This document shows positions 1 to 64,000 of a stretch of DNA of 64,000 nucleotides, piece after piece. The position numbers were made by a program, and so were the translations under genes. Every line of letters starts with the position of its first letter. Within the stretch, counting starts at the first letter, position 1. This DNA is from Alloascoidea africana (lineage: Eukaryota; Ascomycota; Alloascoideomycetes; Alloascoideales; Alloascoideaceae). The stretch is from the NCBI GenBank assembly GCA_030581615.1, contig JAKTTT010000025.1:124001-188000 (forward strand), in the 5' to 3' direction. The notes under the pieces were generated by a model, which saw only the letters and a list, made by a program, of their open reading frames with translations, searched no databases and was not told where the DNA came from.

Positions 1-127
1 AACGATACACATCAGACTGCTTCTTTCTGCTGAGCTCCTCAATGTACTTGTAAGCTCCCACTATCAACCAAAATTGTTAGATCTTGGAATCGTAATGTAC
101 TACATTCATTCATGACAATTACTCACT
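1..127 (-). CDS. RPL15: Ribosomal protein eL15 (RPL15), 5' part only
   Basis: This is the beginning of the gene for large-subunit ribosomal protein eL15, on the minus strand and running off the left edge. Exon 2 (60 down to 1) reads MGAYKYIEELSRKKQSDVYR, which closely matches the highly conserved eL15 N terminus. The ATG is split. Only its A (position 127) lies in exon 1, and TG begins exon 2 at position 60. The intron is 61..126 (66 nt) with donor GTGAGT, branch CTAAC (76-80 on the minus strand) and acceptor TAG. The upstream leader is rich in CAC/CAA/CAG triplets. Introns at the start of ribosomal protein genes are common in yeasts. The call is firm although only 20 residues are visible. 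Confidence 0.93.
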
Positions 128-740
128 TGTTGCTACTGGTGTTGGTGCTGGTGTTGATGTTGATGGTGCTGGTGCTCGTGTTTGATGAGTTTCTCAAACT
201 TGCGAAAAAAGGGCGAGAGTGTCCTAAAACGGAAATCGCAGTGACAGTGCACGTGATGTCATGTGTATATGGGTGTACAGAGCCCTAGAATGCAACACGT
301 GACCCGGATTAACTTCCTCCTCCTCTTCGGGTCCCTTCCGGATAAATCTGCAAGGCTGTTTGGGCATCATTTGCAACAGAACAAGAACTTTGAAAATGGG
401 AACTTGAGGATGAAGAAGAACAAAATCGTGGCTGGAGGAACTCTGCGTCAGGAATGAACTCCCGCTCCATCTATCACTTTTATTGTTTCCATTTCCATTT
501 CCATCTCCATTTCACTGTCCAGAGGCAGGCACTCTACACTTTATTTTTTTTTGACCGACCCCTTACTTGTTCACTCGTTTGATTTTTGAAGCAGATCAGG
601 CTGTTCCGCTTTCCGTTTTCCCGCCTTGCCATTTATCTCAATCATCATCGTGTTGATCTTTCACGCACTGCCTACTCTTACTCTTCTACTCTCACTTACA
701 GGCACACATTGCCACTACCAATAATTCAAAATCCATCGAT
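128..740. promoter_or_regulatory. Intergenic region upstream of RPL15 and of the Ser/Thr-rich gene
   Basis: This is the divergent spacer between RPL15 (minus) and the plus-strand gene at 741. The part next to RPL15 (about 130-180) is a GGTGCT/GGTGTT triplet-like tract that forms the RPL15 leader. It contains two CACGTGA boxes (listed separately) and a CCATTT hexamer-like run near 489-520. No coding segment in it is convincing. Confidence 0.6.
250..301. promoter_or_regulatory. Two CACGTG boxes upstream of RPL15
   Basis: CACGTG occurs at 250-255 and again at 296-301, each followed by A, about 125-175 nt upstream of the RPL15 start. CACGTGA is the binding core of Cbf1-type bHLH factors, and Cbf1 sites are known in ribosomal protein promoters of several non-Saccharomyces yeasts. 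Between them (about 266-278) the minus strand reads ACACCCATATACA, close to but not equal to a Rap1 site. A regulatory role is inferred from position and pairing. Confidence 0.45.
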
Positions 741-1589
741 ATGCTCTTTCTCAACTCAACAGCAGTGTCTTCATCATATACTTCCACAACTGCTCTAGAT
801 CCCCAAACAACAAGCCTCTTTCCTACTCCAAGCCTTCGGCCCAGCCTTGACCTAGGTCTTGACCTAGGCCTTGACCTGGCCATTCCCACAATCACAGACA
901 CAGACACAAACACAAACTGTACAATCACATCCACGCCCAGTTCACTCTCCTTCCCCATCACATTATCCGAAAACACCGCAAAGGCTGTGATAAACGAAAC
1001 CCTTCCTACTACTCTTTCAACAAGCTCACGCTCGAAAAAAACGATAACTATACATGTGGCCCAAACCATCGACTCTTCATCTTCACTATCCTTTCACACT
1101 CCTCCAACCTCAACTGCAGACCTTGAGCGCGCTTCCGGTGATGCCCTGAAACCCAGCTATTCTAACGATGGGGAAAACAACGCAGAAAGCAACTCGTTGT
1201 TAATGGTGGACACCGCCATAACCACAAACAATCCCAATCCTCATGCTCATCAATCACACACCGGCGTGTCTTCCAAAGTTGTCGAAACAGGGTTTTTAAC
1301 AGACCTTGAAGGACTATACGCCTATTCAACAGGCGGTATGGGCACTGCTGGTGCTGGTGCTGGTGCTACAGGTACAGCTACTGGCCTTTCCTCCAAGACC
1401 ACAAACTCGATAGATTTGGCCGTTATAGACGGTGATGCATCCGATTCAGATGGCTCAGATTCATCTATTTTACAATCATCCTCCGCATGTCGTCAAAACT
1501 CTCATGTACCTTGGTTCCATACCAAATTATCTATCGTTACAACTGTTTTGATTTCAACTGGCATTTTCACACAATTGCTTTTCGCATAG
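741..1589 (+). CDS. Ser/Thr-rich hypothetical protein with GPI-type C terminus
   Basis: A 282-residue open frame, very rich in Ser, Thr and Asn, that I do not recognise. The C terminus (KLSIVTTVLISTGIFTQLLF, about residues 262-281) is a hydrophobic tail that ends the protein, preceded by a polar stretch, as in GPI-anchored wall proteins. Residues 36-47 hold three LDLG-type repeats encoded by a 12-bp direct repeat (846-881), and a GAGAGAGAT tract sits near residue 205. The N terminus (MLFLNSTAVSSS) is not a usual signal peptide, so either an upstream exon is missing or the frame is not a secreted protein. A TTACAG acceptor-like site lies at 696-701, but I found no good donor. The gene is plausible but unproven. 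Confidence 0.45.
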   Translation: MLFLNSTAVSSSYTSTTALDPQTTSLFPTPSLRPSLDLGLDLGLDLAIPTITDTDTNTNCTITSTPSSLSFPITLSENTAKAVINETLPTTLSTSSRSKKTITIHVAQTIDSSSSLSFHTPPTSTADLERASGDALKPSYSNDGENNAESNSLLMVDTAITTNNPNPHAHQSHTGVSSKVVETGFLTDLEGLYAYSTGGMGTAGAGAGATGTATGLSSKTTNSIDLAVIDGDASDSDGSDSSILQSSSACRQNSHVPWFHTKLSIVTTVLISTGIFTQLLFA

Positions 1590-2146
1590 ATATCATCATC
1601 ATGACTGTTTAATAAAGCCTTTTTTCCTTTTTTCCTTTTTTACCTTTTTACCTTTTTTACCTTTTTACCTTTTTCCCTTATTTTTATGTTTTTATGTTTT
1701 TGGCCTTCTTTATTCCCTCGTTTCTCATTTAATACCATCATCATAGTATATTCTTTATACAACCTGTGTTTTATTTTTTATTCTTTTATTTTTTATTTTG
1801 GACGGAATCTCCTTCCCATGGATGTTACTTGTGCCCTTTCCCCATCCATACGGTTTAGCATAAGCTCTATACCAATCCATCTATACTGTTGTAAAATGGG
1901 GACTATCTATAGTAAAGTCTATTTTTCTGGGTGGTAATGCTTTCATCCCATGGTTCGAGAACAAATGATTTTTTATATATTTCAAAAGAGCTCGTTTTCT
2001 CTTTTTTTTTTTTTTGTGTATCGAGGTCAGCACTAAATACTAGAGATCTACAATCAGAAACGTGTAATGTAGTAAATTTTCAAAGAATAATGTGTGTTTG
2101 TGTGTGTGCGTTTTTTTGTTTTTGGTCCACACCTCCATCCCACACC
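1590..2146. other. Intergenic region upstream of FMT1
   Basis: The first part is a pyrimidine-rich repeat (1618-1680), followed by T-rich DNA with a poly-T run near 2002-2016 and a TG-rich stretch near 2094-2108. The frame of FMT1 exon 1 stays open back to about 1931, but nothing upstream of 2147 resembles the family. Confidence 0.5.
1618..1680 (+). repeat. CCTTTTTT / ACCTTTTT tandem repeat
   Basis: About eight imperfect 7-8 bp units of the form (A)CCTTTTTT directly follow the stop codon and an AATAAA-like element of the upstream gene. This is probably a slippage-prone pyrimidine tract in the 3' untranslated region. Confidence 0.7.
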
Positions 2147-3436
2147 ATGCCACCACCAAAAACAGCTGCACCAACAAGACTATTGTTGCAAATATCCATC
2201 TGCCCAAGACTGATAGCACCAGGATCAAAATCGGGGTGTTTTATCCGGCGATCCTGGTTTTCAACAAATAACACCTCCCCCAATGAAAAGCTCAAAATTG
2301 CATTTTTCGGCTCCGACAGATTCAGCATCCCCCATCTCCAAGCCTTAGCAGCCTTCGCAAATGAACAATCCTCACCCGTTGAAAACTTGACATTGATTGC
2401 CAAAAAAGTGAAACCATCCGGACGGAACAAGTCCATTGTAATTGACGGTATGTAAAAAGCCAAGCCATAAACGCTTTCCTACAGTATTTCGTTTGCTAAC
2501 AAGATGTTAGTACCTATTGCTGAAATCGCACTCAAACAGGGGATCCAAGTGCTCAGAGCAGATTCCAAAGCCGAGATTGAATCTCTTTTCAACTCTGGAA
2601 CCAAACAGACCGGAATCACCGCACCTTTCAACCTTGCAGTTGCTGTCTCCTATGGTCAATTGATCCCCGGCAATTTCATCCAAAAGCTAAAATATGGAGG
2701 ACTAAATGTACACCCTTCTTTGCTTCCAAGACATACGGGCGCTTCCCCTTTACAATACACAATTCTCGGTGCAGACCAAGAGTGTGGTGTCACGGTTCAA
2801 ACCCTTCATCCTACAAAGTTTGATCATGGCGAGATCATTGCTCAGGAAAACGCTCCTGTGCAACCAAACGATACAGTGGATACCCTCAGAGATAGATTAT
2901 CTCCAATCGGAGCCCGCTTACTCGTCAATGTTGTCCGAAATATTGGCATGGGCATATCCAACAAAAACCTGGTACAAACCCAGTATGAGTTCTCAAGAGC
3001 TCCCAAAGTCACAAACAAGGATACAGAAGCACGTCTGGATCTTGAATCTGCAGAATTCATTGCAAGAAAAGAGCGTGCTTTGGGTAAACTTCACACCTTC
3101 ATGTTTGGTTTCCATAAACCTAGCGCAAAATCAGGCAAAATGGTTTTGAAAAGAATCATACTGAGAGGAATCAACGTTGCTCAATACCCAAATACAGAGG
3201 AACCCACTGGCTCCTTTATGAAAAATGATTCATCCGATGCCATTCTGATTAAAACAATAGATGGCTGGATTGGTGTCTCGAACCTTCAAGTCGATGGTTA
3301 CAAAGAAAGCACAGCTACAGAATTTATGACCTCGTTGAACAAAAGAGGACAGGTTGGACCACACCGATTTTACCCCTCGCATCAAAACGTAAATGAATTA
3401 ATAGATTCATACTCCACCACCCCAGACCGTTTCTAA
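2147..3436 (+). CDS. FMT1: Mitochondrial methionyl-tRNA formyltransferase
   Basis: The enzyme formylates the methionine of initiator Met-tRNA in mitochondria using 10-formyl-tetrahydrofolate. The coding sequence is join(2147..2447, 2511..3436), 408 aa, close to the yeast Fmt1 length. The intron (2448..2510, 63 nt) has GTATGT, GCTAAC ten bases before the acceptor, and TTAG. It splits a Val codon and yields IDVPIAEIALKQG. The Rossmann-like start KLKIAFFGSDRFS is followed by the catalytic block GGLNVHPSLLPRHTGASP (Asn, His and the SLLP motif) and FDHGEI, carrying the catalytic Asp. I chose the ATG at 2147 because it gives an Arg-rich presequence ending RRSWFST, as expected for mitochondrial import. 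It lies tail to tail with VPS13. Confidence 0.93.
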
Positions 3437-3500
3437 ACGAACCCGATAAACGAATCAAAAATCATTATATAAAACAAAAGAAAGCAAGCATATTGATATT

Positions 3501-6500
3501 TTAACGGTTAAACCTATTCACTGCAATCGCAATCTTGTTGTAAAAATTCTTTCTCTCTGTTTCTACAGGGACGGGAATAAATGGACCTCGACGATCTAAA
3601 AAAAAAAGACAAGTTAGATAAAAAATGAATACCCTCTTCTCTCAAATGTTTTACTTACTGCCCTTGAGTAGAATCGTTATGCCACTGTGCTCAAGTGATA
3701 TACTGTAAATTTCTCTAAAACTGATTATCCACTGAGTAACCAATTTTTCAAGTACCACCAGCATAATATAGTTAAATGTAACAATAACAGTTTTTTCGTC
3801 TCCAGGAAGCATCTGTAGAATGTTAGCACAAAACAATTGGCATCTTCCCCCACGCTCCAAACTTACCACATGATCAATGTACACCTCTTTTCGAAATTTT
3901 CCTTCGTTGGTTTCTTTCAACCAGTATTGGCCTTGTGCTAAAGATAAAACTATGTTAGAAAAAAGACAGCAGTAATACAAAACTTAACATACCCTCCGCC
4001 TCTGAGTATGGCGTAACAACACCATCATAGCTAACATGTCTCGTCAATCGGACCCTTTCAAGCGCCGCCAAATCTGTTTTCGTCGAATTGCGTATGCCTT
4101 CACTAATGTTTGAGGCCATATCCAGTATCCCAATAGTGGTTTTCGTAGGCAGTCCAATTAACCCTTTACCAATACCTTTGAAAAACCCAGCTGCCCCTTC
4201 TTCACTTACCCCTTGCATCGGGTTTAACGCAATGCCAGAAATACCACTGGCTATTCCTTCCACAAACGAACTGGCGCCTTGTTGGAACCCAGACAGAGCA
4301 TGTGTGGGCTTGTTGCGTCTTGTTACAACGTTTCGTCGCTCCTGAAATCTCTTGTCCATAGTCGCAATAGTCAATCCCTTGGATACACTTCCTGTTAACC
4401 GCGCAAAACTGTCAGAAATTCCAAAAGCGGACTTTTTGAGGAAACTCAAACCTCCTTTTGCAAAGCCAATACTCAACTCTTGTGGTCCCTCATTCATAAT
4501 AAATCCCTGGTACGGCTGGTAAAACATGTCTAAAACCCCAGAACTTAAATTGTTGAATAGCCCCACTGGATTGCCAATAAAATCAGCAGATCCCAAGATC
4601 TTGTGAAATTGATATACTGCTTCTTGTGAATAGTGGGTTGTGATCGACTGGATTAACGAGGGCAATGGAACTCGAACGTTCTCCATGAATAACGCATTAA
4701 ACTTCATTGGAGCATCATGAACATTGCCAATAGTCATTGTCAACACATCCAGTATAAACCTCAGAGTTCCAACATGGCTGTCCTCGGATGTTGAAGAGAC
4801 ACCAGAACGCGAAAATGATAGATTGAGCTGGATAGGTTGTAGGTGTAACACCTCAAAGTAGTATGCTGAATCAGTGCTGCTTTGAGGCTCCGGAATAACA
4901 ATGTTTTGCGCATCAATAGCATCTTCAGCAACGGTTTGACTCAATGGTGTGCCAAAAGCATTTGCAAAATCGATAAGCTCAAACAAAAATTGCTCATCCA
5001 AATCAATACTGGTATCTTGCAACAAAACAGTCGCGTACTTGAGAAGCTGAACACCATAGCTGTCATCTTTAACTCTCGTCACAGATGCAGAAAACAAGGG
5101 ATGTGACTCTAAAGATTTATCATTCTTTTCAATAACTGTAGGGTATAGAACAATAGGAGATACATTGCCGAATAGCTGGTTATCCATTTGGGCCCATTTG
5201 AGCTTCATGCTCAAGGTTTGGTACACTTGCGAATCAATGTACTTGAATTTGAGACCCTTCATTGTGATATAACACAACTCTTCCAAATCTTTGTTGATTA
5301 GTGACACACCAATTCCTTTAAAATTCACAGAAACTTTTGTTGTGACCTCTTCGTTGATCTTATTTTCATTCATTTCAAACTGTGTACTGCTGGATGTAAC
5401 ACTTCTTGACGATGAACCAGGTGAGACAACCTTATACATGCTCACTGCTGGATCATAGTTTGAAATGATTAGTGTCTGCGTAGGGCCTTCTGCAACAACA
5501 TTCAGATCCACAATTGTTGGATGGGTGCTTCCATTTCGAACAATCTTCATCGGTGCCAAGTTACCGATTTCAGCAAGCTGGATATGCCTCTCAACTCGAC
5601 TATTTGCAACTTTCATAACCAACTCTTTCACAGGCGCAGCAGGATAATCCCAAGAATAGGGCATCAGGCTTCTACCAGGTATCTTGTAATAAATTGGCCT
5701 GAAAGGAATTCTTGCATTATAGGTTCCTGTCTCATCGGCAGAGGGGTCGCTTTGGTAAAAGAAAAATTCAACATCGCTAAAGTTACGGATTGAAAAAGGC
5801 CATCTATCTTGAGCGTCCTCAAAATGAATAAAGAGCGTTGCATTCTCCAACAAAATCTCAATTCGGACTAGTGTATGCCCAACTCCTTCCTTGTAAATTT
5901 TCAAGTAAGTACGTCCAACGTTGTTTATATTGAAAGGTGCAGACCACTTGGATCCCTCTTGATAGCATGCCATGAGCTGGTTGTTACTCTGTACCTGCAT
6001 AAATGAAAGAGGCAATAAAGATCCAAATTTAACCAGACTTGGAGAGTTTGCATCAGGCTCCATGATCTGAATATCCTCAGTCAGACTATTCTTCAAGATG
6101 TATCTGGGTGAAATTTCCACAATCTTTGAAAACTTGTATTTCCCTATGCCCTCTGTTATATGAACACCAGCATGTATTTCTCTCCTCTTGGTAGCCGATC
6201 TCATTCTAACATCCATTGAGTTCCCAATTGCATCCAAGCTGAAAAGATCACTCCATTGAGAATCACCAACTCTCAATCGAGCTCGATGGTTCTTGTCCTC
6301 AGCTTCGAATGAAAACATCTTAACAGGCCCGCCACGAATATCTCCCGAAGAAGAGATCATCGTGTTATACCCATCCTTCAGCATGACATCCATACCTGTT
6401 CTGTTCATAATCAAGTAAGGAGCACCAACTGTTAGCACCATTGGACCAGTCTTACTTTGCATGTTTCGGTAATTGATGGCAAGCAATAGTTTTTGTCCAT

Positions 6501-9500
6501 CTTCATGCCTTGCAGCTAACCTGTTTTCCCTCTTGAAACCACTTCCTTTGGGAGCATTTATTATAGAAAACTCTGTTCGACCAAAACCAGAGTTATGAGG
6601 CATTACACTAAGTAGCAAAATATGCGAAAGCTGAACAACGTGAACAGGACTTCTCGAACCCTTCTTTAATGTGTTTTTCCAGTCTTTCCTAGTATTCTTA
6701 TCGTAAATTCTGTAGGAAAGATCATAGGGTAAGGTGTTGACGATTTCCAGTGGAGCTGCAATGTGTATCTTCATGTTTGGATACAGATTTGTGCCTGTGG
6801 GAGAAGGTAAAGTAGAAACTTGAAAGTTAAATAGCGTATTTTCTGCCGGATTCTCAGATTCGCATTCTATTGTGTCTGATATTCCCGATCTGGGAATGTG
6901 CCTCCAATCAATACGATTCTGGGACCACTTGAACCCAAATCTTGCCGCAGGACGGATCGAAACTGGATAGTAGTACACATAGCAGATAGGCAAAGACCAC
7001 GTCTCGTCAGGCTTAATTTCCCATTCTCTTTTGTTGGACGAGTTATCCACATCAATTCCAATGCAAACAGGAACTTTAGTGTCATTTTTGAATTGAATCG
7101 TAGATCCAAGTGTTATGTTTTTCACATTGTCCTCGGCAATTACCACAGTGGACACCAAACGATCAAAATAGCCACCAGCCTGTTTGGGCTTGATAATGTA
7201 AACCTCCTCTCCTTCAGAAATAACAGACAGACTGGTGACAGGAGTATAATCAGTCTCCAGGAATTCCACCCCTAAAACTGCCTTCTGATTATCAGTTTGC
7301 AAATTCTCTCGGATTTTACGCCAGTCCTCAAAGCTCCATGATATAGATGTTCCGTCTGGGATTTCAGTCAACCTCTGTCTCCCATTGTTGTCTTTACCAT
7401 CCGAGTCTATCCAAACATTTATTCGGAAACCAGTTTGATTGATTATCCTGTATGGCTCCTTTTCCACGCGAGGTCTGAGCAAATCATCATCTGTGTAATT
7501 TTGCAGCTGACTTGACAGTCCAGTCAGCATTTTCACTGTAGAAGTCGTCAATGTCACTTCTACGTCTTTTTGGGATGAGACCTTCAAAGATGTTAGTCCG
7601 CTTGAGATAGATTTAGAAACGTCAATGCCAATTGACCACGGCTCTACCAGTGGCTCCCAAACAGACTTGGAATAGTTGAACACATTTATAAAAGACGCAA
7701 TGTTTGTATCTACCGACATATCAGACGACCAATTCCTTGCTGTAAGAGTAAAAGGCTTGACGCAAACGTCTAGCATCGGGAGCTCATGCCCTGTGCCTAT
7801 AATGACTACTCTCAGCCCTTCGATGTCTGCACTAAAACTCTCAGCCACAACAACGTTGTCAGAACCTTTCAAGACCAAATTGCCTTCAGGATTAGCTGAA
7901 TTTGTTGAAAATCTTCTAGTAGCCTTCTGTCTAAACTCTTCGGATAAGTTGTGAAGTTTATCATCTTCCTCCTCTTCCTCGTACTCTTCCACAGGTTCGA
8001 TTTTCGGAGTAGTTGATTGTAACGCTGTTGCTTTATTAAAAATTGAAAGCGCAAGTTGTATGTCACGAATTGACAATCTGAGAACTAAGGGCTCAATAGA
8101 AGCTCTGATGTTGGTTACCTGTTCGTTTTCATTTTGCGATTGGTTGTCAAGAGCAAGGTAAAACGAAAAATCATCCAGAACTCTCAGCCTGCTTTTTTCA
8201 AATGAGTTCATCCGACAAAGGAACATACCAACCCTAGTACCATTAATGTTTATTACCTTATCACTGGAAACAGAACATTGTTCAAACTTGAACACAATTG
8301 CTTCAGTGTTCTCATCACAGGGATCTGCTAGAAGAATGACATTCGCGTTTTCCATGTTTACAGTAAATTGTAAATTGCTAGGGGTTTCGGGCTGCGCCTG
8401 AACAATAGTCTCTTGAGAATCCGCTTCTGAAACTTGCTTCTTTTCTGTCTCACTCGTATCGCTGAAAAGCGAGATATCCATAAATGATTTTAGCGCAAAC
8501 AAATAATCAACAGCGAGAATTGTTTTGGGGCTATCAATTGACAACATCAGCGTCATATTCTGGTTGGAAGCGCTGTTAGAAGACGTTACCGATATCATAA
8601 ACTGATGCTCTTCACGATCAGTTTGTGGCATAATCTCAGTAAACTTATTATCCGTTACTTGACGAAAGTCTCGAATTGTAAACGAATGAATGTACAAATT
8701 GGAGTAAAAGTTGCCATCTTCTCTTACACCCATTTTAATTCCAATGTCATTAAGCGCAAAATTGGAAAGAGAGCATTTAGAGACGTCCTGAACACCAGAA
8801 GTGTGGTTGAAAAGAGTCAGGCTTAGCTTGCTTGCATTAAAATCAAGAATAAAACTCGTATAGTTATTATCCTTTTGAGTAGTTTCAGATTTCTGGAGTT
8901 CAGTTGCGTTGCCTTCAGTGGCTGGCACTTCAAAATCTTGGTCATTTTCGTCGTCTTCTCCATCAGTTGAGAAAACAGCGGGAATGACTTTTGTCAGGTT
9001 TAGCATATACTGACATTGTAATTCTGTCAGTTTAACCTCAACATCAGGCAAAGACCCTTTAACCTCTACAGACGGTTTATTCAACGTTTTCCCATTCTCT
9101 GAATACAAAATGTCAAATGAAAAATCCAATCTATCCAGAATCTCCAAAACTTGAAGTTTTTGATCAAAATGGAATGCAGACTTTAGAATTGTTGATCTGA
9201 TACCGGCAGAGATTTTATTAACAACATGCTGCTTGTTGTGTGCGGTTTCTGTTTCGAGTATGAAATCATTCTTTGCATACAGCTCTCCCAAATTCACTGT
9301 CAAAGTGTCAAAATCCCCATTTTTGCCAACCTGCTTGGGAAAGACTATTATCGGAGACCGTACCAACACATCAAACTTTATCCTGCCTGGATTATTGATT
9401 TGGTTGGCTTGATTCATCGCAGCCTGTCTAGCAGAGTCATAGAAATTCTTCATCCTTAGGAACTTATTTATAAACTTGAGTAACTTATTGAGAGGTGCTT

Positions 9501-12500
9501 CGACAAAGTTACATCTAATTGCTTGGGAATGAAAGTAGAACAACTGGTTATGCAAATTTTGAGTATCAGTAGTTGATTCATATCGAACATCTGCCAGACT
9601 GTCTCCTTCTATGCTTATCAACTTGCGGGATAAGGAATCACGGTCAGCAGTAGTATTGCTTTCATCGTGTAAACTGAAAGCTCCAAGTTTGAGGTTGACC
9701 TTCATACTTGTTTCCACCATATTAACACTAATCAAGGCGCTGCTAAGCTTGATAGTGGCTAGCTTCGTCCCATTGTCATTCAACAGCATGGTGATACTTT
9801 TCAAATTCATATCCAGATCAATTCTTTGCAACAAATCCATGGATTTTCCGGCTGCATTATCTGGCGAGACCTGTGGTTCTCCTTCTGGAGCTGGTGCAGT
9901 AAATGTTTTCAAGACAAAGTCCAATAGAATCAAAAGACTTTTCCTGTTCACAGAAAGTATTAGATCTGACATTTGCATGCGGACAGTTTGGTCAAACAAT
10001 GGTTGGTCGTTTTCGACAGTGTCAATCTGCTTTTGAATCCTACTATACTGAAGCTGAAACAATCTTTCATTGCTGTTATTGGCGTCATCAATCGATGAGA
10101 TCAGTCTCTTAAACTCAGGAACATTTGTTTCCTCAATAAAGTCTTCAATAAACAAAGTTTTCAACGAAAGGTTAACCTCCATGTCATTCAATGTTCTAGA
10201 AAAGTCCATCTCAAATCCTTTCAGATTCAGATCTACCAGTCTAGTCTGCTCAAACGACTGGTTGTCAACACATTGAAATAGCGACACTTGAAATTCTTCA
10301 ACATGAAAATGGAACTCCAGGAATTTCTGAATCTCGGAGTTTCCTGCAGAGGAGGAAGGGTGTAGAGTCTCCTGGCTATTCGAAAGATAAAGATCTTCAC
10401 CAAACTGATCATTATCATCCAACAGCGTAATCTTTGAGCCTTTGTCATATGCTTCAGTAGGAAGATTGCTTTCTTCGCCAAAATTGGGAATGCATGCACC
10501 AATCAATTCCATAAACACTTTGTACTTAATATCAGACATGGAGGCTCTAAAACTTGGAAGTTCTCCCGAGATCTTGAATCGGGTCAAGTTAGGAGTTTGA
10601 GGTCTTATAGAGGATTCCACTAAGAAATCCAGAGTCATTCTATCCAACACTTCAAATGATGACTGTTTGCCCTTCTCTTGTGCGCTTAACTGCTTCAAAA
10701 CATCTTTTATGGAGGGACCAATTAAGATCTGAGTATTCTGAAGTCTAAGGTCGTACTTGTCATACATCAAAGAGTTGAGACGGTCCCAATCTTCCTCAGT
10801 GTATTGCTGGGACACCTTTGCATTGACTTCGTCGATAACAGCTTTATCAGCTAGATGGCTTGCTACTGTGATATGTCCAGCATCCACAATAGCACAAGGT
10901 GAAACCCAGCTGGTTGAGTCTACTGGCAAAATAATGAGTGGAGCTTGTAAATCCAACTTTAGATTGATCGTCTTGTGCTCTTGTAATGCATATTCCAAAC
11001 TCAGTCGTGTTTGAGATCTTATTACTTCAACCGTGTTCTCGGCAGCTGTTAATATAGCGCCAACTGCCTTCTGTTCATCTTGTGGTGGAGAAAAGAATCT
11101 GTAAACTTCTTCAATAAAAGTCACATTGTAAAATATAGTCATGCTCTTAAGTTTTGCAAATAAAGCAGAATCAGCAGAGTTGTCCAAGGGATTATTCTCA
11201 AACGACGCTTGGAAAAATGGTTCCTCATCGGCTACCTCCACTCCTTCACCATCAAGTACAGAAGTTGGGGGTGATACACTTGCAATTGTTTTGTAAATAG
11301 TTGAATCTGTACCGTCCTCTACCTTAAACTCTTGTAGTCGGAAGTTTGCTAGAAAAGAGCCCGGTCTTTGGAAAAATACTGCTTGGAAGTCGTCGAACGT
11401 TAAATCCATTAGTGATTTCTTTTTACCATGAGGGTCTAAAGACAACTTGAAGCATCCTTTATTAACAGTAGTTGCCAATTTGAAAACAATGCGGTCTTTC
11501 GGGATATCTACCGCTTCTGTAATCTGGCTTGACTCGTCGAAGTCGATAGCTTCAAATAGTTCCTTCCGCTGTTGTTCGTCCATGACCACGTCTTCATCTG
11601 TTATGTCTTCTCCTTTCTCTTCAGTTGAAGAAGAAGCGCTAGAACCCCAAATCCAGCTGGACCAACTGCTTTGTTGCTGGGTACTTGTTTTTTGTTGCTT
11701 CTGTTCCTCAATCACCTTAACATTGACGCTCTCTTTTTTCAATTCCATTTGGGATAAGGATCGATAAAAGCGAATATCTTCAAACGAAAGTTTCTTTTCC
11801 AGGTCCTTTAGGTTTTCAGTTTCCTCTGGAGTCATGGTTTCTGAACCAACATAGCTTTTCTTGTAAAGAGACACATAACTCTTGCGATCGTCTCGTCTTT
11901 GTTTAAAGCACTCCCAAGACCATTGGTAATTTTTTGTATGAACCTCTTCCAATACCACATTTGCAGCATACTTAATCCAAGCCAACGGGTCTTCTGAAGG
12001 TGTACAACAGGGACGGAACTTTCGATACTTGCCCCTCTTCTGGTATAGATGGAATTGACTAGCAGTCCATAGAGAGTCACGGTATTGATCGCTATCTAAA
12101 TTGACCCCGATTTCCTCAAAAGTGAGGTCAGCGCTATACTTTGGATTGGAGGCTGTGGATCCAGCTTTATTCATTATAACTCTACCCGTACCCGAAACAG
12201 GAGATACGAGAAACTGCGAATCCTTATCTTTTTCGATCAGCTCTTTTGGTATATAGCTGTTGAAGATAGCGAGAATGTCACTGTCATCTTCAGGTTTTAT
12301 AGTATTGGTATTGGTATCCCAATACACAGCAAATGATTTGAGGGTGATGAGCTTATGGGTTAGCGCCTGGCTGATTTGAATAAAGCTGGGCTCCCAATCT
12401 TTGTTGGCTGAAACTGCAGAAAACTCGTGAAGTGTAACCCCTATCGCAAACGGATTCAACGTGCTAGGGGTGATCTGCTCGTAACGAATGTGGATATTCC

Positions 12501-13147
12501 TGATAGTAACCTGTAGATTATCAATAATCTTTGATATAAAACTATCGGTGAAATTCTTATTCTCATCATTCGAGTCATCTGCAATCGTATCTGGCTGGTT
12601 TTTGGCAATCAATTCTAATTCAGCCAGCCGTTGAAGCTTCAATGCCTGTTTTCGCCGCTCCTCCTCTTCTTCATCATAAGGTTTGCTATCATCTTGAGGC
12701 TCGACTAATAAGTAAACATCTTCGATTAAGATCTGAATTGGTTTATTGCGAAGATTGGACCAAGGAATTTGTAAAGTGAGCTGTCCCAAATGGCCTGTAT
12801 GAACGTTGAGTGGCAATTCAAACTTGTCAAGTGCCTAGAGACAATAGGTGTTAATTATCAGTCTTGATTGCAGAGCATCAACTACTATACCTCTTTCTTA
12901 AGGGCAAGATTATGAAGTTTTGCATCACCATTCCAGATTCCTATATTCAGTTGCTTGGGATCGAAATTTTCAACCTATGATTGTGGTTAGAACAAAGCAT
13001 TGATTTTTCAAGAAACCTTGCTTTGGTATGACCATACATAAGCGCCCTAAGACATCAATGGTTAGTAAAAATGTTGTAATAAGCAGTTCAATCACCTGAA
13101 CTAACCAAAAACCTATTCAAAAGTGAAGCAACAACGCCTTCAAGCAT
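3501..13147 (-). CDS. VPS13: Vps13 bridge-like lipid transfer protein
   Basis: This is a giant tube-shaped lipid transporter acting at membrane contact sites (mitochondria, vacuole, endosome, prospore membrane). I place seven exons: complement(3501..3595, 3659..3812, 3867..3937, 3993..12834, 12891..12974, 13038..13046, 13106..13147), 3098 aa, close to S. cerevisiae Vps13 (3144). Exon 1 gives MLEGVVASLLNRFL, exon 2 only Gly-Ala-Tyr (9 nt), exon 3 VENFDPKQLNIGIWNGD, together the chorein N terminus. The middle holds VAB repeats with their invariant Asn (NQTGFRI, NDTKVPV, NTLPYDL, NRTGMDV, NSLTEDI, NFSDVEF). The C-terminal region has the PVGLFNNLSSG and amphipathic segments, then a PH-like domain (GQYWLKETNEGKF...) ending VETERKNFYNKIAIAVNRFN-Arg. 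All six introns (54-63 nt) have canonical donors and most have clear CTAAC branches. The family call is certain. Exon borders rest on splice signals and homology. Confidence 0.96.
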
Positions 13148-15685
13148 ATTGTTGAACGCGACTGTTGGTGAAAGAGATAGAAAATGTAACCACAGACATT
13201 ATGTGAGGAGGTGATGATATACCCGGCCAAAAGTACGAGGTTGCTAGGAGCGCCTACTGTCTAGAATTGACGTCACGAACCTGTACATTCACTCCCTTCT
13301 TTCTTGCTCTTGCTGCTCTTTCTAAAGTCAGCTTGTGTGCTCTGTTCCTGATAGGCAAAGCTATTTAAGTTGCAATTGGTAGGACATTTCACGCTGATAG
13401 GTCACTAGTGTGGAGGAGTTTGTCGCGAAGAATGGGCAATACCAGAAAGGGGCCAGTTTTCCAATGGTATAGCCATTGTATTGACAACTACAAGACTTGA
13501 ATAATCAGTTCCATAAACTCAATTCCGAAATGCGTTTTGTTTTCTATGCTTGAGTAGCATTGGCTCGGTGCTCGAATGGCCTTTATTGATACCAAAACAG
13601 GAGTGCTTCTGTGCGTTTGAACCAATTTGAGGACGCTTTTTGGAGAAAGTAGCATCAAAGCAACCAGTTAAGATGTCTAAATCGGCTCGGATGTCGTAGC
13701 ATGTAACAGGACGTTAATTCTTGAAACATTTTAAGATTTCCTACCTTAGTTAATCGGTCGGGAAACATTGAAGAGCCATTTGAATGTGCCTATTCAGGAT
13801 GATGTTCTATTTCTCTATCAAAAGATGCCTTCCCTTGACATCTATTCATTTTTTACCTTTTGAAGAACTTCAAACAGAGTACTAGTTCTCAATTCTCCTA
13901 TCAAGTAGCAATGAACTACGTAACATGGAAAAGGCAATTTGATAGACCAATGCTCTATAGACAGTAGATTTAGAAAAGTTGAATTCAGTGGACAACAAAA
14001 AACGCTTTCATGTAGCAGCCAGTCCCATAGGCAAGTGATTCCTTGGTTCTTAATACTTTGTGATACGAATGAACAGTCACAGGAAAAGGCTCGGCGATTC
14101 CTGTATTTTTGAGTTTAGAAGGACACAATACACGAATTCTAGCATGTTTATTCTACCACAGACAGAGATGAAAGTAAAGGTAAAAAATCAAACTCATACG
14201 AGAGATAGAGAAGATCTAGAGTCTGATGCTTCACAAAACTCATACTTTCAGGGGCCTGGATCCACACACTTCTCTTGTGGTAGAAGTAGAAACACATCAA
14301 ATAGTTTTAATCACAGTCAAATCCGGACTTTTGACCCCATTTACCAAAGCACATATTGAAATTCATCTTTTTTTGCCTCATTACCTACTCAAATCAGCTA
14401 ACCATAAACAATAGACCTATACTGACCAGAAGCGGCTTCTTTTCCAAATTGAAAATATGGCTTGTCCATCAATGTCATTCTAGTGTTAAAATGCTCTAGT
14501 TTCAGCAAAATGTCAATCGCTCTATTTTCTTTTGGGAGATGAAGAGCCCACTTAGAGGAAAAACCCTGGGAAACCAAAGCATGGTCATGTTTCAGAATTC
14601 TTTCCTGGTAACCTTCTCAAGGTTATATGTAGATAGATAGAACAAAGCGATCAAACAGTACAACAGACTATTAAAAACTACATTTCATAGTTATAAGGCC
14701 AAAACGCGTACTTTATGCTGTTTACTAATTTGATTGTTGCTAAACGCCACAGCTACAAAAAGATTGTGCTGATCAAAAATGCAGTTGCAAGGTTTGAAAA
14801 TCAGCACCTTGAAAGCTACTACTGTATGATGATGAGACACCCTTGTAGATAGATTTTCCACTAAATGAGATTCTTTGTTCCATCTCTAACAAAAATAAAT
14901 CGGATGTATCTAGTTGTTACACCAATAGGCAATTTTGTCAAGATCTCTATGGAATTTTTTCGCGCGACCCAACAGTGCTCAACTTTAAACATCACAAAGA
15001 ACTTTGATGATTTTCAACGCTTCGGGTATAAAAGCGGCCAAATTGTGGACATGCCTCATAAAACCGATCTAGAGTTTTGTAGAAAAACCGATTCACCTTA
15101 AATCTGAGACGTTGTGGATGGAAAAAGGGGAGTTTTTTTCTGTACGTGAAAAGTAAGACATTTAAACTTTTTTGGCGGATTCTGGACCCGAAGACCTATG
15201 CCGACAACCAGTCAACAAAGTTCCGTTCAAACTGTTGATGGCTGTCGGACATGATTTTTTCCCCCAAACGTTATTGCTGCTGCTTCATAAACACCCATTC
15301 ACCTTGTGTAGGGTAATCCTTGGTCAAGTCTTGATGTAGGATCATGGATCTCACTTGGTAGAAACTCGTTCAGCCAGTCAATGATCAAAATGCAGAGTCA
15401 TGATGAGACCGGGCAAATCCGGGGATTGTGTCCCTGAATATCAGGAAGCTTTTTAGGGCAGAAAAATGAGTAAAACTGAACACCCGTTATGCCAGGACAG
15501 GCCCACCAACATCTGCTTTTGAAAGGGAACCTACCTAGCAGATCATCGATGACCTTCTCCTAGGCCACTTATCACCGTTTCTTCTCTGGAGAAGTTTACA
15601 CTTGTCCCTGTCTCCATCTTTATCATCACCATCGTACTTTGAGTAAACGAGAGTTTGTCTACGGCATCTCTATTCATACATAGCT
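13148..15685. other. 2.5-kb divergent intergenic region between VPS13 and the PP1-like gene
   Basis: There is no convincing coding segment. Short frames (e.g. 14060-14359) lack any recognisable domain or conserved splice structure. It contains a CRE-type site (13268-13275) and a small perfect hairpin TAACCTT-CTC-AAGGTTA (14609-14625). No tRNA-like B box was seen. The length suggests long promoters on one or both sides. Confidence 0.5.
13268..13275. promoter_or_regulatory. CRE-type palindrome TGACGTCA upstream of VPS13
   Basis: A perfect TGACGTCA sits about 120 nt upstream of the VPS13 start codon. This is the consensus site for ATF/CREB-type bZIP proteins (Sko1/Aca1 in yeast). Its use here is inferred only from position. 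Confidence 0.35.
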
Positions 15686-16765
15686 ATGTCAGCAACTTCT
15701 TCCATCTCCAATAATGGAGCCATACAGCCCAGGAAGTCCATTCTGAAGCGGCAAGACCTCTCTGGAAGCAATCCGCAGGCCCACTCACCCAATCAGACAA
15801 ACCAGGACAGCCAATTTAACATAGACAGTGCGATCCAGCGATTGGTTGACGTAGGGTACAAAGCAGAAAGGACAAACACTTTGTGCTTGGAAACCTCTGA
15901 AATTGCTCTGTTATGCGACAGAGCTCGTGGGGTATTGCTGAGCCAGCCAACACTTTTGGAACTTGATACGCCTGTCAAGATTGTTGGAAGTTTGAATGGT
16001 CATTATTCAGATCTGATTCGGATTTTCTCAAGATGTGGGTTCCCAGCAGACTCAAACTATCTCTTTTTGGGCGGTTATGTGGGAGTACAAAAGCAATCGC
16101 TCGAAACCATCTTGTTGCTCCTGTGTTACAAAATCAAGTATCCTGAGAATTTCTTTTTGCTTCGAGGCAGTAAAGAATGTGCCCAAATCACTCGTTTATC
16201 TGGATTTTACGATGAATGCAAACAGAGATGCAATAGAGAAACATGGAAGCTGTTTGTCAACACTTTTAACGCACTCCCAATAGCCGCCGTGGTTGGATCC
16301 AAGATATTTTGCGTTCACGGTGGTCCATCTCCCTGTCTCAACTCCCTAGATGAAATTAAGAGAATACAGCGTCCAACAGCCGTTCCTGACTTTGGGCTTT
16401 TAACAGACCTTTTGTGGGCAGAGCCTGCAGATGCAGAGACTGAGATCGAATGGCAAGAGAACGAAAGAGGAGTTTCATACTCTTTCAACAATGTGGCCTT
16501 AAACAAGTTTCTTGAAAAATTTCAGTTTGATCTTGTATGTAGGAGTCATCAGGTCATTGAGACTGGATACGAGTTTTTCAACGATGGCACTCTTGTGACT
16601 TTGTTTAGTGCATCCAATTATTGTGGAGAGTTTAACAACCGGGCGGCTATCATGGGGGTAAGCGAGGAATCCCAACGCAGGTTTGAGCTGTTTGAACCTT
16701 TGGACTACATCCATCTGAAAGAGACTATGGATAATTCAAGAAGAGAGAGGCACAACATCATCTGA
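15686..16765 (+). CDS. PP1-family pseudophosphatase
   Basis: A 359-residue single-exon protein that aligns with the type-1 Ser/Thr phosphatase catalytic subunit (Glc7/PP1) from about residue 45 to 340. Shared blocks include SNYLFLG, YKIKYPENFFLLRG, GFYDEC, LPIAA, ERGVS, GYEFF and NYCGEF. The catalytic motifs are changed. GDxHG is GSLNG (101-105), GDYVDRG is GGYVGVQ (129-135) and GNHE is GSKE (161-164). So the residues equivalent to PP1 D64, H66, D92, D95, R96, N124 and H125 are lost. Only the two later metal histidines (H211, H288) and Arg261 remain. The LMC end of the RVxF-docking groove is replaced by SQR. The N-terminal 45 residues are polar (PRKSILKRQ). It cannot be a normal metallophosphatase. 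A scaffold or competitor role for PP1 partners is an inference. The frame is intact over its full length, so it is not a decayed gene. Confidence 0.85.
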   Translation: MSATSSISNNGAIQPRKSILKRQDLSGSNPQAHSPNQTNQDSQFNIDSAIQRLVDVGYKAERTNTLCLETSEIALLCDRARGVLLSQPTLLELDTPVKIVGSLNGHYSDLIRIFSRCGFPADSNYLFLGGYVGVQKQSLETILLLLCYKIKYPENFFLLRGSKECAQITRLSGFYDECKQRCNRETWKLFVNTFNALPIAAVVGSKIFCVHGGPSPCLNSLDEIKRIQRPTAVPDFGLLTDLLWAEPADAETEIEWQENERGVSYSFNNVALNKFLEKFQFDLVCRSHQVIETGYEFFNDGTLVTLFSASNYCGEFNNRAAIMGVSEESQRRFELFEPLDYIHLKETMDNSRRERHNII

Positions 16766-18587
16766 ATTTAGAGGAGGTATTGCCAAGTGCTGTTTTTCTG
16801 ATTTTTTAAAGATTCTTCTTATCTTTCTCTAGGATCTTTTGTTGGTTTTCCTAAGATGAATGTTCCAGTATAAAAAACTGGATGAAATAAGAATATAGTG
16901 TCTTCAATTAATTAACCAAATGAATATATAATTTCATTTATGAACAAGATAGATAATGTATTCCTGCAGAAATTTGTTCATTGCTCTTCTCATTTACTCC
17001 CTACTTGGTATAAACTTATGCCAAGGACATCTGTTTTATTTGAATGGATGTTGAGTAGTCTAGAGAGGATTCGTATGCCGAACAAAGTTTGTAGATTCTG
17101 TTGTTTTTTTAAGCCTTACTTTGCATGGAATAGCAAAAGTGGGGGGTTTCTTCGGGACACTAATTTATGGTTGAAAAGATTTATATGTCGACAAGCTACA
17201 TACAAACTACAGCATGGGCCAAACCAACTAGAGCTTCAAGCAACGACATAATCAACAAAATCACTAACTATTACTTTTGGAGAGAAACAAACATAGGGAA
17301 AACTAATTAAAGTGTGATGTTTAGATCTTTGCTATACTAGCCAATCTTAGGTTTGGTAAACAAAGGGCACTGTGTAGGTGAAATAGTTAAAGGTTGATTT
17401 TACAAGTTCGCACGTACTCTCTGTAACAGGCAGTAGAAAACGTTAGATCCCATAGTAAACGAAGCTAGAGAGTGTTGCTCCGAAATTGTCAACACAAACA
17501 AAACCAAAGCATGAAAGTCGGAAGCAATCCCCTTGCAGAGCGTCTTTGTTCTAGCATTTGTTTTTTTTTTCATGTTTCTTTCCTATTGACGAACGTGCCA
17601 AGACAGCAACAAACAAAAGTGGAGGTGCTAAAGTACAAGACCACCAGACCTGAAACAAAAACTACATGTTTTTTGGTTTTTTTACTTCACCAAGGGGGTG
17701 GTCTGGACAGTCTCAGGGGCAAAACGAGGATAATACGCTCTGTGTGCCCGTCAAACAGTAAAAAAAAATTTAGCAGCCTCAACATTGTTGTTGAACGGTC
17801 TGGATCTAGAGTCGGAGGTTCAAGATCTGTGAGAAGGCCGACCTCGTCCAGACCTTATTTCGAGCCTCCCGCGTCCCTCTTCCCCTTAAGCTTAATTAAA
17901 ACCGCGCAATAAAGTGTTAGTTGCCTATTCTTCATAGATCGCGCATAGAGTTCGGTCGTTTACACTTTTCACGGTTCGGCGCATATTAGGCGCTCTCAAA
18001 CAGAAACAGCCTCACTCGCTCAAACCAATGGCAACCAAACATCTCACGATTCAGCGACATGGAGCCGGTCTTGGTTTGTTACAAGGCCCAGCCAGCGTGC
18101 TAGGAATATGGCCCTGGCAGGAGAGAACGGCCGAGGGGGCGGGACACCGTGTCCTATTTTGGGCAGATACAAGATCCTCGTAAACGCACGAGCAGAGGTC
18201 GTAGTTACCCCTTGCGGAAAACGCGGCCGATTAAGCTTTTTCTCGGCCCCAGACACACACACCACTAGGATCGAGGATGAAACAGACATCCCAAACACTG
18301 GCTTCTCGGGGGCTTTTCTTCTCTTCTGTTCCTCCTTTTCTTCTTCTCTTTTCCCTCCCAACTCTCACTTCTGTTCGTTTCGACACGCATTCCTTTCTAG
18401 CAAATCCCTTTGACTAGTTCGTTGCATTCAAACAGATCCAGATCCAAGTTACAGTCACTCCTTTGATTATTACAACATTGTATCTCGTCGTCAACAAACA
18501 CTACGCGATCGTTTTCTTCGATTAGAACTACTCGAACCAGCATAAAAAATATATTCTTACAATTTCAAGCCGAATAGGTAAATCATC
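16766..18587. promoter_or_regulatory. 1.8-kb region upstream of the GH17 glucanase gene
   Basis: It holds the 3' flank of the PP1-like gene and a long promoter for the wall glucanase. Two stress-type AGGGG motifs lie at 17693-17697 and 17715-17719, and an AT-rich TATA-like stretch (AAAAAATATATTC) lies near 18545, just before the start codon. Open frames on both strands (e.g. 17472-17912, 18044-18413) show no domain or conserved features and look accidental. Confidence 0.45.
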
Positions 18588-19721
18588 ATGCGTTTTGCTT
18601 CAACTCTTACTGCTCTCACATTTGTGAGCTCCGTCTTTGCTGTTCCTTTACCTCACGACCATCAGCACAACCTTCACAAGCGTGCTGTCAAGACCGTTTA
18701 CGTCACAGTGGTGGCCGGTGCTGATGCTCCCCAGGCTACTGAACCTGCTGCTGCTCCTGCTCCTCCTCCAGTTGACAAGGCCATCGACTGGAGTGTCCCC
18801 TCTCCAGAGCCATCCTCCGAACCCGAGCCAGTTTCCGAGGAAAGCCCAAGCCCAAGCCCAGTGTCTCCTGAGCCCCAGCCTGCATCATCTTCGTCGTCCT
18901 CCTCTTCTTCCTCCGAGGGATCCGAGGGATCCGATACTGGACCAGTTGGCTCAGGTGGTGCCAAAGGTGTTACTTACTCTCCTTACACTTCCTCTGGCGG
19001 CTGTAAATCAGCATCCCAAGTTGCTTCCGATATTTCTAAACTCTCAGGCTTCAACTTGATCCGTCTCTACGGTGTTGACTGCAACCAAGTTGAGAACGTT
19101 TTGGCTGCCAAGTCTTCCAGCCAAAAGTTGTTTTTGGGAATTTTTGATGTTGGCAACATTGCATCTGGTGTTAGCACAATTGCCGACGCAGTCAAGGCCC
19201 ATGGATCATGGGACGATATTCATACTGTTTCTGTTGGTAACGAATTGGTCAATAATGGACAGGCATCTGTTCAACAGATTGGCCAGTACGTTGGTACAGC
19301 AAGATCAGCCTTGAGAGCCGCCGGTTACAATGGTCCTGTCGTTTCCGTTGACACCTTCATTGCCACCATCAACAACCCAGGTCTCTGTGATATTTCCGAT
19401 TACGTTGCTGTTAACGCCCACGCCTTTTTCGATGGCCATGTTGTTGCCGATAAAGCTGGTGACTGGGTTCTCCAACAAATCCAAAGAGTTTCCAGCACCT
19501 GTGGAGGAAAGAATGTGCTTATCACCGAAACTGGCTGGCCATCAAGTGGAGACTCGAACAACGAGTGTATTCCATCTCCTTCAAACCAAAAGGCTGCTAT
19601 TGATTCCATCAAAGCCACTGTTGGTGATGATGCTATTTTGTTCACAGCTTTCAACGACATGTGGAAAGCTCCTGGTGCCTTCCAGGCGGAACAATTCTGG
19701 GGATTCCTCGGCTCTGATTAA
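18588..19721 (+). CDS. SCW4/SCW10: Secreted GH17 cell-wall glucanase, SCW4/SCW10 (MP65) type
   Basis: A 377-residue wall protein of glycoside hydrolase family 17, thought to act on or remodel beta-1,3-glucan. Residues 1-18 form a signal peptide (cleavage after VFA). A Kex2-type Lys-Arg follows at 31-32. Residues about 50-125 are a Pro/Glu/Ser-rich linker with a poly-Ser run, and the GH17 barrel starts near GVTYSPYTSSGGCKSASQV (126). The acid/base Glu is E218 in SVGNELV and the nucleophile is E313 in LITETGWPSSG. Length and layout match S. cerevisiae Scw4/Scw10 and Candida Mp65. I cannot separate the two paralogues from sequence alone. Codon use is strongly biased toward TCC/GCC/GTT-type codons, as in highly expressed genes. 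No GPI tail is present. Confidence 0.92.
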   Translation: MRFASTLTALTFVSSVFAVPLPHDHQHNLHKRAVKTVYVTVVAGADAPQATEPAAAPAPPPVDKAIDWSVPSPEPSSEPEPVSEESPSPSPVSPEPQPASSSSSSSSSSEGSEGSDTGPVGSGGAKGVTYSPYTSSGGCKSASQVASDISKLSGFNLIRLYGVDCNQVENVLAAKSSSQKLFLGIFDVGNIASGVSTIADAVKAHGSWDDIHTVSVGNELVNNGQASVQQIGQYVGTARSALRAAGYNGPVVSVDTFIATINNPGLCDISDYVAVNAHAFFDGHVVADKAGDWVLQQIQRVSSTCGGKNVLITETGWPSSGDSNNECIPSPSNQKAAIDSIKATVGDDAILFTAFNDMWKAPGAFQAEQFWGFLGSD

Positions 19722-21166
19722 GGAAAAATGAGAATTGAGAAAAGAAAAAAAAAAACTCTTGTAAATTTTTGCTTATCATGGCATGAAAAAATCACACATG
19801 ACAATGGACACTTATTATTCTTTTTTCTGAGTCGGTACTTTTTTTATATTCCACCTTTTTTTTTAGGACGAAGACAGTTTTATGTTTTTTATTCTTGTCT
19901 ACATGTGTGTCGACTTTTGACGGTTTGCTAAACTATATGATAGGGCGTATATGTGAAGGCCAAGTAACGTGCTTTTTCTTTTTTTTTTTTTTTTTTTTTA
20001 GATACCTTTTTTTTTCGATCTGGTACATTGTCAGGTTTCTTTTTTGTTGGTTGAAAGAAAAACTCAATTGAAAACATGCTTTCATTTGATGACTTTTTTT
20101 TTGGTACAGAAACTTTGATGCCAGAGCGAGGATTTATATTCTTTTCTTTTCATTTTATAGCTAAACCGAATAAACCCACATTTAGAAGGATTTATGGGCG
20201 TAATTTGTAAGAAATGTTGCACAGATTAATGCTTTTCTCCACTGAGCACATATTTCCATATACATCTTCTTACAGTTTTTCCCACTGCATATGTTTGTCT
20301 CGAATGATAACTTTCTTCATATTACTCATAACTACACAAACGCGACAATGGAATTTCTTTTCCATTGGTGTGGCCTCAAAGATGTGATTACCATCAACAT
20401 GAATTGTCCTGCAATTCAACACAGTGTATGCACAAGTAGCCCCTTAAAATTGATCCTTTAGCATTTGTTGGATTATCCGAAGTCCAAACAGGAACTGGCA
20501 GATCTTTCTAATCTTGGTCTTGCCTCGTCTGTTGGACTCGTATTATTGGCACGAGCCAGGCAGTCCGGATTCCACAATCGAAGTAGCGGAATTTCTCCAG
20601 ATTCCTCCAGATGGAACCAAACAGTCTACGATCCTTCGCCATGGATTGATGTCTTTGTAGCGTAGCTCTCCACGGACCGGCACTCCAGCCAGCCGGCCTC
20701 TTCCAGAGGCTCTTCCAGAGGCTCTTCCAGAGCCCTCGCGATCAAGGCTCAGGCATTCCGGCAGCTCTTCTCCAGAAGAGCCCTGGGGAGAACCCAGCTG
20801 CCCGATTAAGCGCCAACATTTTGCATTTTGCCACCACCGCCCACGATCATCACTGGGAGATATCGGGATAAATGGCAGTCCTCTCCCAGCCGCTGGACTC
20901 TCACTCACCTTCTCCCGCTCCCTGTCTTCTCCGTGTGCTCTGTCCGGCCCTTCCTCGCCGCCGTGTCCCTGTGTTGCTCGCCAAACGCTTGCCAAACGCT
21001 CTGCTGACCGTCCTCTAGACGTCACCCTCCTCTGCTCTGTGTCTTCTTCACTTATCCTCAACATCCTCGCCGAAAACCAAACTGCTCAGCTCAATTAAAA
21101 CCCTCAACGTTCTCACTGTTTTCTTCTACAGTTGACAGAACACCAACCCTAACAAACCCCATCGCG
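19722..21166. other. Intergenic region before the transcription factor array
   Basis: The left half is AT-rich and includes a run of about 20 T residues near 19979-20000. The right half (about 20600-21060) turns GC-rich and holds the CTCTTCCAGAGG repeats. A 173-codon minus frame across this GC-rich part has no recognisable domain and is probably accidental. The last 100 bases are the leader of the first factor. Confidence 0.5.
20698..20733. repeat. Three 12-bp direct repeats CTCTTCCAGAGG
   Basis: Units at 20698-20709 and 20710-20721 are identical, and 20722-20733 differs at its last base. Each unit is itself partly palindromic (CTCT...AGAG). A related CTCTTCCAG array occurs at 63784-63837 upstream of a GAS gene. 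Confidence 0.8.
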
Positions 21167-24134
21167 ATGCCGCCTGATAACTCTAGCAAAAAAGCCCAGC
21201 GTAAAAGAGTCCCAACCTCATGCACAGTTTGTCGAAAGCGAAAAGTTAAAGTAAGGAAGCCACTGGAAACCCCACCAAGTCTTTGCTTTTCTGTCTCTGT
21301 CTCTGTCTCTTGTTGAACCCATCACTAACAATACTCCGATCATACCGTAATAGTGCGACAGAGCGAAACCGTTTTGCGGAAATTGCGTCCGAGCTGGCGT
21401 AACAGACGCCTGCTGCTATGAGGAGCAACCTTGGGCAAAGCATGCTTCACCCAGCGACCAGAAGTATCTGATCGAGCGCGATCTGTTAGATGAAATCGCA
21501 AAGCTCAAGGCCCAGATAAAACACCTGGAGTCTGTGAATTCTACATCCCAATCTTCCGCAAACAGCTCGCCAGGAGATAGTTCTGAGCGACGTTCATTGG
21601 GGTCTATTGCTGGTTTACCTAATCAATCTGAGCCTATCACTAAAGTCTTGTCTGAACAGAGCAACTACAGTCAAGGAGATGGGAATGACGAACTTGTGGA
21701 CTTGGTGAAGAACTTTGACAAACTGGTGCTGAAAGAGGATCGCATCTTGCATTTTGGAGCAACAAGCTTTATCTCAATTCTCACAAACGACCCTTATTTA
21801 TCCGACATCTTTTCTCTGTTTGTCGATGCGATGCAAAAGAAAAAATGCCAAAAGTTGGCAGCATCATCGTCATCTGGCGGTTGTAATAGAACAGACATCG
21901 ATATTAATGACGCGGATGGCAAAGATCTATTTGCCTCACTCATTGGCTCTCCACTTCATCTCATAAGAACCATAGAATCAATGCTCCCACCAAAACGAAT
22001 TTGTGATTTACTACTGACTAGATTTTTTGAAACTTGTTACATTCTTGTGCCAATTGTTGACAAGAATTTCTTTATGGGCGAGTTGAACCAAATTTTGGAT
22101 GGAACAGAGAGACTTTCTCTTAAAGTCACCTCAAAACTGGGCTTTGCGATTCTCTCCCAATTTTTGTTCATTCTCAGGTTTGCATACATTAGCTTGCCCT
22201 CAAATTTCGATCGCTATGTTGGCCGAGGGCACACATGCAGCGAGAGCATGATTGCACTTTGTGATTCTGAGCATGTTATTGGGCCTGAATTTGTAGACAT
22301 TGCAAAATCATGCATTTCACAAACGGGCATGCTGAAGCGAGTCAGCTTGGAAACGATACATTCCTTGATGTTTCTGAGACTTTACAGATTGTATGCTCCG
22401 GAAGAAGCAGATGAAGGAACAGAAAATCAAGTAATAATAAGCATGATATTACAAATGTCCACAATTTTAGGCTTAAATAGGGATCCATCCCAGTTTAGTT
22501 TGATCCAGGACAAGTGTTGTCAGCACATTTGGCGGAAAACATGGTATCAAGTTTGTTTTCTCGACATGATTCAAGCGTCATCTGTTGGTTCCTCCCCTTT
22601 GATAACCTCCGAGACTCAGTACGATACACAATTGCCCAGTGATATTGAAGGTTGCGATCTGATTCCAGTTGAAAGTACCATTGTGAAATCTTTTAAAGTA
22701 CAGAATGAGGTGATCTGTATCACAAGAAAGTTAATGGTTCTGCTTACCAATCTAAAGATTCAACCAAAGAGATCAGAAATTGATAAGAATCTTGCAATAC
22801 TTGATTCACTATTAGAGACCTCTATACGACCATTCAGCGAGCTGTTAATCAGACCCGATTATACCGAAACGCAAGAGATGAAAACTGTTCGCGGGAATGA
22901 GATAAACATTCGAATGCAAGGTTTAATGACGATTCATGTTGTAAATTATGTCTTGTATTTGGCAACGTTAAAAAACAAAGACGGCTCCTCCGCAAAGGGG
23001 AAACACGATCCGGCTTCTCCGTATTTTGTCCGTGCGGTAGAATCGGCTTTGATTATGTTTAGGGTCGTTATTCATGTTGGCAAGAATAAAGACAGTTACA
23101 CTGGTGCCGATTATGCCATTCATTCGACTCTTTTCGGATCATGTTCTAGAATCTTACAAATGATCCAGTCGTTGATTATACGATATTCTATGAATGAGAT
23201 GCAAGATGGCATAACAACGGCTTTTAAAAGCGCGGAATCAAAAGGACTGGAAAATTTTCTACAGCCTTCACCTAATGTGAATCCAGGCCAGGTTTTGTAC
23301 CAGTATCTCACGGAATTGTACATAATTTGTGCTGAACTTTCTCAACAGAGCTACAGACCATGGAAAATATGTCAGATTTTACGGTTTTTCTTTAACTATT
23401 GTCATCAGAAACACCCTGTGCTTTTCCAAAAATCTGGCTCGATTAATACCAGTATATCTTCATTGCTAAGACAGCCGAAACGGGGCAACGATGGGAATAT
23501 ATATGTTAATGAAAATGGAAACAAACATGATCATGAGCATGATCTTGAAAAAGAAAAGAAAAAAGAAAAAGAAAAAGAAAAAGAAAAGAAAAAAGAAACT
23601 TTACAACTTGTACAATACTCTACTCAAGGTAACGAGAAACCAAAAGGCAACATGGAATTGGATCCACTACTTTTGGGGAACTTTTCATCATCATCTACAA
23701 CAGCACCAGATTCGCTAATCCAGCCCCTTTTACAAACAACAAATTTCTCATACAACTTTAATTTCACGGACATGGGCACTTTTGATTCTGGTATTGATAC
23801 CATAATGGATAGTCATGAATCGGAGTATTGGTCAAAGTTCCTCGATGAATCAGAATCCCGACTGAATAATTTCTACACCCCGTCTTTCCAATCAAGCGCC
23901 ACTCCGGCGAGAAGAAGCACCTATAGCGGAGCTCATGTCCAGCCTCAAGCTAGTGCACAAGCTCATGGCCAGCCCCAGCCCCAGGCTCAGTCTCAATCTC
24001 AGTCTCAGTCTCAGTTTCAGACAGGGCGCCAGGGATTCAGACACGAAAATGACCATCCCATTCTCTCGGATAGCCACACAAGTAACGTTCTTGAGGAGAT
24101 TCTAGATGATGACATATTTGCCAGCTTTCGCTGA
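21167..24134 (+). CDS. Hap1-like Zn2Cys6 transcription factor, array member 1
   Basis: A nuclear DNA-binding regulator of 954 aa, join(21167..21250, 21354..24134). The intron (103 nt, GTAAGG, CTAAC, TAG) lies between Lys28 and the third zinc Cys. The cluster is C19-x2-C22-x6-C29-x6-C36-x2-C39-x8-C48, preceded by KRKRVP-type basic residues and followed by CYEEQPWAKH and a coiled coil (about 65-90). This order is that of S. cerevisiae Hap1. The middle homology region has HFGATSFISILTNDP (about 138-152), IGPEFVDIAK and GLNRDP. A Lys/Glu repeat sits near residues 735-755 and Gln/Ser repeats (QPQAQSQSQSQSQF) near 875. The C terminus is acidic and aromatic (LEEILDDDIFASF), a candidate activation segment. 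No K/R-CP heme motif was seen. Target genes cannot be read from sequence. Confidence 0.9.
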
Positions 24135-24239
24135 AATTCGTGCAAAGTGCTTCCTGTATATATATTTCTTGTGTATGCGCTGCAGAATATAAGCTTAAAC
24201 AATGGGTGCACGGGTGTTTTTTTTCTTCATTTCCACCTT

Positions 24240-24251
24240 CCGATATATCCG
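24240..24251 (-). promoter_or_regulatory. Perfect Hap1-type site CGG-ATATAT-CGG
   Basis: The minus strand reads CGGATATATCGG. This fits the S. cerevisiae Hap1 consensus CGGnnnTAnCGG exactly (direct CGG repeats, six-base spacer, TA at spacer positions 4-5). It lies in the 234-bp spacer between array members 1 and 2, about 118 nt upstream of the second ATG. By a rough base-composition estimate about one such match is expected by chance in a window this long, so the location is the main argument. Confidence 0.5.
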
Positions 24252-24368
24252 CATCACCCAGCTCTTCTCCGGTAAATCCATCCCATTCTTAGATCTGCTG
24301 CTGAATATTAATCCTCCAGCAGCACCTGTCTGGAGGGCATAGACTACTAGAAGTAACCGGTCGAAACC

Positions 24369-27300
24369 ATGTCAGAGTCGTCGCCCGCGCCCTCGCCCTC
24401 GCCAGCCCTGTCGGCCCCACGGTCGGTGAAGCGAACAAGAATAAGAACGCCTATTTCGTGCACAGTCTGCCGAACAAGAAAAGTCAAGGTATGTGTCTTG
24501 TGTTGCTGACACTGAGCATGATTTGTAAACAAGTTCTGACGGTTCGTGATTGAATGGACAGTGTGATCGTGGACGGCCGGCGTGTTCGAGCTGTATCAGA
24601 TCTGGCACGGCCCATCTCTGCCATTTTGAAGAGCCTGTCTGGGCCAAGCAACAGTCTCAAAGGCAAAAGAATTCCAATCCACAGGAGAGCGAAAAATTCC
24701 GCGATGAGGTCAAATTCCTTAAAGAACGGATCAGAAATCTCGAGCAGATGGTAGACCAAACGAACGGAGCAGGATCTGGATATGTTCAGACCTCCAATGC
24801 GACCGAGGCCGCTTCGAAATCGCGAGCCCCAGGAGTAGTAGCTGAAGGACCCTTGGGACCCTCCCCTAGACGAAACTCTTTAACACCAGGAGCCGCCATC
24901 ATGTCTGGATCGGGCTCTGGCAAAGTCCTTGTCACGGGCTCGTCCTCCACGGGCCTGCCAGCAACGGCCGGAGTCGTTGGTGGCGTCCCGACAGGAAGCA
25001 ACGGGCTCTCGTTCATGTCCCAGCCCTTGTCGCTGCCTCCAATTCGACCGTTTATCGATAACACGATGAACCGGCATCCTCAGCAGTTGTACCGTCTGCT
25101 GCCCAAGACCGAATCCCACCAGCAACAACACCAGCAATCGCCGGACGGGGTTGGTTCTAACAACGGACTGCTTAACCAGGGATACACGCTGATGAACCAG
25201 CGATTTGCCACGATAAACAAGCCGCCATCTTCGAATCTGAGATCCACGACAGCTAGCCCGTTGCACCCATTTCTCCCGCCAAATGCTAATTCAAACACGA
25301 ACAGCTCAACTGTGCTTCTGAGTCCTGGCTCTACGACAACCAGCCTAGCGACCTCAGCAACGGGTTCATTCGCTGACGAGCCGGAAAATGCAAACAAGGC
25401 GAATGATCCTGTACTGCATATTGCTCGAACTTTTGCAGTTTACAAGAGAAGAGGCTCGAAAAGCATGTTTTTTGGACCTTTGACCTGGATGGCTCTTTCT
25501 ACAATGGACAATGAATTACACGAGATGTGGCACCGAATAATTGGGAAATATCATCCTGGTACAAAACTTCCTGGAAGTGGAGCAGCAGGAGGTAAAGAAT
25601 TCTCGAATGAGCCCTCAAGGGTAAAGAATCGCGAAAAGTTTAAAATGTACAAAAAGAGATTATGGATGCAGGGTCATCAATCTCCAAAGACCATTGGGGA
25701 TCATGATGATGATCATCATGATCATGATGAATTTTCGAAAAGAAAAGGTCAAAAGAGTGCGAGTGATGGACTGGGGATATTCAAAAAGCATTCATTACAG
25801 CTCATGTTGGCAATAAATGATCATTCTCTAGGTTCTGGCGAGAAAAAATCTGGTAGGTTATGCAGTGCCGAATTGATATCAGCGCTTCGGGAAGTTTTAC
25901 CTTCTAGACAGATTATCGACTTGCTTCTCCAGAGATTCATGGACTATATTTATTTTTATTACCCTATTATCGATATGGAAACGTTTCGGTCCGATGTTGA
26001 CCATCTGTTGAAAGATTTTGTGGAAAAGAAAGAAGCAAAAGAGAAAGAGAAAGAGGAAGAAAAACCAGAAAAGAAGAAAGAGGATGATGAAGATGAAGAA
26101 TTATCGTATACCTCTTCGCACAAAGTTAAGGATCAACATTCTGTTTGGGCCACCCTTTTAATTATCCTCCGGTTATCTTACCTTACATTACCATCAAGAC
26201 CCAAAGCAAATGCTAATGTGGACCACAATAATACCCAACCCAAGGGGTCCAGTACTAAAGACTCTATGCTTTCCGCCACCGATTCCTTAGAAAATTTAAA
26301 TCTCCTACTTTCAAGAGAAATTGGACCAGAGTATGTCGAGCTTGCTAAATGCTTCTTAGGAAACTTCAAGTTTAAAAAAGCATCTCTGGAAGTAATCCAA
26401 GCTTTGGTTTTTCTACGAATCTATGTAATGCTGGCTCCTGAAGATGGTGACGGTGGTGACGGTTCAGATAGCCAATCGTTAATGGGCATAATTGCGAGAA
26501 TGGCAGTGAGCGCTGGGCTTCATCGAGATCCTGATAGCTTCCACCATATAACCTCGAATCGAGTGAAACAGGTTTGGCGAAAGTTGTGGCACCAGATCTT
26601 GTACTTTGATGCTTTACAGTCTGTCCGACTGGGAACACCTCTGTGTATGGTGACCGATGATTATTACGATACAAAAGAGCCTTATCAACCTTTGGTGCCG
26701 CAGGAACAACAGTGCCATAAGTTTCGAGACTGTAGAAAAAATTCCCATGTTCATGATCCTGACGGCGAAGAGACAGAAGATACCAGTGAAACAGAAAAAT
26801 TTGTTATTGAAACTTACAAAACTCGCTGTAAATATACCCAACTTTTGAGAGATATCTCATGCACATTGTTGAAGATTAAGAAGCCACCAACCACTTCAAA
26901 AGTTGAAGAAACTCTATTAAAAATCACCGAGTTTCAGGAAACTACTCTGGAACCTGTTTTACAATCTAATGTCACCAACACCCCCAGCTTGATTGATCTG
27001 TGGACAAAAGTGCAATATTTGACTTACAAAATAGATCTCATCTCAACTGCATGGACCCTTCATTACGTTGTCTTCTTGTATAGCGAACTGCGATTACAGG
27101 AAGTAGATCTTGGACATTGGGCCATGCTTGAAAACGTGAGTCTGCAATTGGCAGATACTTCAATCTCATATCTTCAGCTGGTATCGCCTTTGCATATTTG
27201 TTCATCGTCAGATCAAGTCCATGTTCGTCCTTGCAGTTTGCAAACGCTGTTATCCCCAACCTTACTGGCCTCTGCAAACCGCATGATTCTCTTTATCGCT

Positions 27301-28122
27301 TCCTACATTTTCAGATACATACATAATACCGTTCCGTTTGCTCCAAGGCCAGATAAACAAGCAACAACAACAACAACTGGAGGCAAAATCTGTATTGAGC
27401 GAGATCCTAACAAACTGCACACAATGTGTAGAACTTTCGAACTCATGCTCAAAGAAATTTGGAACTTTAGAGAGGCTTATTATCATGCTTGGAGATTGCA
27501 GTGGGCTTCACAGGCAATTGCAGAAGAGGTGAATCGGAGCGCCAGATCCGCTGGTTTTGATACTCTACTTGTTGGTTTCTCCGATTCAAAGTCTTTATAT
27601 TTTGGGACTAAGCGGAAACGAGATGATGATAATGACAGCACATCTCATTTCCAACAGCAAAGGGATAGAAGTCAAAGCATTACAGGAGAAACTGGACCTA
27701 CTCTTTTCAAAGGCGATGTGGTGGTGCCTAATGTTTCAAATAAACCGGATCAGAATGTGAACTTATCCAGAACCTCGGAAAAGTTTACGATTCCAGAGTT
27801 GGTGCAGTCTGTTTCAACCACGCAATTGAATACAGCCGCTTCGAACCCAGCCATTGCAAATCTCACTGATCCTGCATCTAATATCACCTCTGCTCCTATG
27901 GTTTGGGACAGCAGCGCAGATGGCCAGGCAAGTAGCGTGGAGTCACTAGGAGTAGGATGGCCTCTTAACTTGTCAGCAGATGCGTTTTGGCTCGACTACT
28001 TTGATTCCGATTTTGTCGAGCTCTTGGACCCCATGGCTTATTCGTCTGTCAGTCCATATACACCATCGACAACATCCACAGATTTTACAAATGTCAGTGG
28101 CATTAATACCCATAGCGTCTGA
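24369..28122 (+). CDS. Hap1-like Zn2Cys6 transcription factor, array member 2 (longest)
   Basis: 1226 aa, join(24369..24488, 24562..28122), with a 73-nt intron (GTATGT, CTGAC, ACAG) at the Lys40/Cys41 boundary. The DNA-binding region SCTVCRTRKVKCDRGRPACS continues to HLCHFEEPVWAKQ and a coiled coil (KFRDEVKFLKERIRNLEQMV), the closest of the five to Hap1. An added Ser/Pro/Gln-rich region (about 85-275) explains the length. Then come FFGPLTWMAL, a His/Asp repeat (DHDDDHHDHD) and a Lys/Glu tract (about 530-555). The core follows with IGPEYVELAK, LAPEDGDGGDG, GLHRDPDSF and VRLGTPL. The C terminus has an acidic aromatic block (FWLDYFDSDFVELLDPMAY), a likely activation domain. It may be the conserved parent copy, which is an inference. 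A Hap1-type site lies in its own promoter. Confidence 0.9.
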
Positions 28123-29388
28123 TATTTGTATTTTAATGCCTTTTGTGATTTTTAAACGTGCCTGGCGATCCAATGCCTGTATCTGCTTGGTGTAGGTGTG
28201 TACCTCATCTGTACCCTGAATTAGATCTTGCATCGTCCACGCTCGGAGAAGTTATGGTCCGTGAAGATTATGGTTATGGGAAGCGGGGCTCATAGATCGG
28301 AATTGTGTGATTGCTTGTTGATTGGGAAAAGTTTGAGTGTAATGTGTTTGGTTGACAGACATGCTAATCTGGGCGGTTCGGTTAACGAGGGTTGCTTCAA
28401 TTAGTACATATAGAAGCTGTCTTGAGCTCTTATTTCCTTCGGCCACTTACCCAACAATTACAGTAAATACACTTTCTTTTTTTACCCCCTTTGGTGTTTG
28501 ACTTGACTCTTCGTCCTTCCTAACTGGTCAGAATAGGCAAATTGAGCGGATCTTAGCCTTTGCTTTATTTCAGTTTTAGGATATCCCTTCCAAGCACTAA
28601 GAAACAAGACCCTTGTTTCAAATCTCCAAGTCGTTAAAACGATGACTTTACAAAAGAAACAGGAAGGAAAGTTTTCGATCCATAAATAATTCATATGGTT
28701 TCATTTACTTTGCAACTTCAAAGGGATTGGCGCTTTCGGGATCTGCATTTGCAAGACATAACTACAAGAACGCATTCTTTTACTACTCTGTCGCTCAATT
28801 ATTAATCCAGCTGACCACAAGCATCGGCTCCTGCTGGTTCAGGTGTAAAGTCACAGGAATGTGACTGAGCTACCAGTTATCCCGAGTATAATGGTCAGAC
28901 TTAAGATCCAGAACGTATCTTTGAGATTGTACGTCATTACTACTTCAATAAAGGAGAGAAAGTGGAACCCCGATTTGTTCTCTGCAACTTTTTAACCTGG
29001 CAGTTGAATTGGACCGATAATAGGTGGATTTCACATAAAAAGATACGTAACAATAGTGATCATCATCGCAGTTCCGGGCAATGGAACGGCGGTAGTTGAT
29101 TGACCGAAATCTGCAATCAATAATGGCAGATTTGAAATGAATGCGATTTGCCGACACTTAGGTTCATTCCCCAGAGAATAAAATAAGAACCATTTCTCAT
29201 TAAATAAACTGATCCCTATTTTTCTTTTTCCTCCGTTTCTATGTTATATATAGTATTGTCTGGTTCATGTTCCAGCTCCTTATCTTCTTGCCTGCTGTTT
29301 TGTTTTTCTTCTTTCAAATTGGATATAATCCATAACAAGGATCTGAAGCAACAGAGTTGTAAACCTATTTTATTCAGCAGTGAAAACA
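28123..29388. other. 1.27-kb spacer between array members 2 and 3
   Basis: No coding segment is supported. Clustered CGG triplets occur near 28377-28386 (CGGTTCGG) and 29093-29100 (CGGCGG), but none with the six-base Hap1 spacing. No RNA gene was seen. Confidence 0.45.
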
Positions 29389-32139
29389 ATGCTAGAGAAA
29401 CGTAAAAGAGCTCGTCTTTCAAAGTCCTGTACAATGTGCAGACAGAAAAAAGTAAAGGTATGTAACTGTACGTTGGGTTCTTGACAATCCAGTTTCCATC
29501 TGTCAAAACGCTTCCATCACAAGCTAACGCTCAGACTTGTCAAGTGCGATAGAGCCAAACCGCGCTGTGGCAATTGTGTTCGTCAGGGAACAGCAGACCA
29601 GTGCAAATTCCTTGAACCAAAATGGGCAACTGTTGATCCCCTTCTGCAAGAAAGAGAGGGCTCGCGGTGGGAACAGCTACAAAAGGAAAACCAAGCGCTA
29701 CAACTTCAATTGAACCAATTGAAAGAAGCTCTCGAACGTGGAGTAGACATAAGAACCACAAATCCAACTCCAGGTGCTAGTGATCCGTCCTCAGTTTCCA
29801 GCAACAGCGGTGCGAACCTACAATTCAAGAGCCCTTATAAAGATTCCATTCCTGCCTCGACAACTACTGTCAACAGTGACGACGAAGATGAAGCTGACCC
29901 ATTAGTAGACTTTTCGGATACGTTTCAAACTGTACGGATTGGTTCTGGCGTTGAGGCAGAGTATGGCTTTAGTTATTCAATTCTCCTAAACCATGAGATA
30001 TTACAGGAAATTGGCCTGTTAAATAAGAGCCGACATGTCCAGACTCCAACATTTGGAAACGCAAGGCACCAGCCTAAAAACCCAGGAGGAGATTTTACTC
30101 CGTTAGTGATGAGGCCATACACACAAGAATATCAGGCACTGCTAGATAGGGCTGTGGCTATTTGTCCTTCGGCGTCTGCTTGCATAGTGTTGATTGAATA
30201 TTTCTTTAACTACTTCCACAGGTTGTACCCAGTAGTTGAGGAAGAAAAGTTCCGACTAGATCTGGATACAATTGTGAGCTTCACAAGCCACAGTCAAGAC
30301 GAATTTCTGCAGGGGAACTGTTTAGAATGGTCAATCAATTCATGGCATGATTTTCCCACGGCCGGATTATTTCTGATTATACTGAGGCTGTCTTTTTGTA
30401 CTTTACCTCTGACGCTAAGTAAAGAAGACCAGGAAGAAACGTTTCGGCTTCCATGGAACCAAAGTCTAAAAGTTCTAGTTGATCAGGATGTTGAAATTGG
30501 GCCAGAATTCGTTTCCGTTGCAAAACAGTTTGCACTTGGGCTCACACCTGGCGCTCCAAAGGACAGTAGTTTTGGTATCCTGCAGTTTTATTCCCTATTG
30601 GGCTTTTACCAGCTGATTTCTCCTGAAGATGACAAAGAAAATGGGTTAATGGAAGGCAGCGGAAATGGAAACTCTTTATTATACGGATTCACGATCCCAC
30701 TGGCCATATCTATGGGTCTACATCGAGATAGCATGGTTCAGAAACATTTCAAGCAAGAAGTGATGAGATTTAACCTTCAAAAGATTTGGTATTTTATTCT
30801 CATGGGAGATGCTATTCAATCTCTAAATCTGGGCAGGCCCTTAACGATCAACGATGGGTATCTGGGCTTTGGTAAAACCCAATTAATTGCTCCTCCGATG
30901 GAATGCCGAGATGATGGCCAAATGGCAATGCAGATGCGTAACTTGTGCACTTTCAACACAATCTGTGTGCTGATTCGTAAATCAGCACAATTACTATTCC
31001 GGATTAGACATCCCCCTCGAAGATCAGAAATCGAGACGCAGATACAGGAATCAAAACGGGTGCTGAACATAGAAATCGAAGGTCCAATTCAAAGACTTTT
31101 CAAGAGTTTGAGTGTTGATATCGACGAATGCCTAAAGCTGACAAGATACGAGATGATTTTTCTGATCCAAATGAAGTTTTTAACAGTTCTTCACATTCTA
31201 ACGTTGTTTGGAATACTAATTCTTACTTGTGAGCCAGGTGAAAATGGCCTGAGGCAAGAGTATTTCAAAATGGCTATAAGAGAAATAACAGAAACGTTCA
31301 TATATGCAACAGATTTCTTGAAAAATAAGAACTTTTATGGGAGCGAGTCAATCAAAACTTTATCACCTTTGATGCTCCGTTGCATCAATAAATCGTACCT
31401 GATTCTCATATCTATGATGCTTAGGAGCAATTCTCAACATTACTATAAAGATAAAGCAGCAAGAAACAATGAAGCTGAAGATTACGATTACGATTATGGC
31501 TACGACGATGGGATTTCACCAATGGAAGGTTACGTAGAACAAACTTTTGAACCGATGCGGAGGAAGAGCAAAGGAAAACACAAGGCAAGGGCTAAAAGGC
31601 ACAAGATATCCTCCAAAGCGGCTGCACCTAGAGTGGTAAAGACAAAACCGTCGGCGTCCAACATCATGGAATACATCAAGAATTATCATGAGAGTACAGA
31701 AGATCTACTGCGCCTGTTTCCGCAAACGTTAAAACTATCAAAAGTTTTAAACATTATGACCACCGAACTGGATACAAGATCAAAAGAAGGAGCCAAATCA
31801 GCGGGGGAGGAAATTGGTACCTCGCTTCTCGACAAGCTAGAGTCAGCCGGCGATGAAGAGGAAAAGAAGACCGGCGGAAGCCGAGATCGCATTTTGAACA
31901 CTAACCATATCATATTTCTGGACACTCCAACGGTAGAAAAGCCAATCGGAATTTTGCATGGGACGAGAGAAAACTTAATGCTGGTCGCTGATCTCAAAGA
32001 CCAAGAGAAGAACGATGTTGCTTCTGCTCCACCGAAAAGACCTCGCTTTTGGGAGCTGTTTTTTGAAATAGCCGATCCTAAAGTCAGTAATGATGGTAGT
32101 TTAGAAGACGTAGAGCAAACAGATTTACTCTGGAATTGA
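29389..32139 (+). CDS. Hap1-like Zn2Cys6 transcription factor, array member 3
   Basis: 887 aa, join(29389..29457, 29545..32139), with an 87-nt intron (GTATGT, GCTAAC, CAAG) at the same codon boundary as its neighbours. Exon 1 is only 23 codons (MLEKRKRARLSKSCTMCRQK). The cluster continues KCDRAKPRCGNCVRQGTADQ-C and then KFLEPKWAT and a coiled coil (about 69-90). The middle region has FQTVRIGSG, IGPEFVSVAKQF, ISPEDDKENG, SMGLHRDS and LNLGRPL. It lacks the HFGATS block of members 1 and 4 in clear form. A basic stretch (RRKSKGKHKARAKRHK, about 640) may be a second nuclear signal. The only Cys-Pro pair I saw (ICPSA) lies in a hydrophobic context, unlike a heme motif. Function beyond transcription control is unknown. 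Confidence 0.9.
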
Positions 32140-32427
32140 CAAGAGCTTTCAACTGGATCAAATGAGTAACTAAACTATATAGAGGCATCGGCACCCGTTT
32201 CGGCAATGGGCCGTGATTTGGACTTGGGGACTGGAAACATCCATGAATACCCTTCCAACCACCTCTTCTCATCTCCTATACAAAAACCTCGGAAAATCCA
32301 CTTGGCTCACAAACTTGTTTCTTGAAAACACTCAGAGCAAGGCTTACCCTTTCCCCGACTAGACAGCTGAGGTTTCTACTTATGGAATCGCAGGCTGCTT
32401 CGACTCCTTGCTTACTAAAAAAGAAAA

Positions 32428-35140
32428 ATGGTGAGAAAGCGTACTCCGATAGCTTGCTCATCATGCCGTCAGAGAAAAGTGAAGGTAAGTATCCAATACT
32501 AAAACGCAAGGCTTAGGATGGCATATTCTGACTCGTCCAATCGCTTATCTTGTTTTGTAGTGTGATCGTGTAAGGCCCATGTGCGGCAATTGTCTTAAGG
32601 CTGAGACTGGTCATTTGTGTCGATATGATGAACCGGTATGGGCAGCCCCACACCCAAAAGGAGCGAGCGCTATTGAGCAACTACGAAAAGAAAATGAACT
32701 TTTGTCGGTTAGAGTCAAACAACTTCAATCAGAGGTTGACCGAAAGAGGTGTCTGCGACGGACAAACATGGTGAAGAAGGTTGAATATCCTAGGTTCAAA
32801 GACGATACCAAAAATGACTCCACAGAAAACGGAAATCAAAAGTTGGAGGATTTAATGTCAAAATTCCAGACTTTACATCTTGGAAGCGAATTTACTACGC
32901 ATTTTGGAACTACCAGTAGAATATCTATCATTTTGAATGACCCTGCACTATCTGAGGCCCATGATGTTGTTGTAAAGGCAAAGCGAAACGTGGAAAAACT
33001 CCAAGGGGTAAGTTTTACAAACTACAAACGATTAGACGGAATCTCACTTGGCCAGGCCCCTACTACGATATTCACCCGCAATGATATACTCAACTTCAAG
33101 GAACATTGCGGGCTCCTTAAAACCATGGAAGGAATTCTTCCTCGGAAACAGCTTTGTGACTTGCTTCTTGAAAACTATTGGGACAATATGAACGTCATAT
33201 GGCCAGTACTAAGCAAGGAGTACTTTTTAACGAAATTGAACGAGACCAGCTCTGTAACCAGCTCTGGGAGGTACAAATTTCATCCTACTGAGCTTAATGA
33301 TTTCATCACTTTGGGGACATTTTTATTGATATTGCGGTTTGGATACCTAACTCTGCCATACTTGGGTTCAGATTCAGAGAAAATACTATCCATGTCGAGA
33401 TACAGCAAATTCCGACCGCTGGTTGAGAATGCAGTAGAAATTGGTTCAGAGTATTTTGACATCTCAAAGGACGCCTTGCAGCACACCTGTTTCTTGGAGC
33501 ATGCGACGTTTGCGACCCTACAATATCTGATTTTAGTGCGGATCTATCATCTAATTGCCCCGGAAGATGGTGATGGAATCGATGCGGAGGATAGCACGAT
33601 TTTATTAGGGACGATAGCCCAAATGGCTATAACTATGGGGCTCCATAGAGACCCCGACAACTTTCCAGAGATTACGGACGAAACCTTTAAAGATCAATGG
33701 CGGTTCACTTGGCAATATATTGTGGCAATCGATGTTCTTCAAGCAAGCAATCTGGGAAGACCATTGATTATAAATTACCTGTTTTACGACACCAATCCGC
33801 CATGTATGAGCGATTCCTCCCTTGTTAGTGACATCCATGGGAGCATTTCAAAACAAGAGTTTTACGCGTTGTACTCTGGATCTATTGTTTTGTTAAGAAA
33901 AGGTGTAGAGATACTTTCAAACCTCAAGTATGATTCTTCAAGAGACGTAATTGAGGATTACGCACAAAAACTCTTGGCCTTTCTAAAGAACTCGCTTCCT
34001 CAAACCTCAGAACTCTTAGTCTACACGTCACCAGAAGACAAGCTCTTAATGTCGGCTAGAATAAACCTATTACAAATGAGGATTTTAATCGTAGGGCAGG
34101 TTTATATTTGCTACTATATTCTCTACCTCAGTTGTAAACCATACGAAATTGAACGGGCACACTATTATTTACGATACGCTGTATGTGGAGCACTGATAAT
34201 TTTCCATCTCACAAAAGAAGGCATTAGTAAATGCCAAGATTATTTCGGTCATGGATCCTTGGCGATTCTGGCGCCCAGCGTTGTAAGAACAACCCAGAGA
34301 GCTCTTCAGATTGTCATTTCGATTTTGTTACGGAGCGAGCATGAACAGTACAAAAAGACTGTCCCACCATTGGATTTCATGTATGGGGAATCAGAGTTTT
34401 TGGACAAATTCGGGTTATCTTCAGACTCTCTGGTAGCAATTGAGAACCCTCTCATTTACTATGTGAAAGAATTCTATGAGATTTCGCTAGGGCTTTCCGA
34501 CCGGTACTTTCATTTGTGGAGAATGACCCATGTGGTGTGGATTTTGATGGGCATTGTAGAGAAAAGACAAGGGAGTGTTACATTCCAAAATAAAGACGTT
34601 GCTTCAAAAGGAGACGAGGAGCAAGAGAAGGGAATACTTGTGCTCTCTGACGATAGCGTTGTTCGTGGCTTGAATGCCCCAAATTCCACAGCAGAATATG
34701 ACGAAATAAAAAGTATAACAAAAGTTGTTACACCGACTGACACAAAAATTGTAACGGTTCACAAGAGTTGGCAAGAGTCTAGATTTCACAGCTCGTCGAG
34801 TTCCTCTTCGATGCCATCTACCATTAACACTGTGACCACTACCACGACACCTCTGATGAATTGCAATCTTAACGACAATGCCAGGGGTTCTGAGTTGGAT
34901 TATGATTTCCTGCAATACTATAGTGGTCAGCAACCGCAAGAGACGCTTCGGGATCAAGTTAACCAAGCGAGGGCCGGGCCTGATTTGAGCGGCTGTTCAT
35001 TCCGGCTCAATTACTACAATGATCAAGGAGAAAACGAATTATCGCAGACCGACAGAGAGTTGATGGCTGAGATTCTTGGTGAAACTTTAATATTTGATCA
35101 ATCTTTTTCTAACAATTTTGGAGGTTTTTCTTTTGCTTGA
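32428..35140 (+). CDS. Hap1-like Zn2Cys6 transcription factor, array member 4
   Basis: 878 aa, join(32428..32484, 32561..35140), with a 76-nt intron (GTAAGT, TCTGAC, GTAG). Exon 1 is 19 codons (MVRKRTPIACSSCRQRKVK). The cluster then runs CDRVRPMCGNCLKAETGHLC and RYDEPVWAAP, with a coiled coil (EQLRKENELLSVRVKQLQSE). FQTLHLGSEFTTHFGTTS, IGSEYFDISK, IAPEDGDGIDAED, MGLHRDPDNF and SNLGRPL mark the middle region. The C terminus is acidic and aromatic (LMAEILGETLIFDQSF). It starts 288 nt after the stop of member 3. It is followed by the large gap before member 5. Confidence 0.9.
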
Positions 35141-38100
35141 TGATATAAGCTGTGTGTTGCACCCTATTTCCGTTCCTTCAATTTTTTTTCAATGACCTTT
35201 TTCTCATGGATTGAATACTATTCTTGTTTAAAATGTATAGTGTAATAATGCTTCCCTCAATTAACGCAATTCTTTAGAAGTTACAGCTAAGTTTTGTAAC
35301 CTTACACAACGGTAATCGTTATGCCCAGTTATTCATAAACCTGCTCGACTCGCGTAATTTACAAGCCCACCGTTAACAACAAAATAGAAAGAACCAGCTT
35401 TTGTTCTAGGCTTGCGGACGTTTTGTACACCATTTAACTCGTTGTAACTACAAAACTGATGAGATAATATAATTAATCAACTTAGAAACTGTTGTCGTAC
35501 TCCTGGGGAAAGATCAGCTTTCATCAAAAAGCTTGTCCAAAACCAAAGGTAATGTGTGATCGAGTAACCGAGTTATAAATTAGAACAATCAATTTTAAAA
35601 TGATTTGTTTCGCACTGAGCAAGAGAAAAGGCGGAGAAAACAAGTCTGAGAACTAGCATGATCAGTGTGGTGTAATACCCACAAACCTCATTCTCAGCAA
35701 CTCTCTTGCAGATCTTTTAATTACCGTTCGAACGGTCTTATTCATCCTCTTTAGATACAAAACTAATTTTAATTGATTTTTTTTTTATAATCTATTGGAA
35801 ATTTAAGCTACAAAAAATGATATGGCAAGTTTAAGCTAACATTTCAAAACTGAAGATGAGCCTAAGGTAGTTTGTCTTCGTTAGTGAATATTTCCTTAGG
35901 CTTCTTTGTTGCTGTGTATTAGGCTTGTCCGAAACTAAGTAATTTTATATCCTATCTATGAATACTGTTATGTGGCCAAAGGAAACAATGGATAGATAGC
36001 CCTTGAAGAATGTCCTGGATAGAGGAAATAGTGAATATTATTGAAGAATAAAAATGTAAGAGCTTGTGCTGTTCAGCAAAAACGAAATCATTTTCAGCTT
36101 AATAGATCAATCTCAAACGTTAAAATCAGTAATTACTATTATTATTGTTAAGAAAAGATAATTTGATAGGCTTTTTAACCACTTTCTCATTATTTAATCT
36201 CAGCTCTTCTGAAAATATAAAAATCAAGATTGAAGGAGCTGAATCAAGTACTGTTGTTACTAGATTCTACTTGGAACATCGACAATAAGACATCAGTTAA
36301 GTGGTCACTCAACATTTGAGGATAATGGGGCCATTTCAAATCTTACTGAAATTCTGAGCTCCCTAACTTGAAAATTTGGGTTAATCTCGAAGTGAGATTT
36401 CTTATACTTAGAAGCAATATAAAAATAGTCTCAGTATAGGTTAGTGGTGGGTGTTTCACTATTACCGTGAAGTGGGCTTTTAGCAGTTGTTTGTTTTCAG
36501 CGTTCTTTCGATGCATTTTTCTCACTATCTTTCCGACCATCATCGTTTCGAAGATGAAATCTTTCTGTAATCGCATCCGAAAGTTACAGTCTTTTTGTTC
36601 ATGGAATCGCTTCCTTAATACCTTCTGTAGAGTATATCTAATTTATTAACACGTACCTCAATGTAAGATTTTCAGCCCGGTTTCATCGACTTATTTCTAC
36701 TAGAACTGGAAACGAAGTAGAGTTTCTTGCGATAGGTCTTGTGACTGTCTAATTCGCCATTTATCCTTTTCTATCAATAAAGAAAAACTCGAAACATAAA
36801 GAGCTTAATGTATAAGCCTGAGGAGTGGATTGATTACGGATTTTTCAGTGACTGTTATCTCAGTAATCTGTATTATCCTCTCAGTTGTTGGGCATAGTAT
36901 CGTTTAAAAATACGCTAACCAAAATCATTTGGGTTCCAGAACAAAAAAAGAGCAATTGAAACGTTTTTCAATTGAAAAGTTCCGTAAAAGAAAAAAGCAA
37001 AAGGCAACAACAACTAAATAAATCTGTTGGAGCAATGGGCGCTCAAGCTTCACTGCAATCGTCGGCCCTATGAAAAACAGCTGGATGTACGCATGCCAAC
37101 CTTCTCGGTAGGTTAATGGGGAAAATAGGGAGAAAATCTTCCCGGTTCTCATGTTGTTAAGTTTTTCTAGTCCAAAAATCAAGAATTTCTATTCAGCGTT
37201 TGCGCTTCGATACTTACATATCCCAGGACTTCACCATCCTCGAACACCAGTAGAATTCAAATCACCCCTTTATAAAGAGCTTCGCCAGTATCAAATAATT
37301 GTTCATACACACTCAGTCTCCAGTCTCATGACGACTCTATTGGAAAAACCACGTTATCTTCTCAAAATGCTCTAATTTTTGTGGCATCATACTCGAATGA
37401 CCAACAAGGAAAACTCCGTGACTGCAAAAAGACAAATTTTTGAAGCTCTTACGTGTGACATTTATCCAAATTTTTTCTGATTTTTATGTTCAGTTTCTTT
37501 TCAAGAAGGTTGTTTGAAAGGCAAGCAAATTCATCTAGAGTCGAAAGCAAACAGGAATGGCAGTTGCAAGTCTAGAGACTCTCGGGAATGACCGACCCTG
37601 GAATATGCCCACCATTATCTTGGGTTTCTGATGAAAAATAATTCGGTTTTTCACACAAAGTTTTCAAATAGGAAATATTCTTAAGTTTTTGTTTTTTATG
37701 TAAGGCTCCCTATCCGCATAGATGCTCGTTTGCTTGCATTTCTAGCAAGATCAAAGAAAATATCATCATACGAAAATGGCAATTTGTGTTTTTGTACAAA
37801 TGCCAATTTGATAGGATAACAAGAGAGAAGAATAATAATTCAAAAGCATAATCACTTAACTCTACGAGGACGAGGCGATTTTGGAAACAATGAAAAGCCA
37901 TTAAAGTTGGCATAACAGGTTTCTAGAAGCTCCAAGTTTAGCACTCTCCGCACATTGTCATATGAAAAAACTATATTCTACACAGAAAGTGCCGAGTTTC
38001 TTCATTCGGTCCTACTACTTGTTTGCGTTGGCTATAATAGATTATGGCTTTCAAATGTTTTGATAGAGAATGTTATTCACAAATAGTTCAGCATCCTAAG

Positions 38101-39494
38101 ATCAATAATGATCTTCAACATCTGTAGCGTAACTTCTATTAATCAAAGCAGCTAATTAATGTCCCCATGAAAGCGTATTCTATTGACAATTCGCCATCTG
38201 TAGTTTCTTGTTTTGCAATGTTTTAAGCGGCTGATCTTGCAACATGGGGAAAAGATCAGTTTCTATTTTATTTTCATGCACCACCCATCAAAGTATCCAG
38301 CCTGGCGAAATTCTACAACGAATTATTTCGATCCATTGCCTCAGTTGAAGTGATTCTTTCTTCTTTCTAGTAAATCTATCTCAAAGAGCTATTTGTGGGG
38401 AGGCTATTATTGTTCTGCTTATTAATTATGCGAATTAAAGCAAGCCAACGATAAATCAAAGTTCCAGCCAAAGAGCGCTTGCCAGCGGCACTGCAATTAC
38501 CATCAGATTGTAGACGCAAGAAAAGTTACAAAATGACATAATGTGTTTTCCTTTACTTGCCAAAAAGGAAAAAAGGAGAAATCCTTGTACTGGTCTTCTA
38601 TTTTCTTTCTGTTATTATATTAAACTTGAAAAAAAAAATGTTCACAGCATCCTGGTTAGGATAAAGACAGATTTCTGACAACCATTGTTCCTAAAGCTGG
38701 TGAAAAAAACGGAAATAGCTTCCCTTTGCTTTCTGATGATATTATAATGAGCTTTTAGCATTGTTCCAGAACAAAAACAGCCATGGTATTCCGTTCCAAT
38801 CTCTTTCAATACCAAGAACCGTCATAACGTCTTTACCCACTATTGCCTACCGTCACCAATCATTTTCACGTTACAGTCGTATCAATGTTTTGTTCTAAAC
38901 GGTTTACACTGTTACATTGTGTATCTGGAAATATGATGCAGATAAACTACCTAAACAGTAACTCCGACTAGATTTACGATAGAAATAGATAATATTTTCT
39001 GTAGGAAACAAGATTGGATAGACAAGGTTATGTGGTGTATGAGATTATGGTATGGACCACTGAAAAAGGAAATCCGCAGTTTGCGAACAGGACATGCACA
39101 TAGACGAAATTGGAAATCGAAGTGGGCGTGCATGTAAGAGCTTGTTTTTTTTTGGTTTTCACTTGTTTGACACCTCCACGAGCTCTTCTGCTATTGGAAA
39201 CTGGGCCAATAGCCAGTCATGTTGAATCAATTAAATGCCAAAAACGCCGTGACCTAAACAAATGCCCTCTATGTTGCTTATTGTTTCTATTGTGATTTTC
39301 TAGAAGACAGATTTGGATGCAGATAGATATAAAAAGATTAAAGCTGCAGGGTATCTCAGCTTTAGAGCACCACCAATTTTTCATTCCTCTATATTATTGT
39401 TCAACCAGCAAAATAGCTCGGTACACATATCTTCCTCATTGTTTCTGCCTTTTAATTTTTCTTCTTCTTTGTTTGTCTTTGGCTGTCTTCTTTA
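35141..39494. other. 4.35-kb AT-rich gene-free gap inside the array
   Basis: I found no frame with a zinc cluster, a GLHRDP-type motif or another domain on either strand, and no tRNA-like box. The stretch is visibly more AT-rich than the genes around it. The last 200 bases (CT-rich, from about 39410) are the leader of member 5. It could be a long regulatory region, a place where an array member was lost beyond recognition, or a non-coding transcript. The sequence does not decide. Confidence 0.5.
35723..35736. repeat. 14-bp perfect palindrome with everted CCG-N6-CGG
   Basis: ACCGTTCGAACGGT reads the same on both strands. It places two CGG triplets in everted orientation six bases apart, a geometry that Zn2Cys6 dimers can bind. 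It is 583 bases after the stop of array member 4. Confidence 0.5.
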
Positions 39495-42474
39495 ATGCCC
39501 TACACTCGACGACCTGGGGTAGCCTGCCACATTTGCAGAAAACGGAAAGTTAAGGTACGCTTACAACCAACCAAGCTTGACTTGAAAATTATCATAAAAA
39601 GAAAACTGTCTAATTTCAACGTTTGTCTAGTGTGACAAGGGAAGGCCAACCTGTGTGACTTGCAAAAGAATGGGTTTTGAGCATCTTTGTGTGTATGATG
39701 ACACTCCAGCCTCTGTGAGACAGGGCAATGAAGCAGAGCTTGAAAAAGAAAACTCCAACCTCAGGGACCTAATAATGCAACTACGCTCAGAGTTAGAGGC
39801 TGGGATAAGCGCTACTACAAACCTGTATTCGTCCTCAACTCTCGCAAGTAACTCCAGGTCATCTGCTCCCAGAACTACCGAAGGGAATATTTCCAGTGGT
39901 GGCGAAAATCAGACCCAAGAGCCGTATCAAGATTCAGGATTGGCCATCTATAGTGATTACAAACACTCTTTTGATGGAGGTTTTAAAATTGGCAAGACTG
40001 GAAACGCTGATCCTGTAATTAACCTTACTAGCAATTTTCAGAACTTGAAGGTCAGAAATGGCACTATTGAACATCTAGGAGCAACCAGCAATCTGTCACT
40101 CAAGTTAACCGACTCGGCCCTTTTCAAAGTGTTTCAAAGTGTGATAAAGAGTGACGAAAACAAGAGCCCAAAGTCTTCTTCAAAAAGGCGAATTCCAGCA
40201 AAACGGGCATACAGTTCTCTTGCAAACAGCGACTCGAAAGAGCCAACAGCTTTTGAGGAGATAGACCGTCATCATTTAATTCAGCAGGTAGAAAGGCTCA
40301 TACCAGACCAGAGTATATGCTCATTGTTGATAGACCATTTTTGGAGCTTTGCCCATTTAATACTAGGGTTTATCGATAAGGAAGCATTTATGAAAGATTT
40401 TTCTAGCATTGCCACCAGTACAACCCAAGATCGAATAAAATTTAGCCTAAATACAGACTCATCGTTTGCGACTTTATCTCTTTTTCTTCTTTTGCTGCGT
40501 TTCGCTTCAATAACATTACCTAGAAGTTCTGGTGCCAATATCCGTCAGATTGCATCGATGCCTAGGTACCAACACTTGAAGCCACTTTTTGAAAGCGATA
40601 TCAGATTGACGCCCAATTATGCTGATCTGGCAAGAAAAGCTCTTGCAAGTTCTAATGTTCTTCAAAATCATTCATTCACAGCCTTGCAATGCTTGATTCT
40701 ATTGCTATATCATAACTTTATCTCTCCCGAATTTAACGAAGAGGAAAACCAGGAGGATTCAAACTGGTTATGGGGCGGGGTGGTTCAAATGGCCCTGTCC
40801 ATTGGCCTCTACAAAGATCCCGACATTTATCCTCAATTGTCGGAGAAAACCAAATACTACTGGCGTGCGATATGGTCACACATATTGATGAAAGATACTT
40901 TACTTTCAATGGATTTTGGTCTTCCCTTAGGCATTAAAAAAGATTATTTCGACACAGCGATGCCTCATCTCTTTCCCGGAACCGAGAAGAACCCCCAATT
41001 TATCTCTGATATGGAATACTTTAAAAAAGAGCATGAGACTGCACTTTTAATTCGTGAGGGCTCTGATTTATTGATGAATTCAAAATCTGCACCCAGGAGA
41101 TCCGCAGTGACCGATTATAGCAAAAAAGTGCTTGAGCGAATCCTGACTTCAATGCCAGATCTTGATGAATTACTTGTCTTTACACATCCTAATGATGCTG
41201 TTCTGCGAACCGGAAGAATAAAGCTTTTACTTCTCCACCTTTCATTATTAGCTCATCTTTACACAATCTATTACTTACTTTTTCTACATACGGGTCAAGA
41301 TGAATCCGAATTGGCGGAGGGACATTTAAAAGTTTGCCTGTCTGCCATGCTGGTTATCTTTAATTGGTCGTTGCAAATAATGACAAAAAGCGATAGCTTC
41401 TTTGGATATGAGTCGGGGTCTATATTGGCGCCTCAAGTTTTGAGAACGGTAGAAAAAGCCTCTCGTTTCATTATTTCATTTGCACTACGAAATCAAGTAG
41501 CAAAAAAAAATGATAACAAAACAATGTCCCTCGAGTTTTTGTCAACAAGAACAAAGCTCTATGATGAGCTCAACATGTCATCGGAAATCCAAAGGGTAGC
41601 AGAAAAAACCGTAATGTGGTATATAAACCAATTTAACACAATATGTGAATCGCTTTCATCAAGGTTCTCAATTGCTAGAAGAGTGAAGCAGATACTGAAA
41701 ATATGTATCAACATAATGGATAAATGTGATGATCTAGAACAACTGAAATCGCTTCTCTTTGAGGACGAGAAGGGATCGGGGAAGAGTAAAGCTCCAATAC
41801 TTGAACCTCAGACACATTTGAATGGTACTCAGCAATTCTCCCAGATCTCTACAAACTTTTTCAAACAGCGACAGCAGAGTCTCTCTGTACCCAAATCTAA
41901 ATCTTCTAAGCCTTATATTCTCAGATCAGAAACACTTCCTGAATCTGCCCCATCCTCCTTATACAACTTTGCCACATCACTGAATTCAACTTTCCAATTC
42001 CCTTACAACAACCCAGCTTTGCAGCAGCAACAGCAACAGCACGGGAACATTTCAACTCCAACTGTGCCTTTTTTGCAAGGACCCGAAGAACCATCAGTGG
42101 GTGGTCCAATTGGAAATGAATTCCACCAGCCGTACATCTCTACATTGCCCACCAATCCCGGCTTTTGGAGTGATGACTTTCAAGACAACCAAGTGCACAA
42201 ATTTTTGCGAGGTCCCATTCCTGGTCCTGGCCAATTTGCGAGCAGCTCGACGTACCCCAGCATCGATGGTGCTTCAAGTCAAGTTAGAGGTTCAAGACAA
42301 GCTGATGAAGAAGAAGGGATTATAGGATTGGATGTCGTAAGTGATTTGATCAACAATAACAATCCACTAGTTCCTCCTTTGAGCAACATTACAGATTCTT
42401 TGACATATTTCACTCCTAGAAATGTCAATCCTGAGGAACACCCTGAAAATGAAACCATGAACAGAAAGCATTGA
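39495..42474 (+). CDS. Hap1-like Zn2Cys6 transcription factor, array member 5 (most divergent)
   Basis: 967 aa, join(39495..39554, 39631..42474), with a 76-nt intron (GTACGC, no perfect CTAAC, CTAG) at the shared Lys/Cys boundary. The zinc cluster is ACHICRKRKVKCDKGRPTCV then TCKRMGFEHLC. The Trp that follows the cluster in the other four (EPVWA, QPWA, EPKWA) is absent here (VYDDTPASVR). A coiled coil follows (EAELEKENSNLRDLIMQLRSEL). Diagnostic blocks drift as well. FQNLKVRNGTIEHLGATS is kept, but IGPE is LTPN, APEDGD is SPEFNEEE and GLHRDP is GLYKDP. The C-terminal 200 residues are Gln/Asn/Pro-rich with an aromatic-acidic piece (NPGFWSDDFQDN). It is an intact frame, so it is likely expressed, but probably has a changed specificity. 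Confidence 0.88.
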
Positions 42475-42666
42475 AACGGTTTTTTGTCCATGAGTTCTTA
42501 TTATTCAGGATATGCCACCTACACGCCTACATATACTTACTTGTCTTGCTTTTACATCTGATTATCTTGATGGCATCTTTTATTCATGACTTTATAAATT
42601 TGAGAAAATCGTAATGATGAGGGGAAAGGCGGAAACGAACAATGTCTTAGACACAAATACCCCGGA

Positions 42667-43362
42667 CTATAACTCATCTTTTACCCGTTCCTTTGATGAA
42701 TAACTTGAAGCTTGATAAGGTGTTGCCTCTTCTTCATCCAATGACAGTGTACCACATGCCACAATCGCAATATCCTGCTTTGGCCTTTTCATAATCTTGG
42801 TTTTAGTTGCTTCAATCTTCTTGACAACGTCGTAACCTTCAATAACCTGTCCGAAAGCCACATTTTTCTCGGCCAACCAATGAGTTACAGTTGTGGAGAT
42901 GAAAAACTGGCTGTTATTTCTGTCTTTGCCGCCATTCGCCATACATAATCTTCCAACCCTATCGTGCTTCACGAGAAAGTTTTCATCTTTGAAAAAGGGG
43001 CCATAAATCGAATGTCCACCCTTCCCATCTCCTCTGACAAAATCGCCACCTTGGACCATAAAACCTTTAATAATTCTGTGAAATTTTGAGCCGATATAAC
43101 CCTGTCCTTTAGTCTGGATTCGTGTCAGCTGGAAAAAGTTTTCGACAGTTCGGGGGACCACAGTGCCAAAGAGGCCAAAAACTATCCTTCCTTCATACTC
43201 GCCATCAATTTCTATATCAAAGTATACTTTGTGCGTTATTGGTGGATCCTGTGGTAAGTCCAGGGGTGCCTCATCTTCCTCTTTCGTTTCGAGACCCAGA
43301 GATTGAAGCATGAGACATGCCAGAAGAGCTAGGTAGATGGAGATCAGGGAGAGAGTTTTCAT
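42667..43362 (-). CDS. CPR5: ER-resident cyclophilin, peptidyl-prolyl isomerase (CPR5 type)
   Basis: A 231-residue cyclophilin that should assist folding in the secretory pathway. Residues 1-24 are a signal peptide ([20 protein letters not shown]). The isomerase domain spans about 43-212 with the catalytic/ligand residues R96 (FHRI), F101 and Q104 (GFMVQGGDF), F153 (QFFIST) and W162. The residue equivalent to human CypA H126 is Asn (EKNVAFG). The chain ends VKDEL, an ER-retrieval signal, where S. cerevisiae Cpr5 ends HDEL. The gene has no intron. It is convergent with the last Hap1-like gene, about 190 bases apart. Cpr2, the other secretory cyclophilin, is the main alternative but lacks a retrieval signal. 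Confidence 0.92.
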
Positions 43363-44473
43363 TCTTCATACAAAGAACCAGCAAGATCTGGGCAGTAGGT
43401 GTTTAAGGTGACAAGTAGAAAAAGAAGAAGCCTATACCATGACGAAAAAACACTTGAGCGCATCTCAATTTGTGCATTAGGACGATTCTCCGGGAATTGG
43501 GGCTAAGGGCTATCGATGGGTAAGGAAATGTCAACCGAAATATTCCCTTGCATGTACCGATTTGGGTACTGGCGCAGACCCTGCATCCCACGTGATGATG
43601 AACTACTGTATTTGTGTTTTTGCATTACTTGTAGGACAACCTGAAAGACTGATCTATCTCATCGGATTCAACTTGTTCTCTTTCTACCCAAGAATCCTAA
43701 TACACATTTAGATAATATTAAGTTGTAGGCCCTTCCTTTGAATATTTAAAGGCCTAGAATTACCTAAGATGTTTCTTGGAATAGCACGTCTAAAAAGTGA
43801 CACTCTGATGCTTTAAGGAGTGAGAATGGAGAACAAAAGCAGCAACTAGCAAGACAGCTGGCACCTTAAACTGGCATCGCAAATAGTCCATTGGTTGAGA
43901 TCAAACGAATCAGTTATTTTAGAGTGCTCGAGAAAGACTAGAAGCAAGACGAATTTACACAGCTTTTGAAAAGAACCTATGAGTTACCCTGACCATGCAA
44001 GTATCCCAAACTGGTATGATCAAGGAAAAAGTTTGGTTGACAATTCTGGGATCGGTGTTTGGCCAATACTTTCTCGAAAGTTGTTGAAAGTGCTGATACA
44101 GGTGTCTTTGGAACTGTAATAGTTTACCTGTTTTTGCTCACAAATTTACTGGTTGAGAAATAAACTAGTACTATTTTGTTGAGCCATGCTGTTGGCCAAG
44201 ACATAAGATGGAACTGATAACTTTGCCATTTTGCCCAATCCAAGAAGAAAAAAGCTTGTCGAATGGCCATTTGATGATTGCCAGTACTAAATAGTCTACT
44301 CAGGGGATAACCCTTGCATCATAGTTTTTCTATACTTTTAAAAAACCTCTTAGCAATCTAAATTATTATTGCAAGGTAGTAATGATTGGTTAGAGGCAAC
44401 GTGCAACACGAAAGGGGGATGCTCCAAATTCTCTACTCTTTCGCCATCTAATCTCGCTGGTGAAGAACTCATA
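43363..44473. other. 1.1-kb intergenic region, CPR5 to HNT2
   Basis: It contains the CPR5 promoter and the HNT2 3' flank. I saw no coding frame, RNA gene or clear repeat in it. Confidence 0.45.
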
Positions 44474-45202
44474 TTAATCCAGTTCCAATTGGTCTTCCTT
44501 GAAAAACTCTGCCAGTTTAGACGCCTCTTCCACCATCTCTTCCATGCTTCTCGGCTCTCGGCTCTCATCATCAACCACCAACTTGTTGAGTTTCCCAATC
44601 TCTTTTTCCTTTTGGAATGTTAGTTCCAGGTCGCCCTTAACGCTGCTTAGTTCTGCATAGATTTCGTCTACATTGGGCAAGTCCTTCCAACGTCGAGGAA
44701 TTAGATGACAGTGAAGATGGGGGATTGTCTGTCCCGCAGCGGGACCATCCTGGATCGAGAAATTTATTCCATCAGCTTCATAAATCTTGTATAGTTTTCT
44801 CTCGATGATCTGTATCGTTTGGAAAAAATCTTGGGACTCGTCTGGAGTCAACTCGCCTAGTCGAGGGACGACCCGCTTGGGGCAAACAAGGACCTATAAC
44901 GACATTTTGTTAAACACAAGCTTGTGGAGAGAAAAGAATCACAGAGGAGAACGCACATGTCCCGGAAGAATGGGCTTTAGATTTACGAGAGCGTAAGAGT
45001 GTCTTGTTTTCTGGCAGGCGCCGGAGGGACGGTTAGATCTGGTGAGAGAGGCAGGTTGACCGGTGGAGTTAAACCAGGACGTACAAAGAATACCTGTAGT
45101 AGTTAGCAAAATGCCAAGCTTGGAAACGATACCACATAGTCATATTCTGCTTACTTGATTCGTTACTATGAACTTGCCGAAGTAGATTGGTGTTTTGGAC
45201 AT
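44474..45202 (-). CDS. HNT2: HIT-family dinucleoside tri/tetraphosphate hydrolase (FHIT-like)
   Basis: It cleaves diadenosine polyphosphates (Ap3A/Ap4A). The four-exon structure is complement(44474..44893, 44957..45010, 45085..45093, 45155..45202), 176 aa. Exon 1 is MSKTPIYFGKFIVTNQ, exon 2 only Val-Phe-Phe (9 nt), exon 3 KTRHSYALVNLKPILPGH and exon 4 starts VLVCPKRVVPRLGELTPDES. Together they match yeast Hnt2 (VTEQVFYKSKYTYALVNLKP) without a gap. The HIT triad is in QTIPHLHCHLIPR. Introns of 61, 74 and 63 nt use GTAAGC/GTACGT/GTGCGT donors, and two have CTAAC branches. The C terminus is acidic and helical and shorter than in S. cerevisiae (206 aa family length). An ORF caller would miss exons 1-3. 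Confidence 0.92.
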
Positions 45203-46026
45203 TTATCGTGGAGGATGGAGATGGGTGGAGTGAGATGCGGATCGCCGATTGGCTGTGCTGAGGACCAGAGGTTAGAAGCTCTCAACATCCAACCTTGGTG
45301 CCCGTTTTACGGGAGTTTCCATCCACGGGTAGAGGCAGATCTTTGGCTGATACTGGGTTAATGGGAATGTTACGAGATGAATACAGAACACGAACCGTTG
45401 GTGGGTTTATCCCCACTGTTTTGCTACTTTGTTGAACCACTGCTCCATAGTTTGTAAGCAATAGATGAGGAAAGTACCTTCAATAAAAGCATCGCCATTA
45501 AGAGATTGCTTACAGAGCTAAAGCAACAGCAGATCTCGGTCCTGTTCACTTGTACTAGCCAAATAGCTACCGGTATTCGTAATTCCGCTAGCACAATTGG
45601 CTGGTTGGTATCTAGCACGTACAGCACATCTCGCTGCTCCCCAGATACCAGCAGCTCGGATAAACTCCCGCGAAGTAGGGACATTATCGGTTTTCTAGCT
45701 CTGGTTTCACTTTCACTTTCACTCCAGCTCGTCGAAACAGGTGAAAACACGCTAGACGCCCCACGCAGCAGGAAATTGCCCCTTCGGGTAAACACGCGCA
45801 CGCACCGTTTAAGATTTGAACAGAAACCCTGGCGAGATTTGGACTCTTCAGATTGGTTCTTCAATTGATCGTCGAGAAACGAACCACGGTTCATGTTTCG
45901 TTATTCTACGCTAGTCATGGCCAAAATCATATCCGTTTATTATGTACTAGAAATCCCTACATAGGTGAATTCTCATAAATAGTAAACCCAAAACGAACAA
46001 AACTCTATCAGATGTCAAACAAAACA
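45203..46026. other. Intergenic region between HNT2 and TSA1
   Basis: It holds the HNT2 promoter and the TSA1 3' flank. Overlapping frames on both strands (minus 45424-45894, plus 45506-45868) show no recognisable domain, and I do not accept either as a gene. A TTTCACTTTCACTTTCACTC run lies near 45704-45723. Confidence 0.4.
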
Positions 46027-46617
46027 TTATTTGTTGGCTTTGGAAAAGTACTCCAAAGAGTCCTTTGGAGTAGCCTTGATGGTGTCGGCACCCTTCTGCC
46101 AGTTGGCGGGGCAAACCTCGCCGTACTTCTCTGTGAATTGGAAGGCCTCGACGAGACGAAGAGACTCCTCAACGCTTCTTCCGACTGGCAAGTCGTTGAT
46201 GGTGATCTGTCTGACAATTCCCTTGGGGTCAATGAGGAAGATTCCACGGAGGGCAACACCTTCCTCCTCGATCAGGACACCGTAGTCCTTGGACAGAGTG
46301 TGGTTAGTGTCGGCAAGGAGAGGAATGTTGATCTTTCCAAGACCGCCAGCTGGACGCTCAGTGTTGGTCCAAGCCAAAAGAGAGTACTCGGAGTCGGTGG
46401 AGGCAAACAGAACCTCGGCATCGATATCGTGGAACTTCTTGATGGCATCCGAGTAAGCAATGATCTCAGTTGGGCAGACAAAAGTGAAAGCCAGAGGGAT
46501 GAAAGCCAAGAGGACCCACTTGCCCTTGTACTGCTCGAGAGAGATCTCTTCAAAGACACCGTCGACAACAGCGGTCTTTTTGAAAGTTGGGGCGGGCTTT
46601 TGAACTTGAACAACCAT
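46027..46617 (-). CDS. TSA1: Typical 2-Cys peroxiredoxin (thioredoxin peroxidase)
   Basis: A cytosolic thioredoxin-dependent peroxidase and chaperone that reduces H2O2 and organic peroxides. It is 196 aa, the same length as S. cerevisiae Tsa1. The peroxidatic Cys48 is in [10 protein letters not shown] and the resolving Cys169 in YGEVCPANW. The GGLG motif (91-94) and the C-terminal YF (190-191) mark the eukaryotic form that can be over-oxidised. I chose the ATG at 46617 ([12 protein letters not shown]). The frame is open upstream to 46785, but that part lies across the TATA box and has no homology. The promoter has a TATA box and a Yap1-type site. It is divergent from MSS51. Confidence 0.97.
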
Positions 46618-46690
46618 TGGGACTAGACTGGATACTGAGAGGTGGGTGTGAAGGGGGAGGGAAGGAAGAAGGCCGGGGAAAGCGAGACAC

Positions 46691-46698
46691 TTATATAG
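46691..46698 (-). promoter_or_regulatory. TATA box of TSA1
   Basis: The minus strand reads CTATATAA about 74 nt upstream of the TSA1 start codon, a normal place and sequence for a TATA element of a strongly expressed yeast gene. Confidence 0.6.
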
Positions 46699-46762
46699 TG
46701 ATGGCGTGGAGGTGAGGGCTTCCATCGTCTTCTTTGGCCGCGCTAGTCTGGCCGCCGTGGGA

Positions 46763-46769
46763 TTAGTAA
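46763..46769 (-). promoter_or_regulatory. Yap1-type response element TTACTAA
   Basis: The minus strand reads TTACTAA about 146 nt upstream of the TSA1 ATG. TTAC/GTAA-type sites of this form are bound by Yap1, which activates peroxiredoxin genes under oxidative stress in yeasts. The exact match and location make a functional site likely, but this is inference. Confidence 0.55.
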
Positions 46770-47795
46770 CCGCTGCCCCGGACACCCGCCCGGACGCCTA
46801 CCACCGGGGCGCGGTTTTGCACCGGGTGCACAGTGGGTGTCTCAAAGGCGTCCTAGTGCCCGCAGATTGCGCCAACCCGCCGGGTCGTGTATCAGATTTA
46901 CCCGCGACCGGGCGGCAGGGCAGCCGCCCAACGGACCTGCGCGGGATATGGCAAATGTCAAGCTCACCTATCACTAATTGCGCGAGATCTCGCCAGACGA
47001 GGCTGCTTCGAGATCTGGAGCCAGCTTCTACGTGTTTGTGCTGCTCAATTCCCGTCGACGAATGTGTCTGCTCTGATCTGGCCATGCCAGCCATCGGATG
47101 GCGACGGGCAAAAGAAAAACCTTCCAGCATCTGGGGCCTTGTATGGATGTGTTTCCTTGCTCTGTCCTTCAAGGTTACTACAGATCTACTCTAGGCTAGT
47201 TCAAGAGCTCTTTCTTTTTTGTTGGGGGTCTCGGATTGTATAATTTATAATATTCCACCTGGCACCGGAAACCAATTGGCCAAGCATCCGGCCCCAGATC
47301 TCTCGTGATTGGGATTTGGGAATCATGGTTGGTTCGTGAAGCAATGGACCGGTTATCGGCCTGGCTACAAGTACAAAATACACATATCATCGGCACATGG
47401 AAAAGTCTTGCTCTAGAATACACCTGGAATGCAAAAGACAGCTCTGCGGTAACGTCACGCCGTCATCAACAACCACTGTTCCAGGTCACAAATATCTATC
47501 GCAGTTCACTGAACAGAGGCCCTGGTCCTGGTCCCAAGCAAATGGTGAGAGCTCCGTTTTGTATCTCATGATAGTGCCCACAAATACGCACCTCGTGCTG
47601 AAGTGTACGCGTATGGTCCATGTGAGAGCTCCACCAACATCTTACACTGGACTAAACTGGACAGTAATAGGCGAAGAAAACAAGTTTGGCTGAGATGCTT
47701 CACAGGCCACGATACATGTATACTTGAAGCTATAGAGATACCTTCCTGAGAAACACCACGCTACCCTTGTTCGCCATCCCTCCTTCAACGTTCCG

Positions 47796-49124
47796 ATGCT
47801 TTCAAGGGCGCTGAGGAGGAGATCTTTCCTACCAAATACCTACCGGCCCTTGATTGGAAAACTGTCCCCCTTCTTGCAAACGACAGCATTCTCAAACTTG
47901 ACTTCAAGCTTTAGCGAGCCCAGCAGTGGATCGATTATCTCTTTTTTCAGAAACTCTCTGGGCCTAGCAGATGAATTCGTTGTTGATCCTCGCGAGCGAC
48001 CTGATGATTGGGATAACTCACCACATGAAATTCTACGCCATAGAGCAGCACTTATCCGCTCCTCTGCTACATGTCCGGTAACTGGCAAAAACGTAAACTT
48101 TTCCTGTCCTCTTTCCGGCATCCCCACACATTTTTCCAAAGATGCGTGGCAGAACGATGTATACTACCACAAAAACCGAATATGGGAAAAACTGTTAATG
48201 GCAAATATATACGAACACGATCTTAGAAGCGGCCGTGAGTTCCCCGAATTCGAATTCCCCGGTGCCCAGAATCAAGAAACTGTGATAAATTTCTCAAGTT
48301 GGGAAACTTTTCTATACACGAGGTCGTTCTGTGATATGGAATCAGAACTCCAAATAGCTGCAGTTAGCAAGATTCTCACCTATCCAATAACAATAGGAAG
48401 CATTTTGCACCAGCATTCCCCGTATTCTTTAAAGCCCTCGGGACCTATCACGTTAGAAGGGTTAAAATCACTCGCTGCATTGCGGTATGTTTTATATCCA
48501 AATGAGCTTGGCAAAATATGGCAAGATCGTCCTGTGAGGATAATGATAATTGGGGCAAGAGCAGAATCTCAATTGCCCCCGTTTGCATGGAGACAACTAG
48601 GTTATCTGTTCCCACAGATCCATTTTGAAATACATTTCATAGGCCCCGAATCTCTTTACGACAGAACCAAAAAGAGATACATTTCCACGCAACAGGAGCA
48701 ACTACAACGACAACGGAAGAGGATCAACAAAAGACTTTCTTTTTGTTATTGGACGGATTATTTCGATACCCTGTACGAAGCAAAAGATCTGTATCCGTTT
48801 GATCCTTACCTCGATGTTTTTTTCATCTTTAACCCTTCCTTCAGCTTCCCAGAATGTAGCGAAAGATGGGAACCCACTATAAACTATTTACTCGAATCGA
48901 AATGTGCAGTTTTCGCATCCTGTGCAAACGAACAAGAATTTCAAAAAGATCTCGTTTGGTTAAGGAAACGATTTGGTAAAAAAATCGATGTTTTGTTCGA
49001 TAAACAAGAGAACATTTATAAAAGTACAAAATGGGAAGTTAATGATTTTAACCCAACGGAACCGTATCAACTGAACCAACAGATTTATGGATTCAGAGGG
49101 AAAAGGTATCACACTATAGATTGA
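47796..49124 (+). CDS. MSS51: Mss51, mitochondrial COX1 translational activator
   Basis: An inner-membrane-associated mitochondrial protein that activates COX1 mRNA translation and couples Cox1 synthesis to cytochrome oxidase assembly. The 442 residues match S. cerevisiae Mss51 (436 aa) through long blocks: VNIYEHDLRSGR-type (residues about 136-147), FPEF, YTRSF, LKSLAALRY, GARAE, FEIHFIGPE and C-terminal GFRGKRYHTI. Both Cys-Pro heme-regulatory motifs are present, C93-P94 (TCPVTGK) and C104-P105 (SCPLSGI). The N terminus (MLSRALRRRSFLP) is an Arg-rich presequence. The gene is intronless and is followed by NOP2 after 290 bases. Confidence 0.96.
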   Translation: MLSRALRRRSFLPNTYRPLIGKLSPFLQTTAFSNLTSSFSEPSSGSIISFFRNSLGLADEFVVDPRERPDDWDNSPHEILRHRAALIRSSATCPVTGKNVNFSCPLSGIPTHFSKDAWQNDVYYHKNRIWEKLLMANIYEHDLRSGREFPEFEFPGAQNQETVINFSSWETFLYTRSFCDMESELQIAAVSKILTYPITIGSILHQHSPYSLKPSGPITLEGLKSLAALRYVLYPNELGKIWQDRPVRIMIIGARAESQLPPFAWRQLGYLFPQIHFEIHFIGPESLYDRTKKRYISTQQEQLQRQRKRINKRLSFCYWTDYFDTLYEAKDLYPFDPYLDVFFIFNPSFSFPECSERWEPTINYLLESKCAVFASCANEQEFQKDLVWLRKRFGKKIDVLFDKQENIYKSTKWEVNDFNPTEPYQLNQQIYGFRGKRYHTID

Positions 49125-49414
49125 AAAATTGAAAGAAAAGGAAACTATATATATAAACCCACCACCTGAAAAGTATTAATGATTATTTATGATCTTGTAT
49201 ATAGCGAGAAATGAAAACATAAATGGAAAAGGAAAAGGAAAAGGCAAAAACTGACTTGTTTGGTTTTTTGGAGTCAGATTCATGTTCATGTTGTTACCCT
49301 AGGTGCTCGGCTGACATAACATATTACATAAGCGATGAAAATTTATTTAGATAGAGACCTTCTAAACTTTTTTTTTTCTCCCCTTCTTTGAAAAGTTGGT
49401 ATATTCTAAACTGA

Positions 49415-51319
49415 ATGGGTCGAAGAGCGAAAAATAAACAGGGTGCGCCTCCCACTTTAGAGGAATTCCAGCAGAAGTATGGTGAAAAGTCGTCAAAGAA
49501 AAACAAGGTAAAGGACAAGAAGCAGAAGCAGAAAAGTGGAGATGGGAAACGGAAAAGGTCATCGTCTCATTCTGAAGACGGACCCAAGGCCAAGAAAATA
49601 GGTAAGGAAGAGAAAAAGCACATAAAGTCAAAGAAGGAAGAGGTTGAGGAAGAAAACGGTGAGGAGGAAGATTCTCATAGTGTGGAACAGAACGGGTTCA
49701 AAGAAGAAGAGATTCAACAAGCAAAGAAAAGTCTTTTCGACTCTGACGACGACGACGATGATGAAGGCCTGGAGAGACTTTCAGATCTGGAAGATGAGAA
49801 TGATGAAGAGGAAGAAAACGACGAGTTTTACGACTCTGACGAGGAACGCAATGAGAAGCCAATGTTCAGTGATGATGACGAGGATGAAGAAATTTTGAAC
49901 ACCGCAAATATGGAAGCTCTTTCGAGAAAGTTAGATCTGGAGCAAGAGGAACTGGAGAATGAAGCAGAGGAAGAACTTTTACAAACAAACATTGAACAAC
50001 CCCGTGCAAAGATATTGCCTACAGAAGAAGAAGAAAAAGCAATTGAATCGGGACCCCAGGACGTAAACATGGTTCGCACCCGGATTCTCGAGATTGTAAA
50101 AGTTCTCGAAAACTTTAAAACCTTGGCAGAGGAAGGCCGAAGCAGATCTGAGTATACAGCCCAGCTTATAAAGGACATTTGCGAGTACTATGGCTATACG
50201 CCGTTTCTTGCAGAAAAGCTGTTTGAACTTTTCTCTCCTGTAGAGGCTATTGAGTTTTTCGAAGCTAATGAAACACCACGACCAGTCACTATTCGAACAA
50301 ATACACTGAAAACGAGAAGGCGGGATCTTGTGCAAGCGCTCATCAACAGAGGCGTTAATCTTCAACCTATTGGTCCCTGGACTAAAGTGGGCCTCCAGAT
50401 TTTTGACTCGCAGGTCCCAATTGGCGCAACACCAGAGTATCTGGCAGGCCATTACATCCTTCAAGCAGCTTCATCGTTCTTGCCGGTTATGGCCCTCGCA
50501 CCACAAGAGAATGAACGGATATTGGACATGGCTGCGGCACCTGGAGGTAAGACAACCTACATTTCTGCTCTGATGAAAAACACTGGGTGTGTCTTTGCCA
50601 ATGACTCCAACAAGGACAGGACCAAGAGTCTTATCGCAAATATCCATCGTCTCGGTTGCAAAAATACTGTGGTTTGTAACTATGACGCCCGCGAGTTTCC
50701 AAAAGTTATCGGAGGCTTTGATAGAATTTTGCTCGATGCTCCATGCTCCGGAACCGGTGTCATTTCAAAAGATGAAAAGGTCAAGGTTTCAAGAACAGAG
50801 AAAGATTTTATCCAACTGCCACATTTGCAGAAACAGCTCTTGTTAAGCGCAATTGACTCTGTAGATGCAAACTCTCGAACCGGTGGGTATATTGTTTATT
50901 CCACCTGTTCAGTTACCGTGGACGAAAATGAATCTGTTGTCGATTACGCACTCAGGAAAAGACCAAATGTGAAATTGGTCCCCACTGGTCTTGAAATTGG
51001 GAAAGAGGGTTTCACAAAGTTCCGAGGCAAGATCTTTAGCCCTAAACTATCCCTGACTAGAAGATACTACCCTCATACCTATAACGTTGATGGATTTTAC
51101 GTGGCAAAGTTCAAAAAGATTGCACCAAGCCCTCATGATAACAGTAAGGCAGGAGCAAAAGAAAAGGAAGGACTTGCTCGTTCCGAAGAAGAGAAGGAGA
51201 AACTTATTGATGGAGATTTTGCAGAATTTGATCCTGATCAGGATGCACCATACATAGAACGAGCTGAAAAGAGAGCGCTGAAAAAGAAAGGTATATCCCC
51301 TTCAAAATCTGGAAAATAG
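49415..51319 (+). CDS. NOP2: Nop2, 25S rRNA cytosine-5 methyltransferase
   Basis: A nucleolar enzyme that methylates a cytosine of 25S rRNA and is needed for 60S ribosome assembly. It is 634 aa (S. cerevisiae Nop2 is 618). Residues 1-210 are the charged nucleolar N terminus, with Lys-rich then long Asp/Glu runs. The catalytic domain follows with the SAM-binding DMAAAPGGKTTY, motif IV DAPCSGTG (C444) and motif VI YSTCSVTVDENE (C498, the nucleophile). The C terminus is basic again (KRALKKKGISPSKSGK). It is intronless. No unusual change was seen. Confidence 0.97.
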   Translation: MGRRAKNKQGAPPTLEEFQQKYGEKSSKKNKVKDKKQKQKSGDGKRKRSSSHSEDGPKAKKIGKEEKKHIKSKKEEVEEENGEEEDSHSVEQNGFKEEEIQQAKKSLFDSDDDDDDEGLERLSDLEDENDEEEENDEFYDSDEERNEKPMFSDDDEDEEILNTANMEALSRKLDLEQEELENEAEEELLQTNIEQPRAKILPTEEEEKAIESGPQDVNMVRTRILEIVKVLENFKTLAEEGRSRSEYTAQLIKDICEYYGYTPFLAEKLFELFSPVEAIEFFEANETPRPVTIRTNTLKTRRRDLVQALINRGVNLQPIGPWTKVGLQIFDSQVPIGATPEYLAGHYILQAASSFLPVMALAPQENERILDMAAAPGGKTTYISALMKNTGCVFANDSNKDRTKSLIANIHRLGCKNTVVCNYDAREFPKVIGGFDRILLDAPCSGTGVISKDEKVKVSRTEKDFIQLPHLQKQLLLSAIDSVDANSRTGGYIVYSTCSVTVDENESVVDYALRKRPNVKLVPTGLEIGKEGFTKFRGKIFSPKLSLTRRYYPHTYNVDGFYVAKFKKIAPSPHDNSKAGAKEKEGLARSEEEKEKLIDGDFAEFDPDQDAPYIERAEKRALKKKGISPSKSGK

Positions 51320-51708
51320 CATAATAGAATAGACTAATATTCAAATGTATAGTGTAACACTACAGTTTATTTCAACAATAGTCAGAGCTTGTTTTTCATT
51401 GTAGCTATATTGCAGTCTAAATAATCCCATATAGCATTCCACAAACCACACCAACAGCCACGATGCCTACTTGCCTCTAGATTAAGACATCCGTACTAAA
51501 ATTGCGACAATCAAGGCACGATCGACACCGATCACGCTGTATGGAATGATTTATTGAACAATTGATATTTTCTACAAAAAGTGGATCATAGATTAAGGTA
51601 CTGCCTATTCACAAGAAAACTCTATTCTAGTATCGTTCCCAAAATTACCTAAACGTGACCTGATTTACACACATCAATACTGGGGACCCAGATACACAGA
51701 AACACAAA
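51320..51708. other. NOP2-CSN5 intergenic region
   Basis: 389 bases of AT-rich spacer holding the NOP2 3' end and the CSN5 promoter. No further feature was recognised. Confidence 0.4.
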
Positions 51709-53225
51709 ATGACCACGATGAGCACCGTCAACTCTGTTAACCAGTTCGAATCAAGTAATGAAGCGGTGGATCTGGGTTTGTCGGAACGGGACAAGCTGTA
51801 TAGTTATGATGAGAAGGAACAGCGTCTGCAAAGACAGCTGGAGCCATGGAAACAGGAGTATGCTTCTTTTGGCTGATGCGCTTGTTGTGTCCAACGTGCT
51901 AACATTGACTGCTGTCGACTAGTGTACATTTCTTCAAGAAGGCAATGATCTCTTCTCTAGCATTGTTAAAGATGGTAAGATATTTTTCTGTGCATGCTTC
52001 GCTAGTGCTTCACATCTAACAGACGTAGGCGATTCATGCGAGATCAGGAGGCTCTATTGAAGTGATGGGGATGATGACAGGTAAAGTCGATGGCAATTCG
52101 ATTGTCGTTATGGATGCCTATCCACTACCTGTGGAAGGAACAGAGACGAGAGTGAACGCGTTAGCTGAAGGTTACGAATTCATGGTGCAGTACCTGGAGA
52201 GTTCTAAACAGGTCGGTAGAAAGGAAAACATTGTGGGCTGGTATCACTCTCATCCTGGTTATGGGTGCTGGCTATCTGGAATTGATGTTGGAACACAGGC
52301 ATTGAACCAACAGTTTCAGGATCCCTTCATTGCGGTTGTTGTCGATCCTGAAAGAACAGTCGCTAGTGGCAAAGTTGACATTGGGGCATTTCGAACATAT
52401 CCAAACGGCTACAGTGGCTCACAAACGGGGTCTACGACAAAGCAAATGGTGCCAGGCTACAAGGCTAGAGACTTTGGCTCTCATGCTTCTAAATACTACT
52501 CTTTAGAGATTGTGAACTTCAAATCGGAACTGGACAGACTGTTACTGGAAAGTCTGTGGAGCAAATACTGGGCTTCATCACTAAATGCAGACTTGGCCAC
52601 GGATGTGAACGACTCATTCTTTGCCCAGCAGATAGATGACTTATCGGCAAAGCTCTCTCAGTATACCAAAAAGTTGGACCATATGGTAGAGTTGTATAGC
52701 GACTCCTCCGTACTCAAGGCACGACGAAAGTCTGCAACAGATCGACTGCCAGCCAGAGAAGCTGGGTCTCGAAAGTTCAAATCCAGCAACGTGCTAGGAT
52801 TGGGTCTCGTGGGCAGATTTTCGCTTATAAAGGGTAAGCAAAACTCTATAACACAGCTCAAAGAAGAGGAGGATGAGGATACTGAGGGTGATAGGAGTAA
52901 ACGCGATGACGATATAGAAGATGATGAGTGTGATGATAAGTGGGAAAGCTACGCTCGTGGGGACGACATGGACGTTCCCCTAAAGATTTCTTTTACACAG
53001 CAAGGAGAAGGCCAAGACCAGCCAAAGGATGCCGATGAGCAGTCTGGGAGTAAGGAGCCATCAAAGAGACTTCTCAACAGTTCTCGAAGGAATGCACAGC
53101 TCCAGGAAAAGGTGAAGAAGAAAGATAATGGCGAGCTAGAGGAAATGGTTCGGACAGGGTGCATGATTGGGTCGGAGGGGATTCACGATCTTGTTGGCCG
53201 AAAGCTTGCCGAGCTGCTCTTCTAA
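51709..53225 (+). CDS. RRI1: COP9 signalosome subunit 5, JAMM metalloprotease
   Basis: The catalytic subunit of the COP9 signalosome, which removes Nedd8/Rub1 from cullins. The coding sequence is join(51709..51857, 51923..51974, 52029..53225), 465 aa. Introns of 65 nt (GTATGC, GCTAAC, CTAG) and 54 nt (GTAAGA, TCTAAC, GTAG) flank a 52-nt exon encoding [17 protein letters not shown]. The MPN+ site is complete: Glu78 in SIEVMGMM and H140/H142/D153 in [14 protein letters not shown]. The region to about residue 290 follows animal and fungal CSN5 closely. The last 170 residues are acidic then basic and not conserved. CTG codons occupy conserved Leu positions near 52530-52558, supporting the standard code. 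Confidence 0.95.
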
Positions 53226-53910
53226 AAGAAGAAGAAAAACAAGATTATATAAATTTGTATAGATTGCAAACTTCGGTGAGTGATCTTGATTTTCAATTCA
53301 CGTAGATGTTTTAAGTGTACCTGTGTGGCCGTGGTTACCCGGCCCGCTGGTAGCTCTGCGGGAAAAATCTGCAAAAAAGACAACCCAAAAAAAAAAAAAA
53401 AAGAAAAAAAAAAAGAGCATTCCTGGGACATATCGATTTTTTTTTCTTCCTTTCTCCCATTCATTCGGCGCTTTCACCATTAAAATTTCCCTACTCCTTT
53501 CTCGTACCTGGCTGGACCTTTCTCTTTCTCTCAAGGCCGTGCTTGTTTTAATTTTCCCCACTACAAACTGGTGCCTTGGTCTAATTCCGGTTCGGTTAGC
53601 CAATACTCACCTCAAAGAAGACCAAAGTAAATAAAAAGGCAAAACTCCAAAAGATTGCGTAGCCAATCTAGGAAGTTTTGCTCAGGACTTATTGCTCAAG
53701 GTTTAGTGATTTTATCGTCCACTGAAGTAAGCAAATACTAGTTGGACCTTCATTTTCGACACGCTTTTACTCCCAACTTGATTAACTCTCGCCACAACGT
53801 TTGACGAAAAAGGAAACAACAACTAAGCAAACAAACAATAAAAAAAAAAACTTCAAGCTTGCAACTTATCAAAACCGTTCATTTTTTGTTATCCTTCGAC
53901 TTTTACAACT
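53226..53910. other. CSN5-UBP10 intergenic region
   Basis: It includes a long A-rich tract (about 53386-53414, interrupted by G), a CT-rich stretch and the A-rich leader before the UBP10 ATG. No gene was seen in it. Confidence 0.4.
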
Positions 53911-54225
53911 ATGCTTAAAACTTCAAACCTCAGTCTCATAGATCGAATTAAATCCCTACCCATCTCTTTTGTTCCTGCAAAGTTCCCCGACATGGTAGCT
54001 TTACGCCCTTCAACTTATATTTCCCTTTCTCAAAGTTCATCATCGATTCATGCATCAAAACGCCCCTTGGATGAGGATGGCTCGGATTATACCGATAGCG
54101 GCGTGTCAGAAGAACAGCCCAAACTGAAGAAAGTAAAATCGGACTCCAAAATTCGCCCCACAAGCTTGAGCGAGGCACTTAGCAACTACGCCGAAATGAA
54201 AAAGAAGAAACAACAACAACAACAA

Positions 54226-54264
<39 letters not shown>

Positions 54265-55782
54265 CAGGTTCAACAAATGGACGATTCGGATTCGGATTCG
54301 GAACTAAGTTCAACCCCAGAAGACTCTGAAGACTCAAATGGAGATAGTGATAATGACAATGACAAGGACAAAGGCAAAAACAATGGCGATAAGAAAATAA
54401 CGCTAAAATTTCGACTGAGATCGCAAAACAATGTGCACACCGATAAGAAGCACAAAATAACAATGGCCGATTCTGTATCTTCTTCCGAGGACAACGATGG
54501 TTCTTCAGACACGGAATTTAACCCTGAGGAAGAGTATGCATCCTCTCCATCCTCGACTGTCAACTCATCGTCATCGTCATCTTCTCTTTCAGATCTTGAC
54601 TCCGGAACAGAATCCGTATCCACACCCTCATCGTCCGACTCAAGAGAAGCTAGTAATAACACGCATCAAACAACACCAGAAGGATTCGAAGAGGAGCCTC
54701 ATTCTGCAGAAGAGGAAGAACTGGACGATGAGGACTACTACCAAATCTGCGAAAACGTTCACGATAAAGGATCATACTCCAAAAGCCGAATATTCAAGCA
54801 CTGGAAGCAGTATCAGAACTTTCAACCTTTGGGTCTAATGAACAGCGGCGTTACCTGCTATATGAACACTGCAATCCAAGCCATAATACACATTCCTGCA
54901 ATGATGCACTATCTGAATGATGTTCACCGTGGGAAATATGATGGCGTAATATCGCCCAGAAGCGTCTCCAAAGTCGTTGCCGCTTTGGCGTGTAAACTAT
55001 GGAGCAAGAGCAAAAAGGAGATTCTGAGCACCAATGAGTCGCTCTACGTGAACCCAAAAAAGCTAATAATGAGATTACAAGATATAAACTGTATGATGTC
55101 CGAATGGGAGCAAGAAGATAGCCACGAGTTCTTTATGTCTCTGTTGTCTAGACTTCAAGAAGATGGAGTCCCCAAGGGCCAAAAGCTAAACACCTCAATA
55201 ATCTACGACATTTTCGGTGGCTTGCTAAACCAGTCTGTGACGTGTGGAGCATGTGGCCACGTATCGCGAACTGAACAAGAGTTTTACGATTTGTCGTTGG
55301 ACATGAATAACACAAATGGGAATAAACAGTACAGCATTGAGAGATCATTATTGGAGTATTTCCAGCCAGAGCTGCTAAAACCGGAGAAAGACAAGACGGG
55401 TTACCAATGCGAAAAGTGCAAGAAAAGGTCCAGCGCAATCAAGTTTTCAAAGATTAAGAGAGCACCGGAGACACTGACATTGCATATTAAAAGGTTTAAA
55501 TTCAACGGAAATTCATCAAAGCTCAAGAGCGCTATTCAGTTCCCAGACAACCTGAACTTGACAAAATACTGTGATGAGAAAGGTGTTTACTACAAGCTGA
55601 TGAGCGTTATTGTACATGAAGGAAGGTCCACATCATCTGGCCACTATATTGCCCATTGTCTCCAACCGGATGGATCTTGGGCCACTTATGATGATGAAGT
55701 TGTCCATCCCATCAATAAGGAGCGTATGATGAAAGACCCATCCGCGTACCTACTACTATACACTCGGCTCACGAAGAAATGA
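53911..55782 (+). CDS. UBP10: Ubiquitin-specific protease Ubp10/Dot4
   Basis: A nuclear deubiquitinase that in S. cerevisiae acts on histone H2B and nucleolar proteins and affects silencing. It is 623 aa (S. cerevisiae 792). The N-terminal third is disordered: KKVKSDSKIRP-type basic stretch, a 17-Gln run after KKKK (residues about 101-117), then long Ser/Asp/Glu tracts. The USP domain spans about 305-620. It has the Cys box GLMNSGVTCYMN with C316, where GVTC rather than GNTC is also the Ubp10 form. It also has the DINCMMSEWEQEDSHEFFMS block, zinc-knuckle pairs CGAC and CEKC, and the His box SSGHYIAH (H578) then WATYDDE. It ends YLLLYTRLTKK. It is intronless. Confidence 0.94.
54211..54261 (+). 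repeat. CAA/CAG polyglutamine tract in UBP10
   Basis: Six CAA codons (54211-54228) are followed by eleven CAG codons (54229-54261). They give 17 Gln in the disordered N terminus. The pure CAG block is a likely length-variable microsatellite. Confidence 0.95.
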
Positions 55783-55817
55783 TAACTACATGCATCTCAT
55801 TGTTTATTTACTTATCT

Positions 55818-55850
55818 ACATTTACATTTACATTTACATTCTCATTCTCA
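55818..55850 (+). repeat. ACATTT hexamer repeat
   Basis: Three ACATTT units and a degenerate ACATTC/TCATTC continuation lie in the short UBP10-MRPL19 spacer. Confidence 0.6.
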
Positions 55851-56042
55851 TAGTTAATTGTACTTTTGTCACTTTTTGCACTTGCTTCTGCTTTTGTGTT
55901 CCCTTTCAGCAACTCCAGCCAGACCAAGAGCTGCGGTTACCCAGCCTGCGTGGGCTTGTATTGTACACCCACACACACATTTCCATCACCACAAATTTTG
56001 TCAGGTTGAAAGAGATTAAGGAACTGGAAAAGCGATCTACTC

Positions 56043-56495
56043 ATGTCCAAGCAAGCAGCCAAAAACATTCTCGTGAAGCTGATAGTTGGCGCGGGTCAGG
56101 CAGCTCCATCTCCACCTGTGGGACCTGCACTCGGATCTAAGGGAGTCAAAGCGATCGATTTTTGCAAAGAGTTTAACGCTCGAACAGCATCTTACGAACC
56201 GGGCATTCCTATTCCAGCGTTGATTACGATACGGCCGGATAGAAGTTTTACATTTGAGCTCAAGTCTCCACCGACGTCGTATCTGTTGATGCGGGCTGCT
56301 AAGATTGAAAAAGGTGCTGCAATTGTGAACGCGGACGGTGTGACGGGAACTGTTGGCGAGGTGAGTTTAAAGCATATCTACGAAATTGCAAAGATCAAAA
56401 AGACGGATCTGAGGCATGAGAATCTGGAACTGGAAGGAATTGTCAAGAGCGTGGTTTCCTCTGCAAAGAGTATTGGAGTCAAAGTTGTCCCATAA
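56043..56495 (+). CDS. MRPL19: Mitochondrial ribosomal protein uL11m
   Basis: A component of the mitochondrial large ribosomal subunit, part of the stalk base that contacts translation factors. The 150 residues run through the L11 family signatures: [53 protein letters not shown] and the C-terminal [20 protein letters not shown]. It is slightly shorter than S. cerevisiae Mrpl19 (158 aa) because a Gly/Pro insert before GEVSLKH is absent. The start MSKQAAKN matches the family, so there is no cleaved presequence. No intron. Confidence 0.97.
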
Positions 56496-57433
56496 GTTCT
56501 AGGGATCACTGTTTTTTTTGGAATGGAATTGTTCATCATTATCGATTGGTTGTAAATAGTGTGTATCAACGAGAAAAAAAATAGAAGCTCAAGAATGTCT
56601 ATAGTTTTTTTTTTCGGACTCGTTCTAATGTCACATCAGCTAAAAATTGTCTCATGTCTAAACTACTGGAGTACAATGGAAAATCATCTCAAGTGATTGT
56701 AAATGTTTAGACTAATATCTAAATCTGAGAGCGCTTATTTTCAAATAACAGAAATGTTATTTTTATATAGAATGGAAGCCCAAGGAGAAAGAGAAAAAGT
56801 CAGAAATCTACCTGTTTCTCAAATAATTTCATTATGCTTTCTAAACTGGGTATTACCGATCAGATTGAGTCGATTTTTAGTAAAGAAATAGATACCAACA
56901 TTCTAATTCTAATCGATATTGAAACCAAAGAAGATAGAATTTTCCGATTATTTATTAAAAGGGACGTTCCTTTTTCACATGACTGGTAAATCGTAGATAC
57001 GTAATCATCTCTCAATTCCTTTGCGTGTATTGTTAGATAGAGAAAACAATACAATAAATTGAAGGGTTAAAGTGAAAGACTAAGGCGTCTACACCCGAGA
57101 TATCTAGATACTAAAATCGAATTAAGGAAACTGTATAGATGAGTTTATATCCCAAACTGGGGTTGAATTTTGGTCCAGTCTACTAACCTGAGTCTCTATC
57201 ATTTCAATGTAGCTTTATCGTTCCCTCCCTTGTTCTCTTAATTAATCCCTCCTGGAGAATATTCCAATGATCACATAAAAGGTCAAGATCAAACATAAAT
57301 AATTTACAACTTCCTATCAATGTTCTCCTCTTTGTCGACCTGAGAGCCCATCTTAGCCGAACTGCATTTGACTTTTCTTTTTGGTTTCTATCTCTTCATA
57401 ACCCCCCCTCGCGCACTTTCGCCGAATCCTACT

Positions 57434-57721
57434 ATGGAGGATCAAGCGCTTGAAGTCGTTGGTGACTTCCTTAACCATCTCAGCAATTTCCATTTCTCCC
57501 CTCTTCCCCTCGTCGGGACAGTATTCGTAGCTTCAGATTACCACTGGCTAGTACCGATAATGGGTCTATCCTATCTTCCGTCATTCCAAGAGTTTCTTGG
57601 GTTGATGTCCTCGTCGACAACTTCCGCAGGTGAGATGATGGCCCATTGGCTCTCCTCTCCTGTTTTAGTATGTATCACTAAATCCTGGTTGCTTCCAATA
57701 TCTGCCTTCTTCGATGTGTGA
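57434..57721 (+). CDS. Doubtful short ORF, possibly a relic
   Basis: A 95-residue frame starting MEDQALEVVGDFLNHLSNFH and rich in hydrophobic residues. This segment has a higher GC content than its surroundings. The opposite strand is open too, in two different frames (57571-57771 and about 57368-57530), and those translations also look protein-like (e.g. MEIAEMVKEVTNDFKRLI). I recognise no family. It could be a small gene, a decayed exon on the minus strand, or chance. Confidence 0.2.
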   Translation: MEDQALEVVGDFLNHLSNFHFSPLPLVGTVFVASDYHWLVPIMGLSYLPSFQEFLGLMSSSTTSAGEMMAHWLSSPVLVCITKSWLLPISAFFDV

Positions 57722-58330
57722 TGTAGCAACTCCGAATTTTTAGCGATTGATTGGGATTCACATGGTAGCAAGGATCTTACTATTATAGATTGATAGTTGG
57801 CTTTGCTGAACTGGATTATGAAACATCTGAATATTAGGATTGTAACAGTTTGGGACGTGATGACTTCTTTGGTTGGGTAAAAGGTTTGGATCGATTAAGC
57901 AGAACTATAGTGATAAAAATGAAATTTGTTCTCTGTAAGATCCAACTCACTACTTTCATCCCCGAGTTTGTGTGTTGTGCACTGAAGAAACTCCTCGAAT
58001 GATGGCTGTTTTGATGGCCCTATTCGATTTCAATCGGTTTGAACCAGTGATTCAACTATCGTTCAACCAAGAAAATTCATTGTAACTTGTGTATTTAAGC
58101 AAAAACCTGTTTCCTTTTCTTTTCAGCTTGATAGCGGTGAGAGTAAAATTTCTTTATGTGTAACACGTAATGCGTAAAAGCAATTAGATTTGGTCCTTTT
58201 TTTAGAAAGCCGATAAGGATACTTTCTGATCTGGTAAGCTGTTATAATCTGATAATGTAACGCATATTTTTTATAGTAAGAAATGCCAAGTTTCCATGTT
58301 TCCTTCTCGATTTGGTCTGCCATCACTGTC

Positions 58331-58737
58331 CTAGTAGTTGTTGTCTTTAATGGTCCCTGGGCTCATATCGAGCGTGTAGTATGATTCACCGAATAGCCCG
58401 TTGGCGAGGTAAAACATAAAATTATCGTCGTTCTCTATCTGAAGAGATTCCTCACTCTGGGAAACTCTGTAATCCTAAGGATGCGAAACCAACAATTGAT
58501 TAGGATTGTGCCGAGTCTGATTAGAGTCGCTTTACCTCTCCGCTGATATCACAAAGCAAGCACAGAGATGTCTGATGGATGCGTTGTTGAGAATTCTATT
58601 GACTTGAATAATCTTATACATATAACTACTACAAATAAAACTATATAGGATACTCAATCTATGTTTTATTATATCAATTTCCTGATCAAATCGATCTTTA
58701 TCGTACCAGTCCGTTGACAATATTGGAACTTTAGAAG
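58331..58737 (-). CDS. Possible 3' part of an unrecognised spliced gene
   Basis: Two candidate exons, complement(58331..58466, 58536..58737), join in frame across a 69-nt intron (GTAAAG donor, CCTAAT branch-like, TTACAG). They give about 112 residues ending ...RVSQSEESLQIEND then FMFYLANGLFGESYYTLDMS and a TAG. A TTTCAG acceptor precedes the first one at 58738-58743, so more exons would lie upstream, but I could not find a convincing first exon. I recognise no domain. It may be an artefact of AT-rich DNA, though the second exon has a balanced amino acid make-up. Confidence 0.27.
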
Positions 58738-59064
58738 CTGAAATAGTAAAGGATATCCTAAAGGAAAGGCAGAATGGCAATATACAAGAGAGAAGAACAT
58801 TCACGTCAAATTGAAGCCTTTCGAGGATGGACAAGAAGAGACTTGAGAAGGATCAAGTAAAGAACAACTTGATCTTTCCTTCCCAATGATCAGAAAAACA
58901 GGGCAAGATGGTACACCAATTTGCCAATACAATGGTATGGATGGATTCTACAGATCCACAACAATATTGACCTCCATCATTATGCAAAATTCCATAATCA
59001 AAAACAAAAAATAATAATATGCTTTTAGCAAGTTAAAATGGACATTCGAGATTCCAAAAATCAA

Positions 59065-59084
59065 GAATGAATGAATGAATGAAT
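59065..59084 (+). repeat. (GAAT)5 microsatellite
   Basis: Five perfect tandem GAAT units lie in the region downstream of the GAS genes. Confidence 0.85.
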
Positions 59085-59506
59085 AGTGGTCAGTTTACCA
59101 CCATATGAAATAATCTGGGAAAACAGGAGACATGGAAAAATAGAAGAAACTCATAGATTTACATTCTGACAAACATAAGAAAGAGATGTTGAGGTTGTGG
59201 CTATTACAAGGCGTTCAAGAAAAAACCCAAAGAATTTTGGGAGATGATGGATCTATTTAATACACAAACCATCATCATCAATTTATAAAATCTAGATTCA
59301 TTCAATCTTTGCATTTGACGGGATGAATCTTTGTTTTAAAAAAGGTGACAGTAACACACTCAATTAATTGTATTTGAAAGATTTTTTTTTTTTTTTTTTA
59401 TGTATTAGAGAATCCGCATATTCTTTTTAAAAGCTGTTCTGTATGAGCAATAATAATAACACCAAAATGAAAGAAAAAAAAAAATTCTAGTTATTTGGGG
59501 AAGGAA

Positions 59507-61138
59507 TTAAAACATGACGAATCCCATTCCACCCAAGAAAAATCCACCAAGTATGCACACCATTGTGAGTTCACCCTTTGCGAACATAGGTTTGGGAGCA
59601 GGAGACGCGGCACTTGAAGAGGAACCACTCTTTTTAGAGCTTGATTTTGAGCCCGAGCCCGAGCCCGATCCTGAACCACTACTGTTGCTTCCATTGCTGT
59701 TTTCTGTAGCGGAGGCTATAGCACTCTTACACGATGCGGCTGTTTCCGCACCCGAGTTTAGCGAAGCGCTACCACTAAAAGAACAGGCATCTTTACTACT
59801 ATCCTGTTTCTCATAATAGGCGTTAAGAACCCATGATAATTGAACTTTTGAACCACAGTAGGAGAAAGATCCGTACTTCCCGGATGTTCCATTACCATTA
59901 ATTTCATCACAGTCCACAAGATTACACACGTAGCTGAACAACTCAGAGTAATCGTCCTCGTCCACGTCATCTGCAACGACGCATTTGAGCGAGGAGCCAA
60001 GACAATCGCAAACGGTTTGATCCGGGGTTGGCGGCAAGTTTGTGGCCGCGCGCCAGTATTCGTTGGTGGCAGGACAAGCGAAGGTGGATCCACTTGTTGT
60101 GGAAGGAGAATAACTTGCAGAGTTTACAGAAGATGGTGAGATTGAGGCCATTTGGGAACTCAAATGTTCAAAGTCTTGCAATGTTGAGACTTTGTCATTT
60201 TTGATAGTTACCAAACCGTAATTATTCGCCTCTTCGAAATACATGTATACAACACCACCGGACCAAACATCTGTCATATCATCACCAAATAGAACAGGGA
60301 CGTCTCCGAATTCACGCGGTGTGACCTCGTTACAACCGTATTCCGAGAAAAAAACGGGGACGGTATAGTTTTCAAATTGTTGAGTTCTTTCCTCGTAGCC
60401 GGACTCTTTAAATGAGGAATCACCACACCATGAATAAACATTATAACCGTAGAAATCGACGGCATCATCGGAATCTCCACATAGGAAATAATCCGCCATT
60501 GGGATTCGAGTATCTGAATCATCATTACTGGCGTAACCCACGGGGATCTGTCTATAGCCTTTTTGTTTGATATAGGATTTCACATCCCGAACTGCAGCCT
60601 TAACATAGGGTGAAGCATCAGTATTTGATTTATTATTCGTGACCTCATTACCTGCGAAAAACCCAAGAATGTTATTGTATTTTTCAAGAGAATCCACGAC
60701 TTGGGTATAACGTTCGTACAATTCGAGATTCCAAGTTGGAGAATCCCTATTAATGGAAAGGGTAGGTTCTGATAAATCGGCCAAGATATAAATGCCATTT
60801 TCTGCAAACAAATTGATACAATCATCATGGTTCAAACTTGTATTTACCGCATAGACACGTAAAGTGTTTGTGCCCAGTTTAAGTAAATATGGTAGATCCC
60901 GTTCACAAGAATCTTTATCAGCAAGAGGATCAACAAATGAATTCGAACCGGTCGTGTCAACATCTTCTTGATACGCAATACCCTTGACGTAGAATTGGGA
61001 TCCATTACCGGAGAAGAAAAACTTGCGACCTTTGGCCACAATTGCATCCGCATCCGAAGTGGAGGTGGCTATTGTCTGTTGGACCTGGGAAAGCAATGTC
61101 CCAAGTATCAAGGGTAAAACGAGTGAACCAAGCCACAT
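59507..61138 (-). CDS. GAS1: GH72 beta-1,3-glucanosyltransferase, GPI-anchored (GAS1 type), downstream copy
   Basis: It elongates wall beta-1,3-glucan at the cell surface by cutting and re-joining chains. It is 543 aa from the ATG at 61138 (S. cerevisiae Gas1 is 559). That start gives a clean signal peptide (MWLGSLVLPLILGTLLSQVQ). The frame is open 41 codons further upstream, but into a CT-rich leader. Catalytic residues are E165 (FFAGNEVTNN) and E266 (FFSEYGCNEV). A linker leads to a Cys-rich X8/CBM43 domain (CDCLGSSLKCVVADDVDED... to CSFSGSASLNSG). Then comes a Ser/Gly-rich stretch with (SG)n repeats and a hydrophobic GPI signal (TMVCILGGFFLGGMGFVMF). It is the tandem paralogue of the gene at 61827. 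Confidence 0.95.
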   Translation of the reverse strand: MWLGSLVLPLILGTLLSQVQQTIATSTSDADAIVAKGRKFFFSGNGSQFYVKGIAYQEDVDTTGSNSFVDPLADKDSCERDLPYLLKLGTNTLRVYAVNTSLNHDDCINLFAENGIYILADLSEPTLSINRDSPTWNLELYERYTQVVDSLEKYNNILGFFAGNEVTNNKSNTDASPYVKAAVRDVKSYIKQKGYRQIPVGYASNDDSDTRIPMADYFLCGDSDDAVDFYGYNVYSWCGDSSFKESGYEERTQQFENYTVPVFFSEYGCNEVTPREFGDVPVLFGDDMTDVWSGGVVYMYFEEANNYGLVTIKNDKVSTLQDFEHLSSQMASISPSSVNSASYSPSTTSGSTFACPATNEYWRAATNLPPTPDQTVCDCLGSSLKCVVADDVDEDDYSELFSYVCNLVDCDEINGNGTSGKYGSFSYCGSKVQLSWVLNAYYEKQDSSKDACSFSGSASLNSGAETAASCKSAIASATENSNGSNSSGSGSGSGSGSKSSSKKSGSSSSAASPAPKPMFAKGELTMVCILGGFFLGGMGFVMF

Positions 61139-61826
61139 TTTATAACTAACGATGGAAAGAATGAGTCCAGTATCTAGCCGAAGAGAAAGAAGAAAGAAGG
61201 AAGAAGGAAGGAAGAGAAGGAAGAGAAGGAAGGAAGGAAGATGGAGGTATAAACGAAACAAGAAATATTTATATACAATCTGGTTTATTCCATAGGCTCA
61301 GCCATTTTCAACTCTTCTTCAGCCCACTTCATTTCCTCAACTCTTTATATAAACACACAATTTCAGCCTAGATATTTATATATATTTCTTTCTCCCCCTC
61401 TGTTTTCCACAGAATATATACCTTCACTCATTTGACTCCACTGTATATCTACAATTTATACCTTTCTCTTATCCTCTTCAAGGTCCCCGGATCCTTCAAG
61501 GCTTAGCCCCTTCGCAATTGCCTGTTTGGGAATAATCTTGCTGCTCGGCCAAAGCTTGTTTTTTTTATTTTTATTTTATTTTTGGGTCTAAGCACGTTTG
61601 GGCGTATGGATGTTATATTCACACACATCGATTCTCAAATCTCATCATGGTTTAACGATTTTTAAAAGTAAAAAATCACAACTTGTTTTGTATATTAGTA
61701 TATTCAAGGGTTTGGGTTTCTTTCTAAGTTGTTGTTTTCTTGGATTGCAAAACAATAAAATGGGAAAAACAAAGGTTCTATCTAGTCAAATTCAATTCAA
61801 TTTAATTTAAATTTTTTTTTGACAAA
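61139..61826. promoter_or_regulatory. Spacer between the two GAS genes
   Basis: On the minus strand it starts with a long CT-rich leader (61187-61243, units of CTTC) directly upstream of the GAS gene. A TATATAAA element follows near 61266-61275 and another TATA-like run near 61344. The remainder is T-rich 3' flank of the upstream copy. No other gene was seen. Confidence 0.5.
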
Positions 61827-63470
61827 TTACAAGACAACGATGCTGGCACCGACCAGGGCACATGTGACCATGAGGGCGGCGACGGACAGGGCGCCTGTGT
61901 CAAATCTAAAGGCGACGAGGGAGTTGGAGGCGCCGGAACTGGACGAGCTCGAAGCTGAAGACTCGCTATTGCTTCCGGACTTGGAGCCCTTTGAAGAAGA
62001 GGAATCACCGCCGGACTTGGCCGCGGCCGAGGCGGATGAAAGTACATTCTTGCAACCATCAGCAGTTTTTGCGCCGGAATTGAGAGATGCACTACCTTTA
62101 AACTTGCAGGAATCTTTGGAGCTATCCTGGGCAAGGTAATATTCATTCAACAGGTAAGAAAGTTTGTCCTTTGGAGAACAGAATGAAAAGGCACCATATG
62201 CACCTTTGGTTCCATTTGTTTGAATTCCACTACAATCTTGCTTCAAATCACCACAGACGTAACCGAAAAGATCGCCATAATCTTCTTCATCAACGTCGTC
62301 TGAAACAACACAACTCAAAGTTTGGTTCATACATTTACAAACTTCGTCATTGGGTGTAGGGGGTAAAGTAGGACTTGCTTTCCAGTATTGTGCGTTGCTT
62401 GGTGGACAAGAAAAAGTTCCTGTTGCCTCAGGTTTATAACTATCCGATTTTTTAATTGATGGATCAGCCTTTGCGATTGCAGATGACAGATATTTGAAAT
62501 CATCGAGGGTTGAAACCTTGTCATTTTTGATTGTAACCAAACCATAGTTATTTGCCTCTTCAAAGTACATGTAGACAATACCGCCGGACCAGACGTCGGT
62601 CATTTTATCCGAGTACAAAGCGGAAACTTCGGAAAACTTTCTGGGTTGAACATCGTTACAACCGTATTCAGAAAAGAACAAGGGGACGGTCAAGTTTGAA
62701 AACTGATCAGTTCTTTCTTTGAAACCGGAGGTTTCAAAATCGGAAGAACCACACCAGGAATAGACGTTATAGCCGTAAAAATCAGCAGCCTCTTCATCGG
62801 AACCACAGTTGAAATAGTCAGCCATGTAAACACGGGTTTCTTCATCGTCATTTGTGGAATAACCGACGGGGATGTCTCTATAGGATTTTTCTTTGATATA
62901 GGCCTTTGTATCTCTAACGGCGGCTTTAACAAAAGCGGAAGCCGGGGTATTTGATTTGTTATTTGTGACTTCGTTACCGGCAAAGAAGCCCAAGACGTTA
63001 TCGTATTGTTGAAGTTCATCAACCACGGCTTTGTAACGGGCGAAAAGTTCTAGATCCCAGGCGGGTTCATCTCTGTTGATGGATGTTGTGGGTTCGGACA
63101 GGTCTGCAATCACGTAGATACCGTTTTCAGCAAACAGGTTCATACAGTCATCATGGTTTGCTTCGGGGTCCACGGCGTAAACACGCAGGGTGTTTGTGCC
63201 CAGTTGGAGCAAGTAAGGGAGGTCTCGTTTACAGGCGTCTTTATCTGAGAGAGGGTCCACGTAATCCTTGGAAGGGGATCTTGTTGTGTCTTCCTGGTAG
63301 GCGATTCCCTTCATGTAGAACTGGGAGCCGTTATTTTTGTAGAAGAAGTATCTTCCCTTGATTTCGATGGGGGAGACATCGGCGGCTAGAGTGGCCAGAG
63401 GCGAGCACAAGAGGAGGAGCAGGAGTAAGGGCAAGAAGTGAAGGCCAACGAGGGGCTTGTTCGAGATCAT
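61827..63470 (-). CDS. GAS1: GH72 beta-1,3-glucanosyltransferase, GPI-anchored (GAS1 type), upstream copy
   Basis: 547 aa with the same layout and function as its neighbour: signal peptide (LVGLHFLPLLLLLLLCSPLA, cleavage near residue 29), GH72 domain with E167 (FFAGNEVTNN) and E268 (FFSEYGCNDV), and X8/CBM43 domain (CKCMNQTLSCVVSDDVDEED... to CKFKGSASLNSG). A Ser-rich linker and GPI tail (ALSVAALMVTCALVGASIVVL) follow. The two copies share long identical stretches (GFFAGNEVTNNKSNT, NNYGLVTIKNDKVSTL) and are a tandem duplication. Codon use here (GCC, TCC, AAG, GGT) is more biased than in the downstream copy, which suggests this one is the more highly expressed. Confidence 0.95.
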   Translation of the reverse strand: MISNKPLVGLHFLPLLLLLLLCSPLATLAADVSPIEIKGRYFFYKNNGSQFYMKGIAYQEDTTRSPSKDYVDPLSDKDACKRDLPYLLQLGTNTLRVYAVDPEANHDDCMNLFAENGIYVIADLSEPTTSINRDEPAWDLELFARYKAVVDELQQYDNVLGFFAGNEVTNNKSNTPASAFVKAAVRDTKAYIKEKSYRDIPVGYSTNDDEETRVYMADYFNCGSDEEAADFYGYNVYSWCGSSDFETSGFKERTDQFSNLTVPLFFSEYGCNDVQPRKFSEVSALYSDKMTDVWSGGIVYMYFEEANNYGLVTIKNDKVSTLDDFKYLSSAIAKADPSIKKSDSYKPEATGTFSCPPSNAQYWKASPTLPPTPNDEVCKCMNQTLSCVVSDDVDEEDYGDLFGYVCGDLKQDCSGIQTNGTKGAYGAFSFCSPKDKLSYLLNEYYLAQDSSKDSCKFKGSASLNSGAKTADGCKNVLSSASAAAKSGGDSSSSKGSKSGSNSESSASSSSSSGASNSLVAFRFDTGALSVAALMVTCALVGASIVVL

Positions 63471-63783
63471 TTCGGGGGATGGGCGCTATGCGATGTTGAG
63501 AGAGTGTGCTACGGTAGGATATCGCTTTTAGATGGAGAGTATTATGAAGGAGACGGGAAGAGAGAGAAGGGATGGAGATGGAAGAGGAGGAGGAAAAAGG
63601 AATCTGGGAGAGAAGAGAAGAGAAGAGGAAGGGGGACTGGGGGTGTTTTAATACCTTGCGTGTGAAATGTGCACAAAGTCTTGGCTCGGGTGCCCAAGAG
63701 GGTGCGCGACAGCGTGCCCGAGAGCGTCCGTCCAGCCCTTCCAGCAGGCACTCTGGGCCTGTCTGTCTCTTCACGGCCGCGGC

Positions 63784-63837
63784 CTTCCAGCTCTTCCAGC
63801 TCTTCCAGCTCTTCCAGTCCTTCCAGTCCTGGAAGAG
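63784..63837. repeat. CTCTTCCAG 9-bp repeat array with an inverted last unit
   Basis: Five TTCCAG cores recur every 9 bases (63784-63826, as CTCTTCCAG or TCCTTCCAG), followed by the inverted form CTGGAAGAG at 63829-63837. The same 9-mer makes up the repeat at 20698-20733. Confidence 0.8.
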
Positions 63838-63946
63838 TCCCCCTGGTGCGAGTGTGGGATGAGACCCCAGGGCCCGGGACCCTGCAGCCCATCCCGTTCC
63901 AGCAGTACACCCACACACCCAGCCAAGCCCGGCCCGGAATGCTGCG

Positions 63947-63970
63947 CCCGGACCCGGACCCGGACCCGCC
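63947..63970 (+). repeat. (CCCGGA)n short tandem repeat
   Basis: About four CCCGGA units in GC-rich DNA near the right edge. Confidence 0.8.
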
Positions 63971-64000
63971 CACAACGCGAACACGAACACGAAAAAGGAC

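Follow-up and report, generated by a model that had tools for sequence, protein, structure and literature searches.

A run of five large zinc-cluster genes standing head to tail raises the question of what kind of regulator they encode, which genes these proteins might control and how the run came about. The window, by which we mean the whole stretch of 64,000 nucleotides that was analysed, corresponds to positions 124001-188000 of contig C25 in an assembly of 23.18 Mb and 138 contigs. The array that a first-pass annotation had described there, five intact genes on the plus strand between positions 21167 and 42474, is confirmed in position, orientation and integrity, and the spliced lengths of 954, 1226, 887, 878 and 967 amino acids are exact once one intron is removed from each gene. 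All five introns are in phase 0, measure 73-103 bp and fall at the same zinc-cluster codon, after K-V-K and before C-D, so that a short exon 1 ending at the K-V-K stretch is followed by a single long exon 2 opening with C-D. Gene 1 (21167-24134) is composed of exon 1 at 21167-21250, an intron at 21251-21353 and exon 2 at 21354-24134; the corresponding segments are 24369-24488, 24489-24561 and 24562-28122 in gene 2 (24369-28122), 29389-29457, 29458-29544 and 29545-32139 in gene 3 (29389-32139), 32428-32484, 32485-32560 and 32561-35140 in gene 4 (32428-35140), and 39495-39554, 39555-39630 and 39631-42474 in gene 5 (39495-42474). The intron of gene 3 ends in the acceptor AAG, which is also required by the family member C1_434k and therefore looks like normal usage in this genome, not damage. 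Because the intron splits the zinc cluster, a six-frame search with the Pfam Zn_clus domain misses most of these genes, detecting one of the five array genes and 4/18 of the family described below; an intron in this place conceals most such genes from six-frame domain scans, and we note this as a warning. Genes 4 and 5 are separated by a gene-free gap of 4354 bp (35141-39494, 35.7% GC), in which we found no tandem repeat and no open reading frame of at least 100 codons. A decayed sixth gene was considered for this gap and rejected, as tblastn with 18 family proteins and a six-frame profile search gave matches at chance level only.

The five genes belong to a larger set. Genome searches with genes 4, 5, 2 and 1 as well as with the divergent member C56_68k returned the same 18 genes every time: five on C25, five on the minus strand of C70, two on C27 and single genes on C1, C10, C14, C19, C56 and C91. 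Twelve of the 18 thus stand in arrays (of five, five and two genes), six stand alone, and every one of them has an open frame and the common intron site. The array had been taken for a self-contained five-gene family, a notion that does not survive this count of three arrays and six singles or the rejection of the five as a clade in the tree given below. The best among the weak matches beyond the 18, at C37:164251, resembles gene 2 (E 6e-4) and was rejected as a further member, there being no zinc cluster within 3.3 kb around it. Adjacent large zinc-cluster genes of a different subfamily, about three in number, are familiar from the TAC1-HAL9 group of C. albicans. A literature search for yeast arrays of Hap1-type or other Zn2Cys6 genes, outside of which most subscription papers lay, found no description of a Hap1-type array, which is not proof of absence.

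In order to place the proteins, we built a profile from all 18 DNA-binding domains and compared it with solved structures. It matches yeast Hap1 (1hwt, 2hap, 1qp9, 1pyc) with 86-91 bits, followed by Cep3 (47), Rsc30 (40) and Gal4 (36 bits), and the best phmmer matches of gene 2 are likewise Hap1/CYP1 structures. Counted without gaps over 47 residues, identity to Hap1 ranges from 30 residues in C70_20k down to 15 in C91_27k, a member that is underscored because one additional residue precedes its last Cys; genes 1 to 5 have 26, 28, 23, 24 and 22 identical residues. The six cluster cysteines and the adjacent R15 and K20 are invariant in all 18 proteins, and the block contacting CGG is well conserved, the variable parts being the arm that precedes the first Cys and, after the last, the linker, whose W-A is missing in some members including gene 5. 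A structure model of the gene 4 protein (mean pLDDT 67.3) contains a coiled-coil-like helix (residues 34-72) and a middle domain that is largely helical, and is of low confidence in its C-terminal fifth. Among solved folds it best matches chain 6gyp_C, from yeast CBF3 (E 8e-4, query TM 0.31). The match is weak, yet it makes sense, because subunit B of that complex is itself a Zn2Cys6 protein and is also matched by the domain profile.

A Pfam scan of the window's five proteins places all of them above the cut-off for Fungal_trans (29.1 bits for gene 1). The GLHRDP and LG-PL blocks fall within this match and are therefore not specific to Hap1; we take them to be general features of the Fungal_trans domain. 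In the last 200 residues, 12/18 proteins carry a short aromatic motif, (F/Y/W)W-x2-(F/L/Y/M/I), a pattern that was defined after inspection of the alignment and that none of 1000 shuffles reproduced at this frequency; the proteins of genes 4 and 5 are without it. The motif may form part of an activation domain. Set against these results, the first-pass description of the proteins holds for the Hap1-type zinc cluster and the coiled coil, for which the profile match to Hap1 of 91 bits and the helix in the gene 4 model speak, and needs amendment elsewhere: the divergence of recognition residues that it reported applies to the arm and the linker and not to the CGG-contacting block, the C termini have diverged strongly without being wholly unrelated, and of the middle-region blocks that it listed, GLHRDP and LG-PL do not single out Hap1.

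Yeast Hap1 is the textbook example of a regulator of heme and oxygen responses, and a role in heme and oxygen switching had been proposed for the array. A scan for the heme-regulatory motif (HRM) [KR]CP[VIL] gave no match in any of the 18 family proteins, and CP.DH is likewise absent from them, so that the family fails a defining test for heme-activated Hap1 orthologues, and the proposed switching is not supported. The feature by which the accessible part of PMC9491583 defines the Mrr1 group, a Hap1-like domain without heme motifs, is present in the family. Judged by sequence, the 18 proteins would thus best be called HRM-less Hap1/Mrr1-type factors, and a signal sensed through their middle domain is unlikely to be heme acting by way of the known motif.

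To assess possible targets, we scanned the promoters of the 18 family genes (17 of 1000 bp and one of 886 bp) for CGGnnnTAnCGG, the Hap1 site, a motif that was defined beforehand and is used in the same way in the accessible part of an earlier study (PMC9491583). Within 250 bp upstream of the start, 4/18 family genes have an exact match, where 0.13 would be expected from the 167 matches in the genome (P about 1e-5). The sites lie at -129 in gene 2, -245 in C70_20k, -94 in C27_228k and -89 in C56_68k, the last being a promoter site only if the nearest ATG is the start, as two in-frame ATGs farther upstream would place it inside the frame. The gene 2 site reads CGGATATATCGG (24240-24251, minus strand, about 117-129 bp before the ATG) and is the sole exact match in the window. 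Shuffling of the 18 promoters gave a mean of 0.148 exact matches, with none of 500 shuffles reaching four; and no exact match occurs in 65.9 kb taken from elsewhere in the genome. In 500-bp promoters nine rearranged patterns scored 0 or 1 as compared with four for CGGnnnTAnCGG, and with one mismatch allowed a site is present in 8/18 of them, against a mean of 2.1 in shuffles (none of 200 reaching eight). Applied to the whole window, the relaxed pattern gives 26 matches against 13.5 expected, many of them in coding sequence, for which reason we draw nothing from these 26.

Three of the four exact family sites read CGGAGATANCGG, a narrower motif which was chosen post hoc, after the family promoters had been seen. 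It has seven matches in the genome, compared with nine for the same pattern read backwards; the broad motif, with its 167 matches, is rarer than its own backward control (591). The signal is therefore in the placement of the sites and not in their number. Six of the seven CGGAGATANCGG matches are located no more than 250 bp before an ATG, namely those of three family genes, ISD11, an ABC1 kinase gene and NFS1, and the seventh lies inside a CRAL/TRIO reading frame, about 215 bp past its first ATG. The ISD11 site (best match of the gene LYRM4) is 114 bp before the start, with a divergent Apq12-type gene 141 bp away; the site of the ABC1/COQ8-like kinase gene is at 121 bp, with a divergent JAB/MitMem_reg gene at 306 bp; and the site before NFS1, the cysteine desulfurase gene, is at 238 bp, with a divergent Bud3_N gene nearer to it, at 107 bp. 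As all three sites are placed between divergent genes, their target is ambiguous.

The products of NFS1 and ISD11 belong to a single complex, for which ISU1 is the scaffold. ISU1 was chosen after the result for NFS1 and ISD11 had been obtained but before its location was known, and two copies of the gene were found, on C3 and C26. Upstream of the C3 copy (388299-388670, minus strand), roughly 300-560 bp from the start, three overlapping sites CGGGCATAGCGG occupy positions 389230-389259. The chance of such a triple site at one of two copies is about 0.009, a value in which it is not counted that cytochrome c was also tested. The C26 copy has no nearby site among the matches listed (100 of 167). 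In cytochrome c, the second gene family followed up, the C17 copy has no exact site and two one-mismatch sites only. A small tandem repeat might account for the triple site upstream of ISU1.

New here are the Hap1 site before 4/18 family genes and the presence of CGGAGATANCGG near ISD11, NFS1 and the ABC1 kinase gene. In the mechanism that we propose, family members would dimerise through the coiled coil following the zinc cluster, bind CGGnnnTAnCGG and use a C terminus that is acidic and aromatic to activate transcription. Some of them would regulate other members or themselves, and some would regulate NFS1, ISD11 and ISU1, genes of mitochondrial iron-sulphur assembly that are found near the same rare site. 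The reading we prefer, held with a confidence that falls a little short of even, is that of an old, 18-member family of Hap1-type Zn2Cys6 factors without heme motifs, whose arrays were copied along with chromosome segments and some of whose members control family genes together with NFS1, ISD11 and ISU1. A regulon made up of family genes and iron-sulphur cluster synthesis is a testable hypothesis, and the rare site near NFS1, ISD11 and ISU1 makes for a concrete prediction, namely that iron-sulphur cluster synthesis would be under the control of a Hap1-type factor. A bolder version, rather doubtful when taken as a whole, would have a partly self-wired network of 18 paralogues in which heme sensing was lost or never present, which reads the ancestral Hap1 site and in which the members control one another and an NFS1/ISD11/ISU1 core, perhaps as sensors of iron-sulphur or sulphur status, with the array as an ancient unit that was copied at least twice. 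Eighteen Hap1-type factors, none of them with a heme motif, would show how a single sensor can turn into a large network with the DNA site kept.

The same sites might also be there by coincidence or serve a different CGG-binding factor. The family would then be made up of Mrr1-like regulators that lack the HRM and control unrelated genes, for example those for efflux or metabolism. We regard this as a real possibility, to be entertained tentatively. It would accord with the absence of heme motifs from all 18 proteins, with the report that HRM-less Mrr1 relatives are equally close to Hap1 as HRM-bearing ones (accessible part of PMC9491583), with the 14/18 family promoters that have no exact site, and with the position of the NFS1, ISD11 and ABC1 sites in divergent promoters, where they may serve the other gene. 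It has to contend, however, with the roughly 30-fold excess over expectation, in family promoters, of a motif that was fixed a priori, and with the fact that NFS1 and ISD11, belonging to one complex, each border one of the seven CGGAGATANCGG matches genome-wide.

Less well placed is the proposal that the genes form a set of heme, oxygen or sterol switches, several Hap1 orthologues with divided tasks after the manner of C. glabrata HAP1A and HAP1B. The Hap1-type domain invites it, and there are precedents in that the two C. glabrata ohnologues split the regulation of ERG genes (PMC11580460, accessible part) and in that Yarrowia YlHap1 mutants respond to oxygen supply (accessible parts of PMC10797999 and PMC13112681). 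The absence of [KR]CP[VIL] and CP.DH from the 18 proteins nevertheless makes it improbable, as does the one cytochrome c promoter that was read, in which an exact Hap1 site is lacking. The earlier interpretation of the locus is, overall, partly supported. Its suggestion that the array members have related but distinct targets may hold; the ancestral Hap1 site stands in 4/18 family promoters.

Among known systems, the zinc cluster, W-A linker and coiled coil of S. cerevisiae Hap1 (CYP1) align with the family profile, up to the 30 of 47 identical residues of the best member, and the Hap1 DNA site precedes several genes in this genome; yet Hap1 is a single gene with heme motifs, seven of them, as opposed to 18 genes here, 12 of them in arrays, without any (motif count from the accessible part of PMC11580460). 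As far as that same source goes, C. glabrata HAP1A and HAP1B resemble the family as Hap1-type paralogues retained after a large-scale duplication, but are two genes with five and six heme motifs and are ohnologues, not an array (PMC11580460). In C. albicans, the available text of PMC9491583 describes Zcf20/Hap1 with heme motifs and a related Mrr1 group without them: Zcf20 resembles the family in that its gene has a Hap1 site nearby (-878, from the same motif scan) and differs in having heme motifs and in activating heme uptake genes, while the Mrr1 group is, like the family, an HRM-less Hap1-like lineage, a likeness by domain and motif absence only. YlHap1 of Yarrowia lipolytica (YALI0F17424g) is called a Hap1 homologue and, in the accessible parts of the papers concerned, is named as one gene with no mention of an array (PMC10797999, PMC13112681, PMC3222671).

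As to how the array arose, a maximum-likelihood tree of the 18 members (812 columns) groups every window gene with a gene from another contig: gene 1 with C10_1k (support 100/99), gene 2 with C70_40k (100/100), gene 3 with C70_36k (100/97), gene 4 with C91_27k (100/99), and gene 5 with C70_20k and C27_232k (95/95). The placement of gene 5 rests on the tree, as raw identity puts C70_20k and C27_232k closer to gene 4 (41% and 39%) than to gene 5 (33% and 31%). Six of the members fall into a group of weak resolution. A single clade made up of the window's five genes, or of the five of C70, is rejected (AU test, p = 0.0002 and p = 5e-6, respectively); in neither array, then, are the members each other's nearest relatives. 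In the five nearest-relative pairs that hold a window gene, amino-acid-changing differences amount to 0.386-0.481 per site and synonymous ones to 0.83-0.88, which is saturated; across all six near-relative pairs the former are 0.3 to 0.6 of the latter (0.83-0.90, saturated). Amino-acid-changing differences being far below synonymous ones, the array genes have been maintained by selection. That the array arose by recent tandem amplification, locally and within this species, as five adjacent genes on one strand might bring to mind, is hardly tenable, given that identity to gene 1 is only 21-28% for the other four genes of the array, that nearer relatives lie on other contigs and the five are rejected as a clade, and that synonymous sites are saturated even among nearest relatives.

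Gene order supports the antiquity of the array. The genes upstream of it in the window are VPS13, one for a phosphatase and one of GH17 type; downstream follow a cyclophilin (42667-43362, minus strand) beside gene 5, a peroxiredoxin, MSS51 (47796-49124, plus strand), an RsmB/F-type RNA methyltransferase, a CSN5-like gene, a ubiquitin hydrolase, mitochondrial uL11 and two GH72 genes. Read in the direction of transcription, C70 has a gene 2-like and a gene 3-like member, an importin-like gene, two other members and a gene 5-like member, which, as far as pairs can be matched, is the order of C25. On C27, two Hap1-type genes are followed by a cyclophilin (minus), a ubiquitin-like gene, MSS51 (plus) and an HSF-type gene, so that the window's series of gene 5, cyclophilin and MSS51 recurs in the same order and orientation; cyclophilin and MSS51 serve here as syntenic markers and are not family members. 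Beyond the C70 array there is a relative of the C27 HSF-type gene with 42-53% identity, the Pfam HSF domain being named in the C27 copy and not in the C70 relative. The sequences show that the family genes share their origin, their gene structure and a conserved Hap1-type reader domain, and the paralogous arrays with common neighbours indicate that an ancestral array was copied along with chromosome segments and then diverged. We conclude that an array is older than one or more large-scale duplications, be it a whole-genome duplication, a hybridisation or a segmental event; the identity and history of the family are, in our judgement, well supported. Among the matches listed, six of ten neighbour segments match C25 alone (23 of 67 candidates were scored, and copy numbers are lower bounds). 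Other genes are also doubled in the genome, amongst them those for a cytochrome c-type protein, an ISU1-type protein and the 49-kDa subunit of complex I, for which the first-ranked solved structures are NUCM chains, the top ones being those of Yarrowia.

Doubled in this genome are the genes for cytochrome c (contigs C17 and C58), the iron-sulphur scaffold ISU1 (C3 and C26) and the 49-kDa subunit of complex I (C18 and C34), as well as the block of a Hap1-type gene, cyclophilin and MSS51 shared between C25, the contig of the window, and C27. These doubled genes, which were met incidentally, suggest that this yeast, whose genome retains a complex I gene, went through a whole-genome duplication or arose as a hybrid. 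Among the 23 of 67 candidates that were scored, a second copy was not found for six of the ten window neighbours tested.

The two 49-kDa subunit genes (C18:87591-91403 and C34:226683-230495) encode proteins that are identical at 389 of 390 positions over the C-terminal 390 residues, the matched DNA being 82.8% identical, while the N-terminal presequence regions are seemingly unrelated. This pair could stem from an old duplication that was followed either by strong constraint or by gene conversion.

The Hap1 site pattern CGGNNNTANCGG has 167 matches genome-wide versus 591 for the backward-read control pattern, a shortage that may reflect composition or avoidance. Upstream of ISU1 on C3, three overlapping Hap1-type candidate sites (C3:389230-389259) form a 9-bp tandem arrangement with four CGG half-sites. 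The cytochrome c gene at C17:412463-415756 is split by an apparent intron near its 5' end, and two motif matches to the Hap1 site, each with one mismatch, lie upstream of its second exon.

Beyond the Hap1-type arrays of both C27 and C70 lies a member of a related gene pair (42-53% identity), namely an HSF-related gene at C27:239989-241401, in which the HSF DNA-binding domain was named, and its relative at C70:15686-17764; no relative of this pair was seen beyond the window array. The C70 array is interrupted between its second and third Hap1-type genes by a gene at C70:31112-33622 that was judged importin-beta-like by eye. Between genes 4 and 5 of the window array, 4.35 kb of AT-rich DNA (35141-39494, 35.7% GC) contain neither genes nor tandem repeats nor remnants of the Hap1-type family. 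Further along the window are two tandem GH72 glucanosyltransferase genes (59507-63470), and another GH72 copy adjoins the gene 4-like Hap1-type gene on C91.
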